DNA of 64,000 nt from Henricia sp. BOLD:AAB3569 (Eukaryota > Echinodermata > Asteroidea > Spinulosida > Echinasteridae). The first letter of the stretch is position 1, and every line of letters starts with the position of its first letter. Shown one piece after another: positions 1-64,000 of this stretch. Both the position numbers and the translations under genes were made by a program. Under the pieces are notes generated by a model that made no database searches, was not told the origin of the DNA, and worked only from the letters and a program-made list of their open reading frames with translations. The stretch covers positions 930,001-994,000 of the forward strand of contig JBBELK010000011.1 of the NCBI GenBank assembly GCA_037783545.1, given 5' to 3'.

Positions 1-127
1 CATCCATATATTCCAATCAGGCATTCTTTGTCTAAAACATGCGATAGAACACCAGTTTTGGGGTCACAATCTTTCTTGGATAGATCCTTTAACAGGCTTC
101 TTACTACATGGGGCCAATTTCCTGGCG
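1..127 (-). CDS. possible further ARFGEF3 exon, cut by window edge
   Basis: On the minus strand a stop-free frame of 42 codons runs from an acceptor (gctaaagcag) to the window edge. It joins the phase-1 end of exon 536-371 in frame and reads WPHVVRSLLKDLSKKDCDP and onward. I could not match it to human BIG3. The acceptor side overlaps a dispersed repeat that also occurs near 20,225-20,465, so the exact 5' edge is uncertain, and the frame could be chance. Confidence 0.33.
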
Positions 128-3100
128 CTGCTTTAGCATTAGATGAAAAGGTGTACTTACTATAGCAGACGAGTTAAGCACTATTTCATGGTCATGGCGT
201 GGTTGAGCATGCACGCGTTTGGAAACTTCAGTCTCTTAGGCAAAGTTTGGCTCTGCAGTTAAGGCACATTTTCAGTTGCTTACCGTTAACGATGTCTATG
301 AAATAGTCTGACGCTCGGTTATAACAGCATCAGACTAGTTGACTGAGACGAAGGGGAGGGTCATACTCACCGTTTAGCAGGGAGATGAGTGCCTTGTTAC
401 AATGGAAGGATCGTGGTTTATAGCCGGCTTCACCCAACAGGTCTCTAGTGATTAGCGTCTGGTATAATTCGCCCAGCCAGGTTGTGGAGAGGTAGACTAG
501 AATGCCGCAGTCATGCACGCTCTCAATGAACTGATTCTGTTGACAAATTAACACAATTCACTGTAAAACTTACCGAAAACATGCACCTAGAACTGAGAAC
601 CCTAGAGCAAGTTCGATTCACGACCATCGTTAACCATAGTTTGACTATTTGCAACCGAACGCAGTCTAGTCGACGATGGTTAGTCGTGTCTGGTTGACCA
701 TTTGGAACCAGCCCACAGGGCACGGTTGCTCTGGTACAGAGATGCCAAAATTGCAATTTTAAAAATTTCCTATCGTATGCACCCATGCAGTAATCGCCTT
801 ATTTCACAATAATGACATTATCAATAATTACATTCTATACCTACTTTTGTAAGAGGAAGCAGGCCCGGATTCTCATAGTGTCCACTGCGTATCAACTTGA
901 GATTAAGCAGTAAGCCAAAGTACGAAGCCACGTAGATGCCGTCCGCATTTATGACTGGTGCCGCTTCTAATGCGGTGACGTCCTCCGAAGTTTTACCAAT
1001 GTTTTGCTTCCGGAAGGAATGACCTAACAGAGCAAATAAGAATAAAATTGTAGTATCGATCATAAAAACAAAACTTAAGAAACAAAACAAATAAAATCAG
1101 GAAATGAACAGAAATATCTTTATACATTTTTGCTAAAAAAGAACTTGACCACATCCATCAAAGTCCAAGTGCTGTGAAGACAGGATTCTGTAACATACAC
1201 CCCCTCTCTCAAAATTCTGAAAAGCTTGATAAACAAGGTCCAAACTTAAAAATGTTGGGCTAAGAACTGAACATGGAATCTCTTATTGGTTGCATAAAAC
1301 TAGATTCTTGTACAGTGCACATACAGTTGAATTTAGAAGTATAAATACATGTACACCACTACCATCATCACCCAAAATGGTAAACAGAACTACCCGAACC
1401 GTTGCAAGGTGTACAAGCTATGTTTTAAATTATGCATGCACGTGAGGAATTCCACAAAATCAAGAATTTAGTAAAGACTGTTACAAAAATGGTGTAAGCA
1501 CACCAGTTTTAACACGTGGTTGCATACAGTTGCATTTATACTTCTCCTATTATCACTGCCATCTCTTCAACAAGGTGGCTGCCCAAATATCGCTCGAGTT
1601 GACGAGGCAATTGTTGGCACTAGCAAGGCTCGAACCCACAACCTATTAATCATGAGCACGGTTGCCTACCCACTAAACCATACCTGCTACGAATTTGGAT
1701 GCAAATTTCTGTAGCTCCTCATCCACGGAATCCACCATTGGAATAATGACGGGCAGAAGAGCAACTAGAGCTCCGGCGAAGTCCCTGGCGCCTTGCCGTT
1801 CACGTTCTAAGTTCTCCTGGGCCAGACGTTCCATGGCTTCACGCTGTTCTGCTAGTAGACACTCGGCTTGGAATCTCTCCGGTGAAATAAGCGGGGATGA
1901 TGATGAGGTCGACGACGGAGGGGAGGCGGAGGATTGGTCGTCGGGATTAAGCTCTTGGTCTTGGTCGTAGGTGACTACGTGGATCCCATCCATTGGCAAG
2001 GCGACCGTTTCCGAGTCTGCGTCTTCCGATTCAGACTGTTCTTGAGACTGTTCATCCGGAGCATCCTCTTTCGAAGATTCATCTGTCTCATCTCTAGAGA
2101 TTTCCCCCTCCAAGCCTTCCCTTCCTGCCTCCTTTTCGTCAGTTTTGTCGTCCATGGTGACCAACTCCTTAACAATCTCAAGAGAGCCTTCTTTGATATC
2201 AGCCACATGATTGCCCAAATCAGCGATATGAACCTCTTCTTCTTCTGGCTCAATTTGGGGCGAAACATCCGCAGATAACGCACACTTTTCTTCGGAATCC
2301 TCTTTCCCACTATCTTCTTGCCCCAAACCAGCATCATCCATCCTCTCCTCGCCAAATTCTTCAATTTCTTGAGCATCTCCTTCTCTTTGAGAATCTAAAC
2401 CCAAGCTGGTTTCATCTCCATTCTCAGTAGGTTGCTGTTGTCGTTGGCTGCCTAAAATCACAAGTTCGGGTGTTGGCAAGTCATCTTTCATTTCCTTGTG
2501 ACCTTGTGGAAAAAAGAAAACGGATCTTAATTTCAGTAAAACAAAAATCATTCCCTGAAAAGTGAGTTTAAAACAGACACTTCTCCACCGGCCGCAGCTG
2601 ATTTTACGAAAGCTTGTGCAACTACGTTTAATAGTTTAATAGCAACATTCTGGTGATAATTTCATGCAAACTAAGCCTTTGCAAAAGCTATGCACTTTTT
2701 CGTGAAATCCTTTTCTGGTGTTTCATTTCACCTTAGTATAATCCTTGGTTTTGTACATGGAATCATTAATGCATAAAGCCAGTCACCCATCGTGGCAATT
2801 GTTTTCTTCTCACCATTTCGTTTCTTCACCTCGCTGGCCCGACTCAGGATTAATTCCACCTGTTTCTCGTTCAGTCCTTTTCCCTGGCTGATCTCATCCA
2901 ACGATGACAAGAGCGCCCCCACACAGGCCACGCTGGACAGGCACACAGCGCTGTCGCGAGATTGGGTAGCTCCTGATATTCCATCCATCAACCTGAAGTT
3001 GTAAAAAATTTCTTACAACATTTAAAAATCTTGATATATTATCAGTAAAACATTAGTGACAACAAAAATTGAAAAATCTTAATATAAGAAATACCGGAAA

Positions 3101-6100
3101 ACAAATTCAAGGATTTATTTCCTTCCTTGGTCAACTGTTTTTAAAAAACTCTTGCTTAACTTTGTTTTGCATCCTAATAAGACTTGTGACATGACTCCTG
3201 AGGCAATGTTACAATTGTAACATGATTGTAAAGCATTTTGCAGTGTTTTCCGACTCGCGACACATTCTGTAGGTAATATCAAGAGTTTTCTCTAAAAACA
3301 TTTCTCACAATTTAAGCAGGTCCATAGCAGTGCTTCTAGTCTTGCACCCCGTCTTCCCAGTTGTGTTCCTATCAGATTCCTGATCCACATCTGGGGGGCC
3401 AGCCAAATCAAGAACACGCTCTGGCGTTCCAAGCATCTTTAGAAAAGAATAAACAGAATTGTAAATTCCTGTGGTACATCAGTTAAGTAAACATTCCTAT
3501 TTTTTGGTTAATATTAAAGAAATCAGGTAAAATGGTGTGTATAATTTCACGATATAAGCCAAAATCTAAGGACCCTGGTAAAATAGGTTTGACTTTAGAT
3601 TGAGGTTTGGTACAGTCTTCAGATACCTCTTTCAAGACTTTGAGAGCTTCGTTCCTGTGTACAGGGGGCGGGTACAGCAACATCCGATGAAACAGCGACC
3701 CTAACACCGGTCGCATCGTCTCCAGACCACCCACCAACCGTACCAACTCCGTCGCGATACCGTAAACGATCCGCGCCGATGAATTCCCCGTGGCTGGTGC
3801 GGCCGAGGAGCCCCCTGAGCCACGCCCCTGGTCCTGAATGCCTGCGTGAGGGGCATGGTGGGTCTCGGTGCTAGGGGCGGAGGAGGGGGTTGGGTGTTGG
3901 TGGGACGAGACGACCGATTTCTCATCTCGTGGGATGCCCAGGATCGCGATAAGGCAAGGACATAGCTGCTGCCTGGTGTTGGGAAATCAAAAGGTAATTT
4001 AGGATTTGTAGCAAGATTATTAGTAATTCTTTCTGGTACTGAAACCAAAGACTCTTTAAAAATTCTGTGGCAATCTAGAGCAAGTTCGGGCGGGCGACTA
4101 TAGTTAACTAGACTAACCTACCCACGGGGCTTGGTTCCTCTAGTCAGACTAGCTAGTCAAACCACGCAGCGTTCGGGTTACGTCTAGATCGACTATGGTT
4201 AGTCTAGTTAACTATAGTCGCCCGCCCGAACTTGCTCATAGATGATAAAGGCACAGGCTCGTCAGCAATGCGCGCGCGCCAAATTCGTGGCACGAATTTG
4301 GCGCGCGCGCGCATTGCTGACGAGCCTGTGCCTTTAAGTCTGTGGAAACCCGTTAAGAGATCAAGATTAAATGCCCAGTTATAGAGGTTGGAGGATGTTA
4401 ATGTAAGATGTTAACATTTCATGGTACCGACAGAAAAATCTTGATAAGTAGTATTTCGGGAGGGAGGGGTCTTGAGAAATATTATTTTTTATAGGCTCTA
4501 TAATGCCATCTTTCTTACCAGATGGCTCTGACCACAATTGAGCTTTGACCAAGCTCACGGCCGGCATTACTCAGCATGGCCAGAACGGCCTCCAACTTCA
4601 GTGTTAGGAGTGGCTGGTTGTGGTTGCCATGGTGACCCTGTAAGGCTCTGGGATAAACACAGAAATAACAAATTTTAAGCCAAAACTAAAGAAAAAAGTG
4701 ACTTTTAGAAATTAATTTCATCGCGGTGAGAAAAGGAGATGCAATCTGACCAATTTGAATGATATCTACTGTTAATAGGCACGGTTAATGACTTTTTGTG
4801 AGAAATTTTTAGCATTTTTTTTTTAAAGTTGAAAAAAAATTAAAATTTTAATGTTTGAACCTTACCTTTGCGATTCATTGAGTTTAGAACAGAAATACTG
4901 CAGCACTTGGACATACGCTTCATGGGGATCTAGCGTCGAGCCGGGTATGTTGTTGTTTTCTGTTGATAAAAAAAAAGGGACAATTTAATTAACCTTTATT
5001 TTACGCTGAAAAATAAATTTCAAATAAAAAATGATATTTTTGTTTGTCGAAGTTAATAAATTTCAAATAACAAAAATCCAAGCAGATTATGCTAAATTGT
5101 TCACCTAATACATCATAAAAATGAAAGAAAACCATGTGAGGAGGACGGGACGCGCAGCGCCAGCTGCTCGGCCTTTGCCGTCCTGGAATTTTGCTATCTG
5201 AGAGGTAGCAAAATGCTAATGATCGTATGACACAGTGTGCGTGTTGCGTCAAATAGCTAACAATGTGAGCCAATCAGGTTCGCGCGCACCGATTTGTAAG
5301 CACGCGCACGCTCTTCACATACAACGCGCGCGCGCCAACACAAACATACATTCGCAGCACAACAACGCAGGGATGAATAAAGTAACAGATGCTGTAATAC
5401 ATTATTAAATCATTATTCCGGGACGGCAAAGGCGTCGCAGCTGCGGTGCTCCCCCGTCTACGTCACATGGTGCGCGACACGCCCACCCAGCTGCGAGGCC
5501 TTAACAAAGGCTACTATTGTACTAACGTTTACAGTAAAATAGATTTAAAAAACAGTGAGCTAGCTAACGATCAAATATGATAACAAAAGCATGAAAATAA
5601 CAGAAAATTACAACTTACGAGTATGAGTCCATGCAGTTTAAGCAAAAGAAAGAAAAAAATGGCAAAGCAAAAATGTTAAAAACGAACAAGGTGTAAAACA
5701 ACGATATATACAACAATGAAAAATTAAGTGTCTGCAGCAGCATATAGCTCTATCCAAGAATATTATATGAATTTTAAAACAGGAATCTTTGGTTTTGAAA
5801 ACTGGGCTTCGACAACACATATTGTCCATCCAATTATTTTATAACATTTCCGAACCTGAAAAGTCCTGCAGCCGATTTCATGAAAAAGTGCGTAGATTGC
5901 GCAACTTTTGAAAATGGCATAAGGGTCTTTCTATAAATTAGGGGTCCAAAAGTGTGACATTTAGTGTCGTACAAAAATCATTAAATGGTCTTTAAACTAT
6001 TTTGTATGAATTGTACTTTACCGGTATGTACTCACTCTTTGAGATGGAAAGTGTTTAAAGAATGTGTCCTGAATTTACAAAAACAAGATGTAAAATGTAA

Positions 6101-9100
6101 CGGGGGACACCAAAATTGGACCCCTAATTTATAGAAAGACCCTCAAGCCCCATGCATAGCTTGCGTGTAATAATCACAGGAATGTTGCACAGCTTACGCA
6201 ATAAAAAGTTGCGCAAGTGGGATTACGCAGTGGGTAAGGTTTCGTGAAATTGGCTGCTGCACTCTCAAAGTAGCTTTCAAAAAATCTGCGCGAGTGACAC
6301 TCGGCACACTACAAAATTGCACAACAAAACAGGAAGGTAGTGCCAATGTAAAAATACTTCACACATAAAACAGAACTACAAGAATCACAGTACAAACCTG
6401 CACTTTCTTTCCCTGTATCCAGCTGCTGTTTCATGTCAATTAGTTCAAGAAAACAACAAAGAACAGTTGGTTAGTAAGCATCTACTTTGTGAAAACGTGC
6501 TAGATTAAGAATCTTGTTGGCAGATCAGTCATAACTATTAAGATAGGTTTCTATATGCACATGTTTAGTCTACTTTGCATGCATTATGTAATCATCCACT
6601 GTGCACGGGAAACTGAAACAAAACGGACTGAAATTTGCACATAAAAAGGCACCTTTTTACTAATGTTTTAGTATGCCACTAACAGCAAGAGCAAAGCAAA
6701 TTATACTTTATAGTATAGACATTTTGTAGGAATTGTGTCAGCTTTTAAAGTAACATTCAAAATAATTTCGCATGAGTGCACATCAAAAAGTGCATTAGCA
6801 CGTCTTAGTCATTACATAATTGGCCGAGTGGTTTGGGTCATTGACTCGCAATCATAGGTAAAAACTTGGGGTTGCGGGTTCGAACGCCCCCCCTCCACCT
6901 CCCCCTCCCCCTCCTGCCCCGGTACCTGTGCCCTTGAGCAAGGCACTCAAGCACACTTGCTATCCATCCTTCGGAAGGGATGTAAAGCCGTTGGTCCACT
7001 GTGTTAGGTAACGGTAACGCACTTTAAAGATCCCAGAGTATTCTTTCATGAAGAGCAAGGGGATTCCCCGGTGTCTCTGGCCATTTCCAATTCTTTATGG
7101 GTTTCCTCACGCTTGCGAGTGACAATGCAATGGGCACTTTTGGGGAATCCTTGGTATGAATACCAGAAAGAAAAAATAATAATTACTTGTGGTGGACTTT
7201 TAAAGAAAGCACCAACTATAACGCGTGATGTGAACATATTTAGTGTTGTTTTTTTATTACCGTGGGTTCTTGCGTTTCAGAGTTTTCTGAGGTTTCCAGA
7301 GTGCGACTGAAACAACCAGCAGTCTGCTTCATAGTCAGCGTAGAGATGGCGCGAACGCCTGCATGCGGTGACTGATGAAAACATTCTATGCACAGCTACA
7401 CATGCAAACACAAATAAACTATATGATCAGGCTGACAACTACTAAAGGGTGATGTCTGTTGCCTGGGTCTAAACATTCACTGGTAATCTGAAATGTCCAT
7501 TGGTAAAGCATAGGGAAACAGTTCACTGGTTTTAGTGTAGACCCAGTAACTTTGGCAACACACAGGGTGACCTTTTCGCTTTAGTACTCCGGGGTCAAAT
7601 TTTGGTTAAAAATCCACTACACCAATGAGCTAACTGTGCAATGTGCAACAATGCAGTACAAAATAAACCAAAACAAAATAAACTGATCAAAATTCTGTAA
7701 AAAAAAAAACATATTGAGGGAAAAAAATACGCATACACATGGAAGAATGGATACTGTGCTATACATGTAGTTATCTATTGTCATGCAATAGTGTACAAAT
7801 ATTGACTGCAATGAGGGGCATGGTTAAGATTACAGGCCCAAGGGGAACTCGAAGCCATGACTATGCCCCGAGGAGGAACCCGAGGGGCATAGTCATGGCT
7901 TCGAGATCACCGAGGGCCTATAATCTTAACCATGACACGAATAAAAAGCAGTCAATATTTGTTTTATATACCGAATGTGTAGATTTTTGTCATCTGATTG
8001 GTTAAAAGTAATGGTACACAGTCTTGACAGTAGTCCATCGAGTTTCGATTTCGGAAGCTGGTCTACGGTGGAAAAGTCGGTATATTCACAGCACCTGACA
8101 CTTTAGTAGCACATTTCACTTGACTAGCACTGTTTTCACTGTAGGCCACTTCTATTGTTTTCTTGAGGACTTCATCATCTACGACAGACGACAAAACGAC
8201 TTCGTCGCGATTCCGCCATTACCGTCCTGCTTAATGTTTACGTGAAGCGCGCAGCTGCATAGTTAGTGCACAGCTATGCTACACGCGCAATGCACGCGTC
8301 CAGAACCCGCTAAAAGACTATGCCCACGGGCATGGCAAAGACTATGCCCGGGGCATAGTCAGAATTCTACAGACACGGGGTCTAGCTAATCCGACGCCCC
8401 CACTTTTAACCAATCAGATGACAGGAATCTACGCATGAGGTATATAATGCCGACTATTTCCATACAATATAACATGATTAATATATAGCCCCAATGTTTT
8501 AGCCATGATGAAGTATTAGTTTATACACCACTGTTAAACAAACCATGCACACAACATGACATGAGGGTTAGTATATAGTGCACCCCAATCCTGTCGATCT
8601 CACGTCGTTACCTGTTTGACCTGTAGCGTTGCATTCTGGGATAGAATGCTGACAATTTGAAGCAGTGTGATTTGACACGCCCGCAGTATATCCTGCTTAC
8701 CCAAGTTATGCGACGTTAAGCAAAACTGTGGGTACACACAACGACACACAGAATATACACTATTATTTTATTTTTTTTAAAACACGAATTTGGTGTTAGC
8801 AGAATATCTTTGTAGAGACTGTTGAAATAAATTTTTAATTTATATTTCAACTCAAAAATCCATTAAAAGAGAGGCAGCTAGAGCTAATTTGCATATAATT
8901 TGCATATAATTTGCATAAATTCTGACCTCTGACACCTTGATGATTGACAGGGAACTGACTGCACAGGCAGTGGAGCACGTCACCGTCAGAAGAATCTATT
9001 GGACAAGAATTACAACATGAATATTCATGAGTAAGCATTAGTGATATTCAAACTGATATTCGAACCGGGGTTCTAAGACCTCATAATATGACCAGTGCTA

Positions 9101-12100
9101 TTAAAAGTATTTTGCATGGAAAGAATTTCACGAATGCCATTGAGGCAAGAAGACCACACCCTCTCTTGTTCCTTGTCTTGGCTTCTGTCATGTCCATAAA
9201 TAAGAAAAGGGCAACATACCAACATGGCAGGAGAAATTTGAGTCATGGCCTGACAATTTTTGCGTTCACAATTGCGAAAAATGTGCATCTAAATCTGTCT
9301 TTTATGAAGCATACCTTCATAACTTCTACTTGTATTTCTTCATTGAGCTGAGGTGATGCAGCCACCGTTTGTAGAACCTGCAACGGAAGGCGATGTTCCT
9401 CATCATCCTTAGACGGATCGGACTGAAAACGACCATCTGAGATCAATTTCTGTCAAGAAATTAAACCAATCAAGGAATCATATAAATCATCTGATCTATC
9501 TCATAATTTCAGCCATTATTTAACCCTAAAATCATCAATACTCTTAATAGCAAAATTCAACTCCAATCTTCCTCAATATGCCTGAATCCATTTAGAACAC
9601 TGTTTTGACTCCTTTCTTTAAAGGCCCTGTATCTGTTTTTGAGCGATTCTGCGAATAAAACCATCATAAATCAAAAGAAAGACATCAACAAACTCATCCG
9701 AAGAAATTTCAGCTTTGTCAAATGTACCACATTTTAAAAAAACATGAAAATCCATATGCGTTTTCCTGGTCTTGGCGGGGTGTTTCAAATATTCGTTCTC
9801 AGTTGATCGGGTACTATGTGGCTTGCGTCATGCACTCTGTGGCGCACATCATATACTGCGTGTGTGCGCGATCCATAAAAATGCATCGCGTTGGAACACG
9901 CACACGCAGTACACAGCGCCCATGCATTTTGGACCTTGTAGATGCGAACCAAAAATAAGTAAATCGTTTGCAAACGATCTAAATAATTTCATCTTTACGG
10001 ATTATTTTCTGGTAAAATTATATCATTTTGAGCGGAAACCTTTCATTGGGTAGTTGCTATTAATTCAATCTTTACTTTCAGAATGTCATTTGAACGTGAT
10101 CAATATGTACCTGTAGACCAGAGACAGCGTGTGCAGCAAGTTTGTTGTTCCTGGATTCTAGGGTCAAGCGTAGCGGAAAGAGGCAGGCTTCTCGAAGCTC
10201 ACAGGGGGGTAGGGTGGGCGTGGTGTCCTTGGGATCCAAGGCATCTTCAAGATTGTCAAGACAAAGAATACAGGTTTAGAAAACAGGATTAGAAAACCAG
10301 CTTTGGTAATCAAAAACAATATTATATCATGATCTGTATTTTATTAATTGGTCTGATTCATAAATCAAGCCTTTTACACACATTTTTTTAAGTTGTCACA
10401 CTGGGCCTGTAACTACCCCATGTGTTGTGTTCGTAGGCAAGACACTTTATTCTGCTTCCAGTTGAATCTGATAATAAAATTCAATAATTTCTGCAGTGCA
10501 CTTTGCAAAATTTCATAAATTGTAACCTTTTATCTCAAACCTTACATAATTAAATCACTATCTCATTCAAAAATTAACAGAAAAATATCAATATCAATCG
10601 CCGGCCCCCCATAAAAATAAAAAAACAAGAGAAAAGAAATCCAGATCCTTGTATATATTACATAATATTGATTCTTTGAAAATGTTACAAATCCCTTTTT
10701 ATACAGATATAAAGTACATTGTAATGCAGGCAGCGCCAGTACATGTACATGTACACCATATGGTGTTAACAATTTATGCACACAATAAACAGCTGTTTAG
10801 CATGTTAAGAGTCAATACATACACATTTTGCATATGGGGGTATAACGCATGGATAACCAGCTCACTATAAAATGTGCACTGTGCATGACGCTGGTGGATA
10901 TTGCAATGTGCATATTATGGAGTGGAATTCGGATTAAACACATGGCAATTATGCGAATAAATGTACCGCTTGATTAACCAGTAATGTGACATATCAACCG
11001 CTTCCACTGGATTAAAAATAGAAAAAGTATCCATCGTCTCAGTAAGTTTGACCAAAAACAGTCCAATGCGGACAGGCCTAAACACAGCCATGGCATAATA
11101 AAGCTCTGTACCAGGGCGACAGTACAGTGCACAATACATGCATTTGTATGCAAGAGGCATATCAATGACCTAAACACAATCGAGTTGGAAGGCACATCTG
11201 TTTCCTAAACACCATGCAATGAAGTGTTTGTTCTCTAAAGAATATTATTGACGCTTTGGAATTGTGTGTAAATAGAAGACAAATTAACATAAAACTGGAG
11301 AAATCAGTTCTGCTAGATCGTACTCAACCTGGGATCGATTTCACGAAAGTTAAGACGAGTTCAGTGCGCCCTAATTCCCATACCAACATCCCAAGATAAG
11401 AAGGGTGACCCTTCCTAAGACGCGTCTTAGCGCTTTGTGAAATTGGCCCCTGGTCATGTATTTAAATCAAGTAACAGGTCTGGCCAGTTAGTACAAATTA
11501 CCAACTAGCCACTGAGACCTGGGATCGTTTTCACGAAAGTAAAGACAAGTTCAATGCATCCTAATTCCCATACCAAGATAAGTAGAGTGACGTGTCTTAG
11601 CGCTTTGTGAAATCGGCCTCTGGTCATGTTTACTACTAGCCTTTGTTAAGGCCTCACAGCTGGGTGAGTCGCGCACCAGAAAGAGAGCGCCACCATGCGA
11701 CGAGGACGGGACGAGCAGCGTTACCTGTAGCTTTGAGGCCTTTGCTGACCCGGAATAATTATTTATTAATGTATTACAGCCCCTGTTACATTATTCATCC
11801 CTGCGTTGTTTGTGTTGGCACGCGCGGGTTGTATGTGAAGCGCGCGCGCGTGATTACAAACCGGTGCGCGCGAACCCGTTTGGCTCGCATTGTGAGCTAT
11901 TCAACGCAACACGCACACTGTGTCATACGATTAGCATTTTGCTACCTCTCAGGTAGCAAAATTCTGGGACAGCAAAGAACTCACAGCTGGCGCCGCTCGT
12001 CCCGTCCTCGTCGCATGATGGCGCTCTCGTTCTGGCATGCGACTCACCCAGCTGCGAGGCCTTAACAAAGGCTAGTTTACTACAGGTGAAACTAGTTCAT

Positions 12101-13426
12101 ACATGTCATGAGAGGTCAATGAGACTTTGCGGATTAACTAAAACAGGAACCTTGTATTGTCAGGATTGAAAACAATGAAGAACATAGGATTGGGACCTAA
12201 ACTTCTCATTTTAAATTAAGCAGAATGTTGTGCTCTTATTGTCAAAGTTTAACTGCATATTCTTCAAAAGATTTGTTTCCTCTGTGACCAAAATATTTAA
12301 ATAAAAGACTTGTCGGCCTCTCCTGTTAAATTATTTTAATTATTTATTCCAAAAGAAAATACCAACATACCATAGCAGAAAATTTTGAACCAGACGGCAA
12401 TATCTTTTTCCTAATACAATGATGCATCATTTTTCATTTGCGTAGATTTTTCTCTCCTATATAACACAGGAAATTGAAGATACTAAAAATAGTTTTTATT
12501 GGTAGATTTTTAATTATTTACTGAAATACTGTAATTTCCTACCGGTATTTCTGCTGGTACAGATGGTGACATACTCTTGCTTAATTTACATTCACACGTC
12601 GGCATTTATGCTGAATTTAAAGGTCATAGTGAAATTTAATTTGGACTGATCGAACGAAGCGAACTGTTTTGCTCATTATTATTTTTTAACCCTGACAGTC
12701 CGGAGTCCACCGATTTTAATTTTATTTTCATTAAGTTATTTAAAATATTTTATATTTGATTTGAAAAGAAGATATTTTCTACAATTTTTAAATGTGGCGA
12801 TTTTATAAAATGAGAAATTAACATATTCATCGTATTCTATATTCCTCCCATTGCACTCATAAACATTTATTATTTTTATAATAGTGAGTGGATTTTCTTT
12901 TTAGCCATGTCATCAGTAGTGAGCTTTCGATTGGACGACGGAGAGGAAAACGACGGTGGAAAATCTGACCGCAACAACGTAGTTGCACAAAACATCCCAC
13001 CCTACTTTGAATCCATTTCGACTTTCACGACGACTTGTGATCAGTCATGTGATTCAAAAACGTGTTGATGAAGGTCAAACATTGCCGTTGTCACCACGAT
13101 GTTGATTTGCTTCAACTACCGTCCTAGAAATCAGACGACGACGACATGGCAAAGTCGACGCATGCACAGATGACTCGGGATGGCAATTCATCCGTCGTAT
13201 AATCATCTGTCGTGCGAATCGAAAACCTCCTAATATCTCCTTTGAAAGCTAAAATTAATGATAGACAAGGAAATGGCTCTAAACAATAACCACCCAATGT
13301 GGGATTTATTAGGCAACTGATATCACATTTTGGAATCTTACCTAAAGCCTTGGTGCACGCCTCTCTTATAGCTTTGTGCTTCCCTGAACTTGCTTCCTTA
13401 ATCAGGTTATTTAAGACCTCTTCCAT
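1..13426 (-). CDS. ARFGEF3: ARFGEF3 (BIG3) homologue, 5' part of gene, 14-15 coding exons
   Basis: Large Sec7-family ARF guanine-nucleotide-exchange-factor-like protein. In vertebrates BIG3 has DCB and HUS regions and a degenerate Sec7 domain and acts in endomembrane and secretory-granule traffic. Coding exons in transcript order: 13426-13342, 10244-10111, 9449-9315, 8995-8936, 8725-8612, 6425-6398, 4959-4866, 4647-4519, 3972-3627, 3436-3309, 2992-2814, 2502-1684, 1023-845, 536-371, and perhaps 127-<1. All junctions have AG/GT and matching phase across 2,596 coding bases (~865 residues). Diagnostic matches to recalled human BIG3 include MEEVLNNLIKEASSGKHKAI at the start, LNEEIQVEVMK, CELREACLFPL, ELVRLVGGLETMRPVL, LDEISQGKGL, LLLNLKL and LLGEAGY. 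The Sec7-like centre and C-terminus lie outside the window. Exons were placed by eye; the family call is secure. Confidence 0.93.
109..310. repeat. dispersed repeat, second copy near 20.2-20.5 kb
   Basis: The stretch starting ggggccaatttc matches, in inverse orientation and with many substitutions, the stretch 20,225-20,465. Shared blocks include tgcttactgtagcag-like, ttaagcact and cagttgctta. It lies in the ARFGEF3 intron downstream of exon 536-371. Confidence 0.5.
593..750. mobile_element. foldback/MITE copy, 'gagcaagttc' family
   Basis: Begins gagcaagttcgattcacgac and contains the gttaaccatagt / gatggttagtc blocks found also at 4,078-4,237 and 19,202-19,988. The family has short terminal inverted repeats containing GAGCAAGTTC and an internal 'cccac(a/g)gg' block. 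It is intronic and non-coding, and the class is unknown. Confidence 0.5.
1560..1683 (-). mobile_element. tRNA-derived SINE abutting the ARFGEF3 splice donor
   Basis: Read on the minus strand, the sequence starting at the donor GTATGG continues as a tRNA-like head: an A-box-like TGGTTTAGTGGGTAGGC, then a B-box GTGGGTTCGAGCC about 35 bases later. The intron's 5' splice site therefore appears to coincide with the first bases of the SINE. The 3' limit is approximate. Confidence 0.6.
1684..2502 (-). CDS. ARFGEF3: ARFGEF3 large acidic exon
   Basis: An 819-bp exon (phase 1 to phase 1) encoding a long Glu/Asp/Ser-rich, probably disordered linker, followed by VDEELQKFASKFVAG. That segment corresponds to the human stretch with FASTFCSGM that precedes the LLLNLKL segment. 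Low-complexity acidic composition explains why antisense open frames appear on the other strand here. The 3' end abuts a SINE (see 1560-1683). Confidence 0.85.
4078..4237. mobile_element. foldback MITE (about 40-bp arms)
   Basis: The left arm starts GAGCAAGTTCGGGCGGGCG and the right arm ends with its reverse complement. The arms span about 41 bp with almost no mismatches and a ~78-bp loop. It is intronic in ARFGEF3 and related to the elements at 593-750 and 19,202-19,988. Confidence 0.7.
4247..4335. repeat. near-perfect 89-bp palindrome
   Basis: The arm aaaggcacaggctcgtcagc and the following ~24 bases are repeated as an inverted copy with a 1-base centre. The only difference is one extra GC dinucleotide in the alternating GC run. 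It sits 10 bp from the previous foldback element. It could be a tiny MITE or a hairpin-forming insertion. Confidence 0.8.
5130..5513. mobile_element. MITE, 5'-truncated copy of the 11,637-12,074 element
   Basis: Shares with 11,637-12,074 the blocks gaggacgggac, the (a)ggtagcaaaa(t/ttct) hairpin, cacactgtgt and the GC-rich cgcgcgcgc block, and the right terminus ggccttaacaaaggcta. The left terminal repeat is missing or degraded. Confidence 0.65.
5923..6143. mobile_element. MITE with gggtctttctataaattagg termini
   Basis: The terminal inverted repeat begins gggtctttctataaattagg and is ~28 bp long, enclosing ~165 bp. A second full copy is at 34,679-34,924, and a related element with gggtaattcccaaaattagg termini is at 28,005-28,450. 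Intronic in ARFGEF3. Confidence 0.75.
6398..6425 (-). CDS. ARFGEF3: ARFGEF3 28-bp micro-exon
   Basis: Encodes about QLDTGKESA between the exons 8725-8612 (which ends in phase 0) and 4959-4866 (which starts in phase 1). An exon of this length modulo 3 is required to keep the frame, which is the main support. The donor is GTTTGT. The acceptor is a CAGCAG tandem, so the exon could be 25 or 28 bp. The polypyrimidine tract is weak. Confidence 0.5.
6820..7186 (+). mobile_element. tRNA-derived SINE
   Basis: The head has an A-box-like TGGCCGAGTGGTTTGGG and a B-box GGGTTCGAACGCC. The body (GAGCAAGGCACTCAA, GATGTAAAGCCGTTGG) and an A/T-rich (AAT)n-like tail match the other copies at 13,541, 15,132, 23,140(-), 50,795(-) and 52,113. 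This copy has a C-rich insertion just after the B-box. Intronic in ARFGEF3. Confidence 0.85.
7796..8447. mobile_element. composite foldback elements
   Basis: The first element (7,796-7,961) has ends caaatattgactgc / gcagtcaatatttg around a strong internal hairpin (catgactatgcccc / ggggcatagtcatg). The second (about 7,963-8,447) has inverted ends tatata.c.. and catctgattggttaaaag / cttttaaccaatcagatg. A related pair occurs at 19,296-19,810. No coding capacity. Confidence 0.6.
9620..10082. mobile_element. TTAA-type MITE, truncated, next to ARFGEF3 exon 2
   Basis: Homologous, in inverse orientation, to the full element at 16,127-16,649: shared blocks include gcgattctgcgaataaaacc, cagctttgtcaaatgtacca and the atgca(t)tttta block. 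It starts at TTAAAGGCC. The other end lacks its terminus and stops ~30 bp from the donor of exon 10244-10111. Confidence 0.7.
10245..13341 (-). other. ARFGEF3 intron 1
   Basis: A 3.1-kb intron with no coding signal. It holds dispersed repeat copies at 11,328-11,450 and 11,515-11,620 (both gggatcg.tttcacgaaagt...), also seen near 40,890, 57,085 and 61,385, and the MITE at 11,637-12,074. The remaining AT-rich sequence (12,090-13,340) shows no recognisable feature. Confidence 0.7.
11637..12074. mobile_element. 438-bp MITE with 9-bp target-site duplication
   Basis: Inverted ends tagcctttgttaaggcctc / gaggccttaacaaaggcta continue inward through cagctgggtgagtcgc. The 9-bp direct repeat gtttactac flanks it at 11,628-11,636 and 12,075-12,083. 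A 9-bp duplication is typical of Mutator-like elements, but no transposase is present, so the class is inferred. It contains an internal hairpin gctacctctcaggtagc. Confidence 0.8.
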
Positions 13427-13496
13427 GTTGTGATCGACTTGAGATTGCCACTCACAGACTGAAGGTCACTGTACTTTATGCTGAAAGGTGTGGTAC
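13342..13496 (-). CDS. ARFGEF3: ARFGEF3 first coding exon with start codon
   Basis: The ATG is at 13426-13424. The exon encodes MEEVLNNLIKEASSGKHKAI and continues to CTKAL, the conserved N-terminus of BIG3, then stops at donor GTAAGA (phase 1). Bases 13427-13496 would be 5' untranslated sequence. A good acceptor (tttttgtttag on the minus strand, ending at 13497) suggests that a further non-coding first exon lies upstream, so the transcription start is probably somewhere in 13.5-15.8 kb. Confidence 0.88.
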
Positions 13497-13540
13497 CTAA
13501 ACAAAAACACAGCGAGTATGATTTTAAATCCAATTTAGGT

Positions 13541-13897
13541 GGGGTACCGTGGCCGAGTGGTTTGGGTCATTGACTCGCAATCATGGAAAACTTGGGGTTG
13601 CGGGATCGATTCCGGCTGCGGTACCTGTGCCCTTGGGCAAGGCACCCAACCACACTTGCTCCATCCTTCGGAAGGGATGTAAAGCCGTTGGTCCAGTGTG
13701 TTGGGTAATGGTAACCATGCACTCTAAAGATCCCAAAGCATTCTTTCGTAAAGAGCAAGGGGATTCCCCAGTGTCTCTGGCCATTTCTAATTCTAATTCT
13801 TCATGGGTTTCCTCACGCTTGCGAGTGACAGTGCAATGAGCACTATTGAGGAATCCTTGGTATGAATTTACCAGAAAGAAATAATAATAATAATAAA
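13541..13897 (+). mobile_element. tRNA-derived SINE
   Basis: Same family as 6,820-7,186: TGGCCGAGTGGTTTGGG A-box region, the GGGATCGATTCC B-box position, GGCAAGGCACCCAACC body, and a tail of ataataataataa. It lies just upstream of the first ARFGEF3 coding exon. Confidence 0.85.
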
Positions 13898-14261
13898 TTT
13901 ATGGGGCAAGTACGTGTAGAACAAAAATCTACTTTCCTAAGTATCAAATAATCACATTTGCAACATTTCTGTTTCGGGACATGTTTTTCAGTAGGCCTAT
14001 GTTTCATATGCTTTAAACTCAAATTTGCTGAAGTGAACGGTTGATTCTTGAACTCTTTTTGGTTTTCATGAAAATGAGTGAAAAAGTTGCCGAGTTGGCG
14101 TCGGCCTCACAAGTTTACGCACACTTCGCCGGGCAATATTTGTCATCCAATCCAATGATGTATTGAGAACGTCGATAAGGTTTTTTTTTAAAAGCACTGC
14201 ACTGAGCCCCAGCCGCCCCATTCGGGTGTACCAGACACGTCGAGTACCCTGCGCGAATGTC

Positions 14262-14570
14262 GGTCGTTTCGTACCCAAGTTGTTTCGTACCCAGTCGTTT
14301 CGTACCCAGGTCGTTTCGTACCCAGGTCGTTTCGCACCCAGGATTCATTGCACACGTGACAAAGGGTTCCAAATCCTTTTCTATTGAACAACAATGCTAC
14401 TGTCAATCACTCTTGGTGGTTCACGGGACGGTTTGCATGACTGGCTTAATCTCCTTTGTGCATCATAATTGACTGGGTACGAAACGACTTGGGTACGAAA
14501 CGACCAGGGTACGAAACGACCAGGGTACGAAACGACTTGGGTACGAAACGACCAGGGTACGAAACGACCT
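14262..14570. repeat. inverted pair of 16-17 bp tandem arrays
   Basis: On the left (14,262-14,343) about five units of gtcgtttcgtacccag(g) lie head to tail. On the right (14,471-14,570) about six units are in the reverse orientation (gggtacgaaacgac). The spacer is ~125 bp. The outer flanks also mirror each other (ccctgcgcgaa on both sides), so the whole can fold into one hairpin. Confidence 0.8.
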
Positions 14571-15131
14571 GCTTCGCCCTGCGCGAACGCAGCCTCGATC
14601 GCGATGTGTCCAACCGTACAATATTTTCCCCTCTAGCAAGGTTTAAAACGGTTTTGTACGCACATATGTACGAATACGATGTAGATGAATACTGTCATAA
14701 GGTACTTACATTATTAACATGGAAGAAGAAGGTGGACATCCATATTAATTCGAGAAATAAGTGAAAGTCCACGGCCGGAACGTACGTGGAACTTCGGCGA
14801 TACACACTGTAGGTTGACCGTATTTGATCGCAAGAGGGCGCTGCGCTGCTAAAGGCAAATTAAACTTGAGCAAGTCTTTAAAGTTCACGCGTACCTGGTA
14901 ATACCCTAACCCTAAACACTGAGGGCACAAGTAAAGTTTAAAGTCACGTGACCTTGAATTTTTGAAAAATGCTCAAAAACGGCCAAATTTGACGGCGTCT
15001 TTTCAGGATATATCTAATTTACTCTGGAAAGCGCTTCAGAATAATGTATGGGTCTATTTCGAACCCAAAATAGCCCAACAAAGCCGGTGTATCCATTCAT
15101 GGAGGAAGAATTACCCCCAACAAGTATCATC

Positions 15132-15447
15132 GGGGGTACCGTGGCCGACTGGTTAGACTCGCAATCATGGTTGCAAACTTGGGGTTGCGGGTTCGAATCT
15201 GGCTGCGGTACCTGTGCCCTTGGGCAAGGCACTCAACCACACTTGCTCCATCCTTCGGAAGGGATGTAAAGCCGTTGGTCCAGTGTGTTAGGTAATGGTA
15301 ACGCACTCTAAAGATCCCAGAGCATTCTTTCGTGAAGAGCAAGGGGATTCCCCGGTGTCTCTGGCCATTTCTAATTCTAATTCTTCATGGGTTTCCTCAC
15401 CAATGAGCCCTATTGAGGAATCCTAATTGGTATGAATACCAGAAAGA

Positions 15448-15477
<30 letters not shown>
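15132..15477 (+). mobile_element. tRNA-derived SINE
   Basis: Starts ggggtaccgtggccgactgg and has the intact B-box GGGTTCGAATCTGG, the gagcattctttcgtgaagag body and an (ATA)n tail. It ends ~445 bp before the IGF2R start codon. Confidence 0.85.
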
Positions 15478-15478
<1 letters not shown>

Positions 15479-15922
15479 CCTGTTTAAATGAAAGGTTAAA
15501 GGGGAATTCCCCATTTATTGTCTGAGCTTGAATCTCGGAGAGTCCTTCCTTGTATTTGTTCATAAACCGCAGTCATAAGGAATCTAAATTGAAACCACCT
15601 TGACCAAATAAATTATCTGAACAGTAAAAGAAAATGAAAGAAACTTTGGCATCGAATGATATTTCTTTAAACACTGCACTCGTGACCACGCTCGTGACCA
15701 ACACGATTGCCTCAGTATGGTCACATGATGAATGTCATGCTGCAGCCTGTAACTTTTTCATGAACTTTAAACCAAATTTTGCAAACAGTCGTCGCATACT
15801 ATCCAAATGAAAAAGATAACCCGTGCGCGATGACCTTTGACCCACATAACAACATGGCGAAAAACGGACAGGGAAGACGAGTTGGAACGGACGTTTTAAC
15901 TAAAACAAAGCCACTTTCCACC

Positions 15923-16017
15923 ATGATTTTGCTTCGTGCGTTCCTCGTATTTTGCGGAATATGTGCAGCAGAATCTTGCATGGCTGGTGATCGGGATTTA
16001 TCGCCAATCCAAAATGG
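15923..16017 (+). CDS. IGF2R: IGF2R exon 1: signal peptide
   Basis: CCACCATGA at the chosen ATG (15,923) is a strong initiation context and starts [19 protein letters not shown], a typical cleavable signal sequence. An in-frame ATG 69 bp upstream (15,854, AACATGG) would add 23 polar and basic residues. I prefer the downstream start because signal sequences usually begin just before the hydrophobic core, but the upstream one cannot be excluded. The exon ends in phase 2 at GTACGT. Confidence 0.85.
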
Positions 16018-19000
16018 GTACGTATCCTGTAAAATTGTGTAGGTCAACTCGACCGTTGGCGTTGGCGTTGCGTTGCACTTGCCATGCTTGCAGTGCCAGA
16101 TAGCTCCATATGGTTGGTTTAATTAAAGGCCAGTGCCGGATCATTTGCAATGACCCCAAAAAGTAATCGACGAGTTTACAGGGGAAAAGTTCTGAAAGTA
16201 AAGATTGAATTAATAGCAACTATCCATTGAAAGGTTTTCGCTCAAAATGATTAATGTTACCAGAAAATAATCCGTAAAGATAAAATTATTTAGATCATTT
16301 GCAAATGATTTATTTATTTTTGGTTCGCATCTACGCGGTCCAAAATGCATGGACGCTGTGTACTCCGTGTGCGTGTTACAACGCGATGCATTTTTATGGA
16401 TTGCGCGCACACGCAGTATGTGCGCCACAGAGTGCATGATGCAAGCCACATATACCCGATCAACTGAGAACGAATATTTGAAACACCCCGCCAAGACCAG
16501 GAAAATGCATATGGAATTTCATGGTTTTTTTAAACGTGGTACATTTGACAAAGCTGAAATTTCTTCGGATGAATTTGTTGATGTCTTTCTTTTGATTTAT
16601 AATGGTTTTATTCGCAGAATCGCTCAAAAACAGATCATCTACAGGGCCTTTAATTAAACTGGGCCTGGGGCCCGGCCCGGTCGCCGTTCAATAAACATGA
16701 CATTGACAAACTTGACCATCATGTCAATTAACTGGACTATCAAGTTAGAATTGAGAAGTTAATAATGAATATTTTTCTTTAAAACAATTTATCAGGCCTC
16801 CGTAAATGCAGATTTAATAGAAAAACATAAATTTAGAAGTGTGAAAAATTTTACAGATTTTTTAAATTTCATTTTCTTACATTATGTTTAATTTTACAGG
16901 GCTTTCTTCTGATTGTTCAAATAATATTTTTATTACATTTTCCTTTTCAAAGGAACACATGGAACGTCAAGGTAAATCTTACACAAGGCACAGTGTCTAC
17001 ATTCTACATGAATCTATGCAGTACAGGAAACGGGGATTGTAGCCAAAGCTCCATCTGTCTCAAAACAGGCGACATGCCGACTATTAACGTGGGGAATTCG
17101 AACAGTACGCTGATTACCACACCCAACTACGGTGGGGATGGTTTCCGCATGGACTACCGAGGCGATGATTGTCCAACTCCAAGCAGCACTCCAACTCATA
17201 AGGAACAGTGGCAAACGACAATTACCTTCAAATGCGACAAAACACTTGTAAGGGAACTTTCTAAGACAAACTTGTTTGTCATGTATAGACCGTATCGAAT
17301 AGCTGCCATCTTGTGGAGCAGTTTCTTTGTTACACGAGGACCAGGGTTGTAGTCGAGTCCATCACAAGTCAAGAGCCGATAAAATCACAGTCCATAACAA
17401 GACTGTTACAATTCCAGTAACAAAAAGCAAAGGATGCAAACGCACAAAAAAGTCCTTTGTTTGCTTTAATTTGAATAGCTTGTGACTTGAATTGAGACCC
17501 AGGGACTTGTGGTGGACTTGTGAAGGCTTGTGAGGACTTGTGATGGACTCGACTACAACCCTGACGAGGACATGCACGTTTTGTGCTTGCATTGTTGACC
17601 AATTTAAACAACAAAAGTAGCTATTTGATAAACGGTCTATAAATATGTATTGTGTATCATTATTGCATCTTGTGAATCTACCTATGGGTCATTCCATGTC
17701 AATTCAACGAGCTTTTAGACCTGACCCTCACAGATTGAAATGAAATTTAGTGTGCTGATTGGACTCCTTGAGAAACCCCTAAATACACAGTTACATGTTA
17801 TTTACATGTTATTTACATGTTATTTACATGTTAGCCAATGTTAAAATTATCATAACTAAAAATCTGTAAGAGTGCCCATCCCAAATCTTTCTGGAAATCT
17901 AACAAATAAAAAAAAAATACGCATTTTGACAAATACGCATTTTTGCAAAGGTTATAAATTTACATAACGTTTTTGTGGTACGAGATACATTTTTGATGTT
18001 ATTTTATAAAATGAAGCTTATTTCAAGAACTTTAAAATGATGTAAAGTTTATCTCTCTAGGTCCATTACTTTTAGAGATATAACTGTCCAAACATAGCAG
18101 GTCATGCTAATTAGTCAAAGTTCGTTGACCCGTATCTAAAAAATTAATTGACCAAATGACATAAAATGTTAGTTCTCGGGGTTTCTCAAGGAGTCCAATC
18201 AGCGCACCAAATTTCATTTCAATCTGTGAGGGTCAGGTCTAAAAGCTTGTTGAATTGGAATGACCTCTTTGTATACATTCACTAGAATGGATCCCTGTTT
18301 TGAGTTGACCAGTTGTCTCACTTGGCCGGGTTAGACTGTTCACATTGTAATGACTTTGATCTCTACCGTGTGATGGATTAACAGGGCTCGCCGGTTTTCG
18401 TCCAGCAGTCGGGCTGCACCTATTTCTTTGAATGGCACAGTACGGTGGCTTGCAAGAACCCTCCATCCGTCAAGGAAGTACGTTGCTCGTTTTACGACAA
18501 CGACGGCAAAAAGCGTGATCTGACACCACTCATCAAGCAACAAGGCGGCTACAAAGTGGACTCGGAGTCGGATAGCGAAGAGTTGTATATCAACGTTTGC
18601 AGGGAAATCACACCAGGTAAATTCCCTTTTTTGTAGATAACCTTTTCCCACAGATTCACGAAATTCCCGTGCAGTTTCTGATTAGTGTAGAATAATTAAA
18701 ACAATTTCAAAACAGACATATCTTTTTTTATAGTTTTGATAACATTCAATGTGTTTTTTATTCAACAATTTTGCCATTCTCGAGCAAAAATCGTTAAAAC
18801 TAAAGAAAAGGAAAAAATAAAAGTTACCTAATTACAATTTGATGGTTTTTGTCATTGTTACAGATGGTCCAACAGCAAGCTGTAAACCCGGTAGTGCTGC
18901 TTGTTTCATCAGAACCACTACAGGTCCCGACAGTTCAATCAATCACGAAGCCACTGATGTGGGCCAGCCATTTCAGCCACTGCAGAACCTCGGACTAGAA

Positions 19001-22000
19001 CGACAACAGTTACGTTACAATACGAGCAACGTACCGAGCGGATGCAGCGATCAACCCCAAGTGACCATCGTGTTTGTGTGTCCCAGGGAGGGAGGAAGAA
19101 ATCAGGGGGTAAGGGACTGAATCGGTCGGATTTTGGGGACGTTCAGACATGGTATTAAAAGCAGTCTAATTTCAGTTCAATAAAAAAAACAGTCTATCTT
19201 TGGGCAAGTTCAATTCACAACTATAGTTAACTATATCTAACTAAACGCAGTCTAGTCAACGATGGTTAGTCGTGTCTGGTCGACTATTTACAATTATATA
19301 CCTCATACATTGATTCTCGTTCACTGATTGGTTAAACGCAGATCACGCGACATAGATTAGTTCAACCATTTCAGTGAGCAACTGAAAAAAGTACTATTGT
19401 TTGACCTTTTGCGCAATAAGTCAAAGGATAGTACTTTCTAAAAGTACTATTTCATAGCGCGTACGCAACCGCGCGAGCGTGTGCCAGCGCGCGGGAGACG
19501 CGTTCGCGTGAAGCAACTAGCAGTGGTGTTCGCGTTCACGCGGACAATGTGCACTTTGGCTTGGCTCTCTGAAAACTGAATTTTGTCCTGAAAATACCAA
19601 TCATTTGACACAAAAAATCGATGTATGAGGTATATAAAACAAATATTGACTGCTTTTATTTGGGTGATGATGCAAACTACCGCCCCTCAGTGATCTTGAA
19701 ACGGCAGTCCTGCTATTTTCCCGAGGCCAATAGCAGGACTGTCGTTTCAAGATCACCTCGGGACGATAGTTTGCACCATCACCCTCATGAGCAGTCAATA
19801 TTTGTATACTAGCCCACAGGGAACGGTTGCGCTACTCACTGCTACTCATTGGGTATTGAGTTGATGCAGTGTTTTGCACAGAAACAGTTGACTAACCAAA
19901 GGCGTTCACACTTGCACGTTAATACGCATGTGTGTTGCCAGAGTGACGTTCGACCAGTGGTTAACTTTAGTCGTGAATCAAACTTGCTTCCAGTTGTCTG
20001 AAAAGGTCTCTATAGAGCGAGCTTGCTTCAGCATGAACAGCCATGAAACAGTGCAAAAGCAACTGCTACTGTAAGCATGCTTTTTCAGCCCATGCTTAAG
20101 CAGTGCCATAACATTGAGGCCAACTCCTTCACTACCATTGCAGGTACCCATTTACTCCTAGGTGTCGAGAGGCAACTTATGGCAAAGTGCCTTGCCCAAG
20201 GGCACGTGCATGATGACGCCACCAGGGGTTAATTTCATAGAGTTACTTAACAGCCCATTTTCTCTTAACCAAGCATCAGGCTATTTCATAGACATCGTTG
20301 ACAGTAAGCAACTGAAAACGTGCCTTAACTGCAGAGCCAAACTCAATGACGAAACAATAGCCATTTCCAAGCACGCGCATGCTGTGACTGTGAATTAGCA
20401 CTTAATGCATCTGCTACAGTAAGCACGCTGTTACTACTTGTGCTTAAGCAGCTCTATGAATTGGCCTCTTGATTCAAGCCAGAAATAAATGAAAAATTAC
20501 AGGTCTGAAATAGGCACCATATGGCTTGGCGTGCTGTTTAATTTATAGAGATTGGCAAATCTAGTTTAGAATCGACACCTTAAACCGAAGTGTCTCAAGG
20601 TAACAGCTGTTATTTCTTTTTCTTGTTTAGAGTCAAAACCCCAAGTTAATAACGAGCACCAATTGTAACTACGAGGTGCAGTGGTTGACTGAATACGTCT
20701 GCCCAGTGGACATGCTGACGACGAATGGCTGCGCATTCACAAAAGCCAACCACGGCATTGATATCGACTTGACTCCGTTGCAGAAACGTACGTTTTTGTT
20801 ATCGTTTATAAGTGAAAAGTTGTAATAAACACAATTAATGTTTAATGAGTCTTTCCACGGTAAAGGGGGCATTTTGGGCAACACAGACCATATTTTCCAG
20901 AAAATACCTTTGTCTGGTCTCAAAATAAAACAAATAAGTTTCAGTTGTTCTGAAGAGATAACTTGGTCCCATAAAGGGTTCCAAATAGTGTGACAATAGG
21001 CCTTTCTAAAACCCTGTGTACAAAATGTCCAATATACGCTCGTAACCGGGACGGCCTAAAATGTAACAAGTGTCTGAGGTCCGAATCCTAAAGAGGCCCA
21101 TAATTTTATTATCTTTTTTGATAGTTTGTTAGTTCATCATTGCTTTGGCCTTTTTAAAAACTAACTTCTCAATTATAAAAAAATGTTCAAAGCCTCAGCT
21201 TTGGCATCCTGAGATCTCAGGGAATTTCCACTATGCGAAGCGACGTAACAATACCCTGAGGAAATACACGCAAATCTGTGGAGCGAGCCGGCTGTTGTCT
21301 TGAGCCAACTCACGCCCGAGTCATTTTTATGTAATTTAATCAATTCGGTCATGTTATGCCGAAAAGAAACAATTTCTATACTTTCCAGAAATTGTATTGG
21401 GTTCCGTTCCTTATGACTGTCCCATTCCTACCAAACTTTCAAACGACGAACCTTATTTACTCCGCAGTTGTTCACATTAATAACAGGGATGCATGCTGAC
21501 GAATGTAATGGAACGGATTCCCCAGTATGCTTTAAATAGCAGCCAATCGCCGACGAGGACAACGGCCAGCATTACCGAGTACATGTATCACATGCGTGCA
21601 CGGTGTTTACAATCTGCGCGCGTGACATTTGAATGCTTGCAATCGTGCTACAATGCACTGCAAGCGTCCTGATTGGTCCAGCAGAGGCGACAGGATTTCT
21701 GTCGCTAGTCCCACCGCCAAATGGGGCCTTTTTCAACAGGGCCACTGTACGCAGGAGTTAGGGAGTGCGTTAAAGGGGCACTGTTGCAAGAGGATGCAGC
21801 TTTGGTAATATTTTCAGTTTTTATATTTTGCGAAAATTAAAAATAAATCTAAAAGACCTTTTATTTAATTTGTTTGCAGCACAACCAAATCAACATTATC
21901 GTGTTGATACAACTAAATATGTATACTTTCTGGACGTATGTCGAGACATGCCGCTTGATTGTCCAGATTCAGAGAAGATAGGAGCTGTCTGTCAGGAACC

Positions 22001-23134
22001 AGTTGGAAATAGTGATGATCGTGTTGTTGCTGGAGTTCACATAAACCATATACTCAGGTGAGACCCTATTAATTCATGCCAGTTTACAGCTATGATTTAC
22101 AGCTATGTGTTCTTAGCAAGAATAGCAGAACATCAATAAATTGTAATACACATCACATAATTTTGTTTGCACTCTTAACCCTATTATTATAAAGCAAACA
22201 AATTTTGAATTAAGCACATTTTTCTGCTAAACAGCTTCATGAAATTGGCCCCTCTGCGAATCCTCCGTGGAGTTTGAAATTGAATTCAACATATCTTGGT
22301 GATTCCAAGAATTACTCAACTGTTATGCCCAAACATTTCGGGAAGTACTTATGCAGCAACCCATTAGTCCTCAAAACGCCCAAACTGCCCTCCAGCTTTC
22401 TCCTCAAAGCGCCCAAAACCGCCCTTCAGCTTTCTCTAAACCCGCCCTGTATTTCTTCCATGTTCAACTCGGGTGAACATGGAACACACCCTCAATATTG
22501 ATAGGCATGTACTCATAGCTTGAGCTGTCGTCTTTCAGATCTTGTGTTCAGTAAGGGCGGCTACTAATTGACCTTGACAAGGAACATTACTGGGTATACA
22601 CCAATCCGGTAATAAGGTCTTCTTCCCTGTACATCCGCCATAGCTGGGGGGCTTCCACTGAATGAACTGTATGTTTTTGTTGTTGCTGAAGCTGCATTTG
22701 TTTACTTCGAACAAGTTGCGCGTCTTTGTAGGGTTGTGTGCGCGCGAAGGCGGGCGCGTCGCGTGTACGCAACGGCGGGCGCGTCGCGTGTACGCAAAGG
22801 AGGCTCGTTCGTGCATGTAATGGATGAGCGCTTTTCGTTCTAACAGCAACACAAAACGCACAGCCCATGCACTGGACGCCCCCCAGCTATGGCGGATATG
22901 CAGGGAGGAGATCTTAGTTACCGGATTGGTGTATTACCAAAAAGGTTTAAGAAGTAATAAGGCATGCAGCTTGTTACCAGTGAGTGCCATTGTGTTAAAT
23001 AACTGTTATCATTTGTTTGTTACCTAGCTATGCCGATGGCGAACTGACATTGACGTACAAAGGTGGAGCTGTGTGCAGTCACAATGGGTTCCCGCGAACG
23101 TCCGTTATTTCATTCGAATGTAACAAGACTGCAG

Positions 23135-23168
<34 letters not shown>

Positions 23169-26100
23169 TTTCTGGTATTCATACCAAGGATTCCTCAATA
23201 GTGCTCATTGCACTGTCACTCGTAAGCGTGAGGAAACCCATGAAGAATTAGAATTAGAAATGGCCAGAGACACCGGGGAATCCCCTTGCTCTTCACGAAA
23301 GAATGCTCTGGGATCTTTAGAGTGCGTTACCATTACCTAACACACTGGACCAACGGCTTTACATCCCTTCCGAAGGATGGAGCAAGTGTGGTTGAGTGCC
23401 TTGCCCAAGGGCACAGGTACCGCAGCCAGATTCGAACCTGGAACCCCAAATTTGTCACCCATGATTGCGAGTCAATGGCCCTAACCACTCGGCCATGGTG
23501 GTTTGAATATGAAAAACCCTCCCGCAGCATTGTAGTCGAGTACTTTTCGGTATAAACGCTACCGCAGTAGAAATCAGGGGCAGTTTGCGTGCAGTCTACA
23601 CTTTTTTTATCGAGTACTGCTATTCGAGTACGAGTACTTGGAGAGTTGAGTACAGTGCCGAGTCTGAGTATTTTGACTTTCGAGTACTCTCAAAATGGTT
23701 CTTGAGTAGTACACGAGCATTGCTAATTTTGCCTTACAAGGCTGTGAGACAAATATACTGAGCAGCAAAAGAAATGCAAGTTTTTAGTTTAATGAAATTC
23801 TGAGAATTTCTTTTGTAATTAACTTGACATCGAAATATTCACATAATAGCTTCATTATGCATGACTGCATAATTCTGCTTCATTCTGCATGACTGAAAAT
23901 TCCCGCTCTCAGATTGACTGCTTTTTCAATCAAAGAGTAGAGAAAGTTATTTGTTTCTTTTGCTGCTCATATGCAGTATATCTATTCTGTTTTGATTTGT
24001 TTTCCTGATTCATGAGACAAAAATTCAGCATGAATGACAAACCCGTGCAACTTGCTGAGCAAAAATGAATTTAGCTACCAAATAAAAAATGCATTCTCTA
24101 CTTGAATTTCTTTTAACAGACTTGACGAATCATAAGCAAGGAATAGTCCATCCTGTCAAAGGAAATGAGGATCTAAATAAAACGGCACAAATTTAACATG
24201 ATTTTTGTGGGTGTGTTCTTTCCAGGTGTTGGAATCGCCCGACATTGAAACCAAAATTCACCTAATCATCAGCGCATACAACATGTACAAACTGTATGGG
24301 CAGAAAATCGCGTGATTGTTGTGATGCAATGCATATTGACCTATGCATGTGGGCGCTGTCTGCTAGCTCTGTTGTGATTGGTCGGTGGGTTCAGCTTGAT
24401 TGACAGGTCGGAACTATGCATTGCTCCATCCTTGGCAATAACGCCAATTGTAACCGTTTTCTAATCTTTTGATCCATCTTTAAAACTGACCTTTCTCTCT
24501 TCTTCAGGGTTTTCATTCGATTTAAGCCGCCTTACGTCATCCAAGTATGACGTGCCTGTACGAGACTACACATACTCCATCAATTCAGCATGAATGACAA
24601 ACCCGTGCAACTTGCTGAGCAAAAATGAATTTAGCTACCAAATAAAAAATGCATTCTCTACTTGAATTTCTTTTAACAGACTTGACGAATCATAAGCAAG
24701 GAATAGTCCATCCTGTCAAAGGAAATGAGGATCTAAATAAAACGGCACAAATTTAACATGATTTTTGTTGGTGTGTTCTTTCCAGGCGTTGGCAATCCTA
24801 CATACGTCACAAAGACAGAATGCACATATTTCTTTGAATGGAGAACACAGTACGCCTGTTTGGACCACGCCGTGGGCAAGAGCTGTCACATCGACTTCGG
24901 CGGAAGTCACTATGACCTCTCGCCCCTAGTGCGCGAGGTCGGGTCGAATTGGCAAGCGCTGGATGGTCAGCATGAGCACTCGGAAAACTCAGAGGGGGAG
25001 TACTTCATCAATATTTGTGCGGAGATTTTGTCCGATAGCCAACATGAATTGAAAGATTGCGTGGGAAAATCAGCTGCATGTTTCATAGGTAGATTGTCAT
25101 GCATTTGTTTAAAGCGGGCCTCCCACTATGCGATATTTGCCACGAATTAGGTACGATTAGCTACAATTTGGTTACGATTGTGTATAGGGTATACACAAGC
25201 GTAGCTAATCGTACCGAATCGTGGGGAATTCGTGGCCAAAATCGCACAGTGGGAGGCCCGCTTAAGGGCCAAGTTTGTTTTCAGAAGTCCCGTTTTAGGC
25301 TTAAGTCCAATTTTTAAAAGTTTGGTTTCAATCTGCGATTTGAATTGTTCATGTTTTACTAACCACAAATAAAACTATCCCGTTGTTCTTCATACTGTTA
25401 CAATTGTATATAATTTCCATGATAAAAAGTCATCTGTTTTTAATCTTCAGATCACGACAAGAACGTAAAAAGTCTAGGAAAGTACACAGAGTCTCCGGCT
25501 TTTACGAACGGTCACATCACCCTGACATACTCTAATGGTAGCAACTGTAATGGAAAAGCAAAGACCATTATTACATTCATATGTGCCTACGGTGAGTGTT
25601 AATATTACAGAGTGTTAGTTGAAGTTATTTCAAGTCCGTCGCAAGTCCTCACAAGTCCACCACAAGTACATCACAATCACCACAATCACCGCAAGTCCTC
25701 ATAAGTTCAGATGTCCCTGCAAGTCCTCACATATCTACAAGTCCCCGCTGCGAGTCCTCGTGTGTCAATCACAAGTCCCCGCTGCGAGTCCTCGTGTGTC
25801 AATCACAAGTCCCCGCTGCGAGTCCTCGTGTGTTAATCACAAGTCCCCGCTGCGAGTCCTCGTGTGTCAATCACAAGTCCCCGCTGCAAGTCCTCGTGTG
25901 TCAATCACAAGTCCCCGCTGCAAGTCCTCGTGTGTCAATCACAAGTCCCCGCTGCAAGTCCTCGTGTGTCAATCACAAGTCCCCGCTGCGAGTCCTCGTG
26001 TGTCAATCAAAAGTCCCCGCTGCAAGTCCTCGTGTGTCAATCACAAGTCCCCGCTTCAAGTCCTCGTGTGTCAATCACAAGTCCCCGCTGCAAGTCCTCG

Positions 26101-29100
26101 TGTGTCAATCACAAGTCCTTGAAAATCCCCACAAGTCCATTACAAGTCTATAGCAAGGCCCTACCGGTAATTTTCAATGCTCCATAATTAATGTTTTGTC
26201 TGCCTTGTTTGCAGGAGGTCGTGAGTTCGAATCCCACCCGAGCACGCTATGAGGTTTTCATGGTGTCTCAGGAGGGCACTGAGTATGCAGTGCTAATATA
26301 CGTCGGGTAGGGGCAAAACAACATGCATTCTCAAGCTAAATCAATTACTAATGTTTTGTATGTTTTCCTAGGTGATTTGGAAAGCGCGCCGTCATTCGTC
26401 CGTAAATCCATTGATGATTGTCTGTACGAGTTTGAATGGCGCACGGCCGCCGCTTGTCCATTGGGCCACAAATGGGGCACCGACTGCCGTGTTTTTGACG
26501 ACGATGCCGGTAAGTTCATTGGACTGATTTCAGTTTTTTCATTGTTTTGTGGGGTACTGTGGCCGAGTGGTTTAGGTCATTGATTTACAACAGCAGCGGA
26601 AACTTAGTGTTGCCGGTTTGATACCCGGTCGTGATACCTGTGCCCTTAAGCAAGGCACTCAACCACAATGCATAGTTCCGAGATTGCCCAGTTAACCCCG
26701 CCCCTTAGATATTGTTGCTATGTGCTCACAAGCCATCGCAAAAAAATTGCGAGACTACGTACAAAGCAACGAGACTCGGCATGGAAAGCACAGATTCATT
26801 GGAGAAAACTCAAAGGTATTTATGTTTTAGGGTCGACAGTTACCGTAGCACACACTGAGCGAAGGGCTAGTAATGCAGGGATGACATATGTTCATAAAAA
26901 TGCGCTTTCCTACCTTTGAACAGCGAATCGCCCGACATTGAAACCAAAATTCACCTAATCATCAGCGCATACAACATGTACAAACTGTATGGCAGAAAAT
27001 CGCGTGATTGTTGTGATGCAATGCATATTGACCTATGCATGTGGGCGCTGTCTGCTAGCTCTGTTGTGATTAATTGGTGGGTTCAGCTTGATTGACAGGT
27101 CGGAACTATGCATTGCTCCATCCTTGGCAATAACGCCATTTGTAACCGTTTTCTAATCTTTTGATCCATCTTTAAAACTGACCTTTCTCTCTTCTTCAGG
27201 GTTTTCATTCGATTTAAGCCGCCTTACGTCATCCAAGTATGACGTGCCTGAACGAGACTACACATACTCCATCAATGTGTGCGCAGCAGTGAGCGGGACT
27301 TTATGCAACGAGGGCAGTATTCAGGACGTTGCAGTGTGCCAAGTTGAAACCACGTCTCCAACAAAGTACGAGTCTTTGTAGTTAAATCTTTTCCTGAGAT
27401 CAATGAAAGCTAGCGTTTAATACCAACTGGCACATAGTAGCTTGCCAAATGTATACTATTAAAGGCCCAGTGGATCATTTGCAATGACCCCAAAAAGTAA
27501 TCGACGAGTTTACAGGGGAAAAGTTCTGAAAGTAAAGATTGAATTAATAGCAACTACCCAATGAAAGGTTTCCGCTCAAAATTATATAATTTTACCAGAA
27601 AATAAGAAGTTGATAGTTATTCGAATATCTATGTTAATTGATCCCATTCCTGTAATTGGCGGTTCTTCCGCTGTTGGATGTGGTGAATAAATAAATTCAA
27701 ACTGACGACATTGCATACCACATAGGAGATGTGTCTCAGTTAATTTCATAAAAATGTCAAAAGTCAAAATTGACAACATTTTTTGTTTTGTCCCTGTTTT
27801 CCTAGGGACCATTGGAGCCTTGGGAAGGTCAACACTTCGCTGGAATACTTTGACGGAATCATCAAATTAACGTATCTAAATGGAGATGCATACAGTAGAC
27901 AAGGGGATGAAGAACCAAGGAAACGAAGGGTATGCCGCCCCCATTTCCAACCTCCGCACAAAAGAAAGAGTGCGCAAACAAAATAAGTCAGAAATATTGT
28001 ATTTGGGTAATTCCCAAAATTAGGGGTCCAAAATTGTTGGTGTCCCAGTTATGTACGACACTCTGCTTCAAAAATCACCACTCATGATCACAGATTCTCA
28101 GTAATGGACTGTGGCCTGTGATTATAGGGGGCAGCATCATTTTCTTTAATATTTTGTTCTCCGATTCCTGAAAAATATTCAAAACAAAGGACCATAAAGG
28201 CTTATAATTTGTTCCATGGTATTGAATAGGAGTTTGGTGTCCCGGGTTACCTACGCCAAGGAAAATTGGCTGTAGAATGAGTTTGCATTAACCTTGGTGC
28301 CATATCTACAGACAGACATTAAATTTAAGTGGCATTTGTTGAAATAAAACTAATTATTTTCTACTAGGAAACCACTTTCAATCACTAAAAACACTTGGAA
28401 ATCTTAAAAAGCGTGTCACACTTTTGGACCCCTAATTTTGAGAATTACCCATTTTCAGGAAAAAAAGGAAGGCCTAGATTTGAAACCACGACTTGCATGA
28501 CACGATACTATAAATGAACCATGAAAACCAAGTGTGTCCATTCGAGTTTAAGTCTGTTTTTTGTTGGTGGTGATGGACATTACTAGAATAATGTATTGAG
28601 CTTATGCCAATGACGTCATTTTGGGAGTAAACAATGCCGCGTCGTTGTGGAAGCAATGTGCGTGCGCGTTGTGTGTGTCCATGAGGCTCCCATTGGTGAA
28701 CTAAACCGCGTTACGCCCACCAGAGACACACACAACGCACATGCACATTGCTTCCACAACGACGCTGCATTATTTGACTCCCAAAATGGCATATTCGCAC
28801 GGGTTCAAAAGGGGTCAATACGGTACTGTACATTAGCTACTTTGCTCGGTCGTGCTCCCTTGCAACATCGAGAAAAAAAAATTGATGTGTAGGGAAAACC
28901 TGAGGAAGTATACCACTGTGCCTCACAGCTCGGCTGGTAGAGCATCAGCCCGGTGTGTCAGAGGTCTTGGGGAAAACCTGAGGGAGTGTACCGCTGTGTC
29001 TCATAGCTCAGCTGGTAGAGCATCTGCCTGGTGTGTTAGAGGTCTTTGGGGAAACCTGATGGAGTATACCACTGTGCCTCATAGCTCAGCTGGTAGAGCA

Positions 29101-32100
29101 TCTGCCCGGTGTGTCAGAGTCGGGGAAACCTGAGGGAGTATACCACTGTGCCTTATAGCTCAGCTGGTAGAACATCTGCCCAGTGTGTCAGATGTCTTGG
29201 GGAAAACCTGAGGGAGTATACCACTGTGCCTTATCATAGCTCAGCTGGTAGAGCATCTGTCTGGTGTGTCAAAGGTCTTGGGGGGTGGGGGAACCTGAGG
29301 AAGTATACCACTGTGCCTTACAGCTCGGCTGGTAGAGCATCTTCCCGGTGAGTCAGAGGTCTCCTGTTCAAATCCCGATAAGGCCTGTATGATTTGTCTC
29401 ATCCCAAGTTTGGTTGTTTCATTTCTATAGAATACTATAATGAATTTGTTTTACCAATTTCCACTGATTTATTCACTTTCGATTTTCCACGCAGACGGAG
29501 ATCGCCTTTCTGTGTGCCCCAGACCAAAACCCCGGCAAACCGGTGTTTATCTCAGAGGCTAGCAATGCGTATCTCTTTAACTGGTACACGAAATACGCAT
29601 GTCCCGAGGAACCCATTGAGTGTGTGGTCACCGATGATACAACACATGAACAATATGACTTGTCTAGGTAAGAGTTTTATATGAAGTAAAAAATTATTGC
29701 GTCGGTTGAAACGATTTTGAGTGGAAGTAGTTTTGCCCATTCACGACGCGGTATGCACTACATACTTAATACGTTTCCAGAGAACGAGCTAAAAATAACT
29801 TGGCCTGTTTGGGTGGGACTCGAACCCGCAACCTTCTGTATACTAGGCAGACATCTTGTTTTAAGAAGAGTTTTGTTTTAAAGGCCCACTGTACCGTAGC
29901 ATTTATAATGACCCAAAATATTTACTTCACGGCTTTACAAGAAAAAAACTAACTCAGAGTATTGATGGTAACAAACACCGCATGAATTGATAGACCGTAT
30001 CCAATAGCTGCCATCTTGTAGGGCAGCTTTTTATATTTAAATTGGTCAACAATGTACAGTGAAATTTGTCTATAGTGGCCACGGGACCCTAAAAAAATGG
30101 CCACTTGAAGAGGTGGCCTCTTTATAATGTTTCTTAAGTATTATACACATGGCATTTGGGACCAAAGGTGGGTGGCCACTATATGCAGGTGGCCTGTTTA
30201 TCAAGGTGGCCTTAATAGCAGGTTTCACTGTAAGTACACAATGTACAACCATGTACATGCATGTCCTCAAGGAACAAAGAAACTACTCTACAAGATGGCA
30301 GCTATTTGATACGGTCTATTTGAGCTGTGCTTTTTGTTTTTTCTTCACAGCTTGTCTAAATCCTTGGAGGAAGACAACTGGTCATTCGTAGACGACTCGG
30401 ATGCCCAAGGAAATCGCAAGAAGTATTACATCAATGTTTGCCGGCCCATCAACCCGGTCAAGGGTTGTGGCGCATTCGCTGGAGTCTGTGAGACGGTGTT
30501 TCAAAATGGCAAGGTACGAAGATGAAATCATTGTCGCAATAGAGTGCTGAACTGAAAACCTCGCCCTTTGTGTGTTGCCAAGGTTACTGGGTCTACACAA
30601 AAACCAGTGAACTGTTTCCCTGTGCTTTAGCAATGGACGTTTCAGATTACCAGTGAATGTTTAGACTCAATAAATCTGGGCAGCTGATGTCGCACTTTAG
30701 TAGTCTATGTGGTACTGTGCTTTGTCGACCCGAGTGATATTTGGGGTGCTGTTAGGGGGAATGCCACAATCTAAGTGCTGATAGGGTTGTGCGCCTTGAC
30801 CTGGTAGCCACCTAGTTGAAGTGAAATGGTTCTGGTGATTCCCTGATGGCAGCGGTAATAATGGCAACAGCGCCAGGAGTACCCTGTAGGGGGAATGCCA
30901 CAATCTAACTGCTGATAGGGTTGTGCGCCTTGGCCAGGCAGCCACCTAGTTGAAGTGAAATGGTTCTGGTGATTCCCTGATGGCAGCGGTAATAATGGCA
31001 ACAGCGCCAGGAGTACCCTGTAGGGGGAATGCCACAATCTAAGTGCTGATAGGGTTGTGCGCCTTGACCTGGTAGCCACCTAGTTGAAGTGAAATGGTTC
31101 TGGTGATTCCCTGATGGCAGCGGTAATAATGGCAACAGCGCCAGGAGTACCCTGTAGGAGGAATGCCACAATCTAACTGCTGATAGGGTTGTGCGCCTTG
31201 GCCAGGTAGCCACCTAGTTGAAGTGAAATGGTTCTGTTGGTTTTCCTGATGGCAGCGGTAATAATGGCAACAGCGCCAGGAGTACCCTGTAGGAGGAATG
31301 CCACAATCTAACTGCTGATAGGGTTGTGCGCCTTGGCCAGGTAGCCACCTAGTTGAAGTGAAATGGTTCTGGTGATTTCCTGATGGCAGTGATAATAATG
31401 GCAACAACGCCAGGAGTACCCTGTAGGGGGAATGCCACAATCTAACTGCTGATAGGGTTGTGCGCCTTGGCTGGGTAGCCACCTAGTTGAAGTGAAATGG
31501 TTCTGGTGATTTCCTGATGGCAGTGATAATAATGGCAACAACGCCAGGAGCACCCTGTAGGGGGAATGCCACAATCTAAGTGCTGATAGGGTTGTGCGCC
31601 TTGGCCAGGTAGCCACCTAGTTAAAGCGAAATGGTTCTGGTGATTCCCTGATGGCAGTGGTAATAATGGCAACAGTGCCAGGAGTACCCTGTAGGGGGAA
31701 TGCCACAATCTAAGTGCTAATAGGGTTGTACGCCTTGGCCAGGTAGCCACCTAGTTGAAGCGAAATGGTTCTGGTGATTCCCTGATGGCAGTGATAATAA
31801 TGGCAACAGTGCCAGGAGTACCCTGTAGGGGGAATGCCACAATCTAAGTGCTGATAGGGTTGTGGGCCTTGGCCAGGTACATGTAGCCACCTAGTTGAAG
31901 TGAAATGATTCTGGTGATTCCCTGATGGCAGTGATAATAATGGCAACCGTGCCAGGAGTACCCTGTAGGGGGAATGCCACAATCTAACTGCTGATAGGGT
32001 TGTGTGCCTTGGCCAGGTAGCCACCTAGTTGAAGCAAAATGGTTCTGGTGATTCCCTGATGGCAGCGGTAATAATGGCAACAGCGTCAGGAGTACCCTGT

Positions 32101-35100
32101 AGGGGGAATGCCACAATCTAACTGCTGATAGGGTTGTGGGCCTTGGCCAGGTAGCCACCTAGTTGAAGCAAAATGGTTCTGGTGATTCCCTGATGGCAGC
32201 GATAATAATGGCAACAGTGCCAGGAGTATCCTGTAGGGGGAATGCCACAATCTAACTGCTGATAGGGTTGTGCGCTTTGGCCAGGTAGCCACCTAGTTGA
32301 AGTGAAATGGTTCTGGTGATTCCCTGATGGCAGTGATAATAATGGCAACTGTGCCAGGAGTATCCTGTAGGGGGAATGCCACAATCTAAGTGCTGATAGG
32401 GTTGTGCGCCTTGGCCAGGTAGCTACCTAGTTGAAGTGAAATGGTTCTGGTGATTCCCTGATGGCAGCGGTAATAATGGCAACAGTGCCAGGAGTATCCT
32501 GTAGGGGGAATGCCACAATCTAACTGCTGATAGGGTTGTGGGCCTTGGCCAGGTAGCCACCTAGTTGAAGCAAAATGGTTCTGGTGATTCCCTGATGGCA
32601 GCGATAATAATGGCAACAGTGCCAGGAGTATCCTGTAGGGGGAATGCCACAATCTAACTGCTGATAGGGTTGTGTGCCTTGGCCAGGTAGCCACCTAGTT
32701 GAAGTGAAATGGTTCTGGTGATTCCCTGATGGCAGTGATAATAATGGCAACAGTGCCAGGAGTATCCTGTAGGGGGAATGCCACAATCTAAGTGCTGATA
32801 GGGTTGTGCGCCTTGGCCAGGTAGCTACCTAGTTGAAGTGAAATGGTTCTGGTGATTCCCTGATGGCAGCGGTAATAATGGCAACAGTGCCAGGAGTACC
32901 CTGTAGGGGGAATGCCACAATCTAACTGCTGATAGGGTTGTGGGCCTTGGCCAGGCAGCCACCTAGTTGAAGTGAAATGGTTCTGGTGATTCCCTGATGG
33001 CAGTGATAATAATGGCAACAGCGCCAGGAGCACCCTGTAGGGGAGAATGCCACAATCTAACTGCTGATAGGGTTGTGCGCCTTGGCCAGGCAGCCACCTA
33101 GTTGAAGTGAAATGGTTCTGGTGATTCCCTGATGGCAGCGGTAACAATGGCAACAGTGCCAGGAGTACCTTGTAGGGGGAATGCCACAATCTAACTGCTG
33201 ATAGGGTTGTGGGCCTTGGCCTGGTAGCCACCTATTTGAAGTGAAATGGTTCTGGTGATTCCCTGATGGCAGCGGTAATAATGGCAACAGCGTCAGGACT
33301 ACCCTGTAGGGGGAATGCCACAATCTAACTGCTGATAGGGTTGTGGGCCTTGGCCAGGCAGCCACCTAGTTGAAGTGAAATGGTTCTGGTGATTCCCTGA
33401 TGGCAGTGATAATAATGGCAACAGCGCCAGGATCAGTACCCTGTAGGGGGAATGCCACAATCTAAGTACTGATAGGGTTGTGCGCCTTGGCCAGGCAGCC
33501 ACCTAGTTGAAGTGAAATGGTTCTGGTGATTCCCTGATGGCAGTGATAATAATGGCAACAGTGCCAGGAGTACCCTGTAGGGGGAATGCCACAATATAAT
33601 TGCTGATAGGGTTAGAGTACCTTGTAGAGTAGACATATGTGTTATACAAGAATCCACCATTAACCAGTAAATGCCAGGATTATTTGTAGGCCCAGGTTTG
33701 TTTTAGTTAAAGAACTCACTAACTATGCACGGTAAAGTATTGTTGCACTGTCACTGTACATCCCATTTCCCTCAAGTTTAGACGTCAAACGCAGTAACAA
33801 ATTACCCCTAATCGTGTTTACTAGTCGTATGTTACACCAATGCAGAATTCATGGCGTGCTTACGCATTCGTCAATGTAACCATAAGGAAAGGTTTAATTT
33901 AACCTGTGTTCACACGCTGTTTTAACAGGAGGTGGAGAGCGTGAAATCCATGGGTGTACCCAAGACTAAGCCAATCATTGAGAGCTCGGGTCACCTGCTA
34001 CTGACGTACGAAAACGGCAGTGATTGCAACGGAGGCAAAGTGCAGAGTAGAATTCACTTCAGCTGTCGCAAGGGAGCTTTGGTAAAGAGAGACTTGGAAT
34101 ACAGGGGCCGATTGCAATAAAGAAAGTTGAGATGTCTTGAGACATCTTAACTAAGACATAAACTGCTTTTGTCGTGCAACAAAAAATGTTTCTTTTGCGG
34201 TTCAGTGTTTTAAAAAAATGCCGTAACTTGCATCTTGAGACACATAAAACTTAGGACACCTAAATTAAGTTATGACATATGATGTGTCTTAGACATAAGA
34301 CCGTTATATTGCAATCCACCCTAGACCTTTGCTTAAATGACCTTTGCCCAAAAATTGTAATCGGCTATTTTACCAACTGTCCAATGCAATGATACCGCCC
34401 AAGATGATATATTTTTATATTAAAGAACTGAAGATTTTTATATTAACGATAACTGAAGATTAATTGTGTGTGATTAATTTTGTGTGTAATTAATTAAAGT
34501 GTGTGGGCACATTTATGTTTTACATCGGTGCACTCATGTGAACGAGACTAGGCCCCTGACTACCATGGTATTATGGCTTTGTTTTCCATGCTAGGGAACC
34601 AGCCTAAATAGGCTAGGGAATAGGACATTGTCTTCTCACTATTTCTTGAAAGCATGGATGAGATACTGAGCTGACTTATGGGTCTTTCTATAAATTAGGG
34701 GTCCAAAAGTGTGACATTTAGTGTCCCCCGTTACACCTGATATGTGTTATTTTTCGTACAAAAATCATTAAAATGGATTTTAAACCATTTTTTATGAATT
34801 GTACTTTATGTACTCACTCTTTGAGATGGAAAGTATTTAAAGAATGTGTCCTGAATTTACAAAAACGAGATGTAAAATGTAACGGGGGACACCAACATTG
34901 GACCCCTAATTTATAGAAAGACCCATATACACAGATCGGTTTTTATCATACACATCCTCAATCATACAAAGAGAGAAAGGTGTTTGTAACAGTTTTTAAT
35001 CCCCATAAACTATCTTTAAATTGTTTTGGTTGTACAGGGAAGCTCACCACGACTTTTAGAGAAGGTTAATGACTGCGTATACTCCTTCATATGGGAGACG

Positions 35101-38100
35101 GAGGCAGCGTGTGCCATCAGTAGCTCCGACAGCTCTCAAGGTCAAGATTGCGCCGTTAAGGACCCTAATTCTGGTTACGTTTTCAACATGGAGACACTCA
35201 CTAAACCACCGGACAGTTCTTACAGCGTTACAGCGCCCTCTGGTAGTACGTTCCGGGTAGGTCATTGATCAGTTTGCCAGTTTGATACTGTACTCTTGCG
35301 CACGTAGCACACACGAGCAATCCATTCACTCAATGCACGTTTGCTTGGGTGCACCCAGCATGCACACGCGCATCATATTGGGGCTCTGAGCTTCACAGTA
35401 TCAGAAATGTCTGGTGCCCGCAAAAGCTTCATTTTATATAATAATTCCTTTTACTGGTCACCACTTATTCTTATGATGACTTAATAACCACCAAAACGTG
35501 TCAATATTTTGGAGGGAAGTAATTTTAGGCGTGAAAAACATTAAACAATTTCCTTGAAAATACTTTTTTTGCCATGTTCCGTAGACGTAACACACGGCGG
35601 CTCAGTGGCGACCAGTGAACGGAATTCATACCTAAAAGTCTGTATCCGTGCACTTGCGAAACCTCTCTAATTAATCTGTTGAGTTTACATTTTTACGCAC
35701 TCAGTTAAACATCTGCGGTAATGTGACGGGAAGTCCCTGCAATCAATTAAACAAGAACGTCCATGCCTGTAAATTGAATTCAGACCAATCAGTGGAAGAC
35801 ATTGGCTCAAAGACGGAAGGTTTAAAGTTTTCAGACGATGGGCTTTTGAAGCTAACATACACAGGCGCTGAGACACAAAGCGGTAAGTACCATAAATAAC
35901 TGCGGTAAAATGCAGTCGAATCTCGGTAATAAAAGCACTGTTAATATGACATTATGGTTATAACAAGGACAAATTTAGGTCCCCTCAGTATACACCAATC
36001 CGGTAACTAAGGTCTTCTTCCCTGTACATCCGCCATAGCTGGGGGGCTTCCACTGAATGAACTGTATGTTTTTGCTGTTGTTGAAGCTGCATTTATTACT
36101 TCGAACAAGTTGCGCGTCTTTGTAGGGTTGTGTGTACGCGAAGGCGGGCGCGTCGCGTGTACGCGAAGGAGGCGCGTAGCGTGCATGCGGAGGGGGCGCG
36201 TCGCGTGCATGCGGAGGGGCGCGTCGCGTGCACGCAGAGGGGGCACGTTCGTGCATCTAATGGATGAGCTCTTTTCGTTCTAACAGCAACACAAAACGCA
36301 CAACCAATGCATTGGACGCCCCCCAGCTATGGCGGATATACAGGGAAGGAGACTTTCGTTACCGAATTGGTCTATAGCTTAGTTCAGTTTGGTTGGGTTC
36401 GGTTCAGTTCAGTACAATACTGCTCAGTACATGGGCCAATATCCTACAGCTGTTAAAAATGTGCTGTAATGCAAAATTTGTTTGCTTTTTAAAAATGGGT
36501 TAGCAGTCAAAATCTTATGTGATGTGTATTGCAATGGACTGGTGTTCTGCTATTCTTGCTAAAAACACAAGTTGACACACAATTTTGACTATGAATCCTA
36601 TTTTAAAATTCAAACAAATTTTACGCTTTTGGCCCCAGTGCATAATTTATAGTTAAAATTAAAACAAACTCTGTTTATTTTATCCAGGTAACAAATTAAA
36701 GACCGAAATCACATTCCTGTGTCGTCGCAATGCCTCCCTGAGCGCCCAAGGCCCCACATTCCTTAGATTTGAAGGCGACACGACGTACGTCTTCAACTTT
36801 GAGACGCCACTCGCCTGTTTGCCGGAGTCCGTCGATTGTCTCGTGTCAGACGAAAAAGGCAACCAGTATGACCTTTCACCCCTTGCAAAGGATTCTGGGA
36901 ATTGGGAAGCGGTTGATACGCGGCAAGGCAAGAGCTTAAGTTATTTCATCAATGTTTGTCGGCCGATCAACGCGGTCGGCGCGGCCACCCAATATTGTCC
37001 AGGTTAGTTATTCATATCAAACTCTTGTGTGGTGTGTGTTGTAACTAAATTTTCTTAAAATGTTGTGTGAGTAAAATGTCTGAAAGGACTTACGTAATTG
37101 GTCGGCTTAGCTTAGAACAATTAATAAAGGAAATGTTAGTATTAAAGTATGCCAAATTGGATATTTTCCACCATGTTGTACAGTATTTCATATTTTCTCT
37201 CACAATTGAAATTTGCTCTGAAAATTAGAATCTTTCTCCTTCCAAAGTTATGTAGCAGACCTCGACATCATTTTTAAAATGCTCAACCTTGATTTTCAAA
37301 AGTCAATGAGGTTAACTGGGGGTTACAAATGTGTATACAAGCTTCATGGAATTATAGGGCATGCTGGCCAAGTTGGCCTCAGAAAACGTATATCTTGAAG
37401 GGGCATCGGGGCCAACTCAGCAAGGCATGAGGCCATTGACCTCGGTGGCATTTGTTAATGTCAAGGCCTGGGATAAGGCGTGCGTGCCAAATTGGCCTCA
37501 GAAAACGTATATCTTAAAGGGGCATCGGGGTCAACTCAGCAGGGCAATGAGGCCATTGGCCTCAGTGGCATTTGTTAATGTCATGGCTGGGATAGGGCAT
37601 GAGTGCCAAATTGGCTTCAGAAAATGTATATCTTGAAGGGGCATAAGGGTCAACTCAGCAGGGCAATGAGGCCATTGACCTTGGTGGCATCGTTTACTGT
37701 AAAAGCCAATATTTTCGCGTACATATATTTTTGCGCATTTCAACATCACTGACATTTTCACGAGTTGTTATTTTCGCGGATGGAAATTATGTCACCTTAA
37801 CAGTGATCGCCACAATTGTTGCAAACAATATTTTCGCGGGTTATTTCCGCGGGCTCTGTCTGGTGCGCGAAATGCGAGTAAATAAAACCACCGCGAATAT
37901 TTCAGCTTTTACAGTATGTCAAGTGAAATAATGCATCCATCTAATTTTGGCTATTTTCCCCCCCTAGGAGGGCCAATCGGGGCATGCCAAACCTCCTCAG
38001 ACAAAGCCTTCAATATGGGCTATGTTCAGGCAATGCCTGAAGCGTCTGCTGATGGTTCTCTCAGTGTACGTTACGTCAACGGCGACATATGTCATGGCAA

Positions 38101-41100
38101 ATACCATCGCAGCACACGCATCAACTTTGAATGCTCAACCACACCGGTATGTTCCTTTCTATTTTTTCTTCATACTTCCAAATGTTTTCTTGACCACGTG
38201 TGTTTATTCCTACACCATTCACAGTAAGTTCGGTATCTTGTGTTTTTGGACTTATTTTTCTTTTCAAATGACCGTTTTCACCTTTCTGTGACAAGGTGTC
38301 TGTCATGCAGATACAATTGTCTAATCATATATACAAAATCATTCAGTCGAGAGCCGATAAAAACCACAAGTCCATGACAAGTCCATGACAAGTCCCACAC
38401 AAGTCCAGTAACAAGAAGCAAAGGATGAACACGCACAAAAGAATGGCTTTGTTGGAGTTCATTTAAATAGCTTGTGACTTGAATTAAGACCCAGGGACTT
38501 GTGGTGGACTTGTGGTGGACTTGTGATAGACTCGACTTCAACCCTGGTATAATTGTTATTTAAATTGCAGTTCTGTGAATAGTGCTTTGTGTTAGAATAT
38601 GTGCTTTATAAATATTATTATCGTGGTTTGTTGTCGGCCATTGAGCCTACAATCAATTTTTTTTGTTTCTTGTTTTTATTTTTCTGTACAGGGCTCGCCG
38701 GTGTTTCAAGACGAAACAGAGAGCTGTGAGTATGTGTTTGCATGGGAGACGCCAGCCGCATGTCCACTTAAGGTTAGCCTTTCATACAGTAGATGAATTT
38801 CAAATTTTTAAAACTGCTGGTCTCGGTGTTTTCTTTTGTGATAAATTTTACAAATTGTGTTAATACATGATTATTTTAGGGATTATGACCACATTTGGCG
38901 ACCACATTTTCACTGGCCCTAATGCCCAACCTATCAGCACTTACATAGTGGCATTCCCCCAACAGCTTTCAAATTATTGCTTGGTTGGACGAGACGATTG
39001 AGATTAAGTGTCTTGCCAAGGGACACAGAAACTGGCCATAGTGGGGTTTGAACCTACAACCTTTGGGTTACAAGCACAGACGTGTATCCACTGGATCACG
39101 TAAACTCGCAAATTTTAAATCATAAGTTTTTAAAGGAGCGCAACTAGATCTCATTTTTGAACTCCCCATTTCCATGGGTTTAAAAATTTTGATACCATAT
39201 CACGTGTCATATTTTCAACATTACCATTCAAAAAAATCGGGGGAAAAAAAAAAAAAACCTTTTTGCTTCCACATCCAAATTGGAGATTGCAAATTTAGTG
39301 CTGTTTCTCATGGATAATATTTTTGGGGAGGTATTTTATTTGATTTTTAGGTAAAAACGAAATCCATTTTATGGATCAACTTAACTGTTGTTAAACACCA
39401 CAGAGAGTCACAGGAACTGACTGTACCGTGAAAGTACCCAACTATGATTTCCAGTACAACCTGATGTCTCTTCGTAATACCACAAGCGATTACGTCGTCA
39501 CGGTGGCAGAATACAAGTATCGGATTAACGTCTGCGGTCCGTTGGTTGGAGGCACAGAGGCTTGTGCGGGGGGAACAATCGGAGCCTGTCAGATAAAGGA
39601 AGGGGCGAATGGTTTTATTAATAATGCAGGTTGGTTTGCACATCTTGTTTTAGAGAACATTTTCCGCGATAAACAGAGTTTTCAACTAAAAAAAAGTTTC
39701 AGTGAATGATACTAGTACAGGCACTTGGGTTTCACGCACTCGACCGCTCGGCCATAACACCCCATAAAGGCTCAAATTTTCTTCATATTCACTCCTGTAG
39801 AGTGTGCGAAAATGTTTCTTGAAATTACAGGATTCAGAAATGTTGGAGTTAAAGTAAGATTTCTATTTTCTTTAATATCAGTCTATATTGATTTCTTGGT
39901 AATATTCCCATTATTTATGGCATAACACACAGGTGTATTTAACAAGAAACTCCTATACGATGACGGTGCCCTAAAGTTAAACTACACCAGTGGCGTAAAG
40001 AACTGTCATTCTAAAACATATGAGCGGTCGACTGCCATCACGTTTTTCTGCGATGAAGGTGTACAAGGCAAGTATAACAGTAATGTACCAGTTGCACTAC
40101 ACGTAATTTGCAGTTGCCCAAAATTTTACTTCACGAGTTGACTATAAAAACGCAACTAAAATTGCTGATAACAATGGTAACAAACCTGATTTTTTTTGTA
40201 ACCGTTAACAATTTTACCTTTGTGGAAGAAATTGCCAACTGAAGGTGTTTTTCTGAAGAAAAAACTAAATTATTATTTGCACATTATTTGTTTCCATTCA
40301 TTCAACACAAAAACCATGCATGGATTTTTCAGGTTTTCTGAAGTATTACTGCATCTATGTGGCTAAAATTTCTACAGGGCAATTTAACGACATTATTCTT
40401 CAGTTTAATACGTAATGCTGTTGTTTTGTTTTTGAACATTTTCCAATCATGTAATCTGTCTTTAAGCACAATGTCTCCTGTTTGTTGTATACACTTCTTC
40501 TTCACAACAGGCCGAACCCCAGTGTAGGTTTCATGTGAAGACAGTTCAATGTTTGATTATCCAATGTTTATAACCATTTTTCCACAGGAACCGGCAAACC
40601 CTCCTTTATCAATGAAGATTCAGATTGTACCTATGTCTTTGAATGGGCCACGCCATTGGCTTGTCCTCCTTTTAAGGTAGGCATGGCATCTTCGGCAACT
40701 AAGGCCCTTTATGCCATCAAATATACAGTTTTTGGTTAAACTATACGTTTATTATCAACTTGAGATGACGAAGAAGGAGTCGCAGTTGTAGAAGTTGGAG
40801 GAAAAACCCCAGAGAAATCCCCGGGGGAAAACCCACGCAGTCAAGTAGGGACTGCAAACCCAATCCACATACACTCCCAGGGATTGAACCAAGGATCGAT
40901 TTCACAAAAGTTAAGACGAGTTCATTACATCCTAATTCCCATACCAACGTCCCAAGATAAGAAGAGTGACCCTTCCTAAGATGCGTCTTAGCGCTTTGTG
41001 AATTTTACCCCTGGTCATGTATTCAAATCAAGTAACAGGTCTCGCCAGTTACTACAAATTATGAACTAGCCACCGAGACCTGGGATTGATTTTTTCTAGC

Positions 41101-44100
41101 ACTTCAACATTGAAAAAGATACAAATTTTTAACCACCCCTTTTCCCCTTCCACAGGTAATAGAATGCAGTTACAGCAATGCGCAACAGCAGTTTGACTTG
41201 GCGCCATTAGCCCGCGTCGATGATAACTATCGCATTGATCCCAAGGGGACGGTTGGAGACAGCGTTTATTACATTAATGTGTGTCGCTCGTTGCTTCACA
41301 AGAAAGGTGCTCAAGGTACGTGCACAACATGTTGAGTTCAGGAAAGCTTAGTGGTATATTAGCAATTATTTTCTTTTCATCTTATATTTTTTTAAGGGGG
41401 CCTTTCAACATTTTCACAGTCGCATAAAGCATACAAATGCAGGGTGGGGGGATTGCATTTAACTGTACATGCACTGCAATATGCTGCCTTTTCATGGCAT
41501 CATCATCATCATATCCGACTTTAAGTCGCTTGTCCAGTATCCGCTGGGTCCGACTTGGGTCTCTTTATGGCGCATCTCCACTGGGCTCGGTCCTGGGCGT
41601 CCGTCGACTTGAGGCCCAGTAACTTCATATCAGTCCTCACCACATCATGCCAGGTCTTCTTCGGCCTTCCCACAAAAAAATGTTTATAAGTAGTATTTCG
41701 GGGGAGGGAGGGGTTCTTGAAAAATACTACTCTCTGCACGACCATGAAAAAGATTGGACAGTCAAAAGTTAAGTCGAAAGTGTACAAAGGTATTAATTCT
41801 AGGTGTCACTCAAGTACAATTATCACAATTTCAAGAATTACATTTTGTCCTCTTGTATTGCAGGTTCTGGCTGTCCATATAATGCTGCTGCATGCCTTTA
41901 CAAAGACAACGGGTAAATAACGAAATTTGAATAATTTAATGTGCAAAAAATAACCCAAGATAGTATGTCAACAGAGAGAAGAAAAAAATACCAACAAACA
42001 AAAAACATTGACCATTGTATAATTTGCATTGACCCAAATTTTTACTTCACGAGTTGACAAAAAATTACTCCGTGTTGATAGCAATGGTAACAAACGCCAC
42101 ACGAATTTGTATCTGTCCAAGATAGTAATTTCTTTAAAAAAATAAACAAAACTTTGTGTGCACGCACATTTTGTTATGATTCATGGATTCTGAAGGTTTT
42201 CTGAAGCATTGCTGCATCTAAGTAGCTAACATTTCTTCAGGCTAGTTTACCAACATTCTTCCTTAGATATGTTACACTCTTATTTCACGATTCTGTAAAA
42301 ATTGTCATTTTCCAAATGATACATTGGGTCTTTAATCTACAGAGTTTTTGGTCCTTTTCTTTTAGCTATATAAGTCTGGGGGAAGTCAGTAGCGGACCGA
42401 CCATGGAGAATGGTCATCTAGTCTTGAGGTACGAATCCGGTGCCCCATGCTCCTCAGGAGACGGGAAGAAACGCAGCTCAGTGATCAGTTTGGAATGCGA
42501 TAAGGAAGGAGTGGTAAGATTAAGACCTGTGTTTCTGTTTTCTCATAGTTGTGTCATCTATGAAAAATTCTATGGGCCTTATTGAGAGTATACCACTGTG
42601 CCTCATAGCTCAGCTGGTAGAACATCTGCCCAGTGTGTCAGAGGTCTCGGGGAAAACCTGAGGAAGTATACCACTGTGCCTCATAGCTCAGCTGGTAGAA
42701 CATCTGCCCAGTGTGTCAGAGGTCTCGGGGAAAACCTGAGGAAGTATACCACTGTGCCTCATAGCTCAGCTGGTAGAACATCTGCCCAGTGTGTCAGAGG
42801 TCTCGGGGAAAACCTGAGGAAGTATACCACTGTGCCTCATAGCTCAGCTGGTAGAACATCTGCCCAGTGTGTCAGAGGTCTCGGGGAAAACCTGAGGAAG
42901 TATACCACTGTGCCTCATAGCTCAGCTGGTAGAACATCTGCCCGTGTATCAGAGGTCTTGGGGAAAACCTGAGGGAGTATACCACTGTGCCTCATAGCCC
43001 AGCTGGTATAGCATCTGCCTGGTGTGTCAGAGGTCTTGGGAAAACCTGAGGGAGTATACCACTGTGCCTCATAACTCAGCTGGTAGAGCATCTGCCCAGT
43101 GTGTCAGAGGTCTTGGGGAAAACCTGAGGGAGTATACCACTGTGCCTCATAGCTCAGCTGGTGGAGCATCTGCCTGGTGTGTCAGAGGTCTTGGGAAAAA
43201 CCTGAGGGAGTATACCACTGTGCCTCGTAGCTCAGCTGGTAGAGCATCTGTCCGGTGTGTCAGAGGTCTTGGGGGAAACCTAAGGGAGTATACCACTGTG
43301 CCTCATAGCCCAGCTGGTTGAACATCTGCCTTGTGTGTCACAGATCTTGGGGGAAACCTGAGGGAGTATACCACTGTGCCTTATAGCTCAGCTGGTAGAG
43401 CATCTGCCCAGTGAGTCAGAGGTCTTGGGGGAAACCTGAGGGAGTATACCACTGTGCTTTATAACTCAGCTGGTAGAACATCTGCCCGGTGTGTCAGAGG
43501 TCTTGGGGGAAACCTGAAGGAGTGTACCAATGTGCCTCATAACTCAGCAGGTAGAGCATCTGCCAAGTGAGTCAGAGGTCTTGGGGGAAACCTGAGGGAG
43601 TATACCACTGTGCTTTATAACTCAGCTGGTAGAACATCTGCCCAGTGAGTCAGAGGTCTTGAGGAAACCCGAGTGAGTATACCACTGTGCCTCATAGCTC
43701 AGCTGGTAGAGCATCTGCCCAGTGAGTCAGAGGTCTTGGGGGAAACCTGAGGGAGTATACCACTGTGCTTTATAACTCAGCTGGTAGAACATCTGCCCGG
43801 TGTGTCAGAGGTCTTGGGGGAAACCTGAAGGAGTGTACCAATGTGCCTCATAACTCAGCTGGTAGAGCATCTGCCCAGTGAGTCGGAGGTCTTGGGGGGG
43901 AAACCGGAGGGAGTATACCACTGTGCCTCATAGCTCAGCAGGTAGAGCATCTGTCCCGTGTGTCAGAGGTCTTGGAGAAACCTGAGGGAGTATACCACTG
44001 TGCCTCATAGCTCAGCTGGTAGAGCATCTGCCCAGTGTGTCAGAGGTCTTGGGGGGGGAAACCTGAGGGAGTATACCACTGTGCCTCATAGCTCAGCTGG

Positions 44101-47100
44101 TAGAGCATCTGCCCAGTGTGTCAGAGGTCTTGGGGAAAACCTGAGGGAGTATACCACTGTGCCTCATAGCTCAGCTGGTAGAGCATCTGCCCAGTGAGTC
44201 AAGAGGTCTTGGGGGAACCTGAGGGAGTATACCACTATGTGCTTCATAACTCAGCTGGTAGAACATCTGCCCAGTGAGTCGGAGGTCTCTGGTTCGAATC
44301 CCAATAAGGCCCATGTGATTTCATCGTGTGTTTGGTTATTTCATTTCAATGGTACCATTATTGCGTTCAGGGTAATTTGAGAAATTCAGACGTACACTTC
44401 AAAGACTTTGAGTGCTTATAAAGCTTCACGTTTTTAAGTTGTCTGAATTTAAATACAAGTTTCTTAGGCGCGAGGTCAAAATAGAAACGGTATGTATACC
44501 GGGAAACGGTACATAAACGATACACCGTTGCACGGTTTTCAGTGAACAAGCAAACCATTCAACTTGTCTGGCCAGACGATAGATAATTGGCAATGTTCAA
44601 CCCGGCTTGCGTTCGCTGAACAATAGAGAGCTTATCGGATTACTGGCCATTGTGTGACTACTCCTGGCTGACTCGCTGCCACTATCACATGACCGCCTGA
44701 ACAAGGGTGTTTAACCACAACCCATTCATGCCCTGAGGTGCGCCCGGCTGGAGGGTCAGGCGGCTCCCTTTGAAGTCGTTGGCCAGTAGCAGCCTTTAAT
44801 TCCCTTCGCGCAGGCGGCTAGTTGTAAACCTGTCAATCATCGACCAACTCAGTAAGTTGGAAACGGTTCCCTGCAAACCCTCACACGGTTTTCTGTCAAC
44901 AGAGAAACGATTTAAAGAGGGATTAACTCGAATCGTTTACCAGTATACAGACCGTTTCTATTTTGACCTCGCGCCTTAATCATTATTAATGGAAGTGTAA
45001 TTCTTGAAAAACTTATTGTTTTCTTGCAAATCAAATCTCAAGTCTTTGAGAGCTTGTCTCAATTCAAGTCTCAAATCTTCAAATACAAATCCCAAGTCAT
45101 TTGAATCACGTACTGACTGCTCATTATGCCTACTGGTATGTAAGGGCAGCAACGAAGGAGCGCCACTTCGGTCTGCTCTGGACCAGCCTCTGGATGGTGC
45201 CCCACGAGTGGTTCAGTGTCTTCATCTCGGTCTCTACCGTACGCCTCCAGGTGTTCTTGGGTCTGCCTCTCTTCCGTCTTCCCTCTGGTGTCCAATGAAG
45301 CGCCGTGCGGGAAATTTTGTTCTGTTCATTCCTCAAGTCCGAGTCAAGTCTCAAAATATTGTGACTCGAATGTGACTCAAATGTGACTTTGAACAAATTT
45401 TATGTGGAATTTGTCTTTGAGTTTTTGATTTGACGGTATTTCTTTGTCCACAGGGAAGCACACCCCAGTTCAGTTATTCAAGTAATGACTGCGAGTATCA
45501 CTTTCTGTGGCTAACCAATCTGGCATGCACCATCAATGACGAGAAAGAAGAATTGGCTGATGATTGCACGGCTGTTAATCCTGCTACTGGTGAGAATAGA
45601 CTACTAAAGTGAAAACGTCACCCTTTGTGTGTTGCCATGGTTTTTGGGTCTACACTAAAACCAGTGAACTGTTTCCCTGCGCTATACCAATGGACGTTTC
45701 AGATTACCAGCGAATGTTTAGACCAAATTACCATGGCAACCTACGTCACACTTTAGTAGTCTATAGCAGCAAAATATTACTAAATATTATAGATATAGCC
45801 GGTCGAGTGGTTAAGACGTCTGCCTAGTTTGCAGGAGGTCGTGGGTTCGAGTCCCACCCGAGCACGCTATGAAGTTTTTCATAGTGTCTTGGGAAAGCTC
45901 CGAGTATACAGTGTTAATAATTACGTTGGGTAAGGGCAAAACAAACCCTAATAATTAACATTCAGTCTCCCTGACGCAAGCTAAATCCATTTCTAATCTG
46001 TTCTTGTTCCAACAGGTTACAAGTTTGACATAAACGTTCTAGGAACCCCCAACGGCCAGGGGTACATCGTGCACAGTGACAAGGGGCATCAGTATACCTT
46101 CTCCCTGTGTGCACCACTTAAAAACTCCGAGTGTGCTGGAAATAATGTTGGTAAGAAATCATCAAGTGGTTAATGGGCCTTTTGCATGGGCGGCCATTGT
46201 AGGGGTCATGTTGTCTTATTTAAAGGAGCGTGTCCAGATCACATTTTTTAGTGCCGGCATTTTCTCATTGGTGTTGAGATTTTGATATCACAATTGTCAT
46301 ATTTTTCTCATTACCATTCTGAAATTTCACGCTCTCAATCCATATATTTTCACGGATATCGTAAAAAAACTACCAATGTTTTGTAAACTAATTTATCCGG
46401 TTCCATAAAGCAGTGCAGTGATTACACCAACCTTTTTGCTTCCACATCCAAATTGGAGATTGCAAATTTTCTGTTTTCTGTTTTCTTCTCATGGATAGTA
46501 TTTTGGGGAGGTATTTTATATGATTGTTAGGCTAGAACGAAATCCATTTTCTGGAGTAGAGACATGGAATGCGCTATGTAATATTTACATATTTAAAGAA
46601 ATAAACATCACCTTCCCAGGTTCTTGTCAGACGGAAACCGGAACAACAAACCCGCGCTCGTTCAGCGCTGGTAATTTAAACCGCAAACTGCACTTCCATG
46701 ACGGGACTCTTTTCCTAAACTACGAGGGAGGCGCGCCATGCCACAATGACGCATTCACACGTAGCACGATTATAAACTTCGTCTGTTCGCATGAGAGGGG
46801 CGCCATCGGGGAACCGGTGTTTGTAGACGAATCTGAAGATTGTACGTACTACATCTCCTGGCACACTGGACTCGTTTGTGAGAATTTTGTAAGTAAACTA
46901 AAAAATGCCACAGTTAGAGTTAAAAAATTGTGAATTTAGACGAAGTAAGTTTGTTAAAAATGCGAAAAATGTAATTAACATTCTGGTCAGTACTCGGGTA
47001 TGTCTACAATTTTTGGGTACTACCCGAAATTTTCATTGTAGTTTGGTATTTTAACGATCCTGTATCAGCTACTGACTTCAAGAACTGGGGCCAATTTCAT

Positions 47101-50100
47101 AAAGCTGTTTAGCAGAAAAAGTTGCCTAATCCAAAATGTGTTTGCTTTATAAAAATGGGTTAATAGTCAAAATTGTATGTAAACTTGTGTTCTTAGCAAG
47201 AATAGCAGAACACCAGTGAATTGTAATACACATCACATAAGATTTTGACTGCTAGCCCATTTTTATAAAGCAAACAAGTTTTGGATTAAGCAAAATTGGC
47301 CCCCCGGTCGCAAAACTTGACCTAGACTACTAAAATTGCATTCATTTCACATGGTTGGGTCACATATGTGCATTCTAGAAGACTGCAAAAATATAAATAC
47401 ATAGCTACAAAAATTTAGTCTGGTTATCTGGATACTAAGCACAGACTTGAAACCATTGTTTTCTCTGCACAGATCCAATGCAGTGTCGTCAATGGGTCAC
47501 AGGTCATTGACCTTTCCCCCCTGGTCAGCGAGCGTGGCTACTACCTAGCCAATTCGGACACGTCCGACCGACAGTACTACATCAATTTCTGTCGCCCTTT
47601 AAACCCTATTCCTGGAGTCAGGTGCCCTCCGGGTTCGGCCGCATGCGTGGATAAGGACCACACCCAAACGGTATGTGGGGATTTGGGGTTTTTCCATTGG
47701 GAACTAGACCTATAGGTAAAGGTCGTGCTTGTAATTACAAGCCGGAGTGCCGATCTCTCTTTCATTAGCAAGGGGGCCAGACTCCTCTGTCGAGTTTGCT
47801 GTGGGGGGTTCGACACTCCTCCCACACAGCGAGTCTGTTTACCTTCCCAGCATGATGCTGGTACCCATTTATACACATGGGTGGAAAGAGGCAAGTGAGG
47901 CAAAGTGCCTTGCCCAAGGCCACAAGACACTAGTTGAAATCGGACTCGAACCTGCAATATTCAATTAAGAGTCAAGTGCTCTAACCATTACATTACATTT
48001 CTTCCCTTCAGGCCATTTGTGGCCGCTATGGCCTCTAAAGGGTTAATACCACAAATTTATTGGCATTTTTTAGCTTACTTGGATTTTCTGCTTGCTTGTA
48101 GAAACACAGTTTCCTTGGAAAATATGTACCAGGCCCGTAACCAGCGAGTTTTGCGGGGGGGGGGGGGGGGGGGGGGATCGAATAGTGCCGTCAGGCACTA
48201 GTTTTTAAACAGTAAAATGCCGGCTATATACATCACACCAAAACCACTTAGCGGTACTAACTTTTTCAAATATTTGGATATATTTATTCTCAATATCCAA
48301 CTGGCTATATTGTGCGACGAAAAATTTAATTATTCAAATTATTGAATTTTTATTTTGTAGAGCGGAACTCCCTGTTCCGCGGGGGGGATCGTCCGATCCA
48401 CCAGATCCCCCTGGTTACGGGCCTGCGTACGGTGAAGCATCAAAAGTAGTACTCAAGATTTCTGACGGACCAAAATAAATATATTTTTCTCTGGTTGTAT
48501 CCTGGATGTTCAACAACCAAACAAAAATGTTCTTAAATTTTCAGAATCTGGGAAGTCTATTTGAAGGCCCCAAAATCAGCACGGATGGTCGTGTCAGCAT
48601 CACCTACGTGAATGGATCACAATGCAAAGATGATAAGACTAGGAATATCTCAACGGTAGTTACGCTGTTCTGTGAGAGAGGAACATCACAGGTAAGGGTA
48701 GAAACATCGGTGGTCCTAAGACTGGATTGACAATGAGCCTTGTCACTCTTAAATTTGATATGTCGCTTTGAGAAGAAGTGGCATGGCAAGAATTTGTGAG
48801 TGAAATGAAATGACTCAATGAAAACTTCAGCATGAATTTTGTAAATTTTGTAATGTTTTAATGTTTTAATTAAATATTATGTGCGTCGTTTCACTCCAAA
48901 TTCCCTCAACATCATTTTTTTTTTTCAAGCGACACGTCAACGTGTGAAAAGGCTCAATGTGCCCTTAAAAACAATTCCATAGCTCGACAAAATATTTGAC
49001 CTTATTTCATATAATTGCGATTTTTAACGCATTCTTGGGAATAGCATTTAACATGTAGTGCATATCCTGCATCGTGTATGGACAAATAACATCCATTTAA
49101 CAAAAAATAAAACTTTATTGATTTTTCACGTTCCAGGGGACACCAACATTGGACGATGAAAGCAACTGCGTCTACCACTTTTCCTGGCCGACCAACGCCG
49201 TTTGTCCCCCCTCCAAGTCCTCACAAAGCAAGGATTGCAAGTATTTTGACGACAGATTGCAGTACGAATATGATCTAAGCTCACTGGCAACCAACGAAGT
49301 TCAGGTATTGTTGAATGCCGCAATTTTTAAAGTCTTTTATAAAGTTTAGACGCATGCGGACAAGCCCGCCCCATAACAACATGGGATTCCCAGCCATCTT
49401 CAAAATGAGGGAAACCTAAAAAACAAGTTTCCCTTTTTCCAGTCAGAGAAAAGTCGGAATCTGAAACAAAAATTCAAGGATTTTGATTGGCCCAAAAGAG
49501 AAAGTCGTCAGTTTATTTTTTGTTTAAACAGGGTATTCACTGGCAGAGCGGTCTAGTGAATCGTATTCAAAAATTGGGTTAGTTCCAAAGGTAGTGAGTT
49601 CGAATCCCGGTCCGGCCCATCCATGGTGCGTGTACCCCTTGAGCAAGGTACTCTGTCACGCATTGCTTCTCTCCACCCAGGGGTAAAATGGGTACGTGGT
49701 GCTTGCACTGGGGAAGGAAACTGCAGACTCGAGCAGTAGTCGGCTCTATCACCGGGTAGCCTATAAAACAAAATGGAGGCTCAAAAGCCAAGGAGTTGGG
49801 AGATAAGCACCCGCGGAAACCATGCATGCCCCTTTTTTTCCACTGGATTCACAGGATGAATGGTGTGTTTAACTGGAAATAGGTCAAAACACTAGTCATG
49901 GGATTTTAAAAATCGGGGGAAAAAAACAACTTTTAACTGCATTACACAACACCCTGGACCTACAACCTCCCGAAGGAAGAGGCAGGTGTAATTGCTTAGT
50001 AGCCAAGTACGAGCACAATTTTTTTCATACCTTATATTTCTCAAAATTTCAATTTTTAAAAATGTTTTCCCCTTCAGGTCAAGGATCCAGACAATCGCGA

Positions 50101-53100
50101 CTATTCCCTCCATCTTTGCGGCTCTGTAACCAGCTCGGACAGTGCTTGTGCTAACTCCGCAGTCTGCGTGAAAAGCGATGGACAGAGCTCCTCACTGGGT
50201 CTTCTCGATAAGCAGTTGTTCTCTATCGAGGGGCACATTCTCAAAGCACAATACACATCCGGCTCGCAATGTGTACAAAGTAAGTACCTATTTTTATTAT
50301 TACATGAGCGTGACCAGATTTGTCAAAAAAATTGATTTCGTTCTAACTTTACCAATCATGTAAAATACCTCCCCGAAATACCATCCATGGGAAGAAAAAA
50401 TGAAATATACAATCTCCAATTTGGATGTTGAAACAAAACAATTGGTGTAATCACTGCACTTCTTTATGTAACCAGATAAATTAGTTTACAAAACATTGGT
50501 GGTTTTTTGCCGATATCCCTAGAAATATACAGATTGAGGGCGTGAAATTTCAGAATGGTAATCCGAAAAATATGACACATGATATGGTATCAAAATCTCA
50601 ACACCCATGGGAAAAATGGGAGGCTCAAAAATGTGATCTGGTTACGCTCCTTTTTAGGTGTTCCATATATATAGTGCACTATTCATATGAACGTGTTCAC
50701 ATGCGCTGCACATAGTGGAACTCATGAAGCGTGCATTTATCTTCCACCTAAACATCAAGATACATAGGTGGGTGGAGCCATTGGCAGCCAACGGCCAGAG
50801 ACACCGGGGAATCCCCTTACTCTTCACGAAAGGATCTTTTACGTTTGTTACACAACACACTGGACCAACGGCTTTACAGCCCTTCTAAATGATGGAGCAA
50901 TTGTGGTTAAGTGCTTTGCTCAAGGGCACAGGTATCACAACCGGGTGTCAAACCCCACACCAAGTTTTGACCCAATGTTGTGAGTTAATGACCCAAACCA
51001 CTCAGCCACAGTACCCCTTCTTGAAGTATGAAGCTCTCGTGAAATGACATACCTTTTTACTTCTTATTTTGTGCAGGTTTTTCCAAGAAGAGACAAACCA
51101 CGATAATCTTCAAGTGCTCAGAGACCGTTATGCCCAACCAGCCCACATTTTTCTCCGTAAGTTGTTGTTAAAAGCAATTTCCAATCAAATATTCACTTCC
51201 CTCCCATAAAACAGTCTCTTGCAACAGTCAAATGACTGTTTTCACCTATTCCTCTGACAAGGTATCTGTCATGCAGATACACTTCATTCAAGCGGAATGC
51301 ATACCCTCAATAAAATATTTGCATATACCCACAATATCCCTAACTTATTGAGAGTAGTATATAAATATAAAGATGTATTTATATAGATGCGTGTGCGCAA
51401 ACAATTATTTATAAGGGCGCCCTCGTTACTGGACTTGTGCGGGACTTGTGCGGGACTTGTCACGGACTTGTGATTTTATCGGCTCTGGACTTGTGATGGA
51501 CTCAACTACAATGCTGTAACATTTCCTGACAAACCTGTGTCTTACATGAATCGCATTTTGAAATCGTTTCTCCAACAGTCTGACTACAACTGTAACTACG
51601 TGTTTCAGTGGGAAACACCGCTGGCCTGCCCGCCAATGAGCATGCCCTGTAACCTCCCGTACAGTGAGAAAGCCTACGACCTACAACCTCTATCCCAGAT
51701 CACAGGCAGTTGGCAGTTTAAGGATGACGATGGAAACACGTTAGTACATGCGCAATGTTGAACCTCAGTAGTGGCACTTGTTGAACCTTGCGCAATGTTG
51801 AACTTTTAGTGGCACTCGGCCCTTTTTTTTCTTTCTATTTTTTTTAATTGATTCATTCTCACTCACTGGCCAATTTAAATGTTGGGCGAAAATTATTTTT
51901 GGCATCAAATCGCAATAGACCATTTGCATAGGCGGCCATGACAGGGGGCAATCACATTGTCACTGTGTGTCATGCATGAGTAGGCACTTTGTCACATCAT
52001 TTAAATATGAAAACCTACCCCCTGTCATGGCCGCCAGTGCAATGGTTCTATACCAGCACAGAGAACTATCAAACAGTTATACTCGGGTTTTTTAGTATGG
52101 CATATGGCATCGTGGGGTACCGTGGCCGAGCGGTTTGGGTCATTGACTCGCAATCATAGGTGAAAACTTGGGGTTGCGGGTTCGAATCCGGGTGCGGTAC
52201 CTGTGCTCTTGAGCAAGGCACTTAACCACACTTCGGAAGGGATGTAAAGCCGTTGGTCCAGTGTGTTATGTAATGGTAACGCACTCTAAAGATCCCAGAG
52301 CATTCTTTCGTGAAGAGCAAGGAGATTCCCCGGTGTCTCTGGCCATTTCTAATTCTTCATGCTTCCTCACGCTTGCGAGTGACAGTGCAATGAGCACTAT
52401 TGAGGAATCCTTGGTATGAATACCAGAAAGAAATAATAATAACTAGAGCTTCGCGTTTGTGTTTTTTACAAACGCAAGGTGATCGGGTGACATAAACATT
52501 GAAATGATGATGACGACACAGTTTTAAATTGTTTGAAAACTTGAGTTGTTTGATGTTGAAAAAGTATTGGAATTCTCAAGACATGACTCTGACTATTCAA
52601 CGCTAAAATTGTGTATCTGATGACGTCATAATTGTCAATCTCATCATAACGTTACTATTGTGTGCACAGATTGTTCAAGTATCTACTGAAGAACAAGTTT
52701 TGACATATAGGCCTAGGCCTATATGTGGTGAAAGAATCTTTTCAATATCTATTACAGTTCTAAAGATTTTGTCATTTGAGATCATATTACTGTAGTATAT
52801 CGCCGTGTGGGGAGTTGGGGTTCAATTGCATCTAGATTAAACTGACGCTTCAGTCAACTTGAGTTGCGGTCCACCATGTCCATTTTATTTCCAACACAGC
52901 AACGATTTCCAGCATGTCACATTCACAGTTTTCGGTGAGAAGACATATTTACTCTGGTCCGCCGACTAAGGCTAGCCGTAAATAATTACACCCAAGATAC
53001 AACAGCTAAGTCACCAAAAGTAAATGTCCTTGTGCTATCTAGTGTTTATTCAACTTTCCTGGCGATGATGCCACGGAAACTAGCAGTTTTACATCTTCAA

Positions 53101-55030
53101 AAGTCCAATTTTCTCGGTTGTAAATCAAGCCCTGCTTATTATGTATCGTCTGTCTGACTTATTCACTACTCGCGCACGTACGTGTATATCATTGGCCGTG
53201 TGGCCCAGACATTATGACCTCTGACCCGAGACAGGCCGCCTTGATACAAGTTCTATTATTAGAAGTCCAGCACTATATATGGGCGCAAATCGTCAGATTA
53301 GTGGAGGCTTGGCATAGCGCCCTCAAACGACTGAGTTAGCTTAATTATCAAGGGACCCAACAAATAACTTCTCCACATTACGTAACCACCGTGCACGTGA
53401 TGACGTCATCAGTGGTATATATGTAGTCATAAAGTCCACATGTGAGGGAACATTTCGTTCCGTAGAACTATGGTCAAATTCCCTACCACTTTGGCTCTAT
53501 TTGCATTCAAAATGCTAAAAAGGTGTACATTTTCGAACCTCTTCCGGTTTGGACCGGAGGTTTGGGTCACACAGGGGTCATGCCATTGTATGATTTGTTC
53601 AGTTCATTGCGACCTATCATGCTGTGAAAGAATTGTTCAAGTATCTATTACGATTCTTAAGATATGAATTTTTGAAATAATAACCATTTAATTTGTGTAA
53701 TTTGACACCTGTGACGATATCATGACGTCACAATGTTGTGCACAAATTGTTCAACAATTTGATAAACATCAATTTCTTAAATGTGGCGAAAGAATCATGC
53801 AAATATCTGCTGTAGTTCTCAAGATACAGCATTTTTAAACAATTCAGCTCCAAATTTGCGTATTTTGACACCACATTACGTAAGTACCGTCGATATGATG
53901 ACGTCACCAATGGTATAGTCAAAAAGTCCACATGTGTGGAAACATTTCGTTCCGTAGAAATATGGTCAAATTCACTACCACTTTGAATCTATTTGCATTC
54001 AAAACGCTTAAAAAATGCACATTTTTGAACAACTTCCGGTTTGGACCGGAAGTAGGCGTCACACAGGGGTCATGACATCGTATAATTTGTTCAGTTCATT
54101 TAGACTTATCATGTTGTGAAAGAATTGTTCAAGTATCTTATACGGTTCTTGAGATATGAATTTTGGAAATAATAACCTTTGAATTTTTGTAATTTGACAC
54201 CTGATGACGTCATTATTACGTCACACTTGATGCCATCATGATACTATACATTCTGGTGAAAGTCTGCCGTAGGGCCTATGTCTGTATCTAATTTACTAAC
54301 GATTCAGCTTGGTTTGATGGGCATTGTTGCTGGTAAGTGTAAAAACTGAGATTCTCAGTTTCGTTGAACTTTGACCTCCAATTGACCCCAGAAGGAAGGG
54401 TCAGATGAAAATGCCCACACAAAGAAAATTGTAGCACAAAATGTCATCTATAAACCTGCTAAATACGAAGATCCTGGGTCACGTGGTTTTCAAGACGGAA
54501 GCATTTTAAAATATGCATATTTTGGTTTTTTGGGGGGTGTAATTTGATACTTGATGACGTCACGATGACGTCACGCTTGATGCCATCATAATATTATACA
54601 CGCTGGTGAAAGTCTGCCATATGACCTATGCCTGTACTTAGTTACTTAAAGATTCAGCTTGGATTGATGGGCATTGTTGCTCAATAAGTGCAAAAATTAA
54701 GATTTTCGTTTTCGTTGAACTTTGACCTCAGATTGACCCCAGAAGGAAGGGTCAGATGAAAATGACCACACGAAGAAAGTTGTAGGCCATGATCTTATCT
54801 ATAAGCCTGCTAAATACGAAAATCATGGGTCACGTGGTTTTCCAGACGGAAGCATTTTAAAACATGCATATTTTAGTCATTTTTGGGTTGTAATTTGATA
54901 CCCAATGACGTCACAATGACGTCACACTTGTATGCACACCTTCACATTGGGGTTGATGTTCCTACAAAGTTTCAAGTTGATAGCTTGAACCGTTTTGAAG
55001 AAAAGCTCTGGAAACGTTTGAGTGGAAAAA

Positions 55031-55063
<33 letters not shown>

Positions 55064-58000
55064 GACAAAGAAATCGTACAATAGTAATAGGTGATCGGAA
55101 TGAGTTCCGATCACCTAATAATAATAATATGAAGAGCCACATGCCCATTGCAAAAATATTAGACTGGTTCCGTGTTTTAATATACACTGAGATTTCTTTT
55201 AATGTCTTGAATTGCAGATATTATTTGAACCTATGTCAGCCAGCCTTAAACACACCAGACGGTTGCCCCAAGGAGGCCAGTATTTGCCGGCAGAAAGCTG
55301 ACGGTTCGGTGAACACACTGGGAATGATATATACACAGCTGCTTAATGCAGATGGTAGGTTTGCCTCCAGTTTGACTGACTGAGGGCCACCAATGCTAAT
55401 GGCCTCATGCCCTGCTGAGTTGGCCCTGATGCCCCTTCAAGATATACACTTTCTAAGGCCAGCATGCCCTATCCCAGGCCTTGACATTAACCAAGACCAC
55501 CGACGCTAATGGCCTCATGCCCTGCTGAGTTGGCCTGATGCCCCTTCAACATATACACTTTCTTAGGCCAACTTGGCCAGCATGCCCTATCCCAGGCCTT
55601 GACATTAACCAAGGCCACCGAGGCCAATGGCCTCATGCCCGGCTGAGTTGGCCCTGATGCCCCTTCAAGATATACACTTTATGAGGCCAACTTGGCCAGC
55701 ATGGCCTATCCCAGCCCTTGACATTAACCACGGCCACCAAGGCTAATGGCCTCATGCCCTCCTGAGTTGGCCCCGATGCCCCTTCAAGATATACACTTTC
55801 TGATGCCAACTTGGCCAGCATGCCCTATCCCAGGCATTGACATTAACCACGGCCACCAAGGCCAATGGCCTCATGCCCTGCTGAGTTGGCATGATACCCC
55901 TTCAAGATATACACTTTCTAAGGCCAACTTGGCCAGCATGCCCTATCCCAGGCATTGACATTAACCACGGCCACCAAGGCCAATGGCCTCATGCCCTGCT
56001 GAGTTGGCATGATACCCCTTCAAGATATACACTTTCTAAGGCCAACTTGGCCAGCATGCCCTATCCCAGGCATTGACATTAACCACGGCCACCAAGGCCA
56101 ATGGCCTCATGCCCTGCTGAGTTGGCATGATACCCCTTCAAGATATACACTTTCTAAGGCCAACTTGGCCAGCATGCCCTATCCCAGGCATTGACATTAA
56201 CCACGGCCACCAAGGCCAATGGCCTCATGCCCTGCTGAGTTGGCATGATACCCCTTCAAGATATACACTTTCTAAGGCCAACTTGGCCAGCATGCCCTAT
56301 CCCAGGCATTGACATTAACCACGGCCACCAAGGCCAATGGCCTCATGCCCTGCTGAGTTGGCATGATACCCCTTCAAGATATACACTTTCTAAGGCCAAC
56401 TTGGCCAGCATGCCCTATCCCAGGCATTGACATTTACCACGGCCACCAAGGCCAATGGCCTCATGCCCTGCTGAGTTGGCATGATACCCCTTCAAGATAT
56501 ACACTTTCTAAGGCCAACTTGGCCAGCATGCCCTATCCCAGGCCTTGACATTAACCAAGGCCACCAAGGCCGATAGCCTCATGCCCTGCTGAGTTGGCCT
56601 TAATGCCCCTTCAAGATGTACACTTTCTGAGGTCAACTTGGCCAGCATGCCCTAACCTCTTAAATTTCACAAACCTTATATACACTAACAACCAGTACAT
56701 ATTTGGAACAAAGTTGGCCATTGTGCCCCTCCAGTTGGCCTCGGTTCCTTTTGAAATTTGGGCAAAATCAAGGACAGATTGACCTGCTCCTAATTATTGT
56801 AATGTCGAGGATTGTCAGATTTTTTATCTGGTGTTTTGTTGTTTCAGGCGATGCCAACAAACCAACCATTCACGTCACATTCAGGGAGGGTAGCAGTGCC
56901 TGTGGTTCCGGTAGCAGTGCGCCAGCTGAGAGTGAAATTCTCCTAACATGCTCCAACTTGCTTGGAGCCCCAAAACTGAAAACGTAACAGACACTTGTTT
57001 TGGCTTCCTAAGTCTGATTCAACGTCAATTACAAATTGGTATTTGAGGGAAACTCCACTCACAAGCATGTGGAAGAAATCAGGGGGTCGTCGATTTCACA
57101 AAACGCTAAGATTTGTCTTAGGAAAGGTTACTCGTCTTGTCTTAATACTAATACCACATGTAGGATCGATGCCAAGATAAGAGTTTTGTGAAATCGGCCC
57201 CTGGTTCCTAATCTTAATTCCAAGTACCGACTAAATCATTCAAAAATTATACACACACCCGGATTTATCCAACAATTTTAAAATAAAATTTGATTCCCAG
57301 TCAAATAACAATTTGATAAATTTACACTGTTTTAAAACCACAAATAAATCGTAGCACGCAAAGTGAATCAAAGTGTGGCGATTTCCTCAGGCTTCTGATT
57401 TCAACAAATTATGAGACTCTGGCATAACAAAGTTAGGCCGGGGTCACACGGGAAATCTTGTAATTACTCTATCATGATACGATCATGATAGAATGAACAA
57501 CGAGAGCGGTCACACGCCAATCTATCATGATAGTATCACAATAGAAAACAACTCGATGATGAGAATTCTCGTCGTTCACCTTTCATGATACTATCATGAT
57601 AGATTTGGGGTCACACGAATAAAATCTCGTAATTCAACTACAGTAATACTATGATAGAGTGGAATCTTGTAATTCGTGTGACCCCGGCCTTAGACTCTGC
57701 CTTGAAGAGTTAAAATGTATTGTTATTTTTTCGTTTTTTTTTCAGTGCGCCTGGAGCCAACGAGGCTGAATGCAAGTTTGTCTTTGAGTGGCAGTCTAAA
57801 GTAGCCTGCAGTGAGGAAAGGTGACTGGAATTTTATCTTTGTAAACAAAATTGTCTGATAAAATGACAAAAGTACGACTGCACTCGACAAAAAGTAGTAA
57901 ACAAATTTTGGATGGGAGAAAAAAAATTCAAAAATGAGAATAAGATAATCGGTTATTTTTAGTAAGATTTTTCAGTGAATCCAATTCACGAAGTTCAAAA

Positions 58001-61000
58001 TCAATCAATGTCAAAGTCATTTCATAAATAAGCAATTAATATAATCGGTTAAGATAAACTCCTCAAAAAAGTTCGGAAAGTCAAGTTTGACTGACGATTT
58101 ATCTCTTGTTGCAAAATAATTTTCCTTGAATTTTATATCATTGGAAAGCCCTGTTATTCCTCTTTACGATGATGTGTCATTTGTTATGATTAAGCAATTA
58201 GGGGATGTGCAGCACAGCTGAATACGGGGGCGGGTGTAAAGTGAAATGTCACAAAATGCATTGCTATTGTCAAAAAGTGCATTGACACATTCCCATCCTC
58301 CAAGCAAAAGGGGAATGCACTGCATGACAATAGCAGTGAATTTTGTGGCATTTCACTTTCCACCCACCCCTGTATTCCGCTCCACTGCACATCCCCCAAT
58401 TGATTAATCATAACAAATGACACATCACTGTAAAGAGGAATAACAGGGCTTTCCAATGATACCAAATTCAAGGAAAATGATTTAGTAACAAGAGAGAAAT
58501 CGTCAGTCAAACTTGACTTTCCGAACTTTTTTTGAGGAGTTTAGTTGGATATATACATTATTTTGGTTTATCACCAATGAAGCCTGAAGCCTGCAATTTT
58601 TGTTGAATTATTATTCCTGCAGAGTTGCCGTGGAGCTGAAAGACGGAAAAGTGACTGATCCAGAGACTATGACAACCTCTGACCTTTCACCTCTCATCAA
58701 ACATGGGTATGATTAACATCAAAAACCTGTCTTTTAGCGCATGCTCATCTCAAGAAATTGGTTTATCTTGAAAGTTAACGCATGTTGTGCATTGCTTACT
58801 GCTTACCAGTCTATTAAAATGCCAGGGGCATATTTGACAGAAAACTACTTTCAAGCATGGCTATGAAGTTGGCCCCTCGCCCCTGATCTATTCTTAATCT
58901 TTTTTTGTACATTGTGACGGCAGTAAAATACTTCATTTCCCTGTGTACTGCACTTGTATTTTTTTCCACATGAATTCAGGTACATAACTGTTGATGTAAA
59001 CAAGGCAAGGATAAATAATGTTATATTTTGTTTGATTTAAGTCATTTCTTGTAACTTGGATACCTTGCAACATCAGAAATAACCCACATGTCCAAGCTCA
59101 CCCAAATTATACATACAGGAAGAGTTTACTTGGACAGTTACTAGTACATACACATTGAAGGATTTTGTTTCATGATAAGTTTAAATCTGGCCTTGAAATG
59201 ACGACAACCCAATAAACTTGGTTTCAGACGCTGGGAAGCCCAAGGCGACGAGCGGATCGAGAAAGCGGGACAGCAATCAGTCTACAAGTACATCATCGAC
59301 CTCGCTAAGACAGACAAGCCAGTCGATCAAGACACGAACGGTGTCTGTAATACGGCAGCCGTCTGCCAGAGTAAAATTGATGATCCGTTCTTCAGAAATA
59401 TCGGCGAGAAAACTCGAGTAAAGTACTTCATGAAAGGTGGGTAAATTGATCAATATAGCAGGGTTATAGTCGACTTGTGATAGACTTAACAGTCACTCCT
59501 AAATGCCACGCAGAAAAGCATGCCATGTACACACTCACTCACTCACTCAGTCACTGTACAATACTGTACTTGTAGCGCACACGTGTACTACCGACTTAAC
59601 ACGAAGATCTTCGGTTTCATGCGGAAGTGCGCAAAACGGGCTAATGTGAAATTCGTCTATTGTGGCTTTTTCTGGCACACGCAAGGTTTTGAAAACTGTC
59701 TGTTTTCTTTTTGTCTTCAAATAGATGAAGTTTTAGAGATGGTCTTCACCAATCCTAAAGCTTGTGGCAGAGACAGCACAGAAGACGTGGAAACTACAAT
59801 AAAATTCATTTGTGATCCCAATGCTAAATTGGTGAGAATTTGCCCTTAATTTCATCTAAAACCCTCACAGTAAACCTTCATCATGACTCCACAATTGTTT
59901 TTGGCAAAGCATCCCAACATTGACCCCGTTCTCACTACTAGAGAAATCGCTTCGTTCGACGAAGATTAGTAAATCATCGTTAGTTAATAAAGCTTGCGTT
60001 CATATATCACTTAACGAAGATCAAACGGAGATCGGTACCGTACACATTATGTCGCGCGTCTAGATGCGCTGTGTGGTTTTCCAGTGGCGCGTCAAAAACA
60101 ACGCTTGCTGGGCGCTTGACACACAACGTGCTTGTGCAACCAGGCCTGCCAAATTGCTTCGTCGAACGAAGGGAGCCGTTCTCATCACAAATTTGCTTCA
60201 TCGAATGAAGCGATGTCTTCGTCGAATGAAGCTATTTGCTTCATCGAATGAAGCTATTTGCTTTATTGAATGAAGCGATTATAATCATCGTCGAATGAAG
60301 AGGTGTGCGTTCACATCAGAAAAACTCTTCGCGAATCATCGTTTAATCATCGTTGAACGAAGCAATTTCTCTAGTGAGAACGAGGTCAGTGACAGTTTTA
60401 TACATTTATCACAGAAAGAAATAATGACTGCGAAGTTCCCCTGAATTATGAAAAATATGCTGAGTTTCAATGAATAATTAGAAGAAAAACTGAATTTGAT
60501 TTAAATGAATTCATGCAAAAATTTTCTGACTTTTTTCTTCTTTTTTTTTACACATTTTTAGGGTCAGCCAGTTTTTAACTACGAATCAAGTAATTGTCAG
60601 TACTACTTTATGTGGGACACTTCTCTACTGTGTCGAACAACGTAAGTCGCAAAACCCCCACGTTAATTATTTTATTTATTTATTTGATACTGCTCTGTTA
60701 ACTTCTCACCAGCAGGTAAACTCAGAACAGACCAACAACCATGGTAAACTTTCCCTGGGTTTTGCTGATCGATGCTTTTACAGTAGTTATCCTCAACGAT
60801 AGGTTTTAAATAATCACCAACATTTGACTCAAGGCCGTCTTAAAGCTGGCAGTGGTGAAATCTAAGTCTAGCCAGAAGGATGAACAATTAAAATAATTGC
60901 CATTTTAGTGGTTCAACTTGTAACTTTACTGAGACCCACATAACTTTACTGAGACCCACATACTTGTGAGGACTTACAGGGCCTTGTAAATAGTAAACTG

Positions 61001-62523
61001 TTAAAAGGGGCATTATTTCCATTCGTGATTAAAAAGGCCATGTTGATAAAACTACCCTGTAGAAATTTTAGCCACATAGAAGCAGTAATAAATAAGAGTT
61101 AAATAAAAAATCTTTTGCAAAAGAAAATTGGGGTCACTGCAAATGATGTACTGGAACGATAATGCATCTCTTTTTTAATCCACAGGACTCCCACGAAACC
61201 CTCTAATAATGGCGGAGGGAAGGACACTAAAGGGGGCACTAAGGGTAACAGGCCCACCAACGGCGCTACCAAGTCTAAAGTCCCCGTTGTGTTAGGCATT
61301 CTTGTAGGAGTCGTCATTGTGTGTGTGCTCATCATCATATTCCACAAGTCGGAAAGAAGGTTTGTTAAAATTAAGATGAAAAACCTGGGGCCGATTTCAC
61401 AAAGCGTAAGACACGTCTAAGGGAATTAGGACGCATTGAGCTCGTCTTAACCTTTGTGAAGTCGATCCCAGGTTTCGGTGGCTAGTTGATAATTTGTACT
61501 AACCGGCGAGACCTGTTACTTGATTTAAATACATGACCAGAGGCTGATTTCACAAAGATGCGTCTTAGGAAGGGTTACTCTGCTTATCTTGGGACGTTGG
61601 TATGGGAATTAGGACGCATTGAATACATCTTAACTTTTGTGAAATTGATCCCTGGTTACACAAGTGCATCAAGTGTTTCAATATTATGTTTTGAATACTC
61701 TCTGTGGTTTGTCCGTTACAGATCAGCGTTCTATTACAGAATTCGAAGCTACTTCCCTGGTGCATACAACAAGGTTCCTACATACACCTATTCACAGGTA
61801 GGTTGCAAGAAATATGGTAAATGACATCAAATTGTTGAAAAGTACCTTGCTTAAGGGCATTCACACTATGGTACACCCTGGATTTGAACCCATAACCTGT
61901 GGAATTAAGCAAAATTAAACAGATTACATGATTGGAAAACTTTTAAAAACAGGAACAACAGCATTACATAACTAAAGAATAATGTTGATAAACTGCCTTG
62001 TAAAAATTTCAGCCACATAGATGCAGTAATACTTCAAAAAACCTGAAAAATCCATGCATGGTTTTTGTGCATGAATGAATAGTAAAAAAATTGTCTGCAG
62101 ACAACTTTTTTTAAAATAACCTTCAGTTGGCATTTTCTCTCACAAAGGTGCCATTTTACACGGAAAAAAAAATCATGCGCCATGAGCATCTTTTTTGATG
62201 GATAAATTATAAATTTTCATTATTATTATTTATTATTATGTGGTGTTTGTTACCATTGCTATCAACATTTTTAGTTTTTTCTTGTCAACTCGTGAAGTAA
62301 AATTTAGAGAAAGATATTTTGTGATAATGCTCTTTATTTTGGTCCGTGTTTTATCTAGCTTTCAAACGGTGACATGGAAGAATCGTTGCTCGGCCAAAGC
62401 AACTCAAGAAATGTGTACAGCGATGACGAGGACGAGGAATTACTTAGAGATGCTACGCCCAGCCAAGGAAGGAACATAGAATACCATGATGATAGCGATG
62501 AAGACATACTACCTACAGTATAG
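15923..62523 (+). CDS. IGF2R: cation-independent mannose-6-phosphate receptor (CI-MPR/IGF2R), complete, 45 exons
   Basis: Sorting receptor that binds phosphomannosyl lysosomal hydrolases in the Golgi and recycles via endosomes. Exons: 15923-16017, 16953-17247, 18385-18616, 18864-19108, 20631-20787, 21880-22057, 23028-23134, 24786-25088, 25451-25591, 26372-26509, 27200-27365, 27806-27929, 29495-29667, 30351-30513, 33929-34081, 35038-35256, 35705-35882, 36688-37002, 37968-38146, 38692-38772, 39404-39629, 39933-40058, 40588-40676, 41156-41315, 41864-41912, 42366-42513, 45454-45589, 46016-46150, 46620-46888, 47473-47670, 48545-48691, 49137-49304, 50078-50279, 51077-51156, 51579-51739, 55218-55354, 56848-56983, 57746-57820, 58623-58706, 59228-59436, 59725-59831, 60562-60641, 61186-61359, 61722-61797, 62359-62523. 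The total is 7,179 bp (2,392 residues; human about 2,491). Every junction keeps phase with GT/AG. Each domain aligns in order with the human protein as I recall it, so orthology is very likely. Confidence 0.96.
16127..16649. mobile_element. TTAA-flanked MITE, full length
   Basis: Flanked by TTAA at 16,123-16,126 and 16,650-16,653, with short inverted ends aggcc / ggcct. TTAA duplication is characteristic of piggyBac-type elements, so the class is inferred. Other copies: 9,620-10,082 (inverse, truncated) and 27,463-27,600 (one end only). It lies in IGF2R intron 1. Confidence 0.75.
16953..18582 (+). CDS. IGF2R: IGF2R MRH domain 1 (exons 2-3)
   Basis: Runs from FYMNLC through TITFKC and [14 protein letters not shown] to RDLTPLIK, matching human domain 1 (FEWRTTAAC, HDLNPLIK). 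The residue after the second-half Cys is Leu rather than Gln (ICLK) and no Arg precedes the FKC strand. A phosphomannosyl site is therefore not expected, as in human domain 1. Confidence 0.93.
17283..17640. mobile_element. foldback element interrupted by a younger MITE
   Basis: Left end atagaccgtatcgaatagct and right end agctatttgataaacggtct are inverted repeats. The same pair of ends (tagaccgtatccaatagctg ... cagctatttgatacggtcta) brackets 29,990-30,322. This copy was split by the 222-bp element at 17,342-17,563. Confidence 0.65.
17342..17563. mobile_element. hAT-like MITE with 8-bp target-site duplication
   Basis: Inverted ends CAGGGTTGTAGTCGAGTCC / GGACTCGACTACAACCCTG are flanked by acgaggac at 17,334-17,341 and 17,564-17,571. 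An 8-bp duplication and CAGGG ends fit the hAT superfamily. The interior is made of degenerate 'acaagtcc' units. Relatives: 38,345-38,546, 51,430-51,520 and 63,629-63,850, and the minisatellite at 25,741. Confidence 0.85.
17686..18266. mobile_element. 581-bp foldback element with ~98-bp arms
   Basis: The arm beginning gggtcattccatgtcaattc pairs with gaattggaatgacct at the far end, and the pairing continues through gacctgaccctcacagattg and gtttctcaaggagtccaatc. It has an AT-rich centre with three direct copies of tatttacatgt. It occupies most of intron 2 just before exon 3. Confidence 0.8.
18583..20787 (+). CDS. IGF2R: IGF2R MRH domain 2 (exons 3-5)
   Basis: [27 protein letters not shown], then [13 protein letters not shown] and IDIDLTPL follow human domain 2 closely (DVGQP, TITFVCP, IDLTPL). 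No Q/R pair, so not a predicted lectin site. Intron 4 (19,109-20,630) carries nested foldback elements. Confidence 0.93.
19202..19988. mobile_element. nested foldback elements in IGF2R intron 4
   Basis: The outer element (ends gggcaagttcaattcac / gtgaatcaaacttgc) is the 'gagcaagttc' family of 593-750. It is split by an inner composite (about 19,296-19,810) related to 7,796-8,447, whose hairpin (gatgatgcaaactaccg..., gtcctgctatt / aatagcaggac) is nearly perfect. Confidence 0.65.
21919..24945 (+). CDS. IGF2R: IGF2R MRH domain 3 (exons 6-8), altered lectin site
   Basis: [61 protein letters not shown] and YDLSPLV align with human domain 3, a high-affinity phosphomannosyl site in mammals. The Gln (AVCQ), Arg (8 before Cys of FEC) and Tyr (CTY) are present. 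The position of human Glu416 (3 before Cys) is Lys in VTKTEC; a Glu sits only immediately before the Cys. Binding may be weakened or lost. Confidence 0.92.
22593..22936. mobile_element. foldback element, copy 1
   Basis: The ends tacaccaatccggtaa / ttaccggattggtgta are followed by long arms including ccgccatagctggggggc / gccccccagctatggcgg. The centre carries short cgcgtcgcgtgtacgc direct repeats. Copy 2 is at 35,988-36,373. Lies in IGF2R intron 6. Confidence 0.8.
23140..23505 (-). mobile_element. tRNA-derived SINE, minus orientation
   Basis: Starts with the (TTA)n tail immediately after the donor of exon 7 and runs through the body (cattgcactgtcactcg, catcccttccgaaggatgg) to the inverted tRNA-like head (ggttagggccattgactcgc orientation). 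The exon 7 donor GTATTA directly borders the tail. Confidence 0.85.
24022..24792 (+). repeat. X-Y-X rearrangement upstream of IGF2R exon 8
   Basis: X (211 bp) occurs at 24,022-24,232 and again at 24,582-24,792. It is the end of intron 7 with its acceptor plus the first 7 bases of exon 8. Between them, 24,233-24,584 is a near-identical copy of 26,926-27,276, which holds the end of intron 10 and the first 77 bases of exon 11. The junctions show AATC and AAT microhomology. The few substitutions between copies show they are not identical reads. Confidence 0.9.
24508..24584 (+). pseudogene. partial copy of IGF2R exon 11
   Basis: Preceded by the copied acceptor cttcttcag, it reads [15 protein letters not shown] and onward to TYSIN, with one substitution (CCTGTACG for CCTGAACG). 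It then runs into the second X copy and meets a TGA within a few codons. No donor follows directly, so inclusion would truncate the receptor. Confidence 0.85.
24998..27235 (+). CDS. IGF2R: IGF2R MRH domain 4 (exons 8-11)
   Basis: [21 protein letters not shown]-like [25 protein letters not shown], then [23 protein letters not shown] and FSFDLS. Human domain 4 has the same DLESAPV and YEFEWHTAAAC. Phe replaces Gln, so no lectin site is predicted. Confidence 0.92.
25110..25264. mobile_element. foldback MITE 21 bp after exon 8
   Basis: The arms aagcgggcctcccac / gtgggaggcccgctt extend inward (gccacgaatt / aattcgtggc, cgattagcta / tagctaatcg) for most of the 155-bp element. Confidence 0.8.
25741..26117. 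repeat. 34-bp minisatellite, about 11 copies
   Basis: The unit is gtccccgctgcgagtcctcg followed by tgtgtcaatcacaa. Copies differ mainly by gcgagt/gcaagt. The flanks (25,625-25,740 and 26,118-26,150) consist of looser 'cacaagtcc' units like the interior of the hAT-like MITE. It lies in IGF2R intron 9, and the reading frames across it are artefacts of the repeat. Confidence 0.9.
26205..26310 (+). mobile_element. SINE fragment
   Basis: The 3' part of the tRNA-like family also present at 45,797-45,960: the stretches starting tttgcaggaggtcgtg and ttcgaatcccacccgagcac are shared. Confidence 0.65.
26550..26680 (+). mobile_element. 5' fragment of the main SINE family
   Basis: Starts ggggtactgtggccgagtgg and has a diverged B-box and gcaaggcactcaacc, then stops. 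It begins about 40 bp after the donor of exon 10. Confidence 0.75.
27260..29667 (+). CDS. IGF2R: IGF2R MRH domain 5 (exons 11-13), complete lectin residues
   Basis: [72 protein letters not shown] and QYDLS. Human domain 5 shares YYDGMIQLNY, YACPEEPLECVVTD and EQYDLSSL. Gln, Arg (8 before Cys), Glu and Tyr are all present. As in human, the Cys pair expected at the NGDAY and NAYLF positions is missing, so this domain lacks one of the usual disulfides. Confidence 0.93.
27463..27600. mobile_element. fragment of the TTAA-type MITE
   Basis: Starts aaaggcccagtggatcattt and matches the left ~140 bp of 16,127-16,649 closely (gtaatcgacgagtttacagg, gtaaagattgaattaatagc). Confidence 0.75.
28005..28450. 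mobile_element. MITE with gggtaattcccaaaattagg termini
   Basis: Inverted ends gggtaattc..aaaattagg / cctaattttgagaattaccc, with ggtccaaaa / ttttggacc further in. Related to 5,923-6,143 and 34,679-34,924. Intron 12. Confidence 0.7.
28616..28790. mobile_element. foldback element with ~60-bp arms
   Basis: The left arm includes cgtcgttgtggaagcaatgt and the right arm acattgcttccacaacgacg. The outer ends attttgggagt / actcccaaaat also pair. Confidence 0.8.
28905..29390 (+). repeat. 78-bp tRNA-like tandem array, about 6 copies
   Basis: Each unit holds an A-box-like TAGCTCAGCTGGTAGAGCA, then cagaggtcttggggaaaacc and gagtataccactgtgcc. Only the last unit carries a B-box-like GTTCAAATCCCGA. It is the same array type and orientation as 42,584-44,325. 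Intron 12. Confidence 0.9.
30414..35215 (+). CDS. IGF2R: IGF2R MRH domain 6 (exons 14-16)
   Basis: [66 protein letters not shown]. Human domain 6 reads [41 protein letters not shown] and RDPNSGFVFN. Glu replaces Gln after the Cys, so there is no lectin site. The 134-bp minisatellite lies in the intron between exons 14 and 15. Confidence 0.93.
30745..33615. repeat. 134-bp minisatellite, about 22 copies
   Basis: The unit starts gggggaatgccacaatctaa and includes ctgatagggttgtg, ccacctagttgaag and ggttctggtgattccctgat. Since 134 is not a multiple of 3, long frames recur on the minus strand in rotating phase. They encode repeat-derived peptides with no start or splice logic, so I do not call genes. 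Intron 14. Confidence 0.95.
34679..34924. mobile_element. MITE, second copy of the 5,923-6,143 family
   Basis: Same inverted ends (ggtctttctataaattaggg / ccctaatttatagaaagacc) and near-identical interior (gtactcactctttgagatgg). Lies in intron 15. Confidence 0.85.
35705..36895 (+). CDS. IGF2R: IGF2R MRH domain 7 (exons 17-18)
   Basis: [61 protein letters not shown]. It matches human domain 7 (FEFETALAC, CQVTDLAGNEYDL), including loss of the usual Cys before the YVF strand (TTYVF; human NTYFEF). No lectin site is expected. Confidence 0.92.
35988..36373. mobile_element. foldback element, copy 2
   Basis: Copy of 22,593-22,936 with a longer GC-rich centre of repeated gcgcgtcgcgtgcatgcgga units. 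Ends tacaccaatccggtaac / gttaccgaattggtcta. Intron 17. Confidence 0.8.
36940..39490 (+). CDS. IGF2R: IGF2R MRH domain 8 (exons 18-21), complete lectin residues
   Basis: [74 protein letters not shown]. Human domain 8 has VVQMSPQAAANGSLSIMY and STRITFEC but Leu where this protein has Gln and no Arg 8 before the Cys. Here Gln, Arg, Glu (4 before Cys) and Tyr (2 after) are all present, predicting a phosphomannosyl site that mammals lack. Confidence 0.9.
37357..37690. repeat. 118-bp satellite, about 3 copies, inverse of intron 36 array
   Basis: Units contain gggcatgctggccaagttgg, aaaacgtatatcttgaaggg and catgaggccattgacct. They are the reverse complement of the units at 55,385-56,655. Intron 18. 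Confidence 0.85.
38345..38546. mobile_element. hAT-like MITE, 5'-degraded
   Basis: Shares cagtcgagagccgataaaa, the caagaagcaaaggatgaaca block, the gcttgtgacttgaatta.gacc block and the right end gactcgacttcaaccctg with 17,342-17,563. Intron 19. Confidence 0.75.
38885..39105 (-). mobile_element. tRNA-derived SINE, probable source of the 134-bp unit
   Basis: On the minus strand there is a tRNA-like head with a B-box (ggtttgaacc orientation), a body, and cctatcagcacttacatagt / ggcattccccc. That last segment matches, inverted, the join region of the 134-bp minisatellite unit (gggggaatgccacaatctaa / gtgctgatagg). Intron 20. Confidence 0.6.
39133..39375. repeat. dispersed repeat 'ggagcg..ccagatcacat' family
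   Basis: Truncated copy. Other copies at 46,223-46,560 (same orientation) and 50,304-50,658 (inverse). Shared blocks: ttgcttccacatccaaattg, gagattgcaaatt, tattt(t)ggggaggtattttat and aacgaaatccatttt. Each copy lies within 35-70 bp of an exon. Confidence 0.75.
39505..41240 (+). CDS. IGF2R: IGF2R MRH domain 9 (exons 21-24), complete lectin residues
   Basis: [64 protein letters not shown]. It is equivalent to the high-affinity human domain 9 (SSCQEK, QRSTAIFFYCDRG, FLKETSDCSYLFEW). All four contact residues (Q, R, E, Y) are conserved at the same spacing. Exon 22 has two in-frame donors (GTGTAC at 40,059; GCAAGT at 40,068). Confidence 0.93.
40100..40480. repeat. dispersed ~380-bp repeat
   Basis: Blocks acttcacgagttgac, gataacaatggtaacaaac, the aaccatgcatgga-ttttcag block and ctgaagtattactgcatcta recur at 42,005-42,345 (same strand) and 61,900-62,310 (inverse), with a fragment at 60,990-61,090. 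All are within IGF2R introns (22, 25, 44 and 42). Confidence 0.7.
41255..46060 (+). CDS. IGF2R: IGF2R MRH domain 10 (exons 24-28)
   Basis: [68 protein letters not shown]. Human domain 10 has AAACLL and VTNPSTGHLFDL at the equivalent places. Leu replaces Gln. One exon (41,864-41,912) is only 49 bp. The 78-bp tRNA-like array lies in the intron after exon 26. Confidence 0.9.
41500..41690 (-). mobile_element. LINE reverse-transcriptase ORF, 3' remnant
   Basis: The minus-strand frame reads [20 protein letters not shown] and continues with DAQDRAQWR. This GRP-K-TW..VV..D...LGL...DAQDR..WR pattern is the usual C-terminus of non-LTR retrotransposon polymerases. Only about 50 codons remain. Intron 24. 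Confidence 0.7.
42584..44325 (+). repeat. 78-bp tRNA-like tandem array, about 22 copies
   Basis: The unit is cctcatagctcagctggtag plus acatctgcccagtgtgtcag, aggtctcggggaaaacctga and ggaagtataccactgtg. The first five units are almost identical and later ones vary. Only the final unit (44,286 onward) adds the B-box GGTTCGAATCCC and then unique sequence. Intron 26. Confidence 0.95.
44465..44977. mobile_element. foldback MITE
   Basis: Inverted ends ggcgcgaggtcaaaatagaa / ttctattttgacctcgcgcc, followed by acggt(a)tgtata / tatacagaccgt. The interior is unrelated and non-coding. Intron 26. Confidence 0.75.
45105..45310 (-). mobile_element. LINE reverse-transcriptase ORF, 3' remnant
   Basis: The minus-strand frame reads [20 protein letters not shown] and continues with [17 protein letters not shown] and WRSFVAAL, the conserved C-terminus of non-LTR retrotransposon polymerases. 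It differs from the remnant at 41,500, so it is a different family. Intron 26. Confidence 0.8.
45797..45960 (+). mobile_element. tRNA-derived SINE, second family
   Basis: Head gccggtcgagtggttaagac (A-box) and gtgggttcgagtcccaccc (B-box), body gagcacgctatgaagttttt and cgttgggtaagggcaaaac. Fragment relative at 26,205-26,310. The Ser/Leu-tRNA-like head lacks a proper acceptor stem, so I do not call a tRNA gene. Intron 27. Confidence 0.75.
46090..47545 (+). CDS. IGF2R: IGF2R MRH domain 11 (exons 28-30): lectin residues where mammals bind IGF2
   Basis: [70 protein letters not shown]. Human domain 11 is the IGF2 site, with Tyr1542 and the hydrophobic loop FGQTRI (Phe1567, Ile1572) directly after Cys1566. 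Here the loop reads QTETGT, with Gln at the Phe1567 position and His at Tyr1542. Arg, Glu and Tyr complete a canonical Q/R/E/Y set. I predict carbohydrate binding and no mammalian-type IGF2 pocket. Confidence 0.92.
46223..46560. repeat. dispersed repeat, fullest copy of the 39,133 family
   Basis: Starts taaaggagcgtgtccagatc and ends near ctagaacgaaatccattttc, 60 bp before exon 29. The inverse copy at 50,304-50,658 starts 25 bp after exon 33 and has ends gagcgtgaccagat / atctggttacgctcctttt, suggesting terminal inverted repeats. Confidence 0.75.
47093..47302. mobile_element. foldback repeat 'ggggccaatttcataaagct' family
   Basis: Arms ggggccaattt / aaattggcccc, then tgtttgctttataaaaatgg / ccatttttataaagcaaaca. 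Partial copies are at 22,100-22,250 and 36,440-36,620. Intron 29. Confidence 0.75.
47570..49290 (+). CDS. IGF2R: IGF2R MRH domain 12 (exons 30-32)
   Basis: [75 protein letters not shown]. It follows human domain 12 ([20 protein letters not shown]). Val replaces Gln, so no lectin site is predicted. Confidence 0.92.
47705..48000 (-). mobile_element. tRNA-derived SINE, third family, minus orientation
   Basis: The inverted head (gactcgaacctgcaatattc ... gagtcaagtgctctaacca) and body with cacttgcctctttcc-like sequence and a spaced ctccgg resemble tRNA-derived SINEs. The limits are approximate. Intron 30. Confidence 0.6.
48155..48177. repeat. poly-G run
   Basis: About 20 consecutive G after ttttgc, inside intron 30. 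The surrounding sequence (gcccgtaaccagcgagtttt and, at 48,395-48,424, gatccccctggttacgggc) forms an inverted pair, so it may be the subterminal part of a foldback element of ~290 bp. Confidence 0.7.
49532..49800 (+). mobile_element. tRNA-derived SINE, fourth family
   Basis: Head with ggcagagcggtctagtg and B-box gagttcgaatcccggtcc, then a body with ccttgagcaaggtactctgt and ggctctatcaccgggtagcc. Intron 32. Confidence 0.7.
50078..51730 (+). CDS. IGF2R: IGF2R MRH domain 13 (exons 33-35), no fibronectin type II insert
   Basis: [28 protein letters not shown], then directly [42 protein letters not shown]. In human domain 13 a ~45-residue fibronectin type II module sits between the GDRC and SSIIFKC strands. 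Here only about four residues separate them, at the phase-1 junction of exons 33 and 34. The 0.8-kb intron contains SINE and repeat sequence but no type II-like Cys/Trp exon that I can see. Confidence 0.9.
50304..50658. repeat. dispersed repeat, inverse copy of the 39,133 family
   Basis: Reverse complement of 46,223-46,560 with ~10 % differences by eye. It starts just after the exon 33 donor. Confidence 0.75.
50795..51017 (-). mobile_element. main SINE family, minus orientation, truncated tail
   Basis: Begins ggccagagacaccggggaat and runs to the inverted head aatgacccaaaccactcagc cacagtacccc. Intron 33, 60 bp before exon 34. Confidence 0.8.
51430..51520. mobile_element. fragment of the hAT-like MITE
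   Basis: Units of ggacttgtgcgggacttgtc and the right end gacttgtgatggactcaact acaatgctg match 17,342-17,563 and 63,629-63,850. Intron 34. Confidence 0.7.
51912..52050. mobile_element. short foldback element
   Basis: Inverted ends atagaccatttgca.aggcgg / ccgccagtgcaatggttctat and ccatgacagggggc / ccccctgtcatgg enclose ~70 bp. Intron 35. Confidence 0.65.
52113..52440 (+). mobile_element. main SINE family, full copy
   Basis: ggggtaccgtggccgagcgg head, intact B-box GGGTTCGAATCCGGG, full body and an aataataat tail. Intron 35. Confidence 0.9.
52441..55125. mobile_element. 2.7-kb non-coding repeat block
   Basis: No coding frame. It contains direct internal duplications: 53,430-53,690 and 53,930-54,190 (both with gaacatttcgttccgtag-like, cttccggtttggaccgga and cacacaggggtcatg), and 54,385-54,545 and 54,730-54,890 (both with tcagatgaaaatg.cc and ctgctaaatacga). 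Many units contain tgatgacgtca. It opens near caaggtgatcgg and ends with hairpin ggtgatcggaa / ttccgatcacc followed by ataataata. The class is unknown. Intron 35. Confidence 0.7.
55218..58706 (+). CDS. IGF2R: IGF2R MRH domain 14 (exons 36-39)
   Basis: [71 protein letters not shown]. Human domain 14 reads YYINLCQ, RASICRR, LGLVHTQKL. Arg replaces Gln. The 2.6-kb repeat block (52,441-55,125) and the 118-bp array are in the flanking introns. Confidence 0.9.
55385..56655. repeat. 118-bp satellite, about 11 copies
   Basis: The unit contains aatggcctcatgccctgctg, cccttcaagatatacacttt and aaggccaacttggccagcat. The five or six central units are identical or nearly so, and the outer ones diverge, as expected for recent central expansion. 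Inverse relative at 37,357-37,690. Intron 36. Confidence 0.95.
57433..57692. mobile_element. foldback MITE with repeated tatcatgata palindromes
   Basis: Inverted ends taggccggggtcacacg / cgtgtgaccccggcctta. The interior has several tatcatgata(g) palindromes and two more ggtcacacg copies. Intron 37. Confidence 0.85.
58056..58542. mobile_element. long foldback element, arms over 200 bp
   Basis: Ends aaactcctcaaaaaagttcg / cgaacttttt.tgaggagttt. The pairing continues through gtcaagtttgactgacgatt, tggaaagccctgttattcct and gatgtgtcatttgttatgat almost to the centre. Intron 38. Confidence 0.9.
59228..60641 (+). CDS. IGF2R: IGF2R MRH domain 15 (exons 40-42)
   Basis: [71 protein letters not shown]. 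Gln, Glu and Tyr are present. The usual Arg position is Val, as in human domain 15 (VSSTIFFHC), which still binds weakly. A comparable weak site is plausible here. Confidence 0.9.
59922..60387. mobile_element. foldback MITE rich in cttcgtcgaa(t/c)gaag palindromes
   Basis: Inverted ends gaccccgttctcactactag / ctagtgagaacgaggtc, then agaaat.gcttcgttcgac / gttgaacgaagcaatttct. The interior repeats gcttcatcgaatgaagc many times. Intron 41. Confidence 0.85.
61186..61359 (+). CDS. IGF2R: IGF2R exon 43: juxtamembrane stalk and membrane segment
   Basis: A Gly/Lys/Thr/Asn-rich stalk of about 30 residues is followed by a single hydrophobic segment of 21 residues (VPVVLGILV...LIIIF) and then HKSERR, a basic stop-transfer sequence. 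The order matches a type I membrane protein. Phase 2 at both ends. Confidence 0.93.
61385..61660. repeat. dispersed repeat 'ccgatttcacaaagcgtaag' family, two inverse-related copies
   Basis: Matches (inverse) 11,328-11,620 and 40,890-41,095, and 57,085-57,200: shared ctaattcccataccaacgtc and ggcgagacctgttacttga-type blocks. Intron 43. Confidence 0.7.
61722..62523 (+). CDS. IGF2R: IGF2R exons 44-45: cytoplasmic sorting tail
   Basis: The tail of ~85 residues is about half the human length. It contains YNKV (human YSKV, the AP-2 internalisation motif), EDEELL (an acidic dileucine of the [DE]xxxLL type), and the terminal DDSDEDIL before PTV and the stop. The human protein ends HDDSDEDLLHI, the GGA-binding DxxLL motif with a casein-kinase-2 serine. 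Ile replaces the first Leu here. Confidence 0.93.
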
Positions 62524-62719
62524 CGCCACCGGGGGCTGATAGATGTGATTTAGTAAGTGGCATGCCAACTTTAACTTGAATTTATTAAAAGGCTCATGGT
62601 ATTGCATGAGAAACATTGGGTCGTATTTATAAAAACTAGCAAATTCTAGGAAGCAAACGGGTAAAGCATTTACTATGAAGTATAAGCATATAGAGTAAGC
62701 ATGTCCTTCGATTTATATG

Positions 62720-62945
62720 AATAAAAGTATCTTTTACTGTTTACACTATGAACATCTAACAGTGGAAATTGGGCACACACCATTGTTACTAACAATGGGG
62801 TTACAATAAACATGTACATGTTTTTGCTCATAGTGTTAGCATCTAATAGTAGAAATTGTATTAAATGCTTAATACTTGTGGTTGCCTGGTGTACAGTTGA
62901 AATTGGTAGCAGTTACTTACTTTTATTCCTACAAAAACGAATAAA
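62720..62945 (+). promoter_or_regulatory. candidate poly(A) signals for IGF2R
   Basis: AATAAA occurs at 62,720-62,725, 62,805-62,810 and 62,940-62,945, which is 197-417 bp after the stop codon at 62,521-62,523. Which one is used cannot be decided from the sequence. Confidence 0.5.
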
Positions 62946-63628
62946 TGCTAAAAAATTTGTAGTAGAAGCAAATGCTACTTTTTATAAATATGACCCATTG
63001 CTAGCTTCAGTGTTAGACCCTCTTCTTGACACTGGTACAGGAATGAGCTCTTAAAAATCACCAAAATGCTCTTATTAATAGTGTCGTCCAAAGTTGTCAA
63101 CATTTTCACGGAACTACAAAATGTAGGAAGTGGGGAGTGGGGGGGTGGGGGGGGCGGGGGGGGGGGGGGGGCGGGGGGGTGTCGAGGGCCACGTAGGACT
63201 TGTAAAACTGTAAAATGTTGACATTTCACGGTAGTGAGAAAAAATGTTGATAAGTAGTATTTCGGGGGGAGGGAGGGGATCTTGAAAAATACTACGCTCT
63301 GTAGAACTGTGAAATTGTTGACAACTTTAGACGGCCTCTTATCGTTTTTGTTTAATTTCAGTTTAATTTTTAGGCTTCACGCACGCGAGATCCACGGGCT
63401 ACTTAATGTGACGTACGGGAGAGAAAATGTCCATCTCAAATGGTCTCCAAGTTCTGAAAGCCATTCCACGCTTTGTGAAAGCAGTTCGTGTGAGTTGTGA
63501 CGATGTAAATGTTTTTTTTTTTGCCAAGTTTATTTCTGACAAATAGGTAAGAATTGTTGAGATGACCTGAGAGAGTTTAATCTTAACAAATCTGATCTAA
63601 TCATAGGAATTTTATAGCAAAACGTGCA

Positions 63629-63850
63629 CAGTTGTAGTCAAGTCCATCACAAGTCCTCACAAGCCCTCACAAGTCTACCACGAGTCCCCGGGTCTTAATT
63701 CAAGTCACAAGCTATTCAAATGAACTCCAACAAAGGCATTCTTTTGTGCGTGTTCATCCTTTGCTTCTTGTTACTGGACTTGTGCGGGACTTGTCACAGA
63801 CTTGTGATTTTATCAGCTCTGGACTTGTGATGGACTCGGCTACAACCCTG
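63629..63850. mobile_element. hAT-like MITE, full-length copy
   Basis: Same 222-bp length and ends (cagttgtagtcaagtcc / ggactcggctacaaccctg) as 17,342-17,563, in the opposite orientation. No convincing 8-bp flanking repeat. Confidence 0.8.
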
Positions 63851-64000
63851 TAAGATACGTTTAAACACGGAGGTAGAATTGCACAAATAGATTTTATTTT
63901 TGCTGTCGCAAGCCGTCTGCTCTAAAAAGGTTTCCCCAAAAGTGGGTCTTGCCGGAAAATACGACAGGATTACGTCATCAAATTTTGTTTGCATGATAAA

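Follow-up and report, generated by a model that had tools for sequence, protein, structure and literature searches.

Domain 11 of an echinoderm CI-MPR/IGF2R carries the four residues of a phosphomannose-binding site

Domain 11 (D11) of the CI-MPR/IGF2R gene of the sea star Henricia sp. BOLD:AAB3569 carries Gln, Arg, Glu and Tyr, the full set of residues of a mannose 6-phosphate (M6P) site. We hold with moderate confidence that D11 of this echinoderm receptor is most likely one of several domains that bind phosphomannose as P-type lectins. The DNA analyzed, hereafter the window, is a stretch of 64,000 nucleotides (contig JBBELK010000011.1, positions 930,001 to 994,000 of the forward strand). 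Coordinates are positions in the window, and the gene, exons and codons described are on its plus strand.

Results

D11 is spread over three exons. Exon 26 (45454-45589) encodes the end of D10 and the first residues of D11, with the first Cys of the domain at 45565-45567, exon 27 (46016-46150) encodes the N-terminal half, and exon 28 (46620-46888) encodes the C-terminal half together with all four lectin residues. A sequence-only reading of this DNA had placed the domain at 46016-46888, which is exactly the latter two exons, the first Cys being on the exon before. Its claim of a complete Gln/Arg/Glu/Tyr site was borne out for 4/4 residues: Gln is encoded by CAG at 46628-46630, immediately after the Cys at 46625-46627, Arg by CGT at 46760-46762, eight residues before the Cys at 46784, Glu by GAA at 46829-46831, four residues before the Cys at 46841, and Tyr by TAC at 46847-46849, two residues after the same Cys. 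As it had also asserted, the spacing of these residues is equal to that of D9, both the human D9 and the D9 of the window; the loop preceding Arg has one residue more than its counterpart in human D9. The domain contains eight Cys, the number needed for four disulfides. When the protein encoded by exon 28 (89 residues) was compared with bacterial/archaeal and viral contigs, no relative was found, as expected because this is an animal gene.

To score the four residues, we required Gln after Cys4, Arg eight residues before Cys6, Glu at -4 or -3 from Cys7, and Tyr two residues after Cys7. The rule was applied to the 15 domains of the window and to 16 mammalian reference domains, which include no D15. 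In the window, the score was 4/4 for D5, D8, D9 and D11, 3/4 for D3 and D15, and 2/4 or less for the other nine. Among the mammalian domains, D3, D5 and D9 scored 4/4 and the D11 of human and opossum scored 0/4, while echidna D11 reached 1/4 solely through a Glu at -3 under the loose rule for Glu. Four or more full domains arose in 1.2% of 100,000 shuffles in which each column was reshuffled among the 15 window domains.

The full sets of D5 (exons 10-12, 27200-29667) and D9 (exons 20-22, 39404-40676) resemble those of human D5 and D9, the Arg of D5 hinging on the choice of the donor at 27929. D15 (exons 38-41, 58623-60641) has Gln, Glu and Tyr and is without Arg at -8; human D15 is also reported with three of the four residues. 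D8 (exons 18-19, 37968-38772) has all four and constitutes a second lectin-type site without a mammalian equivalent, human D8 keeping Tyr only. D3, which runs from exon 5 into exon 7 (21880-24859), has Gln, Arg and Tyr and is without Glu at -3/-4 (TKTEC, 24786-24859). Residues at lectin sites thus turn over, because mammalian D3 binds M6P although the D3 of the window is without Glu. The carbohydrate-binding domains of mammalian CI-MPR are four, namely 3, 5, 9 and 15, according to PMC7481795; D8 and D11, which carry the residues in the window, are not in this set.

The CI-MPR/IGF2R gene occupies 16954-62523, and 43 exons covering D1-D15, the transmembrane helix and the tail were placed by tblastn, a splice model and PDB alignments. 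The exon cores were located by tblastn and the splice sites were picked by a simple score; the unplaced part of the model is its 5′ end, that is, the signal peptide and the start of D1. The joined reading frame has 2350 residues and a single, terminal stop, and encodes 15 tandem MRH domains in collinear order followed by the transmembrane helix and cytoplasmic tail (exons 42-43, 61186-62523). The tail carries two acidic-dileucine-like motifs and ends in [11 protein letters not shown]; reading the sequence by eye, we found the single transmembrane helix and the acidic-dileucine-type tail of CI-MPR/IGF2R. Window D1 (second half, from query residue 81) to the end of D5 formed one continuous alignment with bovine residues 129-774 (486 bits), D6 into D10 another with bovine 775-1456 (486 bits), and the start of D11 aligned at bovine residue 1525. 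Because these alignments are collinear, the domain numbering is correct, and the number 11 given in the sequence-only reading is upheld. The gene order also rejects D11 as a mis-numbered D9. With the Pfam CIMR repeat (PF00878), D11 scored 50.7 bits against a cut-off of 22.5, and a search of the 740.7 Mb assembly with this profile gave 22 matches, all on the contig carrying the window (C11) and on contig C399.

Several repeats lie in this region. Positions 24300-24584, in the D3 intron, duplicate 285 bases of the D5 intron/exon sequence at 26992-27276 with 98% identity; in the 40 kb retrieved of C399, this sequence has only one full match and, elsewhere, an 85% match over about 124 bases. A 78-base tandem array of about 22 copies lies at 42586-44288, and a unit similar to it forms an array at 28892-29362. 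By eye, the 78-base unit resembles a tRNA; no tRNA was predicted in the window by ARAGORN. At 30753-33613, in a D6 intron, about 21 copies of a 134-base unit form a tandem array. Elsewhere in the assembly, contig C955 contains COX1 three times at a spacing of 16,221 bases, as if the mitochondrial genome had been assembled as a repeat, and contig C2104 contains one copy. COX1 reads AAA as Asn (at FSTNHKDIG and DRNVNTTFFDP, which we take to be conserved sites), ATA as Ile and AGA as Ser, corresponding to mitochondrial code 9, a code that occurs in flatworms too. Taken together with a CI-MPR of 15 domains, this code identifies the animal as an echinoderm.

The sample is one animal with two haplotypes, and C399 carries the same CI-MPR gene on its minus strand. 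There, matches with an identity of 90 to 100% were obtained for 42 of the 43 exons; exon 43 lay outside the retrieved DNA, the end of which also cut exon 42. AG/GT splice flanks were present at 38 of the 42 matched exons, and the other four comprise two with trimmed match starts, the cut exon 42, and exon 1, whose start is arbitrary. Over 2222 codons (exons 1-41), C399 and C11 differed by 115 synonymous and 48 non-synonymous codons and two indels, with no stop, and pN/pS was 0.123. For D11, pN/pS was 0.25, calculated from few changes (8 synonymous, 7 non-synonymous). Six residues of D11 differed between the haplotypes; every Cys and the four lectin residues are unchanged, and the codons of these four are identical in both.

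Window D11 is probably the orthologue of mammalian D11; the gene order decides for this placement, and masked trees support it. In a maximum-likelihood tree of 30 domains, window D11 grouped with human, opossum and echidna D11 with a support of 93, and the support was 95 when the four lectin columns were masked. The C-terminal half alone (31 domains) also clustered with mammalian D11 (support 80), and the tree of the N-terminal half alone (27 domains) gave no resolution. A wider cluster of D11, D3, D5 and D9 appeared in both the unmasked and masked trees with a support of only 11 to 39. Masked identity to the 16 mammalian references was 42.3% for opossum D11, 38.2% for echidna D11 and 34.1% for human D11, and the best reference other than D11 was human D9 (33.1%). 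In the first PDB search, the highest-scoring of these chains were the D11 of opossum (84.5 bits), chicken (80.2) and echidna (73.6), followed by human D5 (68.7 bits) above human D11 (62.3 bits). The AU test rejected none of the placements of window D11 with D9 (p 0.36), D5 (0.19), D3 (0.24) or window D9 alone (0.43); an affinity to D8 was rejected (p 0.007).

The mammalian D11 structures (human 6z32 and 2v5o, opossum 2l2g, echidna 2lla, bovine 6um1) agree with window D11 in receptor position and in having eight Cys, and the two share an NPATG-like start and a SWHTxLxC-like end. Exon structure was compared as well: window D9 has an intron right after the CD loop, whereas window D11 is one exon from the CD loop to the end. 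In mammals, the CD-loop Ile (mouse I1565, human I1572) and Gly1619 are both on exon 34, according to PMC6684648 and PMC3585325, and by that account the human CD loop and Gly1619 share one exon as in window D11. Because the exon structure of D11 differs from that of D9, an ancient conversion between the domains, which the AU test permits, is the less likely course.

We next compared the four lectin positions with human D11, whose numbering was verified at Y1542, F1567, I1572, Y1606, G1619, L1629 and K1631. This verification confirmed the assertion of the sequence-only reading that Phe1567 follows the Cys, and its placement of Gln at the Phe1567 position is correct when the alignment is anchored on that Cys. 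While human D11 has Phe, Tyr, Asp and Leu, window D11 has Gln at Phe1567, Arg at Tyr1606, Glu at Asp1630 and Tyr at Leu1636. According to PMC7467306, the D11 contacts of IGF2 are Phe1567, Leu1629 and Tyr1542 for Phe19, Lys1631 for Leu53, and Tyr1606 and Ile1572 for Thr16. By this alignment, the lectin positions coincide with published IGF2 contacts at Phe1567 and Tyr1606, two of the four, and Asp1630 sits between the contacts Leu1629 and Lys1631. These correspondences are new in that the sequence-only reading covered Phe1567 alone. That Arg falls on a contact and Glu between two contacts supports an IGF2 pocket that reuses the lectin pocket.

The contacts themselves are unmatched in window D11, which has Gln, Arg, a gap and Ser at Phe1567, Tyr1606, Leu1629 and Lys1631, respectively. 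Human Tyr1542 aligns with Ser or with the adjacent His depending on gaps, and the CD loop of the window is six residues longer than that of human D11; because the loop lengths differ, Tyr1542 and Ile1572 are without a clear counterpart. In echidna D11, Phe and Tyr are already found at the Gln and Arg positions.

D13 (exons 32-33, 50078-51156) is without the FN2 insert that mammals carry in this domain (site at 50279-51077): the bovine alignment skips from 1902 to 1953 between query residues 379 and 381, and tblastn of an approximate human FN2 piece gave no convincing hit within the window (best E 0.29, minus strand). Genome-wide searches for the fn2 and insulin families gave no match; since the controls were also unmatched, they are uninformative on absence. 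In mammals, contacts of D13 increase the affinity for IGF2 about tenfold, according to PMC7481795.

Regarding the supply of ligand, pieces of CD-MPR (M6PR) on contig C497 show, by eye, the P-type lectin spacing of Arg eight residues before Cys and Tyr two after Cys seen in D11. CD-MPR differs in being a single domain, and in human CD-MPR the Glu is farther from the Tyr. The same genome gave one match to the regulatory domain of GlcNAc-1-phosphotransferase and one to NAGPA. Because these three components are present in the genome, the M6P tag is probably made in this animal.

Discussion

If D11 works as a lectin domain, Gln, Arg, Glu and Tyr would line the mouth of the β-barrel and grip the mannose ring, and D11 would add to the multivalent capture of M6P-tagged lysosomal enzymes carried from the Golgi to the lysosome. 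The set of sites would then differ from that of mammals and might be larger, comprising D5, D8, D9 and D11, and perhaps D3 and D15. In bovine D3 and D9, changing Arg to Ala or Lys is reported to abolish M6P binding (PMC3632087).

The residues of D11 might instead have been kept after phosphomannose binding was gone, leaving a relic or a domain that binds another glycan, such as a phosphodiester or plain mannose. We consider this unlikely, though it deserves some weight. The loops near the site differ from human D9 by at least one residue, and pN/pS is higher in D11 than overall, on few changes; on the other hand, the six residues that vary between haplotypes spare the four lectin residues and every Cys. 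It is very improbable that the site was regained in the echinoderm lineage, with D9 or some other lectin domain having overwritten the C-terminal half of D11 through conversion. The AU test permits an affinity to D9, D5 or D3, D9 is the best match other than D11, and the first PDB search ranked human D5 above human D11, but the half holding the four residues clusters by itself with mammalian D11, and D11 is without the intron that D9 has after the CD loop, mammals having the CD-loop Ile and Gly1619 on one exon according to the papers cited above. We give hardly any probability to an echinoderm D11 that already uses this pocket to bind an insulin-like peptide. The domain retains its receptor position and an MRH sequence signature, yet the four human contacts Phe1567, Tyr1606, Leu1629 and Lys1631 are unmatched and D13 has no FN2 insert. 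Furthermore, PMC8805411, citing a book chapter, states that the CI-M6PRs of invertebrates do not bind the insulin-like peptides of invertebrates.

Returning to D11 as a lectin domain, we infer, for the retention as well as its date, that the four residues represent a retained ancestral state and that mammalian D11 lost the lectin site. Retention is preferred over regain partly because other MRH lectins share these four residues. In the line to mammals, the four residues would have been lost, the mouth of the pocket would have turned hydrophobic, and the IGF2 pocket would have been assembled on the vacated positions. The location of the IGF2 site at the sugar-binding end of the barrel was noted earlier from structures. 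The sequence-only reading had proposed that the IGF2 pocket arose by converting a lectin loop. The coincidence of pocket positions agrees with this proposal; a direct conversion is less certain, since Phe and Tyr are already present in echidna D11. PMC6684648 ascribes the gain of IGF2 binding to changes of the CD loop that are linked to an exon splicing enhancer in monotremes. Because of this link to the CD loop and of the echidna residues, the lectin site may have been lost in one step and IGF2 binding gained in another, rather than both in a single conversion.

A wider scenario seems to us evenly balanced: D11 of the deuterostome ancestor would have functioned as a phosphomannose lectin, and the IGF2 pocket of mammals would be an exaptation, with every lectin residue exchanged (Gln to Phe1567, Arg to Tyr1606, Glu to Asp1630 and Tyr to Leu1636), the lectin set being 5, 8, 9 and 11 in echinoderms and 3, 5, 9 and 15 in mammals. 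Among the matches listed in the open-licence literature, viewed as titles and beginnings of abstracts, there was no D11 with all four lectin residues.

The origin of IGF2 capture by a receptor of lysosomal enzymes is the basis of the imprinting conflict story. The literature covered here tells this origin from monotremes onward, and the window adds the state of the pocket in a non-vertebrate. These results suggest that the set of lectin domains of CI-MPR varies between phyla and that the hormone pocket derives from an old sugar pocket, and with the differing residues named, the switch from sugar to hormone becomes testable in one small domain.
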